Positions 1-64,000 of a stretch of 64,000 nucleotides of DNA are shown one piece after another. The stretch spans positions 2,234,501 through 2,298,500 of the forward strand of contig OZ020521.1 in NCBI GenBank assembly GCA_963971425.1, in the 5' to 3' direction. A program made the position numbers and the translations under genes. The notes beneath the pieces are model-generated. The model searched no databases and was not told the origin of the DNA. It was given only the letters and a program-made list of their open reading frames with translations. Source of the DNA: Bryoerythrophyllum caledonicum (lineage: Eukaryota > Streptophyta > Bryopsida > Pottiales > Pottiaceae). Positions within the stretch are counted from its first letter, which is position 1, and each line of letters starts with the position of its first letter.

Positions 1-1455
1 CTTGAGGCGATGGTACTCCTGCTCCATGTGGCTCAGCTTCTTCTGCAACTCCTCGCATCGCTGTGCCTTAGTGGTTTGTTCGTTGCACAAGGTCTCCCAG
101 CGCTGAACTTCTTCAGTTGTTTGGGCCAACTTCCCTCGCAGCTCACCTCGCTCCCTGTCCAGCAATTCTTTAGCTCGCTCTGCTTCCAAGAGCGCCTTCT
201 CTAGCCGGAGCTTCTCGCGTTGGAAGTCCTTCTGCATCTGATCTTTGGCCAACAAGATGTCCTTGTTGGTGGCTTGGTATTGAGCTACGAGATCATCCTT
301 CTGGATCACCATCAGCTCGAGATTCGCCTTGTTCAACTCCCGAACCTCACCCTGTTTGGTGCTATCTGCCCCCTGCGATCTCTTCTCTGTTCGCTTGAGA
401 GGAGCTTCATCTTCAGGGTCCTCCATTGTGGCAACCTCGGGAGCAGCATACGGAACAATCTGCTTGGATGGTGTCTTGGACAGCTTCGCTGCTACTGGTG
501 GACGTGGTTCCTGTCCTGAGGTGATACTCAAGACACCTCCAGTGGAGATCGGGGGCTTCACCTTCTTCTTCTGCACTTCCGCCAACTGTTTCTTCCCCTT
601 GTCTTTCGCTGGTGCAGGGGCTTCAGGTGACCCTGGCATCTCCTCTTCTGCGTCCTCCCTTGCTGGGCTGGTCATGTCTTCATCTCCTACGTCTTCTTCT
701 TCTTCAGAAGCCTCTTCCGGTTCCTCTTCTTCCTCCGGTTCCTCCACCATCTTGCGCAATCTCTTCTTCTTGGAACTCCTCCCTGATTCTTCATCCACCT
801 TCTGTGCTCCTCCAGTCAAGCTCTTCCTCAGTGGGGGACAGATTGCTGAGAAGTACGTGGTCCCATGAAATAAGATGTTGTGGCGGGTATTCTTCCCTGC
901 TAGTTCCAGTCGGAGATGCGCGTACATGATCTTGGACCAATTGAGTCGCTCTCCATTCCAGCTCTTGTACGCTGCAGCCAATGCGCTGGGTGATAATACC
1001 TCCGTTCCATCGAAAGCCATCAAGAGTCGAAGGTTGATAAATTTCAGCCATTCCTTCCACGAAGCCTTGGCCTTCCTGATCGAATATCCCCGTCCCACCT
1101 TGGCGTCGTCTGGCCTCTCAAACACCCGACTGAGCTCAGTCTTGGTTAGCAAAGGCAATCCCACCAGCGTAGGTCCCGTCTTTGGCAAGCTTGGGCAATG
1201 CTGCTGGACGACCTCGACGTCGAAGCGAACCACTTCACCGTTGATCAAAAATTCGTCTTGTGCGCCTCGCTTGGAGTTCAGCATGAAAGCCAGCACTCGC
1301 GGTAGATCCGCCTCCGGCCATTGCTGCTCGATGAATTGCAGGAGACCTGCCTTCTCCAAATTCTTGCGGTTGCCCTCATACACCTTCTTTGGCAACTCCC
1401 TCAGCGGAGAAGGATCGATCTCGAAATCCTTCTTCGTTTTCCGTTTCTGGCTCAT
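1..1455 (-). CDS. Gag-like plant transposon protein, N-terminal part (runs off window edge)
   Basis: I translated the minus strand from the ATG at 1455-1453 and found 485 open codons to base 1, so the gene continues outside the window. The N-terminal ~200 residues form a globular domain ending in LNWSKIMYAHLRLEL (about residues 171-185). This matches VDWGTLMTELINRLV in the protein at 52089-54059 and VNWAIILKKVVLRLA in the copy at 36267-37064. An acidic Glu/Asp and Lys-rich linker follows (residues ~225-300), then a long heptad-rich coiled coil (residues ~370-485). The layout resembles the putative plant transposon protein family (Transposase_32-like). That family name is inferred, and a catalytic role is not evident. 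A structural, gag-like role is equally likely. Unlike the 36-kb copy, this reading frame is unbroken. Confidence 0.6.
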   Translation of the reverse strand, partial: MSQKRKTKKDFEIDPSPLRELPKKVYEGNRKNLEKAGLLQFIEQQWPEADLPRVLAFMLNSKRGAQDEFLINGEVVRFDVEVVQQHCPSLPKTGPTLVGLPLLTKTELSRVFERPDDAKVGRGYSIRKAKASWKEWLKFINLRLLMAFDGTEVLSPSALAAAYKSWNGERLNWSKIMYAHLRLELAGKNTRHNILFHGTTYFSAICPPLRKSLTGGAQKVDEESGRSSKKKRLRKMVEEPEEEEEPEEASEEEEDVGDEDMTSPAREDAEEEMPGSPEAPAPAKDKGKKQLAEVQKKKVKPPISTGGVLSITSGQEPRPPVAAKLSKTPSKQIVPYAAPEVATMEDPEDEAPLKRTEKRSQGADSTKQGEVRELNKANLELMVIQKDDLVAQYQATNKDILLAKDQMQKDFQREKLRLEKALLEAERAKELLDRERGELRGKLAQTTEEVQRWETLCNEQTTKAQRCEELQKKLSHMEQEYHRLK

Positions 1456-3018
1456 CTTGATTTCTCTGTCTGTTGTTCTCTTACAACCAACGCCACTCTA
1501 TGAATTTGGATTCACCATTTTGCACCTGTCTTTAACAACAAAGCAAAGTTCTTTCCCCTGCAATGTCTACTTCGTTTTTGCAATCTTCTTCACGCTACGA
1601 ACACTCTTAAGACATGCATCTACACTCATAGAATTCCCTATCATCTGTGCAGACTTATGTCTTAAGATTACATGCAAGGTGGTTACAACGGTTATTCCAT
1701 TTCTTGATTTTCTTTAACAAACTCTTTGATTTTACTCTCGTAGATAGTTATCTACTCTAAGTAAATTTTATTCCGTTAATCTCATACCTTAGCAAGGAAG
1801 ATCAGTTGAATTCTGTTGTCTTAAGTAACCTTATTCACAACGACATGGCATAATCCAACAATTCTGTGAACTCACATTCAGCATGACTTAAACGACGAAC
1901 TTACCACCAGAACGTGTGATGACCTCTGCCTTCGCTCTTGGTGACACTTCGCTTCCCCGACGCAGAGTCTCACAAAACTCACAGCTTTGCAACAATTCTT
2001 CACGATACACTCTTACTCTCAACAATGCAAACTAACCTCTCGACTCTGCTTCGGCAACTGAACAATGCACTTGTAAATTCTCTCTGATGAGCCATAGCCA
2101 AGTTTGGCAGCTCGTTTTCTTAACGGCTCATCAAGTTTGCCACTTGGTTTTAAGTCTCGCCCCCACTCGTCCTTATCATCACGTTTTTCAAGTCATGGCA
2201 ATGATCTTTTTTACGTGATTGATTATTGTTCCCTCGAGTGAAGTGTCCACTTTTGTCTCTTCCATGGCACTTTAATTTGATCTTTCAACATGATGAGATT
2301 TCTCCACTTTATGACAAGGTCGCTTCTCACAGATTTCCTACCAACTTAATCATCATTTTTATTTTCTTAAGTTTTTCCATTTTCCATAATTTGCTTCGGC
2401 TTATTTCTGTCTTAAGGCATCTCCTTGCTTAAGTTTATTGTTGTTTCCCAACTTTACTTTTTAAGATGAACTTCAGGGACAACCCTAGACTTACTGTCTT
2501 AAGGTGTCTACTCAAGTTCTGGAGTTCTGACATCTTCTCAAATTTGATAAGACAACTCAAGTTCTTAAGTCACTTGTGTCTTTAGGACTATTTTGAGTTC
2601 TTAAGGCGACTGCAGATCTGACGTCTCTTGAGTGTTTTAAGACAGCTTAAGTTCTTTAAGACAACTCTGTCTTTAAGAGCACTTAAGTTCTTAAGACAAC
2701 TGGCATGACATTACACTTATGATCTTAATTTTGTGACTTAACTTGAGATGACTTCTTAAGTATTGTTCCTTTATGCAAAATGATTTAGCTCTTAAGAATT
2801 TTTATTTTTGAATTTTATTTTATTTTTTTCAATAATACCTTATGACAAGGTTTCTCTCAAGAAAGTTTTTTGTGAATATTTTTTATGAATGATCATAAAT
2901 TAACTATGACTTAAAACACAAAATTTTACACTTTCCCTTTGGTAGTTTAGTGTCGTTCCGGACTACTTAAAAATTCTTTCTTAAGATTTTCTTAAAATTT
3001 CCTTTAAGTAGGGGTGTA
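1456..3018. other. Gene-free CTTAAG-rich DNA between two mobile elements
   Basis: No ORF with recognisable domains is present. The motif CTTAAG/TTAAGT recurs many times between about 1600 and 3000, as it does in the LTR at 11312-13302. I could not align this stretch base by base to that LTR, and its right end (GGGGTGTA next to the polypurine tract) does not match the LTR end CTCTACA. It may be a diverged or rearranged 3' LTR, or 3' noncoding sequence of the Ty3 element. Confidence 0.4.
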
Positions 3019-3019
3019 G

Positions 3020-3031
3020 CCCCCCTCTTTT
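3020..3031 (-). promoter_or_regulatory. Polypurine tract of the Ty3/gypsy element
   Basis: On the minus strand the sequence AAAAGAGGGGGG lies 17 bases past the pol terminator at 3048. This is the expected position for the plus-strand DNA primer of reverse transcription. Confidence 0.6.
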
Positions 3032-3047
3032 AAAAGGTAACTTGCCC

Positions 3048-3287
3048 TCAAGTTACGTACTTTTTGAGCCTGTAGCCATTATAGCGTGTTGCATGCACAT
3101 TACCTGCAAAATCTTGTAATTCCACAGAACCATTAGGATAAGATTTAAGTATTTTGTATGGTCCAAACCATCTCATTTTAAATTTTCCTGGAAATTTCTG
3201 GAATCGACTGTCATAGAGTAAGACTAAATCATTTTCTTTTAGAGTTTTTGGTTGTAATTTACTATCATAATAAGTTTTCCTTTGTTT
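3048..3287 (-). pseudogene. C-terminal tail of the Ty3 polyprotein, cut off by an in-frame TAA
   Basis: The gag-pol frame stops at TAA 3288-3290, but the same frame stays open for 79 more codons to TGA at 3048-3050. The tail reads as a normal integrase C-terminus, with RWFGPYKIL followed by NGYRLKKY. These are typical of the segment after the catalytic core in Ty3/gypsy integrases. A single CAA-to-TAA change would explain the stop. Readthrough is the alternative. Confidence 0.75.
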
Positions 3288-6200
3288 TTATATAGCTTCC
3301 ATATTCATGTAGGCTTGACCTCTAATTTCATCTAGACGTTCTAGATTATCTAATCTTTCTCTTAGAGATTGTTCATCATCTAATCTTTCAGAAATTGCCA
3401 CGCGTAGAGAAGGTAATGCCACTTCTATCGGGAGCATAGCTTCCAATCCATATACTAATTGGAAAGGGGTTGCTTTAGTTGTAGTTTTTATTGTACATCT
3501 ATATGCCCATAATGCATTATTCAACTCATAATCCCAATTAGATGCATTGCCTTGTAATGTCTTAGTGATAATCTTGCAGAGAATACCATTAGACTTCTCA
3601 GTTTGTCCATTAGCTCTAGGGTGATAGGGTGACGACTTACGGTGCTTAATAAAATACTTTTGCAACATTTTCTCAATAGTATCATTGATGAAATGAGTCC
3701 CTCTATCACTTACAATTTCTTTCGGACACCCAAATCTAGTGATGATATGTTCATAAATGAATTTTGCCACAGTGTCTGCGTCATCAGTTCTAGTGGCAAA
3801 GGCCTCTACCCACTTAGTCACATATTCGGTTGCAACCAAGATATAGCGTTTTTGACCCTCACGACTAGGTGGTTTAATGGGACCTACAAAGTCAATTCCC
3901 CATTTTTCAAAAGGAATTTGTGCTAAAATTGGTGTTAATGGCATAGCCTTAGTGGCTGTCGGTTTACCAACTCGCTGACAAGGATCACATTTTTTAACAT
4001 AATTAGTGGCATCAGCAAAAAGTGTGGGCCACCAATAGCCTGCTCGCAATGCTTTTTGAGCGGTAGCCCAACCCGCAAAATGCCCTCCGCAGACATCATC
4101 ATGACATCCTACTAAAATCATGGATACTTCACTAGGATTTACACATCGTCGAAGTACATCATCTTTGCCTCGCTTATAGAGAACACCACTAATCATGGTG
4201 TAAGGCAAAGATTGATGGACTAGTTTAGTTTTATCTTTGCTAGTGTATTCAATAGGAAAAGTAGCCTTAGTTAAATAGTAGATGATGTCGGCATATTCTT
4301 TAGGAATTACATCAAGTACCTCCACACCCTCTTTAACAGAAAATATGTGTGCATCTGGAAAGTTATCATCTATGGACTGTGGATTTATAGTTTCACTAAG
4401 TCTTGATAAAAAATCCGCATTTTGATGTATTTTCCCCGGTCTGACATTAATGGTAAAATCAAACTCTTGTAATAGCAAAACCCACCTTGCAATTCGACCA
4501 CTTAATTGAGGCTTATTGATCATATACTTCAAGGCATCATGATCAATATGAAAAGTGAATTTATATCCCAATAAATAATGTCTATATTTTTTAACAGAGA
4601 AAATCATGCCAAGACCTTCTCTTTCAGTTACAGAATAGTTCCTTTCTGGGGCACTCAACTGTCTACTTGCAAAGTAAATTGGTCTATCATGACCTTTGGA
4701 ATCTTTCTGGCTTAACACACTTCCAATTGCCACATTAGAAGCATCAACATATACTTCAAAGGGTTTTGTCCAATCTGGGGGAATTAGAACAGGTGCTTTA
4801 CTAAGACGACGTTTTAACTTGTTAAAAGCTTTAGTGCAATCATCTGTCCATACCCCCGGTAGTAAAGTTTGTTTTGTTAAGACATTCAAAGGTGCTGCTA
4901 TAAAAGCAAACTTATAAATAAATCTTCTATAATAACCTGTTGCACCTAGAAAGCCTTTTAGTCCCGTGAGATGTTTGGGAATTTCCATTTTAATAATAAT
5001 GTCTACTTTGTCTGGGTCAATCGATATTCCCTCTTTTGAAACAACATGACCTAATAATTTACCACATACAGTAGCAAACTCAGACTTAGCAGCATTTATG
5101 GAGATGCCATACTTTCTACATTGATCAAAACATTTCTTTAAATTTTGTGCATGATCTTTCTTAGAACCAAACACACAAAAATCATCTAAAAATATCTCCA
5201 TAAATTTTCTAAGATATTTTGTGAAGGCTTGAGTCATAACTCTTTGGAATGTTGCCGGAGCATTGCACAATCCAAATGGCATGACATTATATGCAAAAGT
5301 CCCCCAGTCCGTAGTGAAAGTGGTCAATGGTTTATCTTCTGGGGCAATCTGCACTTGATTATAACCCGAGAATCCATCAAGGAAGGAATAACATTCATGA
5401 CCCGCTATACCATCTAGGACTGCATCAGAAAATGGTAAAGGAAAGAAATCTTTCTTAGTGGCTTTATTCAACTGTCGAAAATCCTGACAAATACGGATCT
5501 TACCATTCTTTTTAGGTACTATGACAATAGGTGACACCCACTCACTAAATGGCACGGGATAAATGAAATTACACTCCAGTAATTTATCAATTTCCTCTTT
5601 AACCATTAGAGAATACTTTGGGTTCATCCTATATTGCCTTTGCCTAATAGGTTTAGCATCCGCTTCTAGGATAATTCGATGTTGACAAACATGAGGAGGT
5701 ATGCCTTTCAAGTCTTTATAAGTCCAAGCAAAGGCGTCTTTCTCCTTCTTAAAGAATTCCAACCATTCTTCATATTCTTTAGAACTTAATTCATCATATA
5801 TTTTAATAGGCTTAGGATCATCCGTAGTGCCTAAATTTATTTCGATAGTATTTTTTACTAAAGGTCGAACATTAGGTGTTTTCTTATCACCTAGCAACTC
5901 ATCCGAGTCTGACACATAAGGAATTCCTTTATCTGACTCTCCCTCAGTAGTAATGTTAAAAATAGGAGCATTTTGCCATGCTTCAATAGCTGCATCCGAG
6001 TCATCAACTTGACTGGGAGGGACAAAATACTCTCCAGGACCTAAGCCTTTAAACGTAGGCATGTCCTGGATAACATTAGTATCTTCAGGCTCAGATTCTG
6101 AGTTGGGATTAGTAGTCCAATCTGAAGCATCATCTTGAGTCTCACCATGATAGTTTGCAGGAAACATGGGAAGAATAATTTTACTTTTGCCCTTCCCAAT

Positions 6201-9200
6201 TGTCAAAGTTCCCTTGCCCCAATCGTCCTTGGCTTTAGCTAATGACAACCAAGGTCTGCCAAGGAGAATAGGATATGTGGAAATAGACTCACTCACCTTA
6301 AAGACAATATAGTCAATTTTATAATTAATTCCACCAATTATTGTATTTAATTGTATCAATTTTCCCAAAGGTTTGACTCTACTTTGATCGGCCATTCTTA
6401 AAATAATAGGAGTAGGTGCTATGGTAGTTATGCCTAACTCTTCCATAGTATCAACACTCATAAGGTTGACACTACTCCCACTATCAATTTGGACTCCATC
6501 AATTAAAGTTCCATCTATAATTACATCGACTGTAGGTGCACCTGGATCTAGAGAGATATCATGAACGTTCACAATTTCGGGTTGAGATTTACTTGTTTCC
6601 TTATTTATTTTTTGTTTAGTTTTTTTAACATTGTCCTCTTCTTGTATTTTTGCTCTCTTTCTAATTAGAGAAGAGGTTAACTCATTCTTACAATAAGGTG
6701 ACAATGCAAGTAATTGTCTCAAAGAAATTTGAGGTTGTAATCTATCTAAATCTGTGAGAATATCATATGGATGCATACCCACTGCTAATCTCATAATTCT
6801 ATTATGTTTTCTCTTTTTTAAAGACATAGATGATTCTTTCATTATCTTTTTTGAAGGCTTATAAAAAGTAGGTTGTTCCAACGGTTTCATGGAAGTACTT
6901 GGTTTTTCCACATTTGGAATTATAGGTACAATTTTTTCTGGCGAAGAAGGTGTTATAGGTACTTGAGTAGGATTTTCCTGAGAATCACTATTTGTTATTT
7001 CTATTATTTGTGGTGATGGTTTAAGAATTTCTGGTCTTTTTAGTATAGTTGGCATATCTCTAGCAAGCACAGGATTAAGTTTTACTTTGCTATAATCACT
7101 CTCTGAACTACTAACGGGTTCTTTTTCAAGGGCCTTCTTGGCTTGTGATCTCGTGATAAAGACATCTTGAGGTGTATCAATTGCCATATAGTTTACATTT
7201 CTAGTATTAGAAGACTCTACTTCTTGAATTTGAACTTGTTTCCTAACATTAGGAAACTCAGTAATTATGGCTGTGCAAAAGGTAGAAACATGCCCCGTTT
7301 GCCCACATCTTCCACATAAGGGATTAAAACCAACTTGTTGACGTGCATTTGTGCATTCCCTAGAATAATGACCTGGCTCTCCACATCTATAACATACTAC
7401 TTCTTTGTTTCTATCTTGGTTAGGTCCTCTCCAAACTTGGTGTTGACTATAACCATTATTTCCTCTCGGATGGTTATTATTGTTTCCTGGTCTTGTAAAA
7501 GGTTGTTTGGATGTAATTCTATAAGGTTGTTTTTGGTTATTATTTTGAGAAGGTTGCTCTTGTACTAGGGCCTTTACTTCCTTGATATTTCTACAAGTAG
7601 TTATATCATGGCCCTTAGCACCGCAATAAGCACATTTAAGCTTAGGTGTTCCTCCTATTGGATATTTACACTCGGTGGCCAAGTGTCCATGTCCCTTACA
7701 ATTACTACACCAAATATTAGTTCGTTGATTAGTAGCCTTAGGTCGCTTATTTCTACCTTCATTAACTTGGACTGACAATTCTCTAAATTGTTTTTGTAAG
7801 GCTTGTAGCTCATTTTCCTCATGACTAGGAAGCATCAACGCAAGTTGTTGCTCTCTAGGATGAGGTGGTCCTTGTATAGTTAATTGGGGTTGACTGGATA
7901 TTGACCTAGGATAATAATCTCTTCCACTATTATCCATCCCATATTGAGTAGATACAGGTAAAAGATATGGATCCTGATATGGAATTCTTTTTGTTTGTAA
8001 CAACATATTAGATCGCTGCATAGCAGCTTCCCAATTTCTAGCAGCTTCATATGCTGCATTTAAATTTGCCGGGTTGGAAAGTTTAACCTGGTATATACAC
8101 ATAGGATCTAATAAACCTCTGGTAAAGGTATTAGTGATCCATGCTTCTGGCATATTATGATCTCGCCATCTATTCAATAAGTTTCTAAGCCGAGTATAAT
8201 ATCCGGCTATAGTTTCTGTTGGATACATTTGAAAACTTTGTAACTGATCCTGCAAAGTATTATGATAAGACTGGGGTCTGAACCTGGTCAAAAATGCTTC
8301 TTTTAAAGCATCCCAGTTTATTGGTTGAGGATCTAATGCCGCATACCACCTCTGAGCTTCCCCTAGTAAATTACCAGGAAAACTAGTGATGTACTTATCA
8401 ATTGCTAAATTATTAGCTATTGCTACTACTTGAAATTTTTCCAAGTAGGAATCTGGATCTTCTCCCAAGTCACCATAGAATATGGGAAATGGAGCTATAT
8501 TAAGCATCCTATGATGCGCCATAGCAAGGGGATTAACAAAAGGGTCGTCTGGAGTAGGAGGGGTTGAAGGTGGTGAGGATGATGAGGACCTGCTAGAGGT
8601 AGAACTAGCAGAAGAAGAGTCAAAAGGAGAAGTCCTCCCAGAAGTATGTGAGGGAAGTCCAGCTGGACTCTCTTCTCGCACTGGTGGTTCTAAGTGCTCT
8701 TTTTCTTTACTTTCACTATTAAATAAACTTTCACCTTCTTTAGGCTCACTTTGCTCACCTACATCTAACTTTTCCTCTTTAATAGGATTATATTTAAATT
8801 CCGCTCCTTCTACACTAATTTGGTCAATCTCTTCTTGTATGTCAAAGTTTAAAGTGGTAGGTCTAAGAATTTGACTAAAAGCTTCTAATAACTCCTTACG
8901 AAACTTATGCTTTTCTTCTTCATTTTCCAATGGTCTATCATTCAAAAAATGGTCAATAGATTCTTTTGCTTCACTATGAGTAAATATTGGTATTGACTCA
9001 AATTCTTGGGCAAAAGGACTTGGATAGGGAGTTTCAAAGTTTGTTTGGTCTGAGGAGTTACCTACTTCATATGTACGATTTATTAAAGATTGGGGTATGG
9101 GGGTTCTAAACAATCGCTCTAACTCATCAAGTTGTTGATCATGAATGTTAGGTTTTTCATCCACTTCTTCCTCTTCTGAGGATCCTTCCTTTTCAAAGGA

Positions 9201-9626
9201 TTTAGACCAAACCTTCTCACTTTGGGTCTCCCAATTTACTTCTTCCGGGCTACTAGAACAACAAGAGTGACTCGTATATTTTTTATCTTTTTTTTTTCCT
9301 ATGTATTTCTTCCTAGGATTTTTTAAGGCTGCAAATACTAACTCTTGTGGGGTAAATTGTGGTGTCTTTGTGTCTGACTGAGGAGAATTTGGAGGATCGG
9401 GTAGTGTTTTATATGTTGTCTCCCTTTTTGTTTGTCTCAATGCCTTTTCTAAGGCTATTTCTATTTCCTCATCTAGTTTGAAGGGAGAAGGAGTTGTAAC
9501 AGTGTTAAAGGTAGGATTATGTACTCCTAACACTATAGTTGGTTGTTTCCTCTCTACCCTTTTCTTATAACGTTGAGCTCTCTCGACTTTTTGTTTCTCT
9601 CTTTTCTCTTTGTCTTTTCCTGACAT
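3288..9626 (-). CDS. Ty3/gypsy gag-pol polyprotein (2112 aa, non-chromodomain type)
   Basis: One frame from ATG 9626. A charged, Ser-rich leader (residues 1-365) precedes a retrotransposon gag domain (~370-560). Four CCHC zinc knuckles follow between ~637 and 787 (for example CYRCGEPGHYSREC), whereas most plant elements have one or two. The aspartic protease has IDSGSS near 1047. Reverse transcriptase spans ~1315-1540, with the catalytic motif as FLDD rather than YLDD/YMDD. RNase H has YVDAS near 1622. Integrase has the HHCC zinc site near 1848 and D, D, E at about 1908, 1975 and 2008 (IDFVG, SDRGTH, NGQTEKSN). No chromodomain is seen, which places it with the Athila/Tat/Ogre or Phygy/Selgy side of Ty3 (inference). 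Apart from the terminal stop the frame is intact, so insertion may be young. Confidence 0.92.
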   Translation of the reverse strand: MSGKDKEKREKQKVERAQRYKKRVERKQPTIVLGVHNPTFNTVTTPSPFKLDEEIEIALEKALRQTKRETTYKTLPDPPNSPQSDTKTPQFTPQELVFAALKNPRKKYIGKKKDKKYTSHSCCSSSPEEVNWETQSEKVWSKSFEKEGSSEEEEVDEKPNIHDQQLDELERLFRTPIPQSLINRTYEVGNSSDQTNFETPYPSPFAQEFESIPIFTHSEAKESIDHFLNDRPLENEEEKHKFRKELLEAFSQILRPTTLNFDIQEEIDQISVEGAEFKYNPIKEEKLDVGEQSEPKEGESLFNSESKEKEHLEPPVREESPAGLPSHTSGRTSPFDSSSASSTSSRSSSSSPPSTPPTPDDPFVNPLAMAHHRMLNIAPFPIFYGDLGEDPDSYLEKFQVVAIANNLAIDKYITSFPGNLLGEAQRWYAALDPQPINWDALKEAFLTRFRPQSYHNTLQDQLQSFQMYPTETIAGYYTRLRNLLNRWRDHNMPEAWITNTFTRGLLDPMCIYQVKLSNPANLNAAYEAARNWEAAMQRSNMLLQTKRIPYQDPYLLPVSTQYGMDNSGRDYYPRSISSQPQLTIQGPPHPREQQLALMLPSHEENELQALQKQFRELSVQVNEGRNKRPKATNQRTNIWCSNCKGHGHLATECKYPIGGTPKLKCAYCGAKGHDITTCRNIKEVKALVQEQPSQNNNQKQPYRITSKQPFTRPGNNNNHPRGNNGYSQHQVWRGPNQDRNKEVVCYRCGEPGHYSRECTNARQQVGFNPLCGRCGQTGHVSTFCTAIITEFPNVRKQVQIQEVESSNTRNVNYMAIDTPQDVFITRSQAKKALEKEPVSSSESDYSKVKLNPVLARDMPTILKRPEILKPSPQIIEITNSDSQENPTQVPITPSSPEKIVPIIPNVEKPSTSMKPLEQPTFYKPSKKIMKESSMSLKKRKHNRIMRLAVGMHPYDILTDLDRLQPQISLRQLLALSPYCKNELTSSLIRKRAKIQEEDNVKKTKQKINKETSKSQPEIVNVHDISLDPGAPTVDVIIDGTLIDGVQIDSGSSVNLMSVDTMEELGITTIAPTPIILRMADQSRVKPLGKLIQLNTIIGGINYKIDYIVFKVSESISTYPILLGRPWLSLAKAKDDWGKGTLTIGKGKSKIILPMFPANYHGETQDDASDWTTNPNSESEPEDTNVIQDMPTFKGLGPGEYFVPPSQVDDSDAAIEAWQNAPIFNITTEGESDKGIPYVSDSDELLGDKKTPNVRPLVKNTIEINLGTTDDPKPIKIYDELSSKEYEEWLEFFKKEKDAFAWTYKDLKGIPPHVCQHRIILEADAKPIRQRQYRMNPKYSLMVKEEIDKLLECNFIYPVPFSEWVSPIVIVPKKNGKIRICQDFRQLNKATKKDFFPLPFSDAVLDGIAGHECYSFLDGFSGYNQVQIAPEDKPLTTFTTDWGTFAYNVMPFGLCNAPATFQRVMTQAFTKYLRKFMEIFLDDFCVFGSKKDHAQNLKKCFDQCRKYGISINAAKSEFATVCGKLLGHVVSKEGISIDPDKVDIIIKMEIPKHLTGLKGFLGATGYYRRFIYKFAFIAAPLNVLTKQTLLPGVWTDDCTKAFNKLKRRLSKAPVLIPPDWTKPFEVYVDASNVAIGSVLSQKDSKGHDRPIYFASRQLSAPERNYSVTEREGLGMIFSVKKYRHYLLGYKFTFHIDHDALKYMINKPQLSGRIARWVLLLQEFDFTINVRPGKIHQNADFLSRLSETINPQSIDDNFPDAHIFSVKEGVEVLDVIPKEYADIIYYLTKATFPIEYTSKDKTKLVHQSLPYTMISGVLYKRGKDDVLRRCVNPSEVSMILVGCHDDVCGGHFAGWATAQKALRAGYWWPTLFADATNYVKKCDPCQRVGKPTATKAMPLTPILAQIPFEKWGIDFVGPIKPPSREGQKRYILVATEYVTKWVEAFATRTDDADTVAKFIYEHIITRFGCPKEIVSDRGTHFINDTIEKMLQKYFIKHRKSSPYHPRANGQTEKSNGILCKIITKTLQGNASNWDYELNNALWAYRCTIKTTTKATPFQLVYGLEAMLPIEVALPSLRVAISERLDDEQSLRERLDNLERLDEIRGQAYMNMEAI

Positions 9627-9684
9627 TAATAATCCCCATAGGTTTTTTATTTTTATCCTTATTCTGAACTTAATTTTTAAATTT

Positions 9685-9969
9685 TTAATTTAAACAAAGA
9701 TAAATTGCTTCCTCCGTAAGCTTCATTCCCTCAACTTCCCATGCAATGTTTCGTGGATACTTATACATAGTTAATAAGGCTCCCATTTCATTTTCTCCCA
9801 ACCATTCACTGGCTATACCTATTAAAAGGTCTATCTCACTTTCGGCTATTTTCAAATATTCCCCATCATAAGGTCCTATACGGTGATACGCACAAATTGT
9901 AGTGATTAATCTCCTAATTATTTTCCCACCATTAACTGGGGTACATAAAGGATCACTCTCTCGGTTCAT
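9685..9969 (-). CDS. Small leader ORF 4 of the Ty3 element (94 aa, unknown)
   Basis: The ORF lies 58 bases upstream of gag on the same strand, inside the element. I do not recognise a known domain. Its core shares a pattern with the next ORF upstream: Y-L-K/D-I, an E..I..LI helix, a x-EWL-x-E pair, then LL and YP, and finally EA-x-x-LC near the end. That suggests duplication. It is predicted to be soluble and largely helical. The ATG at 9969 is the first in the frame. A role for the retroelement, such as a capsid accessory or host-interaction protein, is only a guess. Confidence 0.6.
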   Translation of the reverse strand: MNRESDPLCTPVNGGKIIRRLITTICAYHRIGPYDGEYLKIAESEIDLLIGIASEWLGENEMGALLTMYKYPRNIAWEVEGMKLTEEAIYLCLN

Positions 9970-10017
9970 TTTGTCATTGGGGTACTTGTATGGTATTTCA
10001 AGGAATTATAAAGAATT

Positions 10018-10299
10018 TTAACTTGAACAAAGGTGGAGAGCCTCCATGGATAGGTTTAATTCCTTCTCTTTATTTATGGGGTAACCTAAATATGCCAACA
10101 ATTCCGCTATCTCAAGTTCACTCAACCATTCTTTTGCTTGTTCAATCAATCTCTCTATTTTAGTTTCTACTATATCCAAATATTTCCTATCCTGACTAAT
10201 GAAAGTTTCATAATAAGCTATTCTTGCATATAAGAATTTAAGGGACTTATTTCTTTCACTTTTAGAATTTAGGCGTTCAATTTTTCTCATTTGCTCCAT
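10018..10299 (-). CDS. Small leader ORF 3 of the Ty3 element (93 aa, unknown)
   Basis: This is the second of three look-alike small proteins upstream of gag. It contains YLDIVETKIERLIEQAKEWL, aligning with YLKIAESEIDLLIGIASEWL of the downstream ORF (9685-9969), followed in both by E-x-E, LL, YP and a closing LC. Its ATG overlaps the end of the upstream ORF (10277-10585) by 23 bases in a different frame, an arrangement suited to termination-reinitiation. Function is unknown. Confidence 0.6.
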   Translation of the reverse strand: MEQMRKIERLNSKSERNKSLKFLYARIAYYETFISQDRKYLDIVETKIERLIEQAKEWLSELEIAELLAYLGYPINKEKELNLSMEALHLCSS

Positions 10300-10585
10300 T
10301 GAGGTAACAATAGTGACGCCAATCAGTCAGGGTAAATGGTTCTATCTTAAATTCTCGTGACAATGGTTCTATTATTAATTCTCTTGGGTAATTGAATTTT
10401 TGTAAGAAAGTATTGATGATTTTTTTTCTATTAATGGAATGTTGGTTGTTGTCTTTAATACGTTCTATTTCTGTCCCCAAAAGTCTAAATAATTTCCCTT
10501 CATTGTATTGAATTTTAGAATAAATTATTAACAATCTTTTCAACCTTGTCCGTTGTTCCTTAAAAGTTTCATTTGAGGAACTCAT
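10277..10585 (-). CDS. Small leader ORF 2 of the Ty3 element (102 aa, unknown)
   Basis: A basic, helical small protein. Its middle (LLGTEIERIKDN... then FNYPREL) resembles the T/E-x-x-I-E-R and YP core of the two following ORFs, but more weakly. It starts three bases after the stop of the upstream ORF (10589-11086) and overlaps the next one by 23 bases, so the four ORFs form a tightly packed series ahead of gag. No known domain is recognised. Confidence 0.55.
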   Translation of the reverse strand: MSSSNETFKEQRTRLKRLLIIYSKIQYNEGKLFRLLGTEIERIKDNNQHSINRKKIINTFLQKFNYPRELIIEPLSREFKIEPFTLTDWRHYCYLNGANEKN

Positions 10586-10588
10586 TTT

Positions 10589-11086
10589 TTAAATACATAA
10601 TAAATCAAAGGCTACACTCACGGGAACTTCTGGATCTTTAGATAAGAAGTCAGGAAAGAATACTTTGCTCTCTAAGTTTTGTTTACTATAAACAAAGATA
10701 TAAGTTTCTTGATTAAACTTGTATCCGTTCCAAGCCCCTAAGCCTCTAGAAATTAATGGTTGTGTTTGAAGTTTCAATCTACCATATTGAGCAAAAAGGT
10801 AGTGTAGTTGATATTTTAAATATAAAGTCTTTTTCTTGACAATTACTTCATTAAAACCCTCACCCTTATTCCACACTTTGTTTAAAATTAATTGTTTAAT
10901 TTCTAAGGGTAGTTGTTCAAATTTTTCATTAAATGATTGATCAATTTTTAGGTGAGCCCCATAAAATTGAAATCCTTGTCCGTAATACGCACCTCTATAG
11001 ACACGATAAAGGGCGCTAAACAAATATGGACCACTAAAGAAGTCACTCAAAGTTTCTTCAGAAACCTCCCATGGAAAAGTAGACAT
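10589..11086 (-). CDS. Leader ORF 1 of the Ty3 element (165 aa, unknown)
   Basis: This is the first coding frame after the primer-binding site. The first ATG in frame is at 11086 (MSTFPWEV). It is rich in Tyr, Phe, Gln and Lys and has no zinc site or membrane helix. I do not recognise the family. Being the first ORF on the genomic RNA and intact in an element with an intact pol suggests selection, but that is inference. It does not resemble the three smaller ORFs that follow. Confidence 0.55.
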   Translation of the reverse strand: MSTFPWEVSEETLSDFFSGPYLFSALYRVYRGAYYGQGFQFYGAHLKIDQSFNEKFEQLPLEIKQLILNKVWNKGEGFNEVIVKKKTLYLKYQLHYLFAQYGRLKLQTQPLISRGLGAWNGYKFNQETYIFVYSKQNLESKVFFPDFLSKDPEVPVSVAFDLLCI

Positions 11087-11287
11087 GTTGTAACAACATG
11101 TCTTCACTCTTTACAAATTTTAATTTTTTAATTTTTTAATTTTTAATTTTTTTTATTTTTTTAAATAATGTTTTTCAGAGTTTATAACTTCACATAAAAC
11201 TAAATGCTATGATAGTTTACTTAAGTAATTGACTTAAGTTTGACAGCTTTCCTAATTAAAATTACTTAAAAAAACTTGACGGTACCA

Positions 11288-11305
11288 TCCCCAGCATGGT
11301 CGCCA
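11288..11305 (-). promoter_or_regulatory. Candidate tRNA primer-binding site of the Ty3 element
   Basis: The minus strand reads TGGCGACCATGCTGGGGA, i.e. complementary to a tRNA 3' end TCCCCAGCATGGTCGCCA ending in CCA. The pattern resembles plant tRNA-Arg 3' ends with a few differences. It begins six bases inside the LTR edge at 11312, the right place for minus-strand priming. Confidence 0.6.
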
Positions 11306-11311
11306 AAAAAA

Positions 11312-13302
11312 TGTGGAGTGATTTTTCACCACTCTAATAAAACACCCAAGTGTACCCACACCTCATAGGATTCGTTACGGGGATGATCATACGCCTAGTT
11401 TTAAGTAATTGGAGATTAATTGTGTCGTTAAAGCTATCTTTTTGGTTAATTCTTAAGGTTATCTATCTATTTCTAGGAAATTAGGGCTGTTAGCATTACT
11501 CTTAAGGGATCCACAAACAAAGTCTAAACCCCAAGGATCTCTCGTGCCTTAAGACGGAACATTAGTCCTTTTAAGATTGTGCTTATGCCACTAATCCTTA
11601 AACACTTGCCACACTGGGCTAATGGAAGTTTCCATTAAGTCTCATTGCATGGGTTCTTTAATTACAATCTTAAAGAATTCAAATTCTTACCTCATGCAAA
11701 AACGCTCCACTTTTCACGTCCGTCCACTGGGTCCACGTGATCACGTTCTTAAGACAATGGTTAGTCTCAAAAATCCCATACACAAGTTAACTTAAGTCTT
11801 AAAGGGTTCACCTCTTAAGTCTCCACTTAAGTTCTCTTACCCACAATTATCCCTTAAAGACCACGGTGTTCCACACTTACTCGTACCACTTAGTCTTTAA
11901 GATGTCTGAATTTTACTTAAGGCTTCTCTCTTAGTCGGGTCCATGTTCTTAAGAACACAGTTTCTGTCCTTGAGTTCTTAAGCACTTCTTTTCTTACTTA
12001 GGACTGATTCTTAAGAACCTGCACTGTCTAGACCAATTCAGTCCTACAGTGTTCTTAAGTTTCTGTCTTTAAGACTTCCAGAACCGGGAGTGCATCTCAC
12101 TGAATGCCAATATTGTCCCGTATTCTCACTCATACGAACCTTTAAGTCCAAGCCCTTAAACTTAAGGGTCTCATGGTACTTAAGGTCTCACTCCTCATAA
12201 GCTTATGTATCCAAACTTGGACTTAAGATTCTTAAGTTTCTATGTTTTCTTCTTAAGTCTTTCTTTGGGATTTGTTCTTTATTTTCTCTCTTATGATAGA
12301 TTCTTAAATACTCACAACTTAGTCTACCTTAGAGAATCCCTTCTATTAAGGTTAGACTTAATGCCAATTTTTTGTATGCATAATATGACACTCTTGCCAT
12401 GCATCAAGGTATGCCACTCTTGATGTTTATTGCATAAATTGCATTAACATGAATAAAAACTCCACTCTTATTCTTATGATACTCAAGTTATGCTCACTCA
12501 CACTCGAGATCTTATTAAGTACTTATGCATCACACATCTCATGCACTAAGTCACTTAATTTCACATTATCTCCATTAATCTTCACACTCATGATTAATGC
12601 TCCAACACACACACACACAAGGTCACACCCACGACCTTAGTAGTTAGGGTATTTCCCTAACTTATTCCATGAAGAATAAATATACAATGCATTCATGCAT
12701 AAGAATTTTATCCACAATTAATACCTAATGCATGCAATTGCATTTACAACACACAATGTCAAATTTATGCAATGAAGTTCACATAATATTGCAATTATAC
12801 ATATGACTCAAGTCACAAGACTCTACATATGCAAATTCAATAACAATTATATATTCATATATAAAATTAAATACTCTTACAACATTAAGAGTCATCAACT
12901 AGCTCTTTCACCTAAAGCTAGGGCTCACTCCAATCTTCCTCCAAGGAATTTCTATGGTAATGGCCAAGAATGCTAAAAATTCAAGCTAGTCATTCTACTC
13001 AACATCCAAGAGGTACAACTCTTGGAAAGAGGTTTTCCCTAGTAGTATTAACCATTAAGATTAATTCCACTAAATCTTCACATCTCTTCATATCCATTCA
13101 TGAAAAGGTACACTCTACCCGAAGGGTGTGAGTTCAACCCTTTTCCCATTATTTCCATATTCTTGGATATGAATAGGTACTTTTCAATTAATTAACTACT
13201 TAGTGTAAACTTAATCATTAATTATCTAATTCTCCATATATCTACAATCCTTTTTACACTTAATTTTCGGAAAAAATCTATTTTTGTCATTTTGGCTCTA
13301 CA
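11312..13302 (-). repeat. 5' long terminal repeat of the Ty3 element (candidate limits)
   Basis: The segment begins TGTGGAG next to the primer-binding site and ends CTCTACA on the plus strand, giving TGT...ACA ends. The right limit is supported by a relic at 27640-28367 that shares the last ~100 bases and stops at the same CTCTACA. The left half is full of CTTAAG motifs; the right half is AT-rich. No identical partner LTR is visible at the other end, so limits are provisional. It carries no convincing ORF. Confidence 0.5.
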
Positions 13303-13375
13303 ACACTCTAAGTGCTTGAATCTGTATACAGAACTATACTAAGAAGGACAAGCACAGAAGTTACCTCGAGTCGAG

Positions 13376-14839
13376 CTAAAGTGCATGACCTTGGTTAAGA
13401 TTAATTACCTCAAACTTCTTATCATTGGCAATCTCCACTGCCGTTCTCCGACCTGATCTATGGGACCCGTGAATGCCTGCGGTGGAGTGCTTCGGCATCG
13501 GTCTTCCAGCTTGGATCCACAACGCGCGAGAGCCAAGGATATTTGTTGCCCACGTCGGCTTGAATTGGACCAAGTGATTTACGCGATTATAATACGCGGA
13601 AATCTTCCGCAGCTTCTCAGGGTCCTCCGTGCAGACAATGTAACACTGCCATGTTCGGAAGTGCCTTCTCATAACCTCCGGTACGTTGCCGTTTATCATC
13701 GACTTTGATGCAGCAACGCTGTGCTGGCCGTTGATGATATAGAAGTTGCAGTCGCTGAGCTCCTCAACCTTTGTTGGCATATGATCGAGCTTGGGCATGA
13801 CGCAGAGAGTCTGCTTCTGCGTCTTGTCCGGCATTTCGAGGTAGTAATGCTTCAACTCCTCCATACCGCGAGGTTCGAATGCACGGATCGTCCACTCCGG
13901 CGGTGCATTATGTAGCCTCATCACATCAAGCTCGATCTTCATCTCTCTGTCTCCTTGGAAAAAACAGCTCTGACACTCCGTCCAGAATTTCTGATATATC
14001 TGTTGGACGTTGGTGTAGTCTGTTACCTCTCCGAACCCGAGCGCCGAAGGGAGTTCCAACAGTGCAGAGGCCATCGAATTGGCCAACTCTTCCTCTGAAA
14101 CGAGTTTCGTCTTCTTCCTGGAAGAAGTCTCCGGCTTCTTGGCAGCTGAGCGCTTCTTGACGGGAGACGCGGACAGCGGGTTGCGCAGGGTGCTTCGACT
14201 TGCTCTTGCACCTGGAGTTCTTACCGGTACCGATGCTTGACTTATATTCTGGCTACCTGTTACGGCACCAGAAACTACCGAAAGTTCTATTGGGCGCCTA
14301 GACGCGATTAATTTCGCCTTCTCAAGAGCGGCAAAAGTACTCATTCTGGAAAGAATGACGCGGAGTTTGTTCGCGACAGCCTTTGCTTTCAGCGGCTGAC
14401 CACTACTAGTCTCCCATTTCTTTTGGGAGATTTCCTGGTCGACCTGAGCCACTATGTCATCAAACTGTGACCCCCTCAGAGAACTGACTAAGTCGAAGAT
14501 ACAGAAGGGAGACGAAGTATTGTTCACTACAATAGTGAACATATAAGGATCGATAGACTCAGTGGTTGTCTCACACGACAACTTCACTATATCGTTATCT
14601 TCGTGGACTACATCAATGATTTTGGTCTTGAAGTCGATGTGCTGGGGTTCGTGGATATCACCAGCGAAGGTCTGACCAAACACTAGATTCTCAGTGTAGG
14701 GGGCCCACAGCAGCGTCCACTTCAGTGTCATCGAAGGATCCTTGAGCTCCCAACAATCTAAGTGGTTGTTGTCGTCTCCATCGTCATCGTCAATGTCGAC
14801 AGGCTTTGGCTGGAAGAAGTGCTGCAGTTGAGACACCAT
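13376..14839 (-). CDS. ParB/sulfiredoxin-like (GQH motif) protein, 487 aa, possibly 3'-truncated
   Basis: The first ATG in the frame is at 14839. Upstream codons lack ATG, and CAG before the start region could be a splice acceptor. Residues ~230-255 are Lys/Arg/Ser-rich (KKRSAAKKPETSSRKK), like a nuclear signal. Around residue 370 lies FYIINGQHSVAASK, which matches the hydrophobic strand plus [DN]GQH[RS]-x-x-A signature of ParB/sulfiredoxin-fold domains (ParB N-domain, DndB/DGQHR-type). About 60 residues later comes a conserved-looking WATNILGSRALW block. The fold assignment is inferred from the motif. DNA binding, nucleotide hydrolysis or nuclease activity are all possible. The last codons follow GAG|GTAATT, a plausible splice donor, and the ORF ends 74 bases before the retrotransposon LTR, so the true C-terminus may be elsewhere or lost. 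A copy of the local palindrome overlaps its end (centre 13370), and more lie upstream of its start. Confidence 0.6.
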   Translation of the reverse strand: MVSQLQHFFQPKPVDIDDDDGDDNNHLDCWELKDPSMTLKWTLLWAPYTENLVFGQTFAGDIHEPQHIDFKTKIIDVVHEDNDIVKLSCETTTESIDPYMFTIVVNNTSSPFCIFDLVSSLRGSQFDDIVAQVDQEISQKKWETSSGQPLKAKAVANKLRVILSRMSTFAALEKAKLIASRRPIELSVVSGAVTGSQNISQASVPVRTPGARASRSTLRNPLSASPVKKRSAAKKPETSSRKKTKLVSEEELANSMASALLELPSALGFGEVTDYTNVQQIYQKFWTECQSCFFQGDREMKIELDVMRLHNAPPEWTIRAFEPRGMEELKHYYLEMPDKTQKQTLCVMPKLDHMPTKVEELSDCNFYIINGQHSVAASKSMINGNVPEVMRRHFRTWQCYIVCTEDPEKLRKISAYYNRVNHLVQFKPTWATNILGSRALWIQAGRPMPKHSTAGIHGSHRSGRRTAVEIANDKKFEVINLNQGHAL

Positions 14840-15030
14840 CCTGTCCCTCTCAGATCTGTACAAACACGAAACGGAGCACAAATATTAGATTGTTTTAATA
14901 ATCATCCGAATAGGATGGCGAGGTCACACATTAGCTCGACTCGAGTTAATGCGTAACTAAATACAAGTATGTAAATAATGCTCTGCAAGAAAATCTAGTC
15001 AATTTGACCGTTCGCTTAGACGCTTACAAT

Positions 15031-15193
15031 CAACTCATGCCTGCTTCTCGTTCAACTCTCAGAACTGTGAAAGAGCTTCAGGTCACGCTCAAATCACTCA
15101 CGAACCTCACTCTTTGAGGTTCTCAAGTGGTTGAAGCGGGACTGAAGCTCTTGCACGATTTATGAGAGGTGAACGAAAAGTAGACGTGAGTTG
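15031..15193. repeat. Long fold-back (hairpin) repeat, copy 1
   Basis: Left arm starts CAACTCATGCC and right arm ends GACGTGAGTTG. The ~79-nt arms are about 80% complementary around a CTCTT loop. A similar hairpin follows 324 bases downstream. It could be a degenerate inverted-repeat transposon end or a small-RNA precursor. No coding content. Confidence 0.65.
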
Positions 15194-15354
15194 AGTTAGG
15201 AGACTGCAATTACACCAATGTATCAATGTTGTATTCAAGTTTTAGCTTCATATTTAGCTCGACTCGAGCTAAGGTGCTCATGCATGGATTGCATAGCTGA
15301 ACAGTTCTGACACTTACAATATTCATTCAAACGAATTTCCTATACATCTATTTT

Positions 15355-15516
15355 CAAATCATGGCTACTTCTCGTTTAACTCTCAGAACTGCGAAAGAGC
15401 TTCAGTTCACCCTTAAATCACTCACGAACCTCACTCTTTGAGGTCCGCAAGTGGTTGAAGCGTGACTGAAGTTCTTGCACACATGTGAGAATTTAACGAG
15501 AAGTGGACATGAGTTG
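15355..15516. repeat. Long fold-back (hairpin) repeat, copy 2
   Basis: Same design and sequence family as 15031-15193, including the shared blocks AACTCTCAGAACTG, GAAAGAGCTTCAG and ACGAACCTCACTCTTTGAGG. Arms again pair along ~78 nt. The two copies have diverged from each other but both keep the fold-back. Confidence 0.65.
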
Positions 15517-15797
15517 GGTCGTCGATATCATTGGTTTACTATACCTTTGGAGTGTTTAAAGTCCGAGTGTTGTTGTGTTTGAGTTGTTTAAGTTTATTGT
15601 CATACACTTTAGCTCGATTCGAGGTAAAGTGTGTTGGCTTTACTGGAAGGCCATGACATTTTTCAGACCGAGAGTTTGAAAGTAGTCATTCTGATTACTG
15701 TTTCTGTAGCCGGCTTTGGCGCAACCATAGACGTATTAAGTCGAACATTTCTGTTCGACTCAAGCTTTACAGGGTGTCCATTGTGAACTATTGATCA

Positions 15798-16138
15798 CAC
15801 TTTAGCTCGAGTCGAGCTAAAGTGCCCTCTCCAGTGTGCTTCATTGGCCATAGTTTACCTCGAGTCGAGTTTAAATGTAGCCTAAAGAGCACTGGAGAGC
15901 GCACTTTATCTCGAGTCCAGGTTAATGCAGCCACAAGAGCACACGGGGGATCTCACTTTAGCTCGACTCGAGCTAAAGTGTGGGCCATATTGCTCAGTGG
16001 TGGCCCCACTTTAGCTCGAGTCGAGCTAAAGTGTGGCCCATTTTGCACAGTGGAAGCCCACTTTAGCCCGAGTCGAGCTAAAGTGTGGACAGTAGTGCAA
16101 TATCGATGTCCCAGTTTAGCTCGACTCGAGCTAAACTG
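15798..16138. repeat. Palindrome array 1: seven units at ~52-bp spacing
   Basis: The centres lie at 15811, 15864, 15915, 15967, 16020, 16072 and 16125, giving steps of 53, 51, 52, 53, 52 and 53. Each unit is built from half-site CACTTTAGCTCGA, a central G or C, and the complementary arm. The last unit has CAG...CTG in place of CAC...GTG, so both arms changed together. The ~25-base spacers are related to each other in direct or inverted orientation. The array lies ~960 bases upstream of the ParB-like gene. Extra single copies lie at centres 13370, 14940, 15263 and 15618. Confidence 0.9.
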
Positions 16139-16364
16139 TGTTCATTGAAGAGCTTATTTATTGCAGTTTGTGCAGATCCGTCTTTCGTTATATGATATTG
16201 AAGGCGTAGGGTTTAGGGCTCCTGGGTGAGAGCATGGCTTTTACCTTTCAGCCATTGATTATGAACCTGAATCCCAGACAAATTCTGCTGGAACTAGAAG
16301 TCCTGCAACAACAATAACAAACCCACACACACAAAATCAAACAAAGTAGCACATGGAAACCAAC

Positions 16365-16600
16365 ACATTGAAATCATTCACAATGAAATCAGCACTTTCA
16401 AATGAGCACATTGAAATTAACACATTGAATTCAGCACATTGAATTTAGCAATTGAAACCACGACATTGAATTCAATGTGCACATCTAAACTAGCACAAAC
16501 CAGCACATTTAAACTAGCACAAACCACGACAAATAACCACAAACCACCACAAACCACCACATTCAAACTACCACATTCAAACCACCACATTGAATACACA
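16365..16600. repeat. Short degenerate tandem repeat (CACATTGAA units)
   Basis: Repeats of the type GCACATTGAAATCA pass into ACCACAAACCACCA. Units are ~12-16 bases and imperfect. ORFs across it on both strands are repeat-derived. Confidence 0.6.
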
Positions 16601-16814
16601 ATCTCATCTACCTTCTCACACATACATCAAAAGCAATGCTATCATACTGTTTCAATACATCATATCTAAAGCAAAACTACACAAATATCAAAAGAAATGC
16701 AAGTCTGAATGAGTGCAGTTACCTTTAAAACTATGAAATCCGACTGAAAAAGCTGCAAGTCTTGTTCCTTCTTCACGTCAATCCTCCGAGCACCGCCGTT
16801 TCAGACTGTACGTG

Positions 16815-16955
16815 CTCACAGAAACTCGCAGAAACTCACAGACACTCACAGAAACTCCTAGAAACTCACACATTCACAGAAACTCCTAGAAACTCACACA
16901 AACTCACAAACTCACAGAAACTCACAGAAACCCTCACAATCTCACACAAACAGCC
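16815..16955. repeat. Short tandem repeat (ACAGAAACTC units)
   Basis: About a dozen imperfect ~10-11-base units of ACAGAAACTC/CTAGAAACTC. No gene is seen between 16140 and 18200 apart from these repeats and a GC-richer block at 17280-17420. Confidence 0.6.
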
Positions 16956-18041
16956 CTAAACTCCAGCGCTGCAGTGGACACGAACTCACACAATTAAGAA
17001 TCACACGTCCTACAAACCCTATCTGCAGGAAACCCTAACGTCCACGAAAGCCTAAACGCACGAAAGCCTAAACGCAGCAGTACAATATACACAAACATAA
17101 CAGACCCTGAACATTACGAAACCAACACAAACCGCAAACTCGCCTCAGAAAACAACAACGCCTAGACAAACACACACAAAACCACGACGAACCAACGCAT
17201 AAACGCACAACCCTCACAAAACAAGAACGTACACGGACACACACAAAACTCACAGCAACGAAAAGGAAGAGAAAATGCGAGCGCCAGGAGTTTCTAGGGT
17301 ACCTTCGGGGGCACCTAAAGTCGTGAGGGTCGAAACCCTGTGGCCGTGTGGTGCTCCCGAGATACCCTCGGGATACCCTTCGTGATATTCGGGTGAGACC
17401 CTCGGATATTTTAGATGGATGCACCACAAATTATTCACCTTAATTATTGATACCCGGAGTTTCAAGAAGCCATTTTAATCTTTCTAATGTAAGTTCTAGA
17501 TATTACGCGCGTGTTGTATTTCTGTACTCGTAAATTTCCTACGCAATTTTTCTTGGCCATTAACACTACAATTTTGCATATTCTGGGGCAACGAACAGAT
17601 AGCAAAAGAAATGTGATTATTTCCAATTTCATTCGTATGATCTCAATTAAAACTTCTAAATTGGCATTTTCTCAATAATACACAAACTTGGATTGGACGG
17701 AAGTGAACGATTATAGTGTTTACTGTTACAAATAGAATTATAGTGTTTAGTTTTCTGTCATGCTTTCAGTGGATCAGTTGGCTTTCACTTGACTCGATTT
17801 CAATTTCTGCATTGGAGAAGGAGTAAATTCATTACCATCGATGTATATAAGTTCCTCCTACACCAATTATTAGGTGAAGCACACTTAAGAGAGTTTTAAA
17901 GCTACAATTTTAAGATTCTATTACTTTGAATTCACGTTTTGATTATTTATGAGTTTGATATTATATACTTTGAGAATCGAACTGACATTAAGTATGTTAA
18001 GACCACATCTTGCAATTGTATAATTATAAAATAAATGTCGG

Positions 18042-18143
18042 TGCACACTTTAGCTCTATTGGAGCTAAAGTGTGCATATTTTCTTTTTAGTTTCCTACAT
18101 TTCCTGATGGTGCACACTTTAGCTCTAATAGAGCTAAAGTGTG
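18042..18143. repeat. Two perfect 15-bp-arm inverted repeats of the TTTAGCTC family
   Basis: The first has arms 18042-18056 and 18062-18076 (TGCACACTTTAGCTC, loop TATTG). The second has arms 18113-18127 and 18129-18143 (CACACTTTAGCTCTA, centre A). They share the TTTAGCTC half-site of the two arrays but have a different centre, so they are a subfamily. Related copies lie near 20148, 20820, 20880, 26930 and 27020. Confidence 0.8.
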
Positions 18144-18203
18144 AATTTTTTCTTTACTTTTCACTTCATTTTGCTTTTACTTTAACGGTACAAATCCAGT
18201 AGT

Positions 18204-18593
18204 TAGAGCATCTCCACCCCTGACGGGGAATTTTCCACGCCAACGGGAAGGTGCCCAAGTTTGAGATGAAGGGAGGGGGGTTTACCCTTTTCCCCCCGCA
18301 CCGTCCCCGAATTGGCCACTGTGAGGGAACGCCAGCGCCCAACACTTACGCCATAGTAGGCTAATTTGTTTTGGGGTTTTTATTGATTTTTTTTAATTCC
18401 CTCGTGTAATTACATGATTGAACACATGCTCCCGGGGAATTTTAGTCTCCCCTGTACTTTCTGTAAATTTATTGTTTAGAAGAACCGGCGCCGCCACTCC
18501 AGTGGGCCGATACACCGGCCTAGGCCTCACGGAGTGGGCTTTACCGTGTTTATTCTCGCATCCCGGTCCCTCGGCCCCGGTGGAGATTCTCTA
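18204..18593. mobile_element. MITE-like element (~390 bp)
   Basis: Left end TAGAGCATCTCCACC and right end GGTGGAGATTCTCTA are inverted repeats with one mismatch over 15 bases. The interior is GC-richer than its surroundings and non-coding. The class is uncertain (hAT or PIF/Harbinger-like) because no clear target duplication is visible. Confidence 0.55.
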
Positions 18594-18607
18594 TTTCTAG
18601 TACACTA

Positions 18608-19376
18608 CTAGCAATTGGCGCTTGCGTTGCAACACATTAGTTCAACCATTTTCATGTAGTTTTTAAATCACAAAATATTAAAAAAAGAAAGGTAACAACA
18701 ATCTACATAAAATATAAATATATCTTTGAAACCTATGCATGAATTTTAATAATGTAATAGAATAGAATAGAAAAAAATTAATTACGTTTTAGATTTTTTT
18801 GCATTTTAACATGGAATTTCAAAAAGGTTATGAACGTCAAATTTGTAATTAAGAGTTTCAAATTTATTTTGGGTAAGCACAAATTGCAACACACAAATGC
18901 AAATTTCACACACCCACAAACTCAACTTGCAATTACAATCTCAATTTTATACACCCACAAACTCAATTTGCAATTACAATCTCAAAACTTGCAATCTCAC
19001 CTCAAAACTTGTAATTTCAATCTCCACAACTCGAATATGCAATTTTGCAACTCCAACTTTGTATGCCAACCTCCAAGATCACAACTCCAACTTCATTGCG
19101 TGGTTTTATATTACAAACTATATTAAAGAAAAGGTAACATGATTCACTGTGCGGTTGGCTACACCGTTCCTAGCAATTGGCGCTTGCTTTGCAACGCATA
19201 TGTCCAACCACTATAATGTCATTTTTATAATACAAACTATAAATAATTAAAAGGTAACATGGTTCACTGCACGGTTGACTACGCAATTAACTGCGCGTTT
19301 GACTGCACTGTTTATGTAGTTCACCGCACGGTTGACTACGTGGTTCACTGCGTGGATTATGATTTTAGTAGTATGA
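18608..19376 (-). mobile_element. Non-autonomous Helitron, copy A
   Basis: Read on the minus strand, it begins TCATACTACTAAAATC and ends in CTAG, inserted between A and T. About 10 bases before CTAG is a hairpin (GCGTTGC, loop AAA, GCAAGCGC with one bulge). These are the canonical Helitron termini. It has two 41-bp tandem units (18917, 18958) and a second internal CTAG terminus near 19170, suggesting a fused mini-Helitron. No RepHel gene. Confidence 0.8.
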
Positions 19377-22257
19377 TTAGTCAACAAGTTGGCAACTAGT
19401 TTTAGCCACCATTGTCATGAATATTATCCCTCATTTGTTCACCTACTACAGTTCATTTTGTAATAGCCCTCTATCAAAACTCTTCCCTGGCACACAATTT
19501 TGATACTTGATAAATTGTATAAGCTCAATATGTTATACCTACCGAACGCCATGCATTTATTCTTCGTCTCATCTTCAACCTCAATTTCTTATCGTCTTAT
19601 CCACAACTATTCTCATTCCCATCTCTTGCATTTTTTTAATATTTTTTAATATTATCCAAATGAATATTTAATGTGTAATCATATAATTAGCCAATAACTA
19701 ATGACTTTGTAATGATTTTTTATAGGATACTTCATGTATATTTGTATATCTAAAACTTCTATGCACAATTAAAGAATATTTAAATTTTACTTAATGAATG
19801 TTTGAAGTTTTAAAAGTATATTTTAGGATAGTTTAATTAATATTTGTATATTTAATGATTATTTATAGAGTATTTAATGCACTATTAATGAATAGATAAT
19901 GAATAGTGCATAAATTTCTAATGTAAAATTAATGTGTAGTTGAATAATCAATAAGTATTTAATGAATATTTACTGAATATGTAATGCACATTGAATGCAT
20001 AAAACACCATATTCATTATATTGGAAGATTGGGAGCCTCCCAAAATAATATTTGAAGCTTGAGAATGACCTAAATATGCAAATATTTAGTAAATTTGCAC
20101 AATGCAATTTGTCCAATATCTACAATATGGGTACATATTCAGCTTGAGTCGAGCTGAATGTGCACCAAAAAAATGTATTGGAAAAACCGTTCACAACTTT
20201 CAAAATCCTGGAAATCTCCCAATAAAATGAGTATGGTGTTATAATATGTGATGGATATCTAATGAGTATTTTACTTGTATTTCTATATTTATTGTATGTT
20301 TAAGTTTTTTCCTTTTCCAATATTCCTTTCTTTTCTCATTTTCGTTTCCAGAAGAATGTTCTTATATTTCCAATCTTCTACTTGCAGTTTCATTTTCCCT
20401 CCATATTTTACATTCTACTTTGTCCAATTTTTGATATTTTTCGTTTGCTCCATACCTACATCCGATTATTCCCAAGCTCTTTCTTGCAAATTCTTGCTTT
20501 TCTACATGCACTCAAACCTTCCTTACTATGATGCTCAAGATGTAATCAAACCATGATTATGGTTTCCTAAACTAATTGTCCACAAGTAAAAAACTTTATG
20601 TTCCACTATTTACTAGGATTGACATTTAAAGTAGTAGTTGACATTGGGTGATGTATAGTTTTGACACTACACTTATTGTTCATTTTACAATTACTGTATG
20701 GATTCCTAATTAGTGTCCACTTCTCTAGAAGCCATCTTCTGTATATTGGAGCTACATAGTGCATTTTTGCTTTCTAATCTACTCCATTTAGTGATGGTGC
20801 ACAATTTAGCGCTAGTAGATCTAAACTGTGCATATTTTCTTTTTAATTCACTGCACCCAGTGATGAGGCACACGTTAGCGCTACTGGAGCTAAAGTGTGT
20901 GCACACACTCCTTTTGGTTCATTGCACAAAGTGATGGTGATCACCTTTGCTAAAAATCGAGCTGATGTATGTGCAATGTGTATATCCACTTCTACAAACA
21001 ATCATTTTGAACTCCGTACTTCTCTTTATGGTTAAGTATTTCACAAGTGAAATCGTAATCTTTTGAATTTTAAAAGGGTTTTCAAAATATGTGGATCTAA
21101 ATCTCCAATAGTAATATTAAAAAGCAAAAAAATATGACGATCCCCTAGTCTTTAGTGGATATGAAGTCTAAGTATTCTTGGTACCCTAAATCAATAATAT
21201 GTGACAATGTGTGAAAATGTATGAATTGGGATGTAATCTTATTTTTCACTAGAAGAATAACATGTTTATCCACAATATCATTCGTTCTAATATTACTTCT
21301 ATGTATTCAAAATATCACATTCCATACTGAGTCATAGCAAAACGTTTTTCAGGTCGCTCGACGTGCCGGCAATCGAGAAGTTTCTCTTTTGGCTCGCATA
21401 ACTTTTATTGAAGACGTTCATTGAGAAAATATAATTATGCCTCATGACTTTTATCATCCTTCTACAAAATTTTGAGAATTTCAAAAATAATTTGCAACCA
21501 CTAGAACGTGCTCAAAAACTAATTATTCCATTTTTGCATGTATCAATAAATTCAAAATTACTTACATTATGAACATTAAATTATGCCTGATGCACTAAGT
21601 GATACACTTTGTATTAGTTATATTTTATATTTTGATTATCCTTTTTTTGTCATGAGGAGGTCTCTCCGTTCCTTGTTGAAATCTTTTAATATTGTTCCAC
21701 TCTCTCTGTGTTACAAATGACAAAGTCTTTAATTTCACGTCAAAACATGAAATAAATTGTGTATGGTCAAGAATTCTTCCATCTTTCATGTCATGCTTAG
21801 ACTGCCACACCCTAAACTCATGATAATGCAATGCGAACTCAAATATAAGATATTTTAATTCAAAATATTAGTAACCAATTTCAATTCCAAATCCAGACCA
21901 TGGAGACACTTGGGATTCTTGCCAAAGAATGCACATTCTAGATTGATGACAAAATAGTAACATGATGCACATTTTTAAAACCCCAAAGAAATGATGTCCA
22001 AAGCATGTTTGAATACATAAATTTTTGCTAAAAATACACGTGCACATAAAATATGTTTTTAAAAAAAATGCTACTTGTTTGTTAACGTCTTTGATTTCAA
22101 CATAATAGATAAGTCCTATTTGGATTGTAATACAAATTATTTCTAATCATCTCAATATCTTCTCGACATTTCCCTATACCTTAGTTGAATTGTCAATATC
22201 TTGAATGTTCAAAGTATTATTATATTGAAATGAAATGACATCAGAAGATAACACCTA
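19377..22257. other. AT-rich gene-free region
   Basis: No supported gene. Contains tandem-like TAATGAATATTT stretches (19650-20000), a palindrome at centre 20148 (arms TTCAGCT/AGCTGAA) and two decayed ones near 20820 and 20880. Part of a dispersed AT-rich repeat (about 20940-21560) also occurs near 50 kb. Confidence 0.6.
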
Positions 22258-22408
22258 AACCAAGGACCCTAAACCCTGAACCCTAAAACCTGAACTTAAA
22301 TACCAAAGCCTAAAACCTGAACTTGAATACCAAAGCCTAAATCCTAAACCCCAAAACCCTAACCCTAAACCCTAAACCTAATCCTAACCCAAACCCTGAG
22401 CGTTACTC
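22258..22408. repeat. Interstitial telomere-like repeat
   Basis: Degenerate CCCTAAA units, for example CCCTAACCCTAAACCCTAAA, mixed with CCTAAAACCTGAACTT. The plant-type telomere heptamer is clear but the array is short and mutated, so it is interstitial rather than a chromosome end. Confidence 0.75.
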
Positions 22409-23030
22409 TAAAACCTTGTATATAACTCGCATGTGCGAGTATATTCGAGGTATGTACTCTTCCTTATTTTAGTCAGCCTGGAAATAGTTGATTCTGTTGC
22501 CCGCTAAGATTTCGAATTTGCACCTTTTTAGGGGCTGTGGAAAAGCCCCCCCGCCAATTCTGAAGTTTCCTCCCACCAATTCTGAAACGGTCGTGTGTCC
22601 GTGAGTGACCTCGCCGATCCTCGAAAACTTTCTTCATTTCTTTCCTTTCTCACTTTGGTTGCTGTGCAAGGTTGTTGTGGAGAGGCTTGGAGGGAGAAGA
22701 ACTGTCGGAGGTTGAGGAGGGTAACATCTACAGGTTACGCACGGTTGAGCAGGGCGCTTGCGCGAGGCAACAACGCACCAATTGTCTTCTTCATAAGGTA
22801 CAGAATGTGTACTTCTTGCATTCTGTGTGCACAGTCTCTAGCAATTAGGATGTGACACTGTGTAGGGTTATTTGCGGTGGTTCCAGTTGCTACTATGATT
22901 TTGAAGCATCACTGCGAGTTTCGTGACGACTAACGGGAAGATTTGGGTTGTAGTACACAGAGACTCAGATCATATGCTGAAGAGTTTTACCATATGAATC
23001 CCTAAAAAGACGCCGAAAATCACGGAAGGA

Positions 23031-23480
23031 CAGTTTAGCTCGAGTCGAGCTAAACTGTCTTTCCATCTTTCCAAGGACAGTTTAGCTCGACTCGAGCTAA
23101 ACTGTCGATATGTATTATTATCGACAGTTTAGCTCGAGTCGAGCTAAACTGTCCTTGGAAAGATGGTAAGACAGTTTAGCTTGACTCGAGCTAAACTGTC
23201 TTACAATATTATATTGACATTTTAGCTCGAGTCGAGCTAAAGTGTCATACCTTCTTTCCTAGTACAATTTAGCTCGACTCGAGCTAAACTGTCGATAAAT
23301 ACTATTATCGATAGTTTAGCTCGAGTCGAGCTAAATTGTCTTACCTTCTTTTGAAGGAAAGTTTAGCTCGACTCGAGCTAAACTGACATACCTGATGTCC
23401 TATTTCTGTTTAACTCGACTCGAGTTAAAATAACAATGAGTCTGATAGTCATAAATTTAGGTCGGGTCGGGCTTAGTTGT
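23031..23480. repeat. Palindrome array 2: ten units at 47-bp spacing
   Basis: The centres lie at 23044, 23091, 23138, 23185, 23231, 23278, 23325, 23372, 23419 and 23466: eight steps of 47 and one of 46. Units read ACAGTTTAGCTCGA, centre, complementary arm. The first eight centres alternate G, C, G, C. The 16-base spacers fall into two main types (TTACCWTCTTTCCAAG, partly inverted, and GATA...TATC), giving a 94-bp higher-order unit. The ninth unit is TTTAACTCGA/TCGAGTTAAA, with both arms changed together. The array ends ~290 bases before the DUF7869-like gene. Two decayed copies follow at 23574 and 23654. Confidence 0.92.
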
Positions 23481-23766
23481 CTTTGTCAAGGGTGACATAA
23501 TTTCATATTCGGCTTACAGCTAACTGCATGAAATTTTATACTTGTCATCTTATACCGCATGAGTTTACCTCGAGTCGAGCTAAATTTACATGATCTGCCA
23601 TGTCAGCTCACTTGAATCATAGTTTTTTTTTCAAACGCCAGACCTTACCTCGATTCGAGATCAATTACCCTCCTCCTATGCTTCTTCATAAATGTCTATT
23701 CCTACGAGGCGTTTACCCATTTTTATTTGTCAGGATTTTTAATTATGTATCTCATTGGAATGCAAG

Positions 23767-26598
23767 ATGTCGTCTTCAGAGGGCGACGATGTTCATGTTG
23801 ACGCTCCCGTGAATCCAGACCTTCCTGAGTTTGATGTTATTCCTCGCCGTCTCTGGGTCGGGCTGACTGTTTCGCTTCACAATGGTTCGGGTGTTCGCGT
23901 TGCGGAGGGGTTGGTTCGCAATGTCCGGTCCAGTGCACTTCTAGGTTCCTCTGGTCCTCTTGGGGATTCGAATGTTGTAGTACAGGTGTCCAGTACTTTT
24001 GTTTTAGACGAAGCTCCTGATGAGTGGAGGTACTCGTTTAAGACCTGGCCTATTCAACAAGTCTTCTTAAACGGTGTGAGTCTCTTCCATCATTGCCTTC
24101 GGGACATTTACAATGTTTGGTTGGTTGAGCGTAACAGACCTCTAGGTGGGAGCTACCGTTCGTACGACAATTCCTCAAGGAATACACGTCCAACAGTGTC
24201 CAGGAATGCTGAATTTCTCATGACCCCTTTTTCCATTAACGTTGTTGCGAGCAATAGTTGTTGCAGTCAAAACTGTGTTCAACACTACCCTAGAGATAAA
24301 ATAAGAGTCCTTCGGACGTGCTTGTACAGTGAGACCATCGTGCAGTTCAGAAATCATATCAAACTCGACGTTCACAGACAGTTTCATAGAGACGCTGCGG
24401 GTAGGAAGGTTGTGACCCTAGAGGGTGTGGACGTTTGTGCCCATGCCTGGATGAAAATCATGGGTGTAAGTTCGAGTACTTTCTATCCGAATGCGAAGGA
24501 CGCTGCCGCTGGTCATGCCGCTCAACACCACGGGAATACCGGTTTGCGTAAGCCTAGAGGTCATACGGTTGTGGCTACTGCCGCTCTTGGAGCCATTCTC
24601 GATAGACATGCGGACCACATGCCTCACAAGTCTCGTGTTCTCCCATCTGGGGAGAAGGCTGTGGCAAAGGTCCTCCCTGCAAGTTTTAAGTGGAAGGATC
24701 AGATACCGCTTCTTGATGATCATCTCGCTGATTGTGGATTGCCGCCAATCTCAACCTCAAGCTTGAGTAAGATTCGGCGTGTGAGCTTCCCTGAGTACTA
24801 TGCCAAGAAAGGTGGAGACAACTTTGCCCGTTGTTCTACTTGTGACAAATACCAGGATCAGAAGAAGCTTACTCAACCTGGAACACAAGCATCACTGCTA
24901 TGGCAAAAGAAGATTCAGGTTCACATTGATTCTGCTTTCTCACATCGGGACTTGTACTATCTGAACCGATTTCGATCAAAGTCGTCGCCCCAGGAGGTTC
25001 TTACCATCATGCATGATAAGATGGATCATTCAAAGACCGCCTCCCCAGTTTTTTCACATAAAACAAAGCACCTAGATGGGCTTATGAAGTTGCCTCTTGC
25101 AATCACAGGTATGCTTGCCCATGGTCATGTGGACCAGCGTTACGCCCATTACGGCCTTGATTTATACTCCCATGATGCCAATTACACGGTCGGGTCGTTC
25201 GCAAAACTATTGCGTGACCTGGAGGCGCCTCCGAAGTCATCGTCCCGGCAACTCTTTCCAGAATCTAGTTCTCATCCATTGTATGCGGCGGTATTACGGG
25301 GTGCGGAGATGTGCTTGGATCCATTAGGGCCGATTCCAGATATCCTAGTTCCAGGGAGGCCTTTGCCACCAATACTGAATGTACAAATGGACAATGCAGT
25401 TGGTGATAACAAAAATAGATTTGTTTTCTGTTTTTGGTCTCTCCTTGTTGCAAAACGCATCTTCCGCGAGGTGTATGTTAATTTTATGCTAGTTGGACAT
25501 ACACATGATGATATAGATGCATTATTTGGACGTTGGAGTATGACACTGAGGAAGGAGAGTTTTCCAACCATTCCTTTGCTCATGAGGTCGTTTATGAAAA
25601 ATGAGAGTGTTCCCACAATCCCGCATCTCATCCAAGAGGTTCCTGACTTTAAGAAGTTCATTGGGGGTATGATTGCGGACGGTGATGAAGCTTTGGAGGG
25701 TCATACAAAGGCTCATCAGTTCAAGTTTTATGTGGATTCAAGTGGTTGTCCGGTAATGAAGTATAAAATCCTTTGTCATGATGAGGATTGGCTTCCTAAG
25801 GGAGGAGAAGGTAGTGGCATCAAATTGTGGAAGGAGGATTGTGAAGGAAGATCTTTATGGCCTCGTGGAGAACCTGATGCATTGAAGCCTTCTATGATGC
25901 GGCATCTCCATGAGGTGGTGAAGGGACTTTCAGGATTCATCGATCACTGGGAGCAATCATCTCGGGAGTCTGTTGAAGCCCGATCGCGTTTTGAGCCACT
26001 TTCGTATTATTGGCGTGATGTTAGAGCTGCTCTGATTATTCCAATGGATACGCCGATATCATTGGTAGACGGCTTTTGGCCGACGACGCGAATTGCCCAT
26101 GCCATTGAAGATGAGTTCTCAGCGGAGGGTGAGGTTCGTGAGGAGTACCGTGAAGATGAGCATTTTGTTGGCCAAAGGCGCGATCGTCCACCTCCTTCTT
26201 TTAGAGTTGGTCGTGATCTTTCTGTTGGCTATTTTGTTGCATTGCGTCCTTGTGATGGGGACGAGCGCCCATTTTGGATTGCTCAAGCAGTTTTAGATCC
26301 TAATTCTAACCCGGATATGCCAAACACCGTGCGTATCCAATTCTTCCGCCCTATATCGCGCGATCGGGATGTTATGAAGTTCTATAAAGATTGGGACACA
26401 GATTGCAACCTTCGTTGGACAATTGAAAAGGGGATAGCCATAACGTGGGAGAGTACCGATTCAATCTTGACAGCATGGAAACCTAGGTCTTCAAAGAGGG
26501 ATGGAGGTCATGTGCAAGATTCAACTACAAAAATTCCGAAGGGGCAAGTAGCAATTATCAAGGCCTCCTTGGAAGCACTTGCTAGCTCCGAATCGTAA
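23767..26598 (+). CDS. DUF7869-like protein (943 aa), possible transposon-derived protein
   Basis: The ATG at 23767 is chosen because upstream in-frame codons lack ATG. The protein is intact. An N-terminal region (LWVGLTVSLHNGSG, then DIYNVWLVERN) precedes a CSTCDKY cysteine pair near residue 355. The central part has HDKMDHSKTASP (~415), LNVQMDNAVGDNKNRFVF (~539) and VGHTHDDIDALFGRWS (~575). These match the conserved blocks of DUF7869-type proteins found in many lower plants and animals. Widely spaced acidic residues and the GHTHDDID block suggest an RNase H-like fold, but catalysis is inference. Near the C-terminus, VGYFVALRP and PFWIAQAV resemble a small beta-rich (BAH/Tudor-like) module. 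No intron is evident. The palindrome array sits in its 5' flank, suggesting regulation or transposase-type binding. Confidence 0.7.
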   Translation: MSSSEGDDVHVDAPVNPDLPEFDVIPRRLWVGLTVSLHNGSGVRVAEGLVRNVRSSALLGSSGPLGDSNVVVQVSSTFVLDEAPDEWRYSFKTWPIQQVFLNGVSLFHHCLRDIYNVWLVERNRPLGGSYRSYDNSSRNTRPTVSRNAEFLMTPFSINVVASNSCCSQNCVQHYPRDKIRVLRTCLYSETIVQFRNHIKLDVHRQFHRDAAGRKVVTLEGVDVCAHAWMKIMGVSSSTFYPNAKDAAAGHAAQHHGNTGLRKPRGHTVVATAALGAILDRHADHMPHKSRVLPSGEKAVAKVLPASFKWKDQIPLLDDHLADCGLPPISTSSLSKIRRVSFPEYYAKKGGDNFARCSTCDKYQDQKKLTQPGTQASLLWQKKIQVHIDSAFSHRDLYYLNRFRSKSSPQEVLTIMHDKMDHSKTASPVFSHKTKHLDGLMKLPLAITGMLAHGHVDQRYAHYGLDLYSHDANYTVGSFAKLLRDLEAPPKSSSRQLFPESSSHPLYAAVLRGAEMCLDPLGPIPDILVPGRPLPPILNVQMDNAVGDNKNRFVFCFWSLLVAKRIFREVYVNFMLVGHTHDDIDALFGRWSMTLRKESFPTIPLLMRSFMKNESVPTIPHLIQEVPDFKKFIGGMIADGDEALEGHTKAHQFKFYVDSSGCPVMKYKILCHDEDWLPKGGEGSGIKLWKEDCEGRSLWPRGEPDALKPSMMRHLHEVVKGLSGFIDHWEQSSRESVEARSRFEPLSYYWRDVRAALIIPMDTPISLVDGFWPTTRIAHAIEDEFSAEGEVREEYREDEHFVGQRRDRPPPSFRVGRDLSVGYFVALRPCDGDERPFWIAQAVLDPNSNPDMPNTVRIQFFRPISRDRDVMKFYKDWDTDCNLRWTIEKGIAITWESTDSILTAWKPRSSKRDGGHVQDSTTKIPKGQVAIIKASLEALASSES

Positions 26599-27639
26599 TA
26601 GACTTAGATAAATGGATTTCCTTTTCCTAGATTTTAGATTCTGATGCGTAATACTTCATGTAGTATGGTTAGATCCATTGGTGCTGGGATTATAGATATT
26701 TGTATTTCATTAATTTACACTCTGTATGACTATAATATGTGATGCCAATGATTGCTATGAAATATTCTCTCCATTCTTTTTGTGTATTGGTGATAATTTG
26801 CAGTATGCTTTATTTTCTTTTTATAATAACAATGTGGTAAATTGCTTCTAGTCTTGAAACCAATAATACCAGTAATTGCCTTCATGGTGAATGATAGAAA
26901 GTAAATGTTGGGTCGCACTTTAGCTCTAGTGGAGCTAAAGTGTGAGCAAATCTTCTTATTGACACTTTAGCTCTCCATTCTTTTTAGTTCAGTGTACGTA
27001 GTAATGGTGCGCACTTTAGGTCAAGTGGAGCTAAAGTGTGTGGAGTTTCTTTTTTGAGTTCATTGCACCTCTAAGTGATGGGGACACTTTAGTTCGAGAA
27101 GATGTAGTGTGTGCAATTTTTTTCCCACTTCTGAGCACCATCATTTGAAACTCGTTATATATTTTTTTTGCCAATGTGAATTCCACAAGGAGAATTGAAA
27201 TTCTTTTAAATCAAAAAGGGCTCATCAAAATGTGTTAAGCTAATTCTCTTACAAGTGGATATTTGTCCGTCATTTAGCTCACTTTTAGCTAAATTGGAGC
27301 ATGGTGTTAATCCGGGTTAGTAGGATCGAGTGTGAATATTTAGCTATTCATATTCAATGAACACATGTGGTATAAAAGAAGTGTCAACTAATGTGTTCTT
27401 CTTTTCAATATTATAGTTAGATTCGTAATGTAATGTTATCCGTAGTACTTATTTTTCTACGGGTTTTTGTAGAAAACATTACCTCCCAATTTAATGGAAA
27501 CTCATATCCCTCCATATTGTAGAGTTTAGATGTGCACTTTAGCTCTTATTATCTACATGTGTTAATTTGGGAGTCACTAAATCTCCCAATATAACGAATA
27601 TGGTGTTACAATGAATAATCACATATATTAATCATAAAT
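26599..27639. other. Gene-free DNA with decayed palindromes
   Basis: Single TTTAGCTC palindromes lie at 26916-26942 (arms CACTTTAGCTC, loop TAGTG) and near 27010-27040, with remnants at ~27085 and ~27535. No supported gene. These are the rightmost members of the palindrome family. Confidence 0.6.
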
Positions 27640-28367
27640 CAAATACATATAGCAACCACAAAAGCTAGCTTCTAAAGCTAGGACACACTCCAATCTTCAA
27701 CGTGGTAGTGGTGGAATTATTGTAATTCCAATGCTATTTATAATCTAAATTTTGGGGAAGACACCTCTTGGAAAGAGGTGTGTATTATAACTTCTTTAAC
27801 TTCCACAACCGTTCATTAAATGGATGCACCTCTTCAAATCTTAACTAACTTTTAATGAACTCTTGGCTTAACCCTTAAACGTCAGAGCCAGCCCGAGGGG
27901 CTTGGTTTCTACAGAATCTTCTCTGTAGCTCTTCCTGTACTCAACTTTTCACTTATTTTTTTATATCATTCTAATCACCTTCTTTTGATGCATTCACTAA
28001 GTGAAATTTTACAATTCAAATCACAATTTGTATGAGTGATTTGTGCTTTGAAAGGATTGTGGTAGGTAGGTTGATAAGGTTGATAACCTTGTAGGAGGTT
28101 GCAAGCTCATCATTGATTGGTTTATTCATGATGCCCAAGTTCAAAAAGTGCACTATTCATTGATGTCCAAGTACAGAAGATGCCGTGATCCAATTTCGGG
28201 CTGCCCGCCCAGGCCATGAATTGTCGTTTAAGGGTTAATATGTCTTTTAGCTATTTGAACTAATTGATATGAACTTTTAACACTAATTACTAATTTTCGA
28301 ATATATACACAACCCTTTTTACACTTAAAATTTTGAAAAAAACTATTTCTAATGTTTCTGCTCTACA
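27640..28367 (-). repeat. Relic LTR related to the 11.3-13.3 kb LTR
   Basis: Shares AAAGCTAGG-x-CACTCCAATCTTC, an element like CTCTTGGAAAGAGG, and the terminal ~100 bases ending CTCTACA with the LTR at 11312-13302. No internal retrotransposon genes adjoin it, so it is a solo or truncated copy. It is interrupted by the MITE at 27868-28238. Confidence 0.5.
27868..28238. mobile_element. piggyBac-like MITE flanked by TTAA
   Basis: The left end is TTAA followed by CCCTTAAACG and the right end is CGTTTAAGGG followed by TTAA, a perfect 10-bp inverted repeat inside TTAA duplications. TTAA targets with termini starting CCC are typical of the piggyBac superfamily. The ~363-bp interior has no transposase. 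It sits inside the relic LTR. Confidence 0.65.
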
Positions 28368-29869
28368 ATTTTATTTTACTATATGATGCGATATATGTCA
28401 TCCTTTTTACTGATGGGATTCTCATTTTATGACAAATTAGGTTCACCACGAAAAAAAATTCATGATAGTATTTGAATCCCAATCCCTTCCATAATGTTTT
28501 TGAATATTTTGCACCCTTCATATTTCTCTTTGATTTTTCTTGCAAGGAACTAACATTGTATATCAAATTTTTGCAGAAAATTTGATCCTAAACTAATGCT
28601 CGAAATTGACATCATAAAAATTCAAAAAGACATAAAAGACATATTAAGCCAAGACTATCATGAAAGTTCAAAAAGAAACTTGAAAGTGCAAAAAGAAACT
28701 TCAATAGTAGTAGCATGATAGGTACAAGAGTGATATTCCATATAACATGTTTATCGATATGAAATTCATGCATGGATATATACAAATTTTGATGGTGGTT
28801 GGTTTTCCAAATATATCTCGCTTAATATGTAAATTTTGGAATACATGCCATTGCCATACCTAACTATGGAAGATCTAGCCATTACCTTTTTCCACTAGGA
28901 CTGTACCTGTACCTTTTATTAAAATGCGGCACTATTGGGCTATTCCATAATTCTATCGTGGAATTCTAAAATAAAAAGAAGTCCACATCCAATGTTTTAA
29001 GCTTATGAGATCGACCTTGTAGTGTATTTCTAAATTTTGAGATCTCAATAATAAGTGCTTTTGAGGGCTTTCACGCTCTTCTTTTTGACATGCTCATTCC
29101 AAGATGGTATGGCAATAGTCCATTGGATAACTAATGGATGCATTAAATGCGGATGAACTCTTCCAATGGAATACTTCATCCATTTAGAAGTCGTCGGATT
29201 CTCAGATGCCATACCATTCCGAAATCGGCAATATAATCTCAAGAGCATTGTGTATTAGAAATTTGGATTTTCATATGAACAAGGAAGTTTGATTCTACCG
29301 GTCCTACACTTCGTCTTTTAACTTTTGCGCTTCTTATTTTATTCCAAGTGTGTTTAGAAAGTTCAACCTTGGTTCAAACCCCCAACTTCCAATTCTATCT
29401 GAAACACAAACATTGTCACACCAAATAGTATAGAGTTTGGAAATATTTTAAGACATTGCTAAGGTAATCACATTGTTTGTAGAACATTATCGACATTATG
29501 ATTTTGGAACATATCGTTAAACACTTGCACCTTTCTCCAAGTTCCGAATTCCCTATATACATCCCTGCAAAAATAATTACTCCTTTCAAATTCTATGTTG
29601 GAGACATTGGAATGTATAAAAATTTTTCATTCCACACATCCACTTATACAAAAAATAATCAATCAAGTTTATTTAAAAACGGGTATCATACAATGTATAT
29701 TCTTTGCTTACATTGACATGGCCGCAATGTAGAAATAAACATGCACTAGAAGATCTTAAAAAACGACCTTCGGAATTTACAGAATAGTATTCATGCACCA
29801 AGACATTATCCACATAGACTACATAACAACGTGCCCATGTACAATTAATCTTCATCTAAGTCAGTATCA
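28368..29869. other. AT-rich gene-free region
   Basis: No domain-bearing ORF, RNA gene or clear repeat pair was found; short ORFs here look random. Confidence 0.5.
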
Positions 29870-31165
29870 TGTCTTGGACTTCGCCCAACCTCACTTGAGA
29901 TCGCTCAGGCTGTCCAATGGCGGACGGACTTGGCCATAATGCTCGATCGGATGGCCGCGCGGTCGGCACCATCAATCGTAGCCGTCCGATCGCTCTCATC
30001 CATCCGTGGTCGTTCGATTGCGGACGCACTTGACTGCGCCCGCCTAATCGGACGGTCTCGCTCCACCCGATGCCAATTGAACATCCTTGATCAATCGACT
30101 TGAGATCAGTCGGTCGGCACTTGGTGGTCGACCGCCATGCCGTCCGCTCCTAGGGCTTTGCGGACAGCCACCACGCCACCAAGCCTCAAATTTCAGCAAC
30201 TCCCTCCCCTCTCCTCTACTTCTCTCTGCTCTTTGGCAACACAAAAGTGGTTTAGAACTTTTTTTTTGGGGTAGTTTGACATTACTCGTGTAGTCTAAAT
30301 AAGGAAAAAGACTCATATGCATTATTACTCAAAGGAATGTCTAGAAGATTTTATGCAGATACAGTTGGATATTCCATTCCAAATATCCTATGCGCTTGGA
30401 ATCATATGAAGAATAGAACTTTTAAACAGTGGTTCTACTTAAAATAGACTACATAAGAAATGTTGATTCATTTTCTTCTTTTACTAATCACAAGCATATT
30501 GGAATGGCCGACAGCCAAGCTGTCCGCACGGCGGTCGGCCACCCGCCGTCCGCTCGGCGATCGGTTTTTGCCATTTGGGCGTCCCCCCTGCCGTCCGCCT
30601 TGCCAACTGCACATCGTTCGGTCCTTGGGCGTCCGCCCCGCTGACGGCCTGGCCGACCGCCGTGTAGTCAACCCTTGGGCGTCCGCTGCGCGCTTTATAT
30701 CGTTGAAAGCGTGTTTTCAAGACAATTTTAGAAACATATTACATGTTCAAAACTCCCAAAAATGAGGGAGTTATGGCCAAAAAACCCGGGACAGCTCGAT
30801 TTAGGAACAGTGCTGACTGTTCCGACAACGTGGTCAAATGAACCGCAACTCCAAATCGAGTGCGGTTTTTTTTTCCAATTTTGTACTAGTGTAGGGAGGG
30901 GCTCAAATGGCAAAGATCGACCACCGTGCAGACAACCAGGCAGTCAGCCGCGCGGACGGCCAAGGGCCGACCACCGTGCGGACGTGAAGTGAGGCTCCAT
31001 GTGCTGTTTTCTTTATACTCATGGTGATTATGACCGGTGGGAGACGGAAGGATGTCAATCTACCAGCGGACGAGGTCGGGGGAGCGGTTGGCGAGGCGGA
31101 CGGCTGTGCGGTCGGCCGCGGCGAACGACGGACGGCGGTTGTGGTAGTATGCATTGGGCAAGTAC
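29870..31165. repeat. GC-rich CGGACGGCCG islands
   Basis: Two blocks (about 29880-30180 and 30500-31165) are dense in CGGACGG, GTCCGC, CGATCGG and GGCCGACCGC motifs, in sharp contrast to the AT-rich flanks. Similar islands occur at 38440-38660 and 40440-40930. ORFs on both strands here are composition artefacts. The last of these islands is followed by a TATA box, so they may be promoter or LTR fragments of one element family. Confidence 0.55.
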
Positions 31166-31169
31166 TCAC

Positions 31170-32745
31170 ATCTTAACACAAAAGATACCCTAAGGTATTC
31201 GTTTCCACAGAGAATCCTCGTGAACTACAACGACTAACAACAAGCCTAATTCCATACAATACTATACATACCACAATAATTACATAAGAAGACAGAAAAA
31301 GAAAGATAAACTACAAGGGTTAGGCTTAGTTACACCAAATCTTCGTTCCTCGTTACTAAAAGAGAGGGGGGTATCCTCGACGCGGAACCTCACTGCGGTC
31401 CTTATTGCGGTCTTAACTACGGTCCTGACTGCGGATCCTCCTTTGTTTCGGACGGGAATGACTTTACAACTATGTACACTATAGATATCCGAGTTACTTT
31501 AGTACCCGGAGAGTGTTTATCACCATGAACGATGGTTCATGGATTCAAAGATATTTTAGTGTTTGCATGGGTAACGACAATTCTTCCTCACAGTTTCTCC
31601 AATCACTACTACTCACTAACTTGGGATGGTTGTGGTTTCACTCGGCTTCTCCCATAAGGTGGAATAAGGCTTGGGCCTTAAGGTCTAACACTACTCTTGT
31701 GGCAAGCACGTGATTTACCTACCTACCATCCGAGCTCTTAGTCCTTCCTTTCCCTCAGAATCGGCTAAAGGAGTATTATCCGGTGGGTATCACAAAGCCA
31801 TCCGCTCAAGGGACAAGCGACTCTACTCCTTTTCTTCAGTGAACGAAGTCCTCCTCCTATTACTCCAATGGATCACAACGCAGAAGGGGTTAGTTGGATC
31901 TCCTTCCTCCTCTCAAGATAATCCGAGCTGTAGAATAGTTCCTCGTTAACGGCGCATAGCATTTGCACATGGGGGTCACCACAGGTCCTACTCTGTCCTT
32001 AGCACGAATGCTAAAGCAACGTCGCACTCCTAAGGATCAACCTATCCGACCAAAGGTTGATGCATCCGGGACCTAGAATACATCATCACAATCGGTGACA
32101 TCCTGTCGCCGATAGGTCACACAAGACATATCAAGACTCCTTCCTCACCCATCACTCCCCCTCGTCCTCCCCTAAACACTTATAATCTCACCTGTTATTC
32201 CCATCCACCCGGACTACTCTACTTGATGGAACAAGAAAATAATTACAAATGTCAGAGTTAGAGTCACGCCCGACTAACCATCTAACCATCTCACCTATTA
32301 TTCCCATCCACCCGGACTAACTCTACTTGATGGAATAAGGAAACAATGACTTCGATGGTTAGTATAGACTTGAAGAGTGGACTACTTGAAATGGTACTCA
32401 CAGTCATATAGAATCCGAGCTCTCCAACCACAGAAGGTTTTCTGAGAGCGTAGGTTTAGAATTAAATTGAAAGCAGATACACACAACAAGCAGTGAAGAG
32501 AGGTGTCAAAAGGCTCCTCACTTATACTACAGCAAACACATACAAACATCCAAAGCAAATGATGTCTTCTACTAAACCTAGCAGCATTAACTACTTTTGA
32601 CGGCACAGCCACCGTCCCACCAACTCTACGTGCAAAGTCAAAGGCATCTAAACACAAATCCCAAGGCAAAACCAAGTCAAATCCACGTTCACCCCCGGGG
32701 CCAAGTCCGAGAGTGAACAGTGACCTACAAACTAAGATTTTGACC
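31170..32745. other. Non-coding 3' part of the decayed gag-like element
   Basis: No gene. The stretch loosely resembles 44950-46270 in order of motifs (a GGTATCACAAAGCC versus GGCTATCATAAATAGCC block, CCGG-rich segments), suggesting the shared 3' non-coding portion of the same family of elements. Confidence 0.35.
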
Positions 32746-33960
32746 CTACTTCCGAGTCAACTCCTCAAGTCTTCTCTTCTCTTCCCTCCTCTTCCGCTTC
32801 TTCGCGCTCTTGCTCGAAGTCGAATTGGCGGCGGCCTTTGCGAGCGTCCCTAGGATGGATAACATATCTGCAGATGAAGAAGGTGTCGATCTGGCCATGG
32901 ATGACCAAGGCAAGGCCTCCATCGAAGTCAACGAGGCAGCCGAGCCATCCGGAGTGAGTAGCATGGAAATAGTGCCATGGTGGGGCTGAGACCGGGCCGG
33001 AAGGACCGGTACCTAGCTCGGAGTCCCAATGAAGACCTCCTGAATGGAGGTGTGTCCCAACTTGCCCTCAGTCCGTACTGGAAGGTGCAAGTAAGCTGAA
33101 CTCTCACTAGTGGTCTTCCCAAAAGGAGACATGCCTTGCAAAGGAGCAACGGTTGGTGTAGTGCGATCGGGGTCTCCAAGGGAAAACTGGCGAGGAAGAG
33201 TCGTGCGCGGAGGCTCCATTGTGGCACTCGTGCGCTCGCTCCTCCCGCTTTGTACATGTCTGGTGATATCTGAAGTGGAATAGCAAGCAGTGACTCCCAC
33301 AAGTAGAGTCCGTGAGGGCAGAACCGAGCTATCCAGATCAATCACACCCTTCCCCGTTGGAAGGTCTTGGTCACCCAAGTCTTGCCTCTCCGAATCAGCT
33401 TGAGAACCAGAATCGTCATCCTTGCCTACGCCATCAGAATCCTCCACGACCTAGGGCAGGACGTGGGTGAGGTTACTCACCAACATCCTCATCTTAGCAT
33501 AAGTAGTCTCCAACTTCACCGTCTACTCTACCATGAAAGCAATTATCCACTAGCTGGAAATATGGCCAGCTCTTTTCAACTTGGCATCAAACATCTTGGC
33601 CTTCAACACTGCATCCGCTGGAAAGTGCAATGCCTCATCCACCTGCTGTAACGCTGATGCTGAGGCATTGGCTTCGAGACACGCCTCGTTCCAATCCTTC
33701 TCTGCCTCCAACGTCCGACTCTTCACCTTCGCCATGTCAAGGTTGAGCCGGTCCACCTTCTGCTCCATGATGCGGAGATTACTAGCACCTCCCATCTTCT
33801 CCTTGACTATTGCCACCAATCCATGGCTAGGTGGATTGCCCACCAAGCCACTCACATGCCCCAAAGTCCTATCCACGTCCTCCACATACCCGGAGAGCTT
33901 CTACCAACTCGGAGGCCTTGTAAGTCTTACCTCCAAGTAGAGCTGAACCGGTGGTTGCTG
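32746..33960 (-). pseudogene. C-terminal half of a decayed gag-like transposon gene (TAG stops)
   Basis: A single minus-strand frame matches the coiled-coil and tail of the 52089-54059 protein: ALHFPADAVLKAKMFDAKL against ALQVPVDVVNRSRLFSELV, and TYAKMRMLVSNLT against TWDQMKMLVDNVT. It is broken by in-frame TAG at 33901, 33550, 33523, 33451 and 33013, with a final TAG at 32746. All are TAG, and one aligns with Gln in the intact relative. The N-terminal half is at 36267-37152; the 2.3 kb between may be an intron or an insertion. Confidence 0.6.
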
Positions 33961-34589
33961 CTCGAATAGTTGCGCGGGTCCGTTGTCGTGTAGAGATGGG
34001 AGCGCTTTGAGAATTCACGGGGAATCTGGCTGCAACCGGAATAGATGGCAGGAGAGTCCAGTTAGGTCTTCAATTCTTCTGTTCTTCAAATCTTCATATC
34101 TTTATATCTTTGACTCTTCAAACAGCTCCCCGTTGGCCTATCATGTGGTGGCTCTAAACGGGTTAAAGGTAAAGGTAAGGTGATAAGAACCCACGGCCTC
34201 GGACGGGTAAAACGGGATGGCCAGACCACAAGCTGAAACCGTCCGAAAGATTGGCTCCTAAAATTCAAACCCACGGTGACCAGCAATCGCGCCTCACCGG
34301 TGAGAACAATATAAATACGACCGTGTGGGTTATCAACCCCACTTCGCCGCAACAAAATTTACGAAGCAGAATTGAAAAGAACTAGCCTCCAAATCCGGCT
34401 GGGAATAACAAAATAAAGACAACGAGCCTCCAAATCCGGCTAGGAATAACAAGCCACAAGCCACAACACACGAGTCTTCATGTCTTCTTATCTTCAAGTC
34501 TTCAAATCTTCAGGTGTTCAAAAACACAAAGAAACTCAAAAGAAGTGTTCAAAAACACAATGAAAAAATTTCCATCAAGGCTGTAACCT

Positions 34590-35190
34590 TCAAACAAGTG
34601 CCACAAATGACTCAAAACTCCAACTACTAAGAATAATAACTTTCTGGAAAGCTAATATAAATAACTAACACTGCTCTAAATTTCAAATCATTCTAAACTA
34701 CTGTCCGAAAGTTATGTGAGTTCAAAGTTCCGCCCTTCTAGAAATTCAATCGCTCATAACTTCTTCTTCAAAACTCTAAATCTTAATTGTAATAGCTTTT
34801 TGGAGAGCTATAATAATGGTGCACAGATTTTTCAAATCTCAAACCATTCTAAACTACTGTCCAAAAGTTATGGCTTGTTGAAACCTCTGCCCTGTCAATG
34901 GATGGCCTCGGGTATTTACAATTTCAAACCTTCATAACTTTTGCAATCCAACTCTAATCAACTTGAATAATAAGTTTATGCAAAGCTAAACAAAAGTTCT
35001 AAAACTCCTAAAACTTTCAAAGAAAGACGCAAAAACTACAAACTTTGGTGGCCGCCTGAGTCTCTGCTCCTCTTCATTGGGTGGCAACAGACCCTCCTCC
35101 ACTCACACGGTTGTAACTTTTTGCTCACAACTCCAAATCAAGCGAAAATAATCTCTCTACAAGCGCATCTCAAAGAAAAAGAAACCTTCA
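34590..35190. repeat. Degenerate ~150-bp tandem repeat
   Basis: Successive units share AACTCTAAAT(C/T), a TTTxTGGAxAGCTA segment, a CAAATCATTCTAAACTACTGTCC block and AAAGTTATG. About four diverged units. Lies between the two halves of the decayed gag-like gene; nearby, a ~30-bp direct repeat (GCCTCCAAATCCGGCT) occurs at 34386 and 34426. Confidence 0.45.
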
Positions 35191-36266
35191 AAATTTTATT
35201 TAAAAATATTTCTTCCAACCAGAGTTCTCGCCCATCAAACTCCCGGCTATCTTCACACACACACACTTCACTCTAAAAGCACACTAACTACTTTTTCCCC
35301 GAAAACTCGACTAAGAGGGAGAGAGAAGATGCTTACCTACCCTCTAGACCCCTAAGGTGGATAAGATCAGCCCATGTGCATATCACATGGGCCTCAAAAC
35401 ACCCATTGGCCCTAGAAAAACTCGAAAGATAAATATCTACTTATCTTTAAAGGTCAACAAACCTTTAGAGTTCTAACTAGGAGGTAAACTACCCTCTATC
35501 TATCATCTTTTAACTTCTAACATTCAAATGAAACACAAAATACTTAAATTTAGTACAAAGCTTCAATCAAAATCAAGCAGACGTAAAAACTAAAGTCAAA
35601 GAACAGTGTTACTTCATCTGCAAGAACTTGAGGATGCGCTTGATAGTAATTGCGATGTAATCTGCACGTTGAGTCTTTGTCAAAGGATTCACTGGCCCTT
35701 CTAACCAACGATGGTGGCCAGTGCTTAGCTCGATTGGCCTAGGTATACAGAAATAATGGTCTTCGTTCAGGCCCTCGAAACTGCCTTCAAATGTCACTTC
35801 ACGGGTGCCCGGTTCAACACATCCAGTTTGAAGTAAGATTACTAAAACACGAGCGTCCTTTTGGAGATTACTATGCCAACGGTGCTCAACACGAGGCTAC
35901 TTCAGCGGACGAGAAGATCCAGCTTCATCATGCGGGTGAAATGGCAATGGTGTAGAAACCGCCAGTTGGGATGGTTGAATTGGCAACTGAGACAAGGAAA
36001 GTTGTAAATCTATCTCCGGTTCAGACTCTAGCTCTTGTGACTCCATAAAAACCCTCCAGTTCGACATATTAGTTCGAACTTCAAATCCAAACACAAACTC
36101 TAAGAACGTAAAGGAATACTTCGAATTGGTGAATATTGTTTACGGCTTTTGCCTTTTAAACAATTCCATGAGCAATAAGCGTTAGCTTGAAGCTACTGGA
36201 AGCGTCATCAATAAGTTTCGTCCTCCTAATCAAAGATTTTTCCAAAAAGGTAAACAAGTAAATATT

Positions 36267-37152
36267 TTACACACTGTAGATATTTACATCAGGACACCGT
36301 GTGAAAAGAGCTCCATCTTGTTGCTGCCTTTGTCGCTTAGGAGGTGGTGGTGCCTCCTCCTCTGACTGGGATGCGCTGCTCCTTCCTTCTGATCCTAGCT
36401 CGTGCTCCGACTCCGTTCCCTCGAACGTCCTCAACATGAGTTGGGTCCTATACACCACCTTCTTGTCCGGGGTGGTCTCCTTGAAGTGGTGATAGAAATG
36501 GATCAGGAATGGACAGATGAGAGAACGCCTAGTGCTCTCCATACTCTTAGCCAACCTCAACACTACCTTCTTCAGGATGATGGCCCAATTCACCGTCCTC
36601 TCCCCCAGGTAGGCTCCATACAACGTGTTAGCCAAAGTGACGGTGACCTGGTTGGATCTCTTAGGGTACAAGATGGGTACAAGGAACGAGAAGACCCATT
36701 TGGCACGGGGTTCCACGCAATCTTGCAACACATAGCAGTTCTTGGCATCCTTGGCCCCGAACCTTCGATTGGCATACTCCTCCTTCTTCAAACTCGTCCA
36801 TCCCGCGCCCTGGCGTGGAAATCCGTACACCTCCTGCCACCTCCCCATGGTCCATCGTTCAAGGCAAGCGCGGATACTATCCCCCTCCGGCTCTGGCAAG
36901 GAGTCCTGACGCATCTCCTGCACCGTGGACTCAATACAAAATTCCCAACAGAAATCGAGAAAAGAGAGACATTCCATGCTGAGGAGGTCCTCCCTGAGCT
37001 CCGTGAGTTCAAGAGGGTCCTTGGAGATAATAAGAGAGATATCCTTTACCACCGAAAGAACCATGCTAAAGCCAAATCCAGAAGATCGTTGTCGGCTCTA
37101 CTTGCCTTGGTCGTCTTCCTTGCTCCACCTACGACTCCTCCGCGTAGTGCTG
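36267..37152 (-). pseudogene. N-terminal half of the decayed gag-like transposon gene
   Basis: The open part (ATG 37064 to 36267, 265 codons) contains VNWAIILKKVVLRLA and the following ICPFLIHFYHHFKE segment. These align with VDWGTLMTELINRLV and SYVVHLYAHHHQL of the intact 656-residue protein. The frame continues upstream through a TAG (37098-37100) to a basic start near 37152 that resembles the MAKKKRTDK start of that protein. After PKRQRQQQ the frame ends, following a possible splice donor (GAT|GTAAAT). Confidence 0.6.
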
Positions 37153-37189
37153 CTCATCTTTGTCAGGTTCGCCTTCACTTCTCCTCGGT

Positions 37190-37950
37190 GAGGTCCTGCA
37201 CCTACTTCCTCACACTCCTGGTCTGGATCTTTGTGGTGGCGTCCGCGCTGGTCTTGGTCGTCGTAGTAAGGTCCGCGCTGGTCTTGTTGTCGCGGTGAGG
37301 TCTGCACCGCCTTTTCGTTGTTCTAGGTCCGTGATGTACTGCTCCTCTCTTCGATGACCTTGCTCTACGTGGTGAGGTCCTGCTCTTCTCTTCGATACTC
37401 CAGGTTGGTCGGATTTCCCTTTTTTCCTCACCTCCTGGTCTTGATCTTCGTGGTGAGGTCCGCACCGCTTCCTCACACTGCTGGTTTGGGTCGTCGTGGT
37501 GAGGTCCGCACCTGCTTCCTCACAGTGTTGGTCTGGGTCGTCGTGGTGAGGTTCGCACCTGCTTCCTCACACTGCTCGTCTGAGTCGTCATGGTGAGGTC
37601 CGCACCTGCTCTTGTCGTCGCGGTGAAGTCCGCACCGCCTCCTCGCTGCTCCAGGTTGGTGAGATCATGCTCCTCTCTTTGATGACCTTGCTCTTCGTGG
37701 TGAGGTCTTGCTCCTCTCTTTGATGCTCCAAGTCGGTGGAGTTTGTCCTTATTCCTCACACTCCTGGTCTTGATCTTTGTGGTGAGGTCCGCACCGCTCC
37801 CTCGCTGCTCCAAGTTGGTAAGGTCTGGTCTTCAATGACCATGTCCTTCGTGATAAGGTCCGCACCGCCCCCTCGCTGCTCCAGGTCGTCTTGGATGAGG
37901 CATGCGCTGGTCTTGATGAGGTCCGCACCCCTTCCTCCCTTGGGGTTCAT
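37190..37950. repeat. Minisatellite with 47-bp units
   Basis: Three clean units of 47 bases lie at 37466-37512, 37513-37559 and 37560-37606 (TGCTTCCTCACACTG...GAGGTCCGCACC). More degenerate units on both sides repeat GTGGTGAGGTCCGC. The many ORFs on both strands here are repeat translations. Confidence 0.75.
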
Positions 37951-38439
37951 GCCGGAGATGCCGCCCTGCCCGCCGTGTAGTCTCTTGACGTGGGTCCCTC
38001 ATCCTACTGCTTATGCGGGTTTCCGCACCGCCTTCCTTCCACGAGTTTGGGACCGCTTTCCTCACGCGGTTTCCGCACCTACTTGCTTCGACTAGCGGTT
38101 TAGAGTTTCTGCTCTTGAGTTCCTCATCAGCCTGCTTCCTTGGCAGGTTGACTTCCAGCTTGACTGGTTTCTGCGGAGCTATTCACCCTGAGCTGGGGTA
38201 CCCGGTTGCCTCCGGTTGAGGTTGATCGGTTGCCTTCGGCTTGGAGGTCGAGGGTGAGGCTCTAAACTTGGATCCAGGCTTGGGCCTTAGGTCCTACTTT
38301 ATCCTTTTTTAAGGATCCTACAGTAGCCCTTTACTCCTCCAACCTTAATTCTATCTAACGGCTAATTCTGGCATAACTAATTCGCCAAACTAAACTAATT
38401 TGTCCGCTTAATCATCTCTAACTATCTAACTAAATTTTT
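37951..38439. other. 5' flank of the decayed gag-like element
   Basis: No gene. The right end near 38430 (TAACTAAATTTTTTT) resembles the right ends of the elements near 48160 and 54530. Confidence 0.35.
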
Positions 38440-38716
38440 TTAAAATTTGTGGTACAACAACGGTCGCCCTAAGCGGACGGAATGGCCGTCCGCAGCTCGG
38501 TCGCCTCCAGCAGTGGACGCCCAGCGTCGTCTTCCGGGTGGTCGGCCGAGGTAGCGGACGGCTATTAACCTCCGGGTAAACTGACCAAAGTCGTTATGCC
38601 ACCGAACGTCCTCATGGGGCCGAGGACGTCCTTCGTTTGGACGACCGGACGCTGTCAACGTCGAGCGTCCTAACAACTCTGATCTCATGTCATAGTATAT
38701 GAGGAACTCGGGGTAT

Positions 38717-38949
38717 CGGAGGATCCATGGATTCAAGAGGATTGGAGAATCCATGGATCCCAGATGATCGGAGGGACCATCAATTCAAGAAGTTCGGAAG
38801 ATCCATCGATCTTAGAGGATCGATGAGTCCATCAATTCGAGAAGATTGGAAGATCCATTGATCTCAGAGAGTCAGAGGGTCCAGCAATCCATGAAATCGG
38901 AGGATCCATCAATCCCTTTAGATCAAAGGATCCGTCGATCACAATGGAT
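38717..38949. repeat. 26-bp tandem repeat, nine units
   Basis: Nine consecutive units, eight of 26 bases and one of 25, with consensus CGGAGGATCCATCAATC plus a variable AAGAGGAT end. Many units contain GGATCC or ATCGAT. It directly follows a GC-rich island at 38440-38660. Confidence 0.85.
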
Positions 38950-40439
38950 GTCCGTACTAAAGGATCGTCCGTACATTATACCGTATATCTAATTCTACCG
39001 TAACATATACATTCATACCAGCGGGCTGGAATGCAATCGAATGAAATGAAATTGCAGCATTGCATAGCATATTGATACTTTTGTGGAAAATTCAGGAAAA
39101 CTATGTATCATATGTTTCAATTTCATCTTGATCAACAAGTTATGGAAACTTACCAATTCAGCCATTCCGGCCGCTCAATCAGGTCTTGCCCCACGCCCGC
39201 CATTCTTCTATCTATGAAGCACTACGCGGGAGACAAATGGGATCACAACCATTGTTACAAGAATGCCAATTTGACATACTAAATCAAAAACTAATTCAAA
39301 TTGAGATGAACAAGCAACAATATTCATAGTATTGACCACCGTCTGCATTTCAAAGTATCGCAAATTTAAGTGCATTACCTAAGTTTTTGAGCTGTCGAAG
39401 CAAAATTAGATGGTGCTTCAGAGAGAAAATGAGATACTAATTAGCAGTCTTACCTCTTAACCAAATTCAATCGCTACACCCTTTCGTAACGACGCGGTCG
39501 CTGAAGTCGCACCCACTAAAATCGCACAGCGCTGGCGGCTAAACCCAAAACCATAACCCTACCCTACCCTCTCGAAAACACTCGCCCACAGAATTGCTAC
39601 AGAATTATCCTTGCCCACAGATTCAGACTTGCAAAAGCATACCTAATCCAAAGTTGTGAGGTTGCAGAGCATGATAAGCTACAGCAATAAAAGGATTGAG
39701 AGAGTGAGAGAGACGAGAGAGAAACAAGATAGAGACGGGAGAGACGAAGTGAGAGTGAGGGAGAGGAAGTGGCAAACGGAAAGGACACGGTGACACACGC
39801 GAAGTTTTTTTATTACAACACATGATTACTCGTAGTTAGATGTCAGCCTTGTACCGCTGAGTAGCTCGACCGCTGAGTGACATTTAGCTCTAATCATAAT
39901 GCTTTCCTCATCATGATTGCAACTGAGACTTCGGTTCTCCTTTTCAATAACTGAATTTCTATCAAGAATAAAATTCTTTTTTTAGTTTGAAGTTTTATTA
40001 CATCCTAGATTACAATTTTTTCCCAAATCCGACTTTTCATGAAAAAGTTATAGGGTCTTGAATTTTATTTCGAGAGACCGGGCACGTCAGGCACCTTTAT
40101 TAACTTTTGCTAGGAAAATCTATTGAATGTGAGATTTTCAATACAATCAAGTTAAAAAAAATGTCCTTCGTATTGTCTAAAAAATTTTTTGTTTTTAGTG
40201 AAAAATAGCATACTAGCCCACGTCAAATATTTTCATACATTGTAACTCATTGTCGGGCAAGGTACCAAAGAGACTTCTTCCTTTGCTTATGAAACTTAGA
40301 GATCTTTTCATTTGTAACTTTTTGTCTTTTTCACAACAATACGTGGTATGAACCTTTATATTGACCATTTGGATTATCAATCATAAACATGTTAAGTTTA
40401 CATAAAAATTAAACGTGCCTTGGCAATTTTTTAACCCCC
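38950..40439. other. Gene-free DNA with part of a dispersed AT-rich repeat
   Basis: 39690-39790 is GA-rich. About 39960-40300 carries, in reverse orientation, the repeat also seen near 50.1-50.4 kb (TAGTGAAAAATAGCATAC, CATTGTAACTCATTGTCGGGCAAGGTACC). No gene supported. Confidence 0.5.
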
Positions 40440-40942
40440 ACTCTGGGTTACCAATCTGACATCCTCCGCGATCTAGGAGCGTCCTGAGACGTCGTCCGGA
40501 CGAGAACGTCTCGACGTTTCGTCAGACGCTTCGTCCGCGGGGTAAAAACCATTTACCCAACGCGTTGGTAAACCGTTGGATTCTCCACGGGGCCGCATCT
40601 CAGCCTTGAAATATTGATTGGCCATCCGATCGGTCGGAAGCGTCCGCCCGATCGGACGACGGGCGGGTCAATTCAACGGCCGCAATCCAATTGCACGGGC
40701 GGGCCATTCAATTGATCGGATTGCACGGGCCATTCAGTCCGATCGGTTGAATGGCCCGCCCGCCGTCCGATCGGGCGCCCAACGGAGCGGCCGTTCGATT
40801 GGCCGTCTGATCGGGCGGACGATCGGCATACGGCCCGCCGACCGATCGGGTGGCCATCCGGACGGCCGCATGGCCTGGCAGCCGTCCGATCGGACGGCCG
40901 TGGTGGCGGTTGGCCTCATGGCCATCCGCCAATCTATAAAAG
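40440..40942 (+). promoter_or_regulatory. GC-rich island with TATA box (TATAAAAG at 40935)
   Basis: A ~490-bp block dense in CGGACGGCCG and CCGATCGG ends at TATAAAAG (40935-40942). A pyrimidine-rich run (CTCCTTCTCTCCTCAC) and then the kinase-like reading frame 200 bases on follow. It looks like a genuine promoter now in front of a broken gene. Confidence 0.55.
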
Positions 40943-41144
40943 GTTGTATGCCCTCCTTCTCTCCTCACTTTTTTCCTCCCCTCTCTAAAATTGATTTTTG
41001 ACTGGATGCGGAGTGGCTTTGGCTGACAATTTTCCATCCATTGGCTCCTCATGTTTGGGAGGAAAAAAATGATTCACATTGGGGAGGGAGGTTTTGATGT
41101 TTTTTTAAAAGTTTTTCTAAAAACTTATATCACTTTCACTCCGT

Positions 41145-42628
41145 ATGTTGAACGAAGATGTCGAAGGACAAGAAGAAGTAGAATGTTGTGGACTTCGGTC
41201 CAAAGTTTCATCCCATCTGCGACATTCCATCTGCGACATTCCATCTGAGTCTTGCAAGAATTTTCTCATAAAATTGATTGTCAAATTCTGTGAGGAAAAC
41301 ACTCTTCGATCTTTAGAGAGCAAGTACGTGAGATATCGGGATGAGGCCCCCGAGTATTTCCGGAGGGACATGTGGCGGCACATGATGGACGCGCTTCAAG
41401 CTCCGATGTGGATTACGGAGATCAAGAAGCGGGGGTTTTTGAAGTTCGTAGATGACAGAGTGTACGATGCACTCTAGAATGCCAAGAACGTATTGACCAA
41501 GTTTGGAAGATTTAATCGCGCGGCTGATAAGGATTTCAACGACGTGTTGTTGAAGACCGATTTATTTGTTGCCTATATGATGCCGTCGCCAAAAATCGAA
41601 ACAGGCGTGGCTCCGTGGGATGGTGGAACTCGGCGGAGGGACACCAAGAAGACATGCTGCGGAAAGCTCATCTAATTGCCATTCCGCCGACAGCCACAAT
41701 TATACGGATTGACAATGTCAAGCGGAAAGGTGGATACACCACCATTTGCAAAGTCCGTATTGAGGGTGCTCCGGGCATTGAACCATTTTGGAAATTTGCC
41801 GCCAAATTGTCGAACCAATCGGAGACACGGCCGGATTTGGCAAAAGTGGATCATCAGAATGAGTCGATGGCGGTGAGGATTCCACATCCGGGTGTGATCC
41901 GATTCGTGGCGATTCATCTGGACAAGTACGAAGGCTATGCATATCGGTGGAATGGCGGGACAATTCGAGAGATGCTGAACCGGGATTTTGAGTATGGTGA
42001 CGATATGTACATACATTTGAACTATGGAAATTTCCTCAAAGAGGAGGTTATTTGAGCTCATCTGTTGGTTCGTTTTTGCAAAAAATGGACCAAGCTTGCG
42101 TGGGTGTTGTTGCGCATCATGAACAAGGTCCACAAGAGCAACAATCTCCACAATGACTTGTCTCCGGAAAATATTCTCCTCCACTTCCCTCTCAATGAAT
42201 CGCGAGTGTATATTGAAGTATGCGATTGGGGCATAAACACAAAGGTTACCGAACCAATGCAGTCTCTTTATACGTTCACGAATCGTGAAGACATGGCCGA
42301 GACTTTGCAAGGCGATGGTGGGTGGATCTGCAGGTTGCGTACTTGCACAAACCGGATGCAGATGTGCAAATTATTCCGAAGTTATCGATGGCTTTGGAGG
42401 GATAAGCTACGGCCCGGATAGTGCAACAAATCAACGGGCAGACAATGTCCATGGACTACAAGAAATTGCAACGCAAATCTCGGAGTTCCATAGTATCCTC
42501 AAATCACAAATTTGCGAATACATTTCATATGTACATGGATAGAGTCTACAATGAAAGCCGAGAGGGCGCTGGAGGGTTGTTTCATATCATTACACGCTTC
42601 AGCAACACGTCTCATGTAGAATTTTTTT
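41145..42628 (+). pseudogene. Broken protein-kinase-like gene
   Basis: The pieces of a kinase fold are spread over several frames. KVRIEGAPGIEPFWKFAAKL could be the N-lobe strand and Lys. HNDLSPENILLHF is the catalytic loop (HxDxxxxN), and EVCDWGI stands where DFG is usual. YLHKPDADV matches the helix F region. Breaks include an early TAG, a 14-base tandem duplication (TGCGACATTCCATC, near 41215-41245) that shifts frame, a TAG at ~41475 and a TGA at ~42053. The N-terminal ~150 residues have no family I recognise. Such kinases are often carried by transposons; here the GC-rich TATA promoter just upstream is still present. Not expected to make an active kinase. Confidence 0.6.
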
Positions 42629-43010
42629 AAAAGAAAATCACCTTAAAATATCCAAATCCAACCTTATGATGATATTTCCCTACACACCAATGTTTAGAGG
42701 TAGAGAAGAACTGTAGCATATTCAAAAGAAGTGCGCAAATAATGGAGTTTAAAAAATGCCATTCGACGTTTTATTTTTTTGTAAACTAAATTTGTTTCCA
42801 AATGATAATTCAAACTTTGAATTAGAAGGTTTTCACTACATGTTGAAAGAGCAAAATGTGAAAAATATGACGATCTCTAGGTTTTATGTAGAGAAGACGT
42901 ATTTCAAATTTTACAAGTTTGGGTTTGAAATTTTTTGATAGTGTCCATGGCACTAAATCATGCATAACCTCAACCATTTTATGCTTTTTCAATATAATTT
43001 AGCATTTCTA
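42629..43010 (+). repeat. Copy of the dispersed AT-rich repeat
   Basis: Shares ACACACCAATGTTTAGAGGTAGAGA, GTAGCATATTCAAAA and ATGACGATCTCTAGGTTTTATGT-type blocks with 44230-44740 and 49880-50150. It follows directly on the kinase-like pseudogene. No ORF of note. Confidence 0.6.
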
Positions 43011-43277
43011 GAAATTACCCCCATTTGAAACGCCTCCTCGGTCCCTACTCATACAACATGTCTTATATATACTTAGTTGCCTTAGAAGTTAAATATCCGT
43101 ACTTCAACATTTTTACTCTGTCAAAATATATTTTTTTTATGTCTATTTATATTTTATTCAATACACGTCTAACTTTACAAGAATTTGGTCTACTATGTGG
43201 AGTAATTTCCACACCCATTTGCATCTATAGAAGTTCAGTAGCCGTTTGCGCTTGCTTTGTAGGAAATCTGAAAATTA

Positions 43278-43814
43278 ATGATATCCTCAAATAAATCACC
43301 GTGCTTAATACTTATGAACGTCGGAACCTTCATTAGCATACCACAAGAAAACACAGTCTCTTTATGCACATGTGGAACCCAAAGATGTCATTGTAATGCC
43401 AAATTCAAACCAGATATATCTAGCATCAAAGGACTACCATATGAAGACCCCCCACCAGACCACATAAATACACTCCTTGCTATCCAATTTATTAAAATTA
43501 AATATTGTAATGATAGATTTTCACCATAAGCAATCAAAAACAAAATTAATAAATATCAACCACTTATTAATGACATTGCAGCTTTTGGATGGAAATTTGA
43601 CCCCCTTATTGTCATTGTTGCAGGAGCTAGAGCTACCACATTTATCCCCTCTATGAAAAGTCTCAAAAAAACATTCAATATCCCCATTAATCCGATAAAA
43701 AAGACATTCACAAGAACCAAAACCATTGATATCCAACATGCAATGTCCATACTTCTACACAAACGTAAACTTGAAAATTACCAATCTCTCCTAGAATTAT
43801 ATGATATCCCTTAA
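43278..43814 (+). pseudogene. Possible C-terminal remnant of a LINE (non-LTR) ORF2
   Basis: One frame, with a stop at 43527-43529, reads a Cys/His patch (CTCGTQRCHC) followed by YCNDRFSP, KINKYQPLINDIAAFGWK, PLIVIVAGARATTFIPSMK and ILLHKRKLEN. The latter blocks resemble the region after the reverse transcriptase in some plant LINE proteins, from memory of the family. The reverse transcriptase itself is absent, so this would be a 5'-truncated copy, as LINE copies usually are. Confidence 0.35.
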
Positions 43815-44030
43815 AAACCTCTCAAAACACACATTTAATCTCTACAGATCACCTTGGTAGCTCTAGTCGGTCCTTGGTTTCCGGTTACTGGTTATTAGCT
43901 TGTTGGTTACATAGTGTTTATTCTCGAGAGGAGTAGTTCCATACTACTAAACCTATGTCCGGTGGACATTGATTTAGTGGTAGAACGAGTAGACATTCTA
44001 TTCACTATAGCCCTTCGAGAACTGCAGTTT

Positions 44031-44072
44031 TTCTTCTTCTTCTTCTTCTTCTTCTTCTTCTTCTTTTTCTTC
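44031..44072. repeat. (TTC)n microsatellite
   Basis: About 14 near-perfect TTC units. Confidence 0.9.
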
Positions 44073-44229
44073 CATCAATAGATTCTTGCAAGAATTTTTG
44101 AACTTTGAATAAAAGAGGTTCACATGTGCACTAGGTAGATAGCTTTGCATTGACATATCATATGTGAAAAAATAAAATATACATGATTATTGATGATTTT
44201 TTTGCTTTTGTCTACTTGATTGTATACAT

Positions 44230-44740
44230 TTATTACCATGATGTTATTTCCTTGAACACCAATTTTTAGAGATAGAAAGGAGATGTAGCATATTCAAAAA
44301 AATAGTGCAAAGAGTGGAAATTCAAAAAGCGTCTTTACACTTTTTTTTGTGAACTAAATATGTTTTAGAATTAGATCCCAAACCGTCAATAAGAAGGCTT
44401 ACACCACATCAAATAAAAATTTTAAAAAATCAAGATCTCTAATTTTTAAGTGCAAACTTTAAAAAGTTATTTTGAGACCTTTCCTAATACTGTGTGAAAA
44501 AATAATACTTGGGATGGTATTATTTAATTTTATGAAAATTCCTAGTGTCAATAGAAACTTGTAGCAATATTTTTAGAGCTTACCAATGTCCTCAATTTTT
44601 CATTTTGAATAACATAACTTTCTATCTAAAGGTTGTGTGTGACAAAGCTACTATTATGTTGTATCTTCACTAAAAATTCAAAAATTCATGATTAAAATTT
44701 AGACCATGGAAACCTGCCCGAAAAATAAAACAACCTCCAG
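44230..44740 (+). repeat. Copy of the dispersed AT-rich repeat
   Basis: Shares ACCAATTTTTAGAGATAGA, TGTAGCATATTCAAAA, GTGCAAAGAGTGGA and AATAAGAAGG with the copies near 42.7 and 49.9 kb. Non-coding. Confidence 0.6.
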
Positions 44741-44869
44741 AAGAAAAGGGTGTCTAAGATTCAACTCCTAAAGGGTGGTGACCATGTTTCATCACAACCT
44801 CTCCAAAACGCCCCATTTCAATATGTCGTAGTCTGGTGGTTCGTTATTCTCAAAATTAACCGAAATTAA

Positions 44870-46274
44870 CCTTATGCAAGCCTACCTTACCAGATCGTTT
44901 CGAGGGATTTTTATTGTGCATTAAACTCTTTAAATCTTAACAACAATTCACACATAATACCTCGGCACATCCCCGAGGATGGCTTCCCCGGTACCTTAGT
45001 AACCGGTAACAAGTAACCACATGTGTTTCAGTTAAACTCTGTTGAGCGTCAGAGTAGATTTTCGGTAAGTTTTTACAGTGCCCGGAAAGTCACTGCCCTC
45101 CGTTCTCGTACTCCAAAGGCCACAATATCCACAATCTAACCCTACACCTTGAAAGAGTTAAAAAGGTCACAGCCAATTTACCGGTCTTCACAATCTACCG
45201 GGAACTTGTTACGCTGAAGCGGTCACGCAAGCCCGGGTTCCAACTACAACTACACTCAATGAATCAAACCAAGAAGATACAAGACTCACAACAAGTTAGT
45301 ACTAAGCAAATCATATGAGTAAGACAACCTTCCACGGGGATCGTCGGAATTCGTCCACTGTAAGGGTAATAATCCCGGAATTCTCCGGACTCAGGCTTAG
45401 CCGAGATGTCTCCCGGTGTACCGAGAGAAGGGGGATGTCACCCCCTACTCCCCACCAATCCAAATACTTCTCACTTAAAGGAGGCTATCATAAATAGCCG
45501 TGGGCTTCCCGGATCCCATCCGTTAAAGCAACTCTTCCTGGTCCCATTGATGAAAAGTCTAGAGTATAAGTCCCAGACCTCACTCTACCTATCTAACCCG
45601 GATATCCTAGCCCCTTGGAAAGTCTCTACTCACACTCAATCACATAACACACAACAAGTCACAACCTTGCATACCTAGCAAAGACACACTAGGAGGATTC
45701 AACTCTCTCCCGGTATACTCACACGAGCTCAACAAAGACTCTGTACACAAGCAATGAAGGCAAGACACGAGCACATCAACAAAGAGAAGAGTACTTAACA
45801 CAAGAGCCCAAGGCCCTTAAATACACAAAGGCTACTAACTACACTCCAAAACTAGATCTCCAAAAGGTGAAAATGGCATCTAAAGAGTGCACTAAAGTCA
45901 ATAGCAACCCTCCAAACTTGACCCCAAAAGGACGAAACGGCATCTAGAGAGTGCACTAAAGTCAATAGCTATCATCCAAAAGAAGATCCACTATAGGACA
46001 AACAACATCTAGATCCTAAAATCAAAGGTAGCCTAGTCACCGGCGGATTACTGGTAGACTAGTAAACCGGAAGACTCCCGATCCCGAGACTGGTGAACCT
46101 TTCCCTAACAAAAGTAAGTAGCGGGAGAAACCACTTAAGTGGAAATGACCGGGTGCGCAATGGGCCCTATCGACATCACTACTTTCACCCTAGTGTTTAA
46201 ATCTAGCAACTTAAAACAACTTCCCACCAACCGGTGGGATAAATCAACAATAACACATAACATATAACAAAGGC
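44870..46274. other. Non-coding CCGG-rich DNA of a transposon relic
   Basis: No gene; ACCGG-rich stretches and short direct repeats (for example GGCATCTARAGAGTGCACTAAAGTCAATAGC at ~45873 and ~45932). Probably the 3' non-coding part of an element whose coding remnant is the ORF at 46275-46652. Confidence 0.35.
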
Positions 46275-46652
46275 TCAACTGGAAGACTCTTCCGGTTGAT
46301 ACATAGAGGGATTGCCACTACGGTTGGAAGTACCCACATGGTCAAGAGAATCCACCGGGAGGTCGGATGTCTCAACTTGGACGTCTACCGGTGGAGTGGG
46401 GATATCTACCGGAAGGTTGGGTGTATCTATAGATACACGCGGAGTCTCCTTGAGCTCAATTAGTATGGCATAAGAGGACTCCACCAAGGACTCCGAGGTT
46501 AAGGACGGGAGGTCTACCGGTCCTTTCCCAGTTGAAGTTATTAGGAGGTTTGTTTTTCTTTTGTAGACCTTCATACCCCACTCTTTGGGGGATGGGGAAT
46601 CCACCCGATTCACCGGTAGAGCCATGTTGTCCGGAGTGGACAAGATCTTCAA
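46275..46652 (-). CDS. Pro/Ser/Thr-rich ORF remnant (125 aa), unassigned
   Basis: Low-complexity protein with repeated L/I-PVD and TPxxPVD motifs and no domain I recognise. It may be the tail of a gag-like element whose other parts are lost: the intact relative at 52089-54059 also ends in a Pro/Ser/Thr-rich region, but I see no convincing alignment. Could equally be a chance ORF. Confidence 0.25.
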   Translation of the reverse strand: MKILSTPDNMALPVNRVDSPSPKEWGMKVYKRKTNLLITSTGKGPVDLPSLTSESLVESSYAILIELKETPRVSIDTPNLPVDIPTPPVDVQVETSDLPVDSLDHVGTSNRSGNPSMYQPEESSS

Positions 46653-46799
46653 AATGCCTGTACTTCCATCAATCTCCCTATTTACTTGTCACAAACTCCG
46701 GTACGGCCCGGAAACACAAGTCTACCGGTCAACCCGTAGACAACTCCGGAACACTTTGCTAGAATATGTGGATATAGGTGTCTCACACGTGTAGCAACA

Positions 46800-48214
46800 T
46801 ACTAACAACACAAGGTCACATAAAATTGTAACGAGGAGAGGACTTGGGATTCAAAGACTTAGAAAGAGGTTTTTCCCCGGTCGACCAGGAAAAAGATAGG
46901 AAATGAGGGCAAGACCTAAAAATGATAGGAGGATGGAGACAACTCAAAAAAATGACTTGCCACAAGGCTAGGACAATCGACAACAACTAATATAGACTAC
47001 ACATGTAAACAAGACAATAAGGTCTAGATGGAGTCCCCCAGGGGCTTTTTCTCTAGACCGGGGAGGATGTTGCCGGGGAGTTGCCCCGGTAGAAAAGAGA
47101 GGAAAAAGACTCACAAATAATAAATTTGCACAAACAAAAGAAACCCAACGTGGGCAAGAGTCACCTTTGTTGTTGCACCCGCAATCTCCTTTCTTTGTCT
47201 TTTTTATCTTCTCGCCTTGGCCACTAATCTCCTCCACCACCACCAAACCCTAAGAAACGCGCACCTCTTCTTCCAAACCCTAGCTTGCGCACACCTCTTC
47301 CACGACCTTCAAGACACTTGAAAAGCCTCCTCTTCTTCTTCTTCTTCCTCCTAGTTGCACCACCTCCTCTTCAAATCTTCTCTTTGAAACTCCAACTTGC
47401 ACCCTTGTAGCACCTCCTTCTCTTCTTCTTCAAAACCCCAACTCCGAAACAAACAAATAGAGAGAGAGCAAGAGAGTATAAGAGAGAGAACTAGAGAGGG
47501 AGATAGAGGAGAAGATTTGAGGGGGGGGAAAGGTTTTAGAGAAGGAGGGGGAGAGGAGAGTCCTTGGAGGAGAGAAGAAAACTTCTAGAGGGAGGGAAAA
47601 TTCGGGGAGGGGAATTTCGGGAAGGGGACTGTTGGAGGCGGCTGGAGCTACCCGGGTGATACCCTGGTACATAGGTACCAGCCCATACTTGGGTTGATAC
47701 CCAGGCTAGTTCATACCCGGGTTGATATCCGGATATGTATTTTTTAATTTAAAAAAAATCTTTTTCTTTCCTTTTCCTATTTATATTTTCTTTTCAAATA
47801 AAATGAAATCCTTACTCTTTCAAATAAGAATTTAAGTTTTCTACAACAATTAAAGTAGAAAATAAACCTAATAACTAAACTACAAAGAAACACTACTAAA
47901 TAGTCTATGTATTTGGCAAAGACTTTATTAATTAATTTAGCACTAAGTGGTGATTTGGAACTTTGTCCCAGAGACTTTCCCGGACATCCTCTTTTAGGTT
48001 TTCCGGGCACAAAAACTAATTAGTTAAAGATCAAGTTTTATCACCACTATAATGCTAATTAACGAGTTAAGCTTTTCACTACTTTTGCTATTTGTTATCT
48101 AATCTAATTCCACACAATACCAACTACTTTCCTATTTAATTAACACTAAAAACCCTATTTTAACTAAATTTTTTGGTAGGGGCAACCAAATGGGAGTTTT
48201 AGACTCCCATACTA
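46800..48214. other. Gene-free 5' flank of the same relic
   Basis: Contains a GA-rich block (47455-47640), an imperfect repeat of ATACCCGGGTTGATA (47650-47740) and a right end TAACTAAATTTTTTGG near 48170 similar to the ends near 38430 and 54530. No gene supported. Confidence 0.4.
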
Positions 48215-49094
48215 TCGTACTACTAAACTCATAATCTACGTAGTAAACCACGCAGCGATCAACCACGCGGTGAACCGTGCAGTGAACAACAAAAACATTG
48301 CAGTCAACCGCGCAGTTAAATGCGCGGTCAACCGTGTAGTGAGTCTTGTTTTTTTTTTTGTAAAATAAAAACTATATTGAAATGGTTGGACTATTGTTGC
48401 AAAGCAAGCGCCAATTGTTAATTATTGTGTGGTTTATTGCGCAGTTTTGAAATTTAGGGTTTTAAGTTTCTTGGTGTGTCAAGTTTGCATTTGTGTGTTG
48501 CAATTTGTGCTCTTGATTACAAATTTGACGTTCAAAATATTTTTTTAGTGAAGCACTGAAAGATTGAATTGTAAATTATGAGTTGTAAACTTGGAGTACA
48601 AAAGTTGTGAAGTTGGAGTTGTAATCTTGGAGGTTGGTATACAAAGTTGGAGTTGCAAAATTGCATACTTGAGTTGTGGAGATTGAAATTACAAGTTTTG
48701 AGGTGAGATTGCAAGTTTTGAGATTGTAATTGCAAATTGAATTTGTGGGTGTGTAAAATTGAGATTGTAATTGCAAGTTGAGTTTGTGGGGGTGTGAAAT
48801 TTGCATTTGTCTGTTGCAATTTATGCTTATCAAAAAAAAAATTGAAACTCTTTATTACAAATTTGACGTTCAAAACATTTTTGGAATTCCATGTTAAAAT
48901 GCAAAAAATCTAAAACCTATTTTTTTTCTTCTATTCTATGTTATTACATTATTAAAATCCATGCATAGGTCTCAGTTTAGACATATTTATATTTTATGTA
49001 GATTGTTGTTATCTTTTTTTAAAATATTTTGTGATACAAAAACTACATTAAAATGGTTGAATTAATGCGTTGCAAAGCAAGCGCCAACTGCTAG
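48215..49094 (+). mobile_element. Non-autonomous Helitron, copy C
   Basis: Begins TCGTACTACTAAA after an A and ends GCGCCAACTGCTAG before a T. The 3' hairpin (GCGTTGC, AAA, GCAAGCGC) precedes CTAG by ~10 bases. It carries GCGGTCAACCG-type subrepeats near its 5' end and two 41-bp units. Same family as 18608-19376 and 59204-60251. Non-coding; the ORFs translating as NLQLQSQ repeats are artefacts. Confidence 0.82.
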
Positions 49095-51638
49095 TGCAAA
49101 CAATAAAAAAGAAACAAAAAAATCATTATACATATTTCCAAGCGTAAAATTTTAATCCCTAAAGGACAAATGCATTTAAGAGGAATCTCTACTCTTTTTA
49201 TTAATGGATTATTGTGCAATTTAAATTATTTAAAAATCCCTCTTTAAAGAGTCTAATTGTCATATGAAGGTTAAGTTATTATATCAACTTGTGTTGTTGG
49301 AGAGTCATGGATGGACCACGAATAAAAAGATAACAAGTAAATTGGCTTTTGAAAGCACAAATTTAGATAAATCTAAATATTTGAAGATTATGGAATTTAG
49401 ATATATAATATATATGAGGTATAATATATTATAACATTTTAATGTGATTCAATTCAATGATATAAAATAGTTTAATTTACACATGTTTATTTATAAAAAA
49501 TTAAAGATCTTCAAATGGTTCTTTGAAAAACATATATATGGTTAATATCAAGAAAGGTGACTTAACCCCTAAGGTACCGTGACAATTTTACACCAAAAAC
49601 ACTTCAAAATTAATGGATTCTAGTGCAATGAATAAAGAGGGTAACAAAAAATTTTATTTTTAGTTCTGACCGTAGGATCTCAATAAAGGCTTATTAAGTA
49701 ATTCATGTACAAAATTTCATAAACTTTGACCGCACGGATTGAAAGATTATAGTGTTTGAAGTCAAGAAAATGGTTTATTTTCTTCCCTGCGTTTAGTGGA
49801 TCAGCAGACTTTGACTTCAGCTGGTGTCAAAAAGTTTCACTACACAAGGTCTAAATCTATTACCATCTTGTTAAGCATGATGTTAGCTCCATACACACCA
49901 ATTTTTAGAGGTAGAGACGGGGTGTAGCATATTCAAAACAAGTGTGCAAGGAGTGGAGGCTCGAAATTTGTTAATTCACACTTTTTTAAATTTTAACTTA
50001 ATATGTTTTCGATTGATAATCCGAATGGTTAATAAGAAGGTTTACATTACATATTGTTGTGGAAAAAATAAAAAGTGAAAAATATGAAGATCTCTAGGTT
50101 TTATGTGGAAAAGAAGAAGTTTTTTTGGTACCTTGCCCAACAATGAGTGACAATGTGTGAAAATGTTTGACTTGGGTCGGTATGCTATTTTTCACTAAAG
50201 ACAAGAACTTTTTTTTGACAACATGAAGGGAAATAATATTACTTGTGAGTACTGAAAATCTCACTTTCAATAGAGTGTCCTATCAAAAGTTTTTGGAGGT
50301 GCCCGAGGTGCCCGCCCTCCCCATTTAAAATTCAAAACCCTATAACTTTTTCATCAAATGTCCAATTTAGGAAAAAATTGTTTTTCCACTAAGCTCTTGG
50401 TAATTTCTTTATATAGTAAAAATTTTCAAGAAGAATGTTGGAAATTGACACCATAGGAACCTGACCGAACTTTCAGAAAGCCCATTTTTGACACTTGGTA
50501 CCTTAGGGGTTAAACTGGAATTTATTTGAAGTTCGAAGCTAAATGGCTTCTAATTAATAGACAAAAGAAAAGAAAATCACAGACTAGTGGACATTGGATT
50601 TTGTTTTTATTATTTTAAATTCACGAGTATAATCCACTTTTGACATTGGAAGTGCAGTAATCTCAATGGCGCGGCGGGACAAGGCATCGCTTGATTTGCA
50701 ATCAATCTATATCCTATTAAATTCACTATATACTAATATTTTTGCAACTTTACTTGTATCAATCTTCTCCATAAAAACCTCTAGTCCCTTGATGAAAAAC
50801 CACAATATTGTCTATTATGGGGCCTCTTTTATCTTGATAGCATAGTGCAACACATTTTTGCAAACTAATTTGTATTTTCAACTTGAATTAATAATTAAAG
50901 CTATTTTTTTTGTTTTTTTTGTTTGTCAATGACCATATGTGGTTCACCTATGCCAACTATAAGCATTTGAGTCCATTTTTATAATTTTAAGCGCTCCAAA
51001 ATCCATGGCAGTCACTCAAAATGAATTTGGCTATGATCTCATTGATCATATCTCAAGGCAGTTTTTAACATATATATGGTTAATATCAATAATTGAAAAA
51101 CATATATATGGTTAATATTTTCAATAATTGTTGACATTTTTTTTTATCAATAGATGTCTTAGCGCAAGAACATGTCTGAGTGTTACCTAGGTTTTAGCTT
51201 CACCGGTATTTAGTGATTTTTTTATTGTATATCAGGATGTAAATAAGTTTGGTATATAAACATTCATTTATTAAATTAGAAACCATGATTCATAATGGCT
51301 CTTCAAGTTTTTCATCTAAAAACATGATAAGTTCCCAAATGTCATCAGTGTAAATAAAAGTGAGATAAAAATTATAGATGTACTATTTTACAATAGACCT
51401 AGTGTAGATGATGTAGCTAAAATTTGGTTTCAAGATAGGGTTCACAAAATTGCATGCATTAGATGATAATAATATTTCTGTGTCAAAAGAGTAATCTATA
51501 ATTTTGCTAGTAGCAAATTAAAGTTCAACTGCTATGTGTAGATATTTTGCAAAAATTGAAGGAAAATTCCAATTCTAAAAAGTTAAATGTGATAAAATAT
51601 TTCTTCGTCCCACCATCGAGCCCATGCTTACAAGACTT
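49095..51638. other. AT-rich gene-free DNA with the fullest copy of the dispersed repeat
   Basis: About 49640-50520 contains the longest version of the repeat whose parts recur at 17580-17880, 20940-21560, 39960-40300, 42629-43010 and 44230-44740. The rest has no recognisable gene. Confidence 0.5.
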
Positions 51639-51643
51639 AGATT

Positions 51644-51908
51644 TGTTAGAGATTAGAGTTGCTTGTTGTTATTATGATATCATAAATAGTTGAGGTAGAT
51701 TTAGAAGGGAAAGTAAATGGGAGAAAATTGAGAGAGGTGAAACGAACTTAAAGTAGTTCCATATATATTGGCAAAGGTTGTTACCAATTACTACTATAAA
51801 TGAAGGCCTTCAAAAGAAGGCCATATCTCACTCCAAACATTGTTTGTAATACCTTGTGGGTTTCATTTTTTTGCACAATCATTTATCTACTTCATTTGAA
51901 CCTCAATA
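51644..51908 (+). repeat. 5' LTR of the copia element
   Basis: Matches the 3' LTR along its length: GTTAGAGATTAGAG, GATATCATAAATAGTTGAGG, GGTGAAACGAACTTAAA, GGCAAAGGTTGTTA, TGTAATACCTTGTGGG, GAACCTCAATA. A poor match to an initiator-Met tRNA binding site follows (GGTTATGGGC). Confidence 0.85.
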
Positions 51909-52088
51909 GGTTATGGGCTATTGCACTTCGTAGAGACAGTATCCCTCCGGAAACCCCTCAATCGTCACTAAGAGCTTTCCAAAGTAACCGCTCCGGTTTT
52001 GTTTCCACAGAGACCTAATGTACTTCTTTCCAATATTCCGGATTACTAAACTTAACACAGCAATTCGTTCACAAGTTAGCTGTAGTCT

Positions 52089-54059
52089 TTACTTACTTAG
52101 GTTGGGTCCGGATCCTTCCGGAGTCCGGATTATGTACAACGTTTTCCGGAAAGAAATCTCCGAAATTCGGGAGTGGGCAACCACCACCACAGTACTGGCG
52201 TTCAGCGGTGGAGGGGGCTGTTCCGGTGATCCTTCCGGGATCGGGGGTGCTGGTGTTTCCGTCGCGGAAGCTGACTTGGTCTCTTGGACCAGGTCTCTGT
52301 AGCTTCCGGAGGGACTCCTCGGTCCGGATGCCAACCTCTTGGAGACGGACCTTGGTGGGACAGGGATGCCACCTTCCGCCGGAGGATCTGGCAGACGCAT
52401 GTTGGGTGGCGACAGGATATCCGGAAGGGTCTTCAGGATCTCACTCGTACTTGGGTTGGGAAGTACGATGCCCTCCGCTGGCGTCTGGGGTGACGGAGTG
52501 TCCAGAGACTCCGGATTTGCTGAAGTGCCCGGATGTCCTGGGGAGGCTGTGGTCCGTGTTGGTGTCGTGGTGTTGTCCGGTCCAGGTGCTGCTGAGTCTT
52601 CCGGAGGTTCCACGGTGACGTTGTCAACCAACATCTTCATCTGGTCCCAGGTCCGGCCCATCTTCTCCGCTTGGTTTAGGAGAAACCGGATGATGTTGGC
52701 CCTGGTGACCTTCTCTTTCTTCTCCACCAGTTCGGAGAAGAGCCGGCTCCGGTTGACCACATCGACTGGAACTTGCAAGGCCGCCCGGACCTCCGTTAGG
52801 GCCGCTGCGGAAGCAAGGGCCTTCGCCTCGGCTTCCTTCTGGGCCGTCACCGCCAGGGCTGCTTCGGCGAGATAACGCTTCATTTTCCTCTCCATTTCCG
52901 TACTGGCCTTGTACATGGTGGAGAGTTGGGTATGTAGCGCCTTCGCATCCGTCTCCCGGTTCCGGAGCTCCTCCACCCTGTTGATGGCGTCCTCCAGCCG
53001 GTCGACGTCCAAACTTCGGAACATTTGCTCCACGCTGGTGGTGATGATGTAGTTGGTCTCCTTAAGGAGCCCAACTCTCCAGCCAATATCCCGGGTGAGC
53101 TCATCCATCAGTTTGAGCTGACCCTTGGAATCGTTCTTGTCGACCTTTCTCTTCTTCCGGCTGGTCCCCTCTGACGGTCCGGACTCGTCTTCTCCGGATG
53201 ATACAGAAGAGCTGCGTATTCTCGGACTCTCCGTCTCGGGCTCCTTCCTCCGAGGTCTCTTGGGAGCCTTTCGACCTTCCGGTGTGCCTGTGGGTGCTGC
53301 TTCCGACACAGTCTCCTTCCCTCCGGACTCCTCTTCCTCCGACTCGTCCCCTCCATACTTCTGGAAGTTAAGGACTTCATCATATTGTCGGATTTCCGTC
53401 TGGGTCAGCTGGTGGTGGTGAGCGTAAAGGTGCACCACATACGAGGCCAGAGGTGCTGTTGATTTCTTCACCTTCTGGAGATTGGCCACGAGCCGGTTGA
53501 TCAGTTCGGTCATCAACGTTCCCCAGTCGACGACGATCTTCCCCCGGAGTGCTCCAAGGAAAGTGCAGGCCCACTTCGCCACCACCCGCTTAGGCTTTTC
53601 CGGATGGAAGATAGGGTTTAAAAACCCTAGCACGAGCTGGGCATCCAGGTGCCGAAGGTCTTGGAGGTTGTAGCCATCCTTCGGGTCTGTTGGTCCTCCG
53701 AATTCCTCTGCCAGGAATTCGTCTCGCCGTTCCACTACCTTGGTGCGGCCGGCTCGGAAGTCGTAAGCCTGAGACCACTCCGGGACTCTCCAGACTTCCG
53801 GATGGGCTCTCATCAAACCCTTGTACTTCTCGTCCGGCGCCCCGACAAGTTCCCGGACGTAGACCTCTTCCCGAATGCCCCATGGAACCTCGAGCAAACC
53901 CTCACAACCCATGTACTTCAGGCTGTTCTTCAGCATGGTGAGTTCGTCCGGGTCTCCTGGTATCTTCGGGAGAACACGGATTAAAGGAGGCAGTACAACT
54001 GCCGACTCTTCGTCTCTCCGGCCGCGCCCATTCTTATCCGTCCTCTTCTTCTTTGCCAT
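52089..54059 (-). CDS. Gag-like plant transposon protein, intact (656 aa), nested in the copia element
   Basis: First ATG at 54059 (MAKKKRTDK). A globular N-terminal region includes VDWGTLMTELINRLV (~175) and SYVVHLYAHHHQL (~200), shared with the proteins at 1-1455 and 36267-37152. A Glu/Lys/Pro-rich linker with basic patches (KRPRRKEP, RKKRKVDK) could import it to the nucleus. A helical coiled coil spans ~340-500, and a Pro/Thr/Ser-rich tail completes the protein. No Cys/His zinc finger, protease, reverse transcriptase or transposase catalytic motif is visible. The best label is Transposase_32-like or gag-like structural protein of a non-autonomous element (inference). The frame is unbroken although the copia host around it is full of stops, which suggests later arrival. 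It reads against the copia genes, from ~180 bases past the 5' LTR. Confidence 0.65.
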   Translation of the reverse strand: MAKKKRTDKNGRGRRDEESAVVLPPLIRVLPKIPGDPDELTMLKNSLKYMGCEGLLEVPWGIREEVYVRELVGAPDEKYKGLMRAHPEVWRVPEWSQAYDFRAGRTKVVERRDEFLAEEFGGPTDPKDGYNLQDLRHLDAQLVLGFLNPIFHPEKPKRVVAKWACTFLGALRGKIVVDWGTLMTELINRLVANLQKVKKSTAPLASYVVHLYAHHHQLTQTEIRQYDEVLNFQKYGGDESEEEESGGKETVSEAAPTGTPEGRKAPKRPRRKEPETESPRIRSSSVSSGEDESGPSEGTSRKKRKVDKNDSKGQLKLMDELTRDIGWRVGLLKETNYIITTSVEQMFRSLDVDRLEDAINRVEELRNRETDAKALHTQLSTMYKASTEMERKMKRYLAEAALAVTAQKEAEAKALASAAALTEVRAALQVPVDVVNRSRLFSELVEKKEKVTRANIIRFLLNQAEKMGRTWDQMKMLVDNVTVEPPEDSAAPGPDNTTTPTRTTASPGHPGTSANPESLDTPSPQTPAEGIVLPNPSTSEILKTLPDILSPPNMRLPDPPAEGGIPVPPRSVSKRLASGPRSPSGSYRDLVQETKSASATETPAPPIPEGSPEQPPPPLNASTVVVVAHSRISEISFRKTLYIIRTPEGSGPNLSK

Positions 54060-55150
54060 CGGCACAGACTTCACGAGACCTGCCTATCCCCTCACAGTCT
54101 CTCGAGGTTGTCCCTGCACGCACCAACCTCACAAAAACCCTCCCTGACGGACGCACGTCCGTTCTAACCGTCTACGTTCAAAACTCCAACGGCAAGAGGT
54201 TCGGAAAACCGTAAGAGTGAGAGAGGAAGCGAGAGCGAGAGAAAGATAGAGAACCTAGACACGGGAAGACGAAGTGAGAAGAAAGAGTATCCCACCAAAC
54301 CCCAGCCTTAAGTAGTCTGGCCGTTAGTACGGCATCATGATGGCGGTTGATGGGGACAGTTCCGGCTGACAGTTCCGGATAACTGACTGCCTCGGAATTC
54401 CGGTAACTACTCTGGTCCCGCTTTTAACATCTTTAGGCTTAATTAGGGTTGGCAGTCAGGTTTATCCGACTTTATTCCTACCTGAAGACTATTGGTTGTA
54501 TCCTGGCACAATCTATCATAATTAATTACCTAATTTTTTTGTTTTGGCCGGAACTTAAGGTTAACTTCCGGTACCATGTGGGAACGGAATCCCACATGGG
54601 CCCACTCATGTAAGTTGCATGTGTAGAGTTTTGGTGCAAATTGGTTAGAAAGAGATCTTGAGAGTCTTTGAGTGTTGGAGGTGCGCAAGATCTAATTTGA
54701 AGCATGAAAAGTGTACAAGTATTTATTCAAGGCCGTTGGAAGCATTGGAGGTGATTGAAGACGATCCAAGGACTTTCTAAGAGCATTAGAGGTGCACATT
54801 CAAGGGTGTCAACTTTGTAAGTGTTTACATTTGCATTTTTGCACTTTTGCACTTCGCCCATATACTGTACATAGTACACAATCCATATAGGTAGCCCTGA
54901 AACTTGAGAGTTCTAGGTGTGTGTGCACTTCGCTCATACACATAATACATAACTTGTATGGATAGCCCTAAAATTTGAGTGTTCTAGGTGTGTGCACTTC
55001 GCCCATACACATAATACATAATATAAGTAGCTCTGAAATTTAAGTGTTGTAGGTGCATAAGTGCACATTGGAGCCTAAAAATGGCTCATTTGAGTGATCG
55101 AGGTGCACTAGTGCACATTGGAAGTTAGAAGTTAGTGGTGGAGTGCAAAT
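54060..55150. other. 5' flank of the nested gene and copia leader
   Basis: 54180-54300 is GA-rich (transcribed-leader-like for the minus-strand gene). 54530-54600 resembles the element ends near 38430 and 48170. From ~54600 the copia leader carries three ~75-base imperfect repeats (GTGCACTTCGC[CT]CATACACATAATACATAA, CTCTGAAATTTRAGTGTT). Confidence 0.45.
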
Positions 55151-58100
55151 ATGGCAACATATGATGGCGAGAGCGCTAGAGTCATTGACAAGTTTGAAGG
55201 TGAGAATTTCAATCTTTGGAAGTTCAGAATCGAGATAGTGTTGGCATCCATGGACCTTTGGGAGATTGTGAATAACTCCGAGGAGCCTCCATCCGAAGAC
55301 GATGATCCAAAGGTAAAGAAAGACTATGATCGGCGTGTGAAGAAGGCCATATCCGTCATTAGCCTCAACTTGGTAGACAACCAACTTGCCCACATCAAGA
55401 GTTCCAAATGACCAACGCGAGCATGAAAGACTGTACAACATCCGCAAAACGAGGAGCTTGTCCAACATCCTCTTCATTCGCCGCAAGTTCATCACAATTA
55501 AGATGCAAGATGGAGATGATTTATTAAATCATGTCAACAGAGTGAAGGCACTTGCGGATCAATTTACTTGCTTGGATGTCCCGGTGAAAGATGAAGATGA
55601 GGTCATGACCTTGGTTGAGAATTTGCGGCCTTCATATGAACACTTGATCACTTTCTTGGAGACCTTGGCAATCAAAGAGCTCACTATGGAGTTTGTGACG
55701 GCCCGATTGATGCATAAAGTATCCAAGCGCAAGGTCAAGGAGTCCAATGGCGACGATGCGGCCTTGGTGTCAAAACAAAACAAGTAGAGATGCTCTTCTT
55801 CAACACGTGGCGAGCCCAAGGTATGTTACAATTGTGGCAAACCGGGCCACATTGCACGAAATTGCTTTAAGCCAAAGAAGTAGGAGCGGGACAACGCGAA
55901 GCAAGCAAAGGAGAAAGAGAACGCCAATAATGCAAAGGAGGATGATATCTTCACATTTGCAACTCAAGATGGATCACATTCCAAGTCTATGTGTAAGTGG
56001 ATCATGGATTCGGGCGCCACAAAACACATGACACCTCATAAGGCGGCATTTGATACGTATGAGGTAATTATTCCACGTAATGTGCATTTGGGTGATGATA
56101 GTGTTGTGGAGGCGGTTGGCGTTGGATCTATTGTTGTCAAAGTACTTGTGAGGGGTTGCTGTAAAAGCTTTAGAATCAAGGATGTTCTCCATGTGCTTAA
56201 GTTGCAAGCGAACTTGCTCTCGGTGAACAAACTTGTGGCAAGTGGAATGAAGGTGCAATTCAACATGGATGGATGTGTGTTGAGGGCACCAAACAAAGAT
56301 GTTTCTGTGGTAGCACCTCATGAAGGATATTTGTATTAAACGACTTTCATAAAAGTGTTTAAGGCGGATGCGGCCAACATGGCACAATCATCAACAAAGA
56401 GCGGTACATTGGAGCTTTGGCATCGTCGTCTCGGTCAATTGAACGTGAGAAATGTGCATTTACTTAAAAGCATGCTAAGTGGCATGACTCTTGGCGAAAA
56501 TGAATTATCAATGTCATTTTGTGAAAGGTGCGTGTAAAGAAAACAACATAGGGCATCATTTTCGAAGGATGGAGCGACGCGTGCAACAAAGCGTTTGAAG
56601 ATTGTGCATTCGGATGTGTGCAGCTCCATGAGGACCACTTCCATAGTTGGTGCAAGGTATTTTGTGACCTTCAGTCATGACTTTTCGAGGAGCCTGGTGT
56701 GGGTGTACATCTTGAAGACAAAAGGGGAATGCCTTGAGAATTTCAAGGAGTTCAAGGCCCTTGCGGAGAAGCAATCGGAGCACAAGATCAAGGTGTTTTG
56801 GTCCGACAATGGTAAAGAGTTCATCTCCAAAGGCTTTTAAAGTTTTTTGAAGAAGCATGGCATTGAGAGGCACATGTCAACACCTTACATGCCAGAGAAA
56901 AATGGAGTCGCGGAACATGTTAATCGTACCATAGTGAAAATGGCGATGAGCATGATCTATGCACAACGCCTAAAGCTTAAATTTTGGGCGGAAGAGGTGG
57001 CCAATGCGGTCTACATTTGGAATCGATGTCCGACGAAGGCTCTTGTCACCATTACACCTCATAAAGCTTGGAGTGGCCGCAAGCCATGCATTGCGCATAT
57101 GCGTGTGTTTGAATGCATTGCATATGCAATGGTGCCGGATACAAAGAGGGGTAAGTTTGATGCAAAAGGTACAAAGTGTTTGTTTCTTAGCTATTGTGAG
57201 GGCACTAAGGCATATGGAATCATATCCATTGAGACGAAGAAGATGATAAAGAGTCGTGATGTAGTATTTGTTGAAGATAATACGAGTATTGGTGATGTTT
57301 GGAGATGAGTCCAAGTGGAAGAAGGGAGACCCCTACCTTGGTGAGCAAATCTTCCAAACCACTACCCTAGAAGGATTGCTATGGCGATACCAAGAAAGAA
57401 GAGAGATTGGATGCCAAAGAAGAAGGTGTAGCATCTCCATCAACACCTTTATCAAGCGATGAGGACTTTGAGAACTTTCAAGAGCCGCAATATCCAAGAA
57501 GAGAGCGTTGTTCGCCCGATGAATGGTGGAAGAACCACATTTTGCCTCAACATGAGATAGAACATGCCAATGTAGCGTCATTGAAGGATCCTTTAAACAT
57601 GTGTGAGGCTATGCAATCGGAGGATGCGAGCAAGTGGGAGTCGGCCATGCAAGAGGAGTACGACTTACTCATGGCAAATGGCACGTGGGAGTCGGCTCCT
57701 CTTTTAAAGGTCGCAAGAACGTTGGATGCAAGTATGTGTTCCCTACGAAGAAAGATGTTTGAGGTCAAGTGGTGCTCCATAAAGCAAGATTAGTTGTCAA
57801 GGGGTACTCTCAAGTTGTGGGAGTTGACTTTCTAGAGACGTTGGCTCCCGTTGCCAAGTTCACCACCATTTGGTGCATTCTGGCACTTGGAGCGACCTTG
57901 GACTTGGAGATTCACCAAATGGATGTAAAGACCGCATTCTTGAAGGGTGAGTTGGAAGAGAACATTTACATGGATCAACCGCAAGGTTTTGAACATGAAG
58001 ACTTTGATCATCTTGTGTGCAAGCTCAAGAAATTATTGTATGGACTCAAACAACCACCAAAAGCATGGTACCAACGCATTGATGCTTTCTTCACCAATGA

Positions 58101-59173
58101 AGGTTTTACAAGGAGCCAAGCGGACCATTTCTTGTACATCAAGCAAACGGGTGCGTACTTGTTGATAGTCCTCATCTATGTGGATGGCTTGATCATCTTG
58201 GCTAGCCTTTTGGCTATGTTAGCGTGGTTCAAAGGTAAGCTCAACACGGAGTTTGAGATGAGCAATTTTGGTGAGTTGAAGTATATTCTGGTGTGGAATT
58301 TGTGAGGGACCGCAAGGCCTGCACCATCACCATGAGCCAAAAGAAGTATGTTGAGGAGGTGCTCTAGTGCTTCAACATGGAACATTGCAAGTCCATGGGT
58401 ATCCCTCTTTATGTGAATGCCAAGTTGTTGAAGCTTTCGTAGGAAGAGCTTCAAGCCATTCAAGGTGAGATAGTAGGCGTTCCATACATGACTGGAGTTG
58501 GATCATTGATATATGCTATGATAGGCACACGACCTGACCTTGTTTTGCGGCGAGCATGGTGAGTCAATTCATATCGAGGGCTGATTCGACACATTATAGT
58601 GCCGTGAAGTGCATCATGCGGTACTAGCAAGGTATTATAGACCACAAATTGTGCCTTGGTGGTAAGGACATTGCTTTGACAGGATATTGCGATGCGAATT
58701 GGGCCGAAGTTGCAAACGAGCTTCGTTCGACAACGAAGTATATATTCTTTGTTGGAGTTGGTGCCATCTTGTGGAATTGCAAGATGCAACCAACCATTGC
58801 CTTGTCCACAATAGAGGCGGAGTACATGGCAACTAGCCAAAGTACAAAGAAGGTCATTTGACTTCGCAAGCTGTTGGCGGATGTGGGGTTTGTTCAAGAA
58901 GGAGCAACAACCATCTTGTGCGACAACCAAGGGTGAATAGCTCTTGCAAAGAACTCCACACACCACTCACCCACGAAGCACATTGATGTGCAACATCACT
59001 TCATTTGCGAGAAGTTGGAGAGCGGCGAGATAAGCTTAAAGTATTGTCCAACGGAAGACATGGTGGCGGATGTATTGACAAAAACACTTGCAAAAGAGCG
59101 GCATCAAAGGTTAGCAAAGGCAATGGGATTGCGAGAAGGTAACTACTCACAAAGTGGGAGTATTAGAGATTAG
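55151..59173 (+). pseudogene. Ty1/copia gag-pol, multiply broken
   Basis: Order of parts: gag from ATG 55151, frame break near 55405, gag continued to ~55787. The CCHC knuckle CYNCGKPGHIARNC is at 55824-55865, followed by a TAG. The protease WIMDSGATKHMT is near 56000. The integrase has H..H, then HSDVCSS, SDNGKEF (followed by TAA) and NGVAEHVNRT. Reverse transcriptase is from ~57770, with YVDG (58177-58188) in place of catalytic YVDD. RNase H runs from ~58670 with YCDANWAE and CDNQG, interrupted by TGA. Integrase-before-RT order and the motifs define copia. Stops, frameshifts and the missing catalytic Asp make it non-functional. Confidence 0.88.
59149..59160 (+). promoter_or_regulatory. Polypurine tract of the copia element
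   Basis: ACAAAGTGGGAG immediately precedes the 3' LTR start at 59161. Confidence 0.65.
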
Positions 59174-60472
59174 AGCTGCTCGTTGTTATTAAGATATCGT
59201 AAACTAGCAGTTGGCGCTTGCTTTGCAATGCACTAATTCAACCATTTTAATGTAATTTTTAAATCACAAAATATAAAAAATAAAGGTAACAACAATCTAC
59301 ATAAAATATAAATATGTCTTTGAAACCTATGCATGAATTTTAATAATGTAATATAATAGAATGGAAAAAAAATTAGGTTTTAGATTTTTTGCATTGTAAC
59401 ATGAATTTCAAAAATGTTTTGAACGTCAAATTTGTAATTAAGAGTTTCAAATTTATTTTGGATAAGCACAAATTGCAACACACAAATGCAAATTTCACAC
59501 ACTTACAAACTCAACTTGCAATTACAATCTCAATTTCACACACCCACAAACTCAATTTGCAATTACAATCTCAATTTTACACACCCACAAACTCAACTTG
59601 TAATTACAATCTCAAATTCACACACCCACAAACTCAATTTGCAATTACAATCTCAAAACTTGCAATCTCACTTCAAAACTTGTAATTTCAATCTCCACAA
59701 CTCGAATATGCAATTTTGCAACTCCAACTTTGTATGCCAACCTCCAAGATCACAACTCCAACTTCACAAGTTTTCACTCGAAGTTCACAACTCATAGTTT
59801 ACAATTCAATCTTTTAGTGCTTAACTCAAAAATATTTTGAACGTCAAATTTGTAATCAAGAGCACAAAATGCAACACACAAATGCAAACTTGACACATCA
59901 CTAAACTCAAGACCCTACATTTAAAAACCGCGCAGTAAACCACACAACAATCAACTACGTAGTCAACCATGCAGTCAACCACACAGGAACTACGCAGATT
60001 ATGATTTTAGTAGTATGATAGCAATTGGCGCTTGCTTTGCAACGCATTAGTTCAACCATTTTAATGTAGTTTTTATATTACAAACTATAAATAAAAAAAA
60101 GGTAACATGATTCACTACACGATTGACTGCGCAATTAACTGCATTGTTGACTGTGCAATTAGCTGCGCAGTTGACTGTAACGTTTCTCTAGTTCACTGCA
60201 TGGTTGATCGCTGCGTGGTTTACTGTGCAAATTATGATTTTAGTAGTATAATAGTTGAGGTAGATTTAGAAGGGAAAATAAAGTGGAGAAAATGGAGAGA
60301 GGTGAAACGAACTTAAATTAGTCCCATATGTGTTGGCAAAGGTTGTTACAAATTGATACTATAAGTGAAGGCCTTTGAAAGAGGCTATATTTCACTTCAA
60401 GCATTGTTCGTAATACCTTGTGGGTTTCATTTGCTTGTGCAATCATTTCTCTACTTTTTTTGAACCTCAACA
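59161..60472 (+). repeat. 3' LTR of the copia element, split by a Helitron
   Basis: 59161-59203 and 60252-60472 together match the 265-base 5' LTR. The first base pair TG is mutated to TA. Joining the two sides of the insertion gives GTAAA|TAGTTGAGG, exactly as in the 5' LTR (CATAAATAGTTGAGG) apart from one flanking change. Confidence 0.88.
59204..60251 (-). mobile_element. Non-autonomous Helitron, copy B, inside the copia 3' LTR
   Basis: On the minus strand it ends GCGCCAACTGCTAG, then T in the LTR. The 5' end is TTATACTACTAAAATC (one change from TC) after A. The uninterrupted copia 5' LTR serves as the empty site and shows clean A|T insertion without duplication. It contains four 41-bp tandem units (59506, 59547, 59588, 59629), twice as many as the other copies. 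An internal pair of Helitron ends near 60018 marks a ~233-bp mini-Helitron abutting a larger one. Confidence 0.88.
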
Positions 60473-60477
60473 AGATT

Positions 60478-61108
60478 GGTAACAAAAAACATTAGGCACA
60501 AAAAACATTCTACATATTGTATCATTTAGTGATGCATTAGAATATGGCTAATCTAATACAAACCATTTTAATGAATAATACGTATACATTTGTGAAGGGT
60601 CTATTTTACTCCTATTTGGTCAAAAAAATATTGAATCTAATATTCTTTATATTTCAAAAACATTAATATTTATCTCACATTTGACTTGGTACGACATGAA
60701 TATGACACTCATCTATGAAAGAAATAGAATGTTTCCATTCACCAGTATTTGAATGTTGAGCAATCAATGACACAAAGATAAAAGCAACTATTTGTTTGTA
60801 TGATGGATTCTTACAAAAACATTTCAAAAACTCATACAAGTCAACCTTCATAGAGTCGATTGACAAGAAGACCCTCCAAAGTTGACTCACCCCTTATGTG
60901 ACAACTTCTATGATATAAGGTACTTCTTGGGTACCACGTAAATATCAACCCAATACTACTAGAATATAAGGGTATTTTGTCGGTATCGAGCGATTATCGA
61001 GGGGTTAATGTAAGAGTACCACTGCATATCACTATCACTTAGTAGATATCATACACGTTCAACAATCACCTAGGTATCAGTCAGCTAGGTGTACCATAGG
61101 TGTATCTT
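60478..61108. other. Gene-free DNA downstream of the transporter gene
   Basis: AT-rich; no supported gene. The stretch 61060-61130 repeats CACCTAGGTATCA/TCAGCTAGGTGTACC several times just beyond the transporter stop codon and may include its 3' untranslated region. Confidence 0.45.
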
Positions 61109-63993
61109 TCACCTAGGTATCATAGAGGTGTCAGCCACGAAGTGGTCTGTCTTGGCAAGGTAGCAGTCGCTGCAACCGCGGCTGTCGGTTCTGCTGCCAG
61201 ATCTGTCACAAGACATGGCGATGGCGGAGTCCATGTTGTCCGGCAAGCTGCGATGGCGGCCCATGAGCATCGCGCCCACTAGTACCAGTTTCGACCCGGC
61301 TCTCCACTTCCCGGAGAAGCTGAATGCCACTTCTGTGCACGCTGCCGCCGCAGCCTGCGCATGGGGCCCCTCATAGGCGCTCGCCCGCACCCACTGCATA
61401 CACCTGTAGCCCAGCGAGAGACCCACATTGCCGTATGCGCTGCACACACGCTCAATCATGCAGAATTGGAGCTCTTGATTCTACTTTGTCTTGATCCCGA
61501 CTTTTGATTTCATGTTCTGTCGTTAGGGTGTCACGTCCTGACACCAAGGTTTGTTTGTCACAGCGGAAGCTCTACATTCCGGTACGCGTATCCTTTGTTG
61601 ACACACTTTGGTAGGATTGAAGATGTTATTTACGTCGTCAGCTGTGACGCTAGACTAATATGTATTTTGGGAATCCTAATTTTTTATTCTATTGGCTATA
61701 CAATCCTGACGTTAGAGGTATAAACGGTGATTTCGATTTTGACTTGTTAGCTTAACTCAAACTGTGATGTTTAATGCATGATATAGTACAAGCCTCAGGA
61801 GACCGATTCTCTAGGTTATCTACACTCTAGAATTCACATTCCCTAGGAAGTGAATGCCATTCAAAGTTGGATGTGTGAAACCTAACTTTGATCAACTATA
61901 TTGGAGGGTGAGATGTTTATTCGAGGACGATAGACTGAGAATTTCATGTTAGGGAGTTTTAGAACAAACCTGATGACTTCGAAGACAATGCTGAATATGG
62001 TGTAGTTGAGGGGGTCGGAGTTGATGCTGCCAATTTCCACTGTGCAGATGAGGAAGATGTGGACGAAGATACTCGCGGAGTCTATAATGAAGAGCTTTGT
62101 GAATTGCAATGACATTTTCGTCTTTGTCGGTTCATTTTTTTCTGAGACGCACGTATTGGAGCACGGGTGGAGGTTGACGTCAGGTCGAGTAAGGCGACTT
62201 TGTTGTCGTGATAGAAATACAGGGTATGCTGCTATGTTCCTGTCGTTGGCCAAGCACAATCTCGTCAGCTGTCTCCAAGTCAAGCAAGAGGAAGTCCTGG
62301 ATATACTGGAGAAGGTTTCGAAACAAGCCATATCAAAGGTAGTAATCCATATTGCCCCTTGTGTATCATGACAGATCATGGGTCAACATTCCGTGCCATT
62401 TCTTTCATCACAGACATGGTGTTACTAGTCGTCTCTGCACGAAAACAAAAATGCAAAATATCCCAGAGCGTCCACAGTTTGATCCAGAAAATAACATACC
62501 TCTCTGCTTAAGCAGTAATGTGAATAACATTAGATTGCGTTTTAATGGTATTCTGCACAATTTCTTGTAATCCCATTCATCAGGACTCACGATGCATTGC
62601 ATCAGGTACAGTGGAATACTCTAACTCACATCATTGCGGTGTACAGGACCAGCATGGGCGGTGACAAGGTGCTCATCTGGAAGATGTTCATGCCCGCGTT
62701 ACGCGTGTTGATCGACTGGAAGAGTCCGTCCATCAACTTAATTCCTGCACTTGAGTCTGAGAGGTCTTCTGTCAATGACCGGGATTTCCACTCCAATGCG
62801 CAGAAGGCAATCAGGCCCACCACATTGAGCGCCACCATTGTCGCCACGAGCCAGATGGTTTCCGCTCGAGGGAACAGATGGGTGTAACACCGACGTGGAA
62901 ATTGGAGCAGATACTCGTAGACCTTAATTCTTTGAGGATCGCCAGACTCTCGCCTCAAGATAGAAAGGCCCCAGATGACGAAGCTCAGAATGGGAGGAAA
63001 CATGCAGTTTCCAGCGAGAATGAGAGCAGCAAGCGGAACGAGCACGGTCGGTGAAGCTGCAAACGGTACCATGTTTTCGTCCAGGGGTGATAGTCCTGTG
63101 TTAGAAAACGCGGATACGGACAAGAACATGGCCGTAAAAATTGGATTGATTTCTTCAGCCTGGTACAGCCCCCTGATCACCGTGGCCGATCTTTTGGTGC
63201 TGAAGTGGGTGTAGGAGGAGACGGCGACGAATCCAATCGACAAGAAAACGATCATGTAGATTGGAACCAGCCATGACAAGGTGATGAGCGCCTGACGCTC
63301 TAGCAACCCGACATCATGATCAGCTTGTGGTGGCTGACACGATCTTTCACAACAATCTGCGACCTTACCCAGGCTTAGAAAATCTAGGCGTTCCCCGAAA
63401 TCGTCACTGTCGCCATGGCCCTGCCTAACCCCTGTTTTCTCGACCTCTAAAATATGTTCCATTCTGATAATATCCATCGCATCCCCATTTACTGACGACA
63501 CCTTCTTTTTAACGACGGGAACATCGGTTGCCATGTGTGATAGGGATCTGCGATGGCAGTGGAACTGGAATCTGCGTGCATACACAGGGAGCAGAGAGAC
63601 AAAAACGGTGTGTCCAAGCAGCATGAGCACCATCAAGACAAACATGCCAAGCGGGGTGAAGTCTCTGAGCAGCACGCTCGACAGCCCAGTGTTGGTGAGA
63701 GCCGACACTGCATTGAATATGCAGTCCACGAAGCTTATGGTGTCCTTGCATCGGCACCACCACAGGAAGATCGTCCCGGTTACCGTCAAAGCTCCATAGT
63801 ACGCGACATGCAACATCCAACAAGAGGTCAGTGAATGGCCACACACTATCTTCTTCAGCTTCCGCCTCGTGAGACCCAGCCTGTGCAGCTGGCTTGAAGC
63901 GGACCAGCCTGAGGTGATATGTTCCAACCGCTGAGGAGAGTAGCCGACATGCTTCGTCACAGCATCTGAATCTTCGGTGGATTCAGTGTCCAT
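61109..63993 (-). CDS. HKT: HKT/Trk-type sodium/potassium transporter, three exons (654 aa)
   Basis: Predicted exons are 62630-63993, 61970-62239 and 61109-61439, with GT-AG introns (donors GTGAGT and GTTTGT). They join in frame to 655 codons including the stop; HKT proteins are usually ~500-600. Four pore loops are seen: SALTNTGLSS, SAFSNTGLSPLDENMV, INTRNAGMNIFQM and ISAYGNVGLSLGY. Each has Gly at the filter position; class I HKTs have Ser in the first. Membrane helices precede and follow each loop (for example VLMVLMLLGHTVFVSLLPVY, MIVFLSIGFVAVSS). A ~90-residue hydrophilic linker separates the first and second units. Exon 2 starts with NIAAYPVFLS, resembling the MYISVYP block of fungal Trk proteins. 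The C-terminus has the family's GRHRSLPDNMD. It should sit in the plasma membrane and carry K+ and/or Na+. Only 7 bases lie upstream of this ATG in the window, so an earlier start is possible. Confidence 0.88.
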
Positions 63994-64000
63994 GTGAACC

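Follow-up and report, generated by a model that had tools for sequence, protein, structure and literature searches.

A multicopy moss transposon of about 19.8 kb carries a DUF7869 gene, a ParB-like gene, and conserved noncoding palindromes

The two divergent genes and the palindrome arrays in the stretch of DNA that we analyzed (64,000 nucleotides of Bryoerythrophyllum caledonicum, here called the window) are parts of one multicopy cut-and-paste DNA transposon of ~19.8 kb. Its ends, target duplications, copy number, and gene linkage were all established by comparing sequences across the assembly. The initial annotation had proposed a two-gene mobile element with its own DNA sites. The element is indeed mobile and carries both genes and its own palindromes, but the idea of a two-gene, palindrome-bounded element fails because the ~19.8-kb transposon ends in terminal repeats of another kind and carries one or more additional genes.

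To define the ends, we compared a 19,812-bp copy on contig C11 (loci L031, L003, L032, and L033), which serves as the reference copy for element coordinates, with a copy on contig C9 (L035 and L034). Similarity begins and ends sharply at imperfect terminal inverted repeats (TIRs) of 29 bp, AACACC(A/G)TATTCGTTATATTGGGARATTT, flanked by CCAA/CCAA and TTAG/TTAG in these two copies. This rules out the palindromes as element ends, which are the unrelated AACACC repeats. In the assembly, we counted 911 left ends at ≤3 mismatches and 371 right ends at ≤2. Restricting the search to exact ends, we could pair 44 of 58 right ends with a facing left end no more than 45 kb away (14 could not be paired), and 33 of these pairs are spaced 17.0 to 20.6 kb apart. 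Among the 30 of the 44 end pairs whose flanks were examined, 29 have an exact 4-bp target site duplication (TSD), none has a 5-bp duplication, and one has no duplication (the flanks of C866 and C867 are the same, and these two are probably a single locus seen twice). Inverted repeats together with a target duplication of fixed length are the features of a TIR DNA transposon.

The window contains the right-hand 14.3 kb of one ~19.9-kb copy (positions 13303 to 27607, equivalent to reference positions 5563 to 19812, with 97.8% identity). The right TIR, placed by end comparison, lies on the minus strand at 27579 to 27607 and is followed by the target duplication ACAA at 27608 to 27611. The partner of this duplication is outside the window, at C9:2222699-2222702, so that ACAA stands at both outer ends of the whole copy (C9:2222703-2262107). 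The copy is split at 13303 by an insert of ~19.5 kb, beyond which, outside the window, lies its left 5.57 kb (reference positions 1 to 5567, L036:104-5674). Having located this left piece 11.8 kb outside the window, we could rule out a truncated copy. The insert is LTR-retrotransposon-like: it starts with TG and ends with CA, as LTR retrotransposons do, it contains a Gypsy-type open reading frame (ORF; window positions 3288 to 9626), and the 5-bp sequence ACACT is duplicated around it (one copy at 13303 to 13307 and the other in L036, where GGAGAGTGTACACT is followed by TGTGGAG). The CACT at position 13304 had suggested CACTA membership, which we rejected, as the CACT simply marks where the retrotransposon-like insert entered the element.

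The two genes are linked well beyond the window. We found at least 88 copies of the ParB-like ORF (88 scored of 1791 candidates) and at least 48 of the DUF7869 ORF (48 scored of 5162 candidates), and many copies of both carry stop codons. A scored ParB-like copy lies within 15 kb of 31 of the 48 scored DUF7869 copies, where chance would give ~0.6% per gene; all 31 pairs are divergent, with 6.1 to 9.0 kb between the genes. For the other 17 DUF7869 copies, none of the 88 scored ParB-like copies is that close. In other sources, DUF7869 and exon-1 or exon-2 matches of the ParB-like gene occur on contigs of equal size in three cases, and exon 1 and exon 2 do so in eight, which hints at the same linkage. 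Palindrome arrays scattered genome-wide without either gene, which the initial annotation had named as evidence against its proposal, were not seen in our sample. Of 10 clusters counted among the C1 sites listed, we examined 4 that had no match in the gene lists, and all 4 proved to be diverged copies of the element. All four hold ParB-like exon 1 (one partially and one in pieces), three hold exon 2 in the stretch fetched, and their main collinear stretches are 72 to 92% identical.

The palindrome, TTTAGCTCGA-S-TCGAGCTAAA (S is G or C), occurs 25 times in the window with ≤3 mismatches to TTTAGCTCGASTCGAGCTAAA. All copies lie between 13360 and 27035, which bears out the earlier impression of confinement to ~13.36 to 27.1 kb; 100 dinucleotide shuffles of the window gave 0 matches, and none is expected. 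The palindrome often extends past 21 bp, as in CACTTTAGCTCGA-S-TCGAGCTAAAGTG, and its arms vary between places, with self-complementarity mostly kept. The 437-Mb assembly contains 3562 exact sites, compared to 0 for a reversed-pattern control.

Within the element, palindromes occur ahead of the start of each gene, on the intron side of splice donors and acceptors, and downstream of the DUF7869 gene. The arrays that had been reported upstream of both genes are present at 15253 to 16138 (ParB-like gene; matches with ≤3 mismatches at 15253 to 16135; spacing of ~52 to 53 bp in the denser part) and 23024 to 23584 (DUF7869 gene; matches at 23034 to 23584; 47-bp spacing). Two palindromes of a CTCTA variant lie at 18042 to 18143 (matches at 18049 and 18118), a single one is found at 20138, and partly degenerate ones lie downstream of the DUF7869 gene at 26916 to 27100 (a pair at 26919 and 27015). 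The single copies near 13370 and 14940, described earlier as flanking the ParB-like gene, both exist but do not bound a whole gene, since the first (13360 to 13380) falls inside intron 1, 28 nt past its donor site, the second (14930 to 14950, from the match search with ≤3 mismatches) precedes the ATG, and further exons lie outside the window. With the largest arrays upstream of both start codons, the palindromes could be operators for autoregulation of the element's divergent genes by the ParB-like protein. We consider this improbable as the whole explanation, because promoter control alone leaves the conserved intronic and downstream copies unexplained.

In the reference copy, 37 palindromes (≤4 mismatches) were found, none of them in the coding sequence (7742 of 19812 bases, with exon limits set within this analysis). 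The probability of such confinement by chance is ~0.0016, taking 13 clusters as independent. Dyad symmetry is pronounced: 460 of 555 arm positions in these 37 palindromes are complementary, compared to a mean of 413 and a maximum of 431 in 2000 shuffles. Twenty-seven of the 37 are centered on GANTC, which we take to be the classical site of CcrM/HinfI-type methyltransferases.

The palindromes are also spared from change, and we conclude from the sequence comparisons that they are under constraint. In 29 copies (L002 to L030), diversity is 0.0124 in 12 palindromes and 0.0335 in other noncoding sequence, i.e., 2.7 times lower, a level not reached by any of 5000 random sets of noncoding 21-mers; the copies are not independent, and the uniformity of array units could partly reflect gene conversion. 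Palindrome diversity is about as low as that of codon positions 1 and 2 in ParB-like exons 1 and 2 of the same copies (0.0115, 0.0093, and 0.0284 at positions 1, 2, and 3, respectively), a pattern that places these exons under constraint as well. In the four diverged copies, identity is 0.895 to 0.940 in palindromes, 0.739 to 0.832 in other noncoding sequence, and 0.830 to 0.894 in coding sequence, and the palindromes are better kept than other noncoding sequence in each of the four. CpG and non-CpG sites in the palindromes are spared similarly (3.3 versus 3.1 times), which gives no further indication of shielding from methylation. Taken together, the palindromes resemble conserved recognition sites of a protein that the element itself encodes.

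Such sites might instead serve transposition directly, as internal transposase- or TnpA-like sites that fold the 20-kb element and synapse its ends, in the manner of the subterminal repeats of CACTA elements. Palindromes are found along the whole element, and a nested 238-bp nonautonomous derivative at 20003 to 20240, which has the same TIRs and ATAA on both sides, kept one palindrome (the copy at 20138). The TnpA-bound repeats of CACTA/En-Spm are, however, subterminal, whereas the moss palindromes are not concentrated at the ends and form their densest arrays internally, at 7.5 to 8.4 and 15.2 to 15.9 kb of 19.8 kb. On balance, we find this role unlikely. As for the derivative itself, the 40 matches scored among 906 candidates all span its full length; those inspected (e.g., C9:178448 and C11:6775040) lie inside large copies. 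Three diverged copies do not have the derivative; they leave the ATAA duplication unconfirmed, as their target reads differently there.

The position of palindromes next to splice sites raises the possibility that they act in RNA. In introns 1 and 2, palindromes occur a short distance past the donor and again tens of nucleotides ahead of the acceptor. The place behind the donor is kept in many relatives: when the ORF of a database relative continues past the donor, its translation can include residues encoded by the palindrome (ARLEL, FSSTRAK, and LDSS). After aligning 62 and 114 matches and leaving out tails of <8 residues, we found palindrome-like readings in 24 of 40 tails behind donor 1 (0.21 expected) and in 24 of 60 behind donor 2 (0.19 expected), with expectations derived from the bodies of the same proteins. 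The regular expression was written after some tails had been seen, the relatives are not all independent, and 1 of the 24 donor-1 matches (P0024) is off the palindrome place. Among the tails without a palindrome (16 of 40 and 36 of 60) are those of the most distant relatives, in which a different motif may be used. Hairpins near splice sites could aid the splicing of long transcripts, or the palindromes could give rise to small RNAs. However, arrays also precede the start codons and follow the DUF7869 gene, positions at which they have no obvious splicing role, and we regard an RNA function as slightly less probable still than operators alone.

The DUF7869 gene (23767 to 26598, plus strand; 943 amino acids; PF25273, E value of 2.3e-42) encodes a probable DD(D/E) transposase. 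In 16 sequences (P0002 and 15 of its 105 matches), D417, D420, D542, and D584 are invariant, and the invariant residues include those of the blocks HDKMD, QxDN..NKNR, and VGHTH..ID, a pattern expected of a DD(D/E) transposase. A sequence search of the PDB returned nothing useful. Variable sites at codon positions 1, 2, and 3 (6, 14, and 25 in two copies) point in the direction of purifying selection. Named relatives are from Ceratodon purpureus and Physcomitrium patens, with 47 to 63% identity. Two further relatives (P0032 and P0197) are labeled as uncultured cyanobacteria; we assume that they are moss DNA in metagenome bins.

By description, rather than by sequence, the transposon is probably Sola-like. 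Members of the Sola superfamily have a 4-bp TSD and TIRs of 11 to 1,124 bp, are known from the moss P. patens, and in some cases exceed 15 kb, according to the sections of the source consulted (PMC10741241). The present element shares the 4-bp TSD, a TIR length within that range, a moss host, a large size, and acidic residues that are conserved in its probable transposase; in contrast, the same sections do not mention a ParB-like gene, a phosphatase gene, or palindromes for Sola (PMC10741241). CACTA/En-Spm elements, too, are large plant transposons, and an accessory protein, TnpA, binds their repeats. They differ in having a 3-bp TSD and CACTA/CACTG ends (PMC10741241, same sections). The literature searched yielded no article dealing with DUF7869 or describing plant transposons that carry a ParB-like gene, although parts of the element may be cataloged in Repbase.

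The left half of the element is occupied, on the minus strand, by the ParB-like gene. Exon 1 (P0001; 13409 to 14839, minus strand) comprises 477 codons from ATG to donor, with the ORF reading through to 13376; it is followed by exon 2 (P0170, a 475-amino-acid ORF), exon 3, and probably exon 4, which is suggested by an open frame and splice signals. Sequence evidence supports the splices between exons 1, 2, and 3: in gene models of P. patens, P0267 joins exons 1 and 2 and P0244 joins exons 2 and 3. Beyond these exons lies an ORF for an NIF/FCP1-type phosphatase (PF03031, E value of 2.1e-18), and two short ORFs are found near the left end of the element. The numbers of variable sites at codon positions 1, 2, and 3 in three copies (8, 4, and 14 in the phosphatase ORF and 7, 5, and 11 in exon 3) lean weakly toward purifying selection.

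Sequence searches of Pfam, PHROGs, and the PDB with the ParB-like exons gave no library entry that names the protein. At an E value of ≤1, Pfam had no ParBc match in 35 members of the exon-1 family (P0001 and 34 of 62 matches) and an N6_N4_Mtase match in 1 of 41 members of the exon-2 family (P0170 and 40 of 114 matches; E value of 0.029). Short peptide patterns revealed no confirmed relatives in viral contigs (exon-2 set A3 or set A1) or in prokaryote genomes (A3), and a viral or prokaryotic location was rejected on this basis.

Phages carry ParB-methyltransferase fusions, and we compared the exon-1 and exon-2 profiles with eight of them using hhalign. For exon 1, the best-matching part of the profile coincides with the phage ParB box (score of 27.1, against 19.2 for the reversed profile); none of 150 column shuffles scored as high (mean, 16.2; largest, 24.6). 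For exon 2, the best stretch falls on the motif-I region (score of 24.0; reversed, 19.4), and 1 of 150 shuffles was higher (mean, 16.8). As hhalign probabilities are 1 to 3% (3% for the ParB box match), descent from phage fusions is a lead, not proof; the gene may have such an ancestry, and a ParB fold of the exon-1 product is weakly supported. In the fusions (e.g., that of Streptococcus phage Javan128, QBX23397.1, annotated as a DNA modification methylase), the weakly matching ParB box and motif I occur in the same order. The moss protein differs in having introns, a long extra N terminus, GQHS in place of GHxR, and DxR in place of DPPY.

Both replacements affect catalytic motifs. The canonical ParB CTPase motif is GxxRxxA with its arginine, and DPPY is the catalytic motif of N6/N4 DNA methyltransferases. 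In the exon-1 family, G371, Q372, H373, and S374 are each kept in ≥90% of the 35 sequences, leaving GQHS without the arginine, and a canonical CTPase was rejected for this reason. At the DPPY position, which was placed by eye on the weak profile alignment, the exon-2 family has DxR, with D294 invariant and R296 present in ≥90% of the 41 sequences. If the ancestry is right, the loss of the arginine and of DPPY implies that both functions are gone and that the product is likelier to be a DNA-binding protein than an enzyme. The missing arginine also bears on a ParB-parS-like system, in which a CTP-driven clamp would load at the palindromes and coat the element. The ParB-like box, the palindromic arrays, and their spread along the whole element fit such a system, but with GQHS in place of GxxR, we find it very improbable.

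For palindromes as sites for a protein encoded by the element, there is a precedent in Arabidopsis. VANC21 binds a short motif in noncoding regions of its own transposon, VANDAL21; the targets of VANC are often arranged in tandem, and VANC causes DNA methylation to be lost across the whole element, as described in the parts of the source consulted (PMC5735166). The moss element resembles this system in its noncoding, often tandem motifs and in a transposon-encoded accessory protein (PMC5735166, same parts), and 0 of 37 palindromes in the reference copy fall in coding sequence, as expected of a VANC-type motif. The differences are that the transposon and protein families are apparently other ones and that the VANC motif is the 9-bp YAGTATTAY (PMC5735166, same parts), whereas the moss motif is palindromic and its binding and demethylation are putative.

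By analogy, we propose a Sola-like cut-and-paste transposon with its own palindrome-binding ParB-like protein and VANC-like protection, a reading to which, inferred ancestry included, we give roughly even credence. The DUF7869 transposase would cut at the TIRs. The ParB-like protein, of phage-fusion descent and with its catalytic motifs lost, would now be a homodimeric, sequence-specific DNA-binding protein, and its dimers would bind the dyad palindromes upstream of the genes, in introns, and downstream. Binding across noncoding sites would mark the whole 20-kb element. The most likely effect of this marking would be protection from silencing by DNA methylation and continued expression of the genes, the role that VANC plays for VANDAL. 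At the arrays, the bound protein may additionally control the genes by autoregulation or assist in joining the ends.

Very few transposons that encode sequence-specific antisilencing proteins are known to us, VANC being the clear case. It is possible, though we put this forward only tentatively, that a moss lineage recruited a prokaryotic ParB-methyltransferase fusion, which lost both active-site motifs and now provides self-recognition against silencing via dozens of coevolving palindromes. This would be a second, independent VANC-like system, built from phage parts. If so, transposon self-marking against silencing would become directly testable in a moss with 3562 exact, recognizable sites and many similar copies, and DUF7869 and a so far unnamed moss protein family would each gain a role.

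The transposon copy in the window is split by an LTR-retrotransposon-like insert of ~19.5 kb, which includes window positions 3288 to 13302, continues past the left edge of the window and is associated with the target site duplication ACACT. The insert contains a Gypsy-type open reading frame (ORF) of 2,112 amino acids on the minus strand. Considering matches of at least 50 bp, we saw no partner within the window for the LTR-like end at 13302.

A repeat of ~490 bp was present at three places in the window (18607 to 19095, 48608 to 49095, and 59203 to 59766), with identities of 91% and 81% between copies. The first lies within the transposon (positions 10837 to 11324 of the reference copy), and the diverged transposon copies L105 to L107 lack the stretch that holds it. 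The DNA that separates the two divergent genes of the transposon also contains a telomere-like interstitial ACCCTAAA run (22266 to 22397).

Outside the transposon, we observed a second set of palindromes at 40625 to 40898, which are GC-rich, of the CGATCGGA type and unlike those of the transposon. A 656-amino-acid minus-strand ORF in a GC-rich stretch (52089 to 54059) had no Pfam match at an E value of ≤1, and another minus-strand ORF (62626 to 63993) encodes a TrkH-like cation transporter (PF02386; E value of 2.1e-34).

Among database relatives of exon 2 of the ParB-like gene, the read-through tails of P0229, P0241, P0243, P0257, and P0262 share an ADQ-type reading (e.g., ADQRGSR) after the splice donor. 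This reading occurs where the palindrome is absent and may represent a different motif of another lineage. The transposon carries an NIF/FCP1-type phosphatase ORF, located at L031:7124-7975 in the reference copy and at L035:5672-6526 in a copy on C9, which is possibly a captured host gene.
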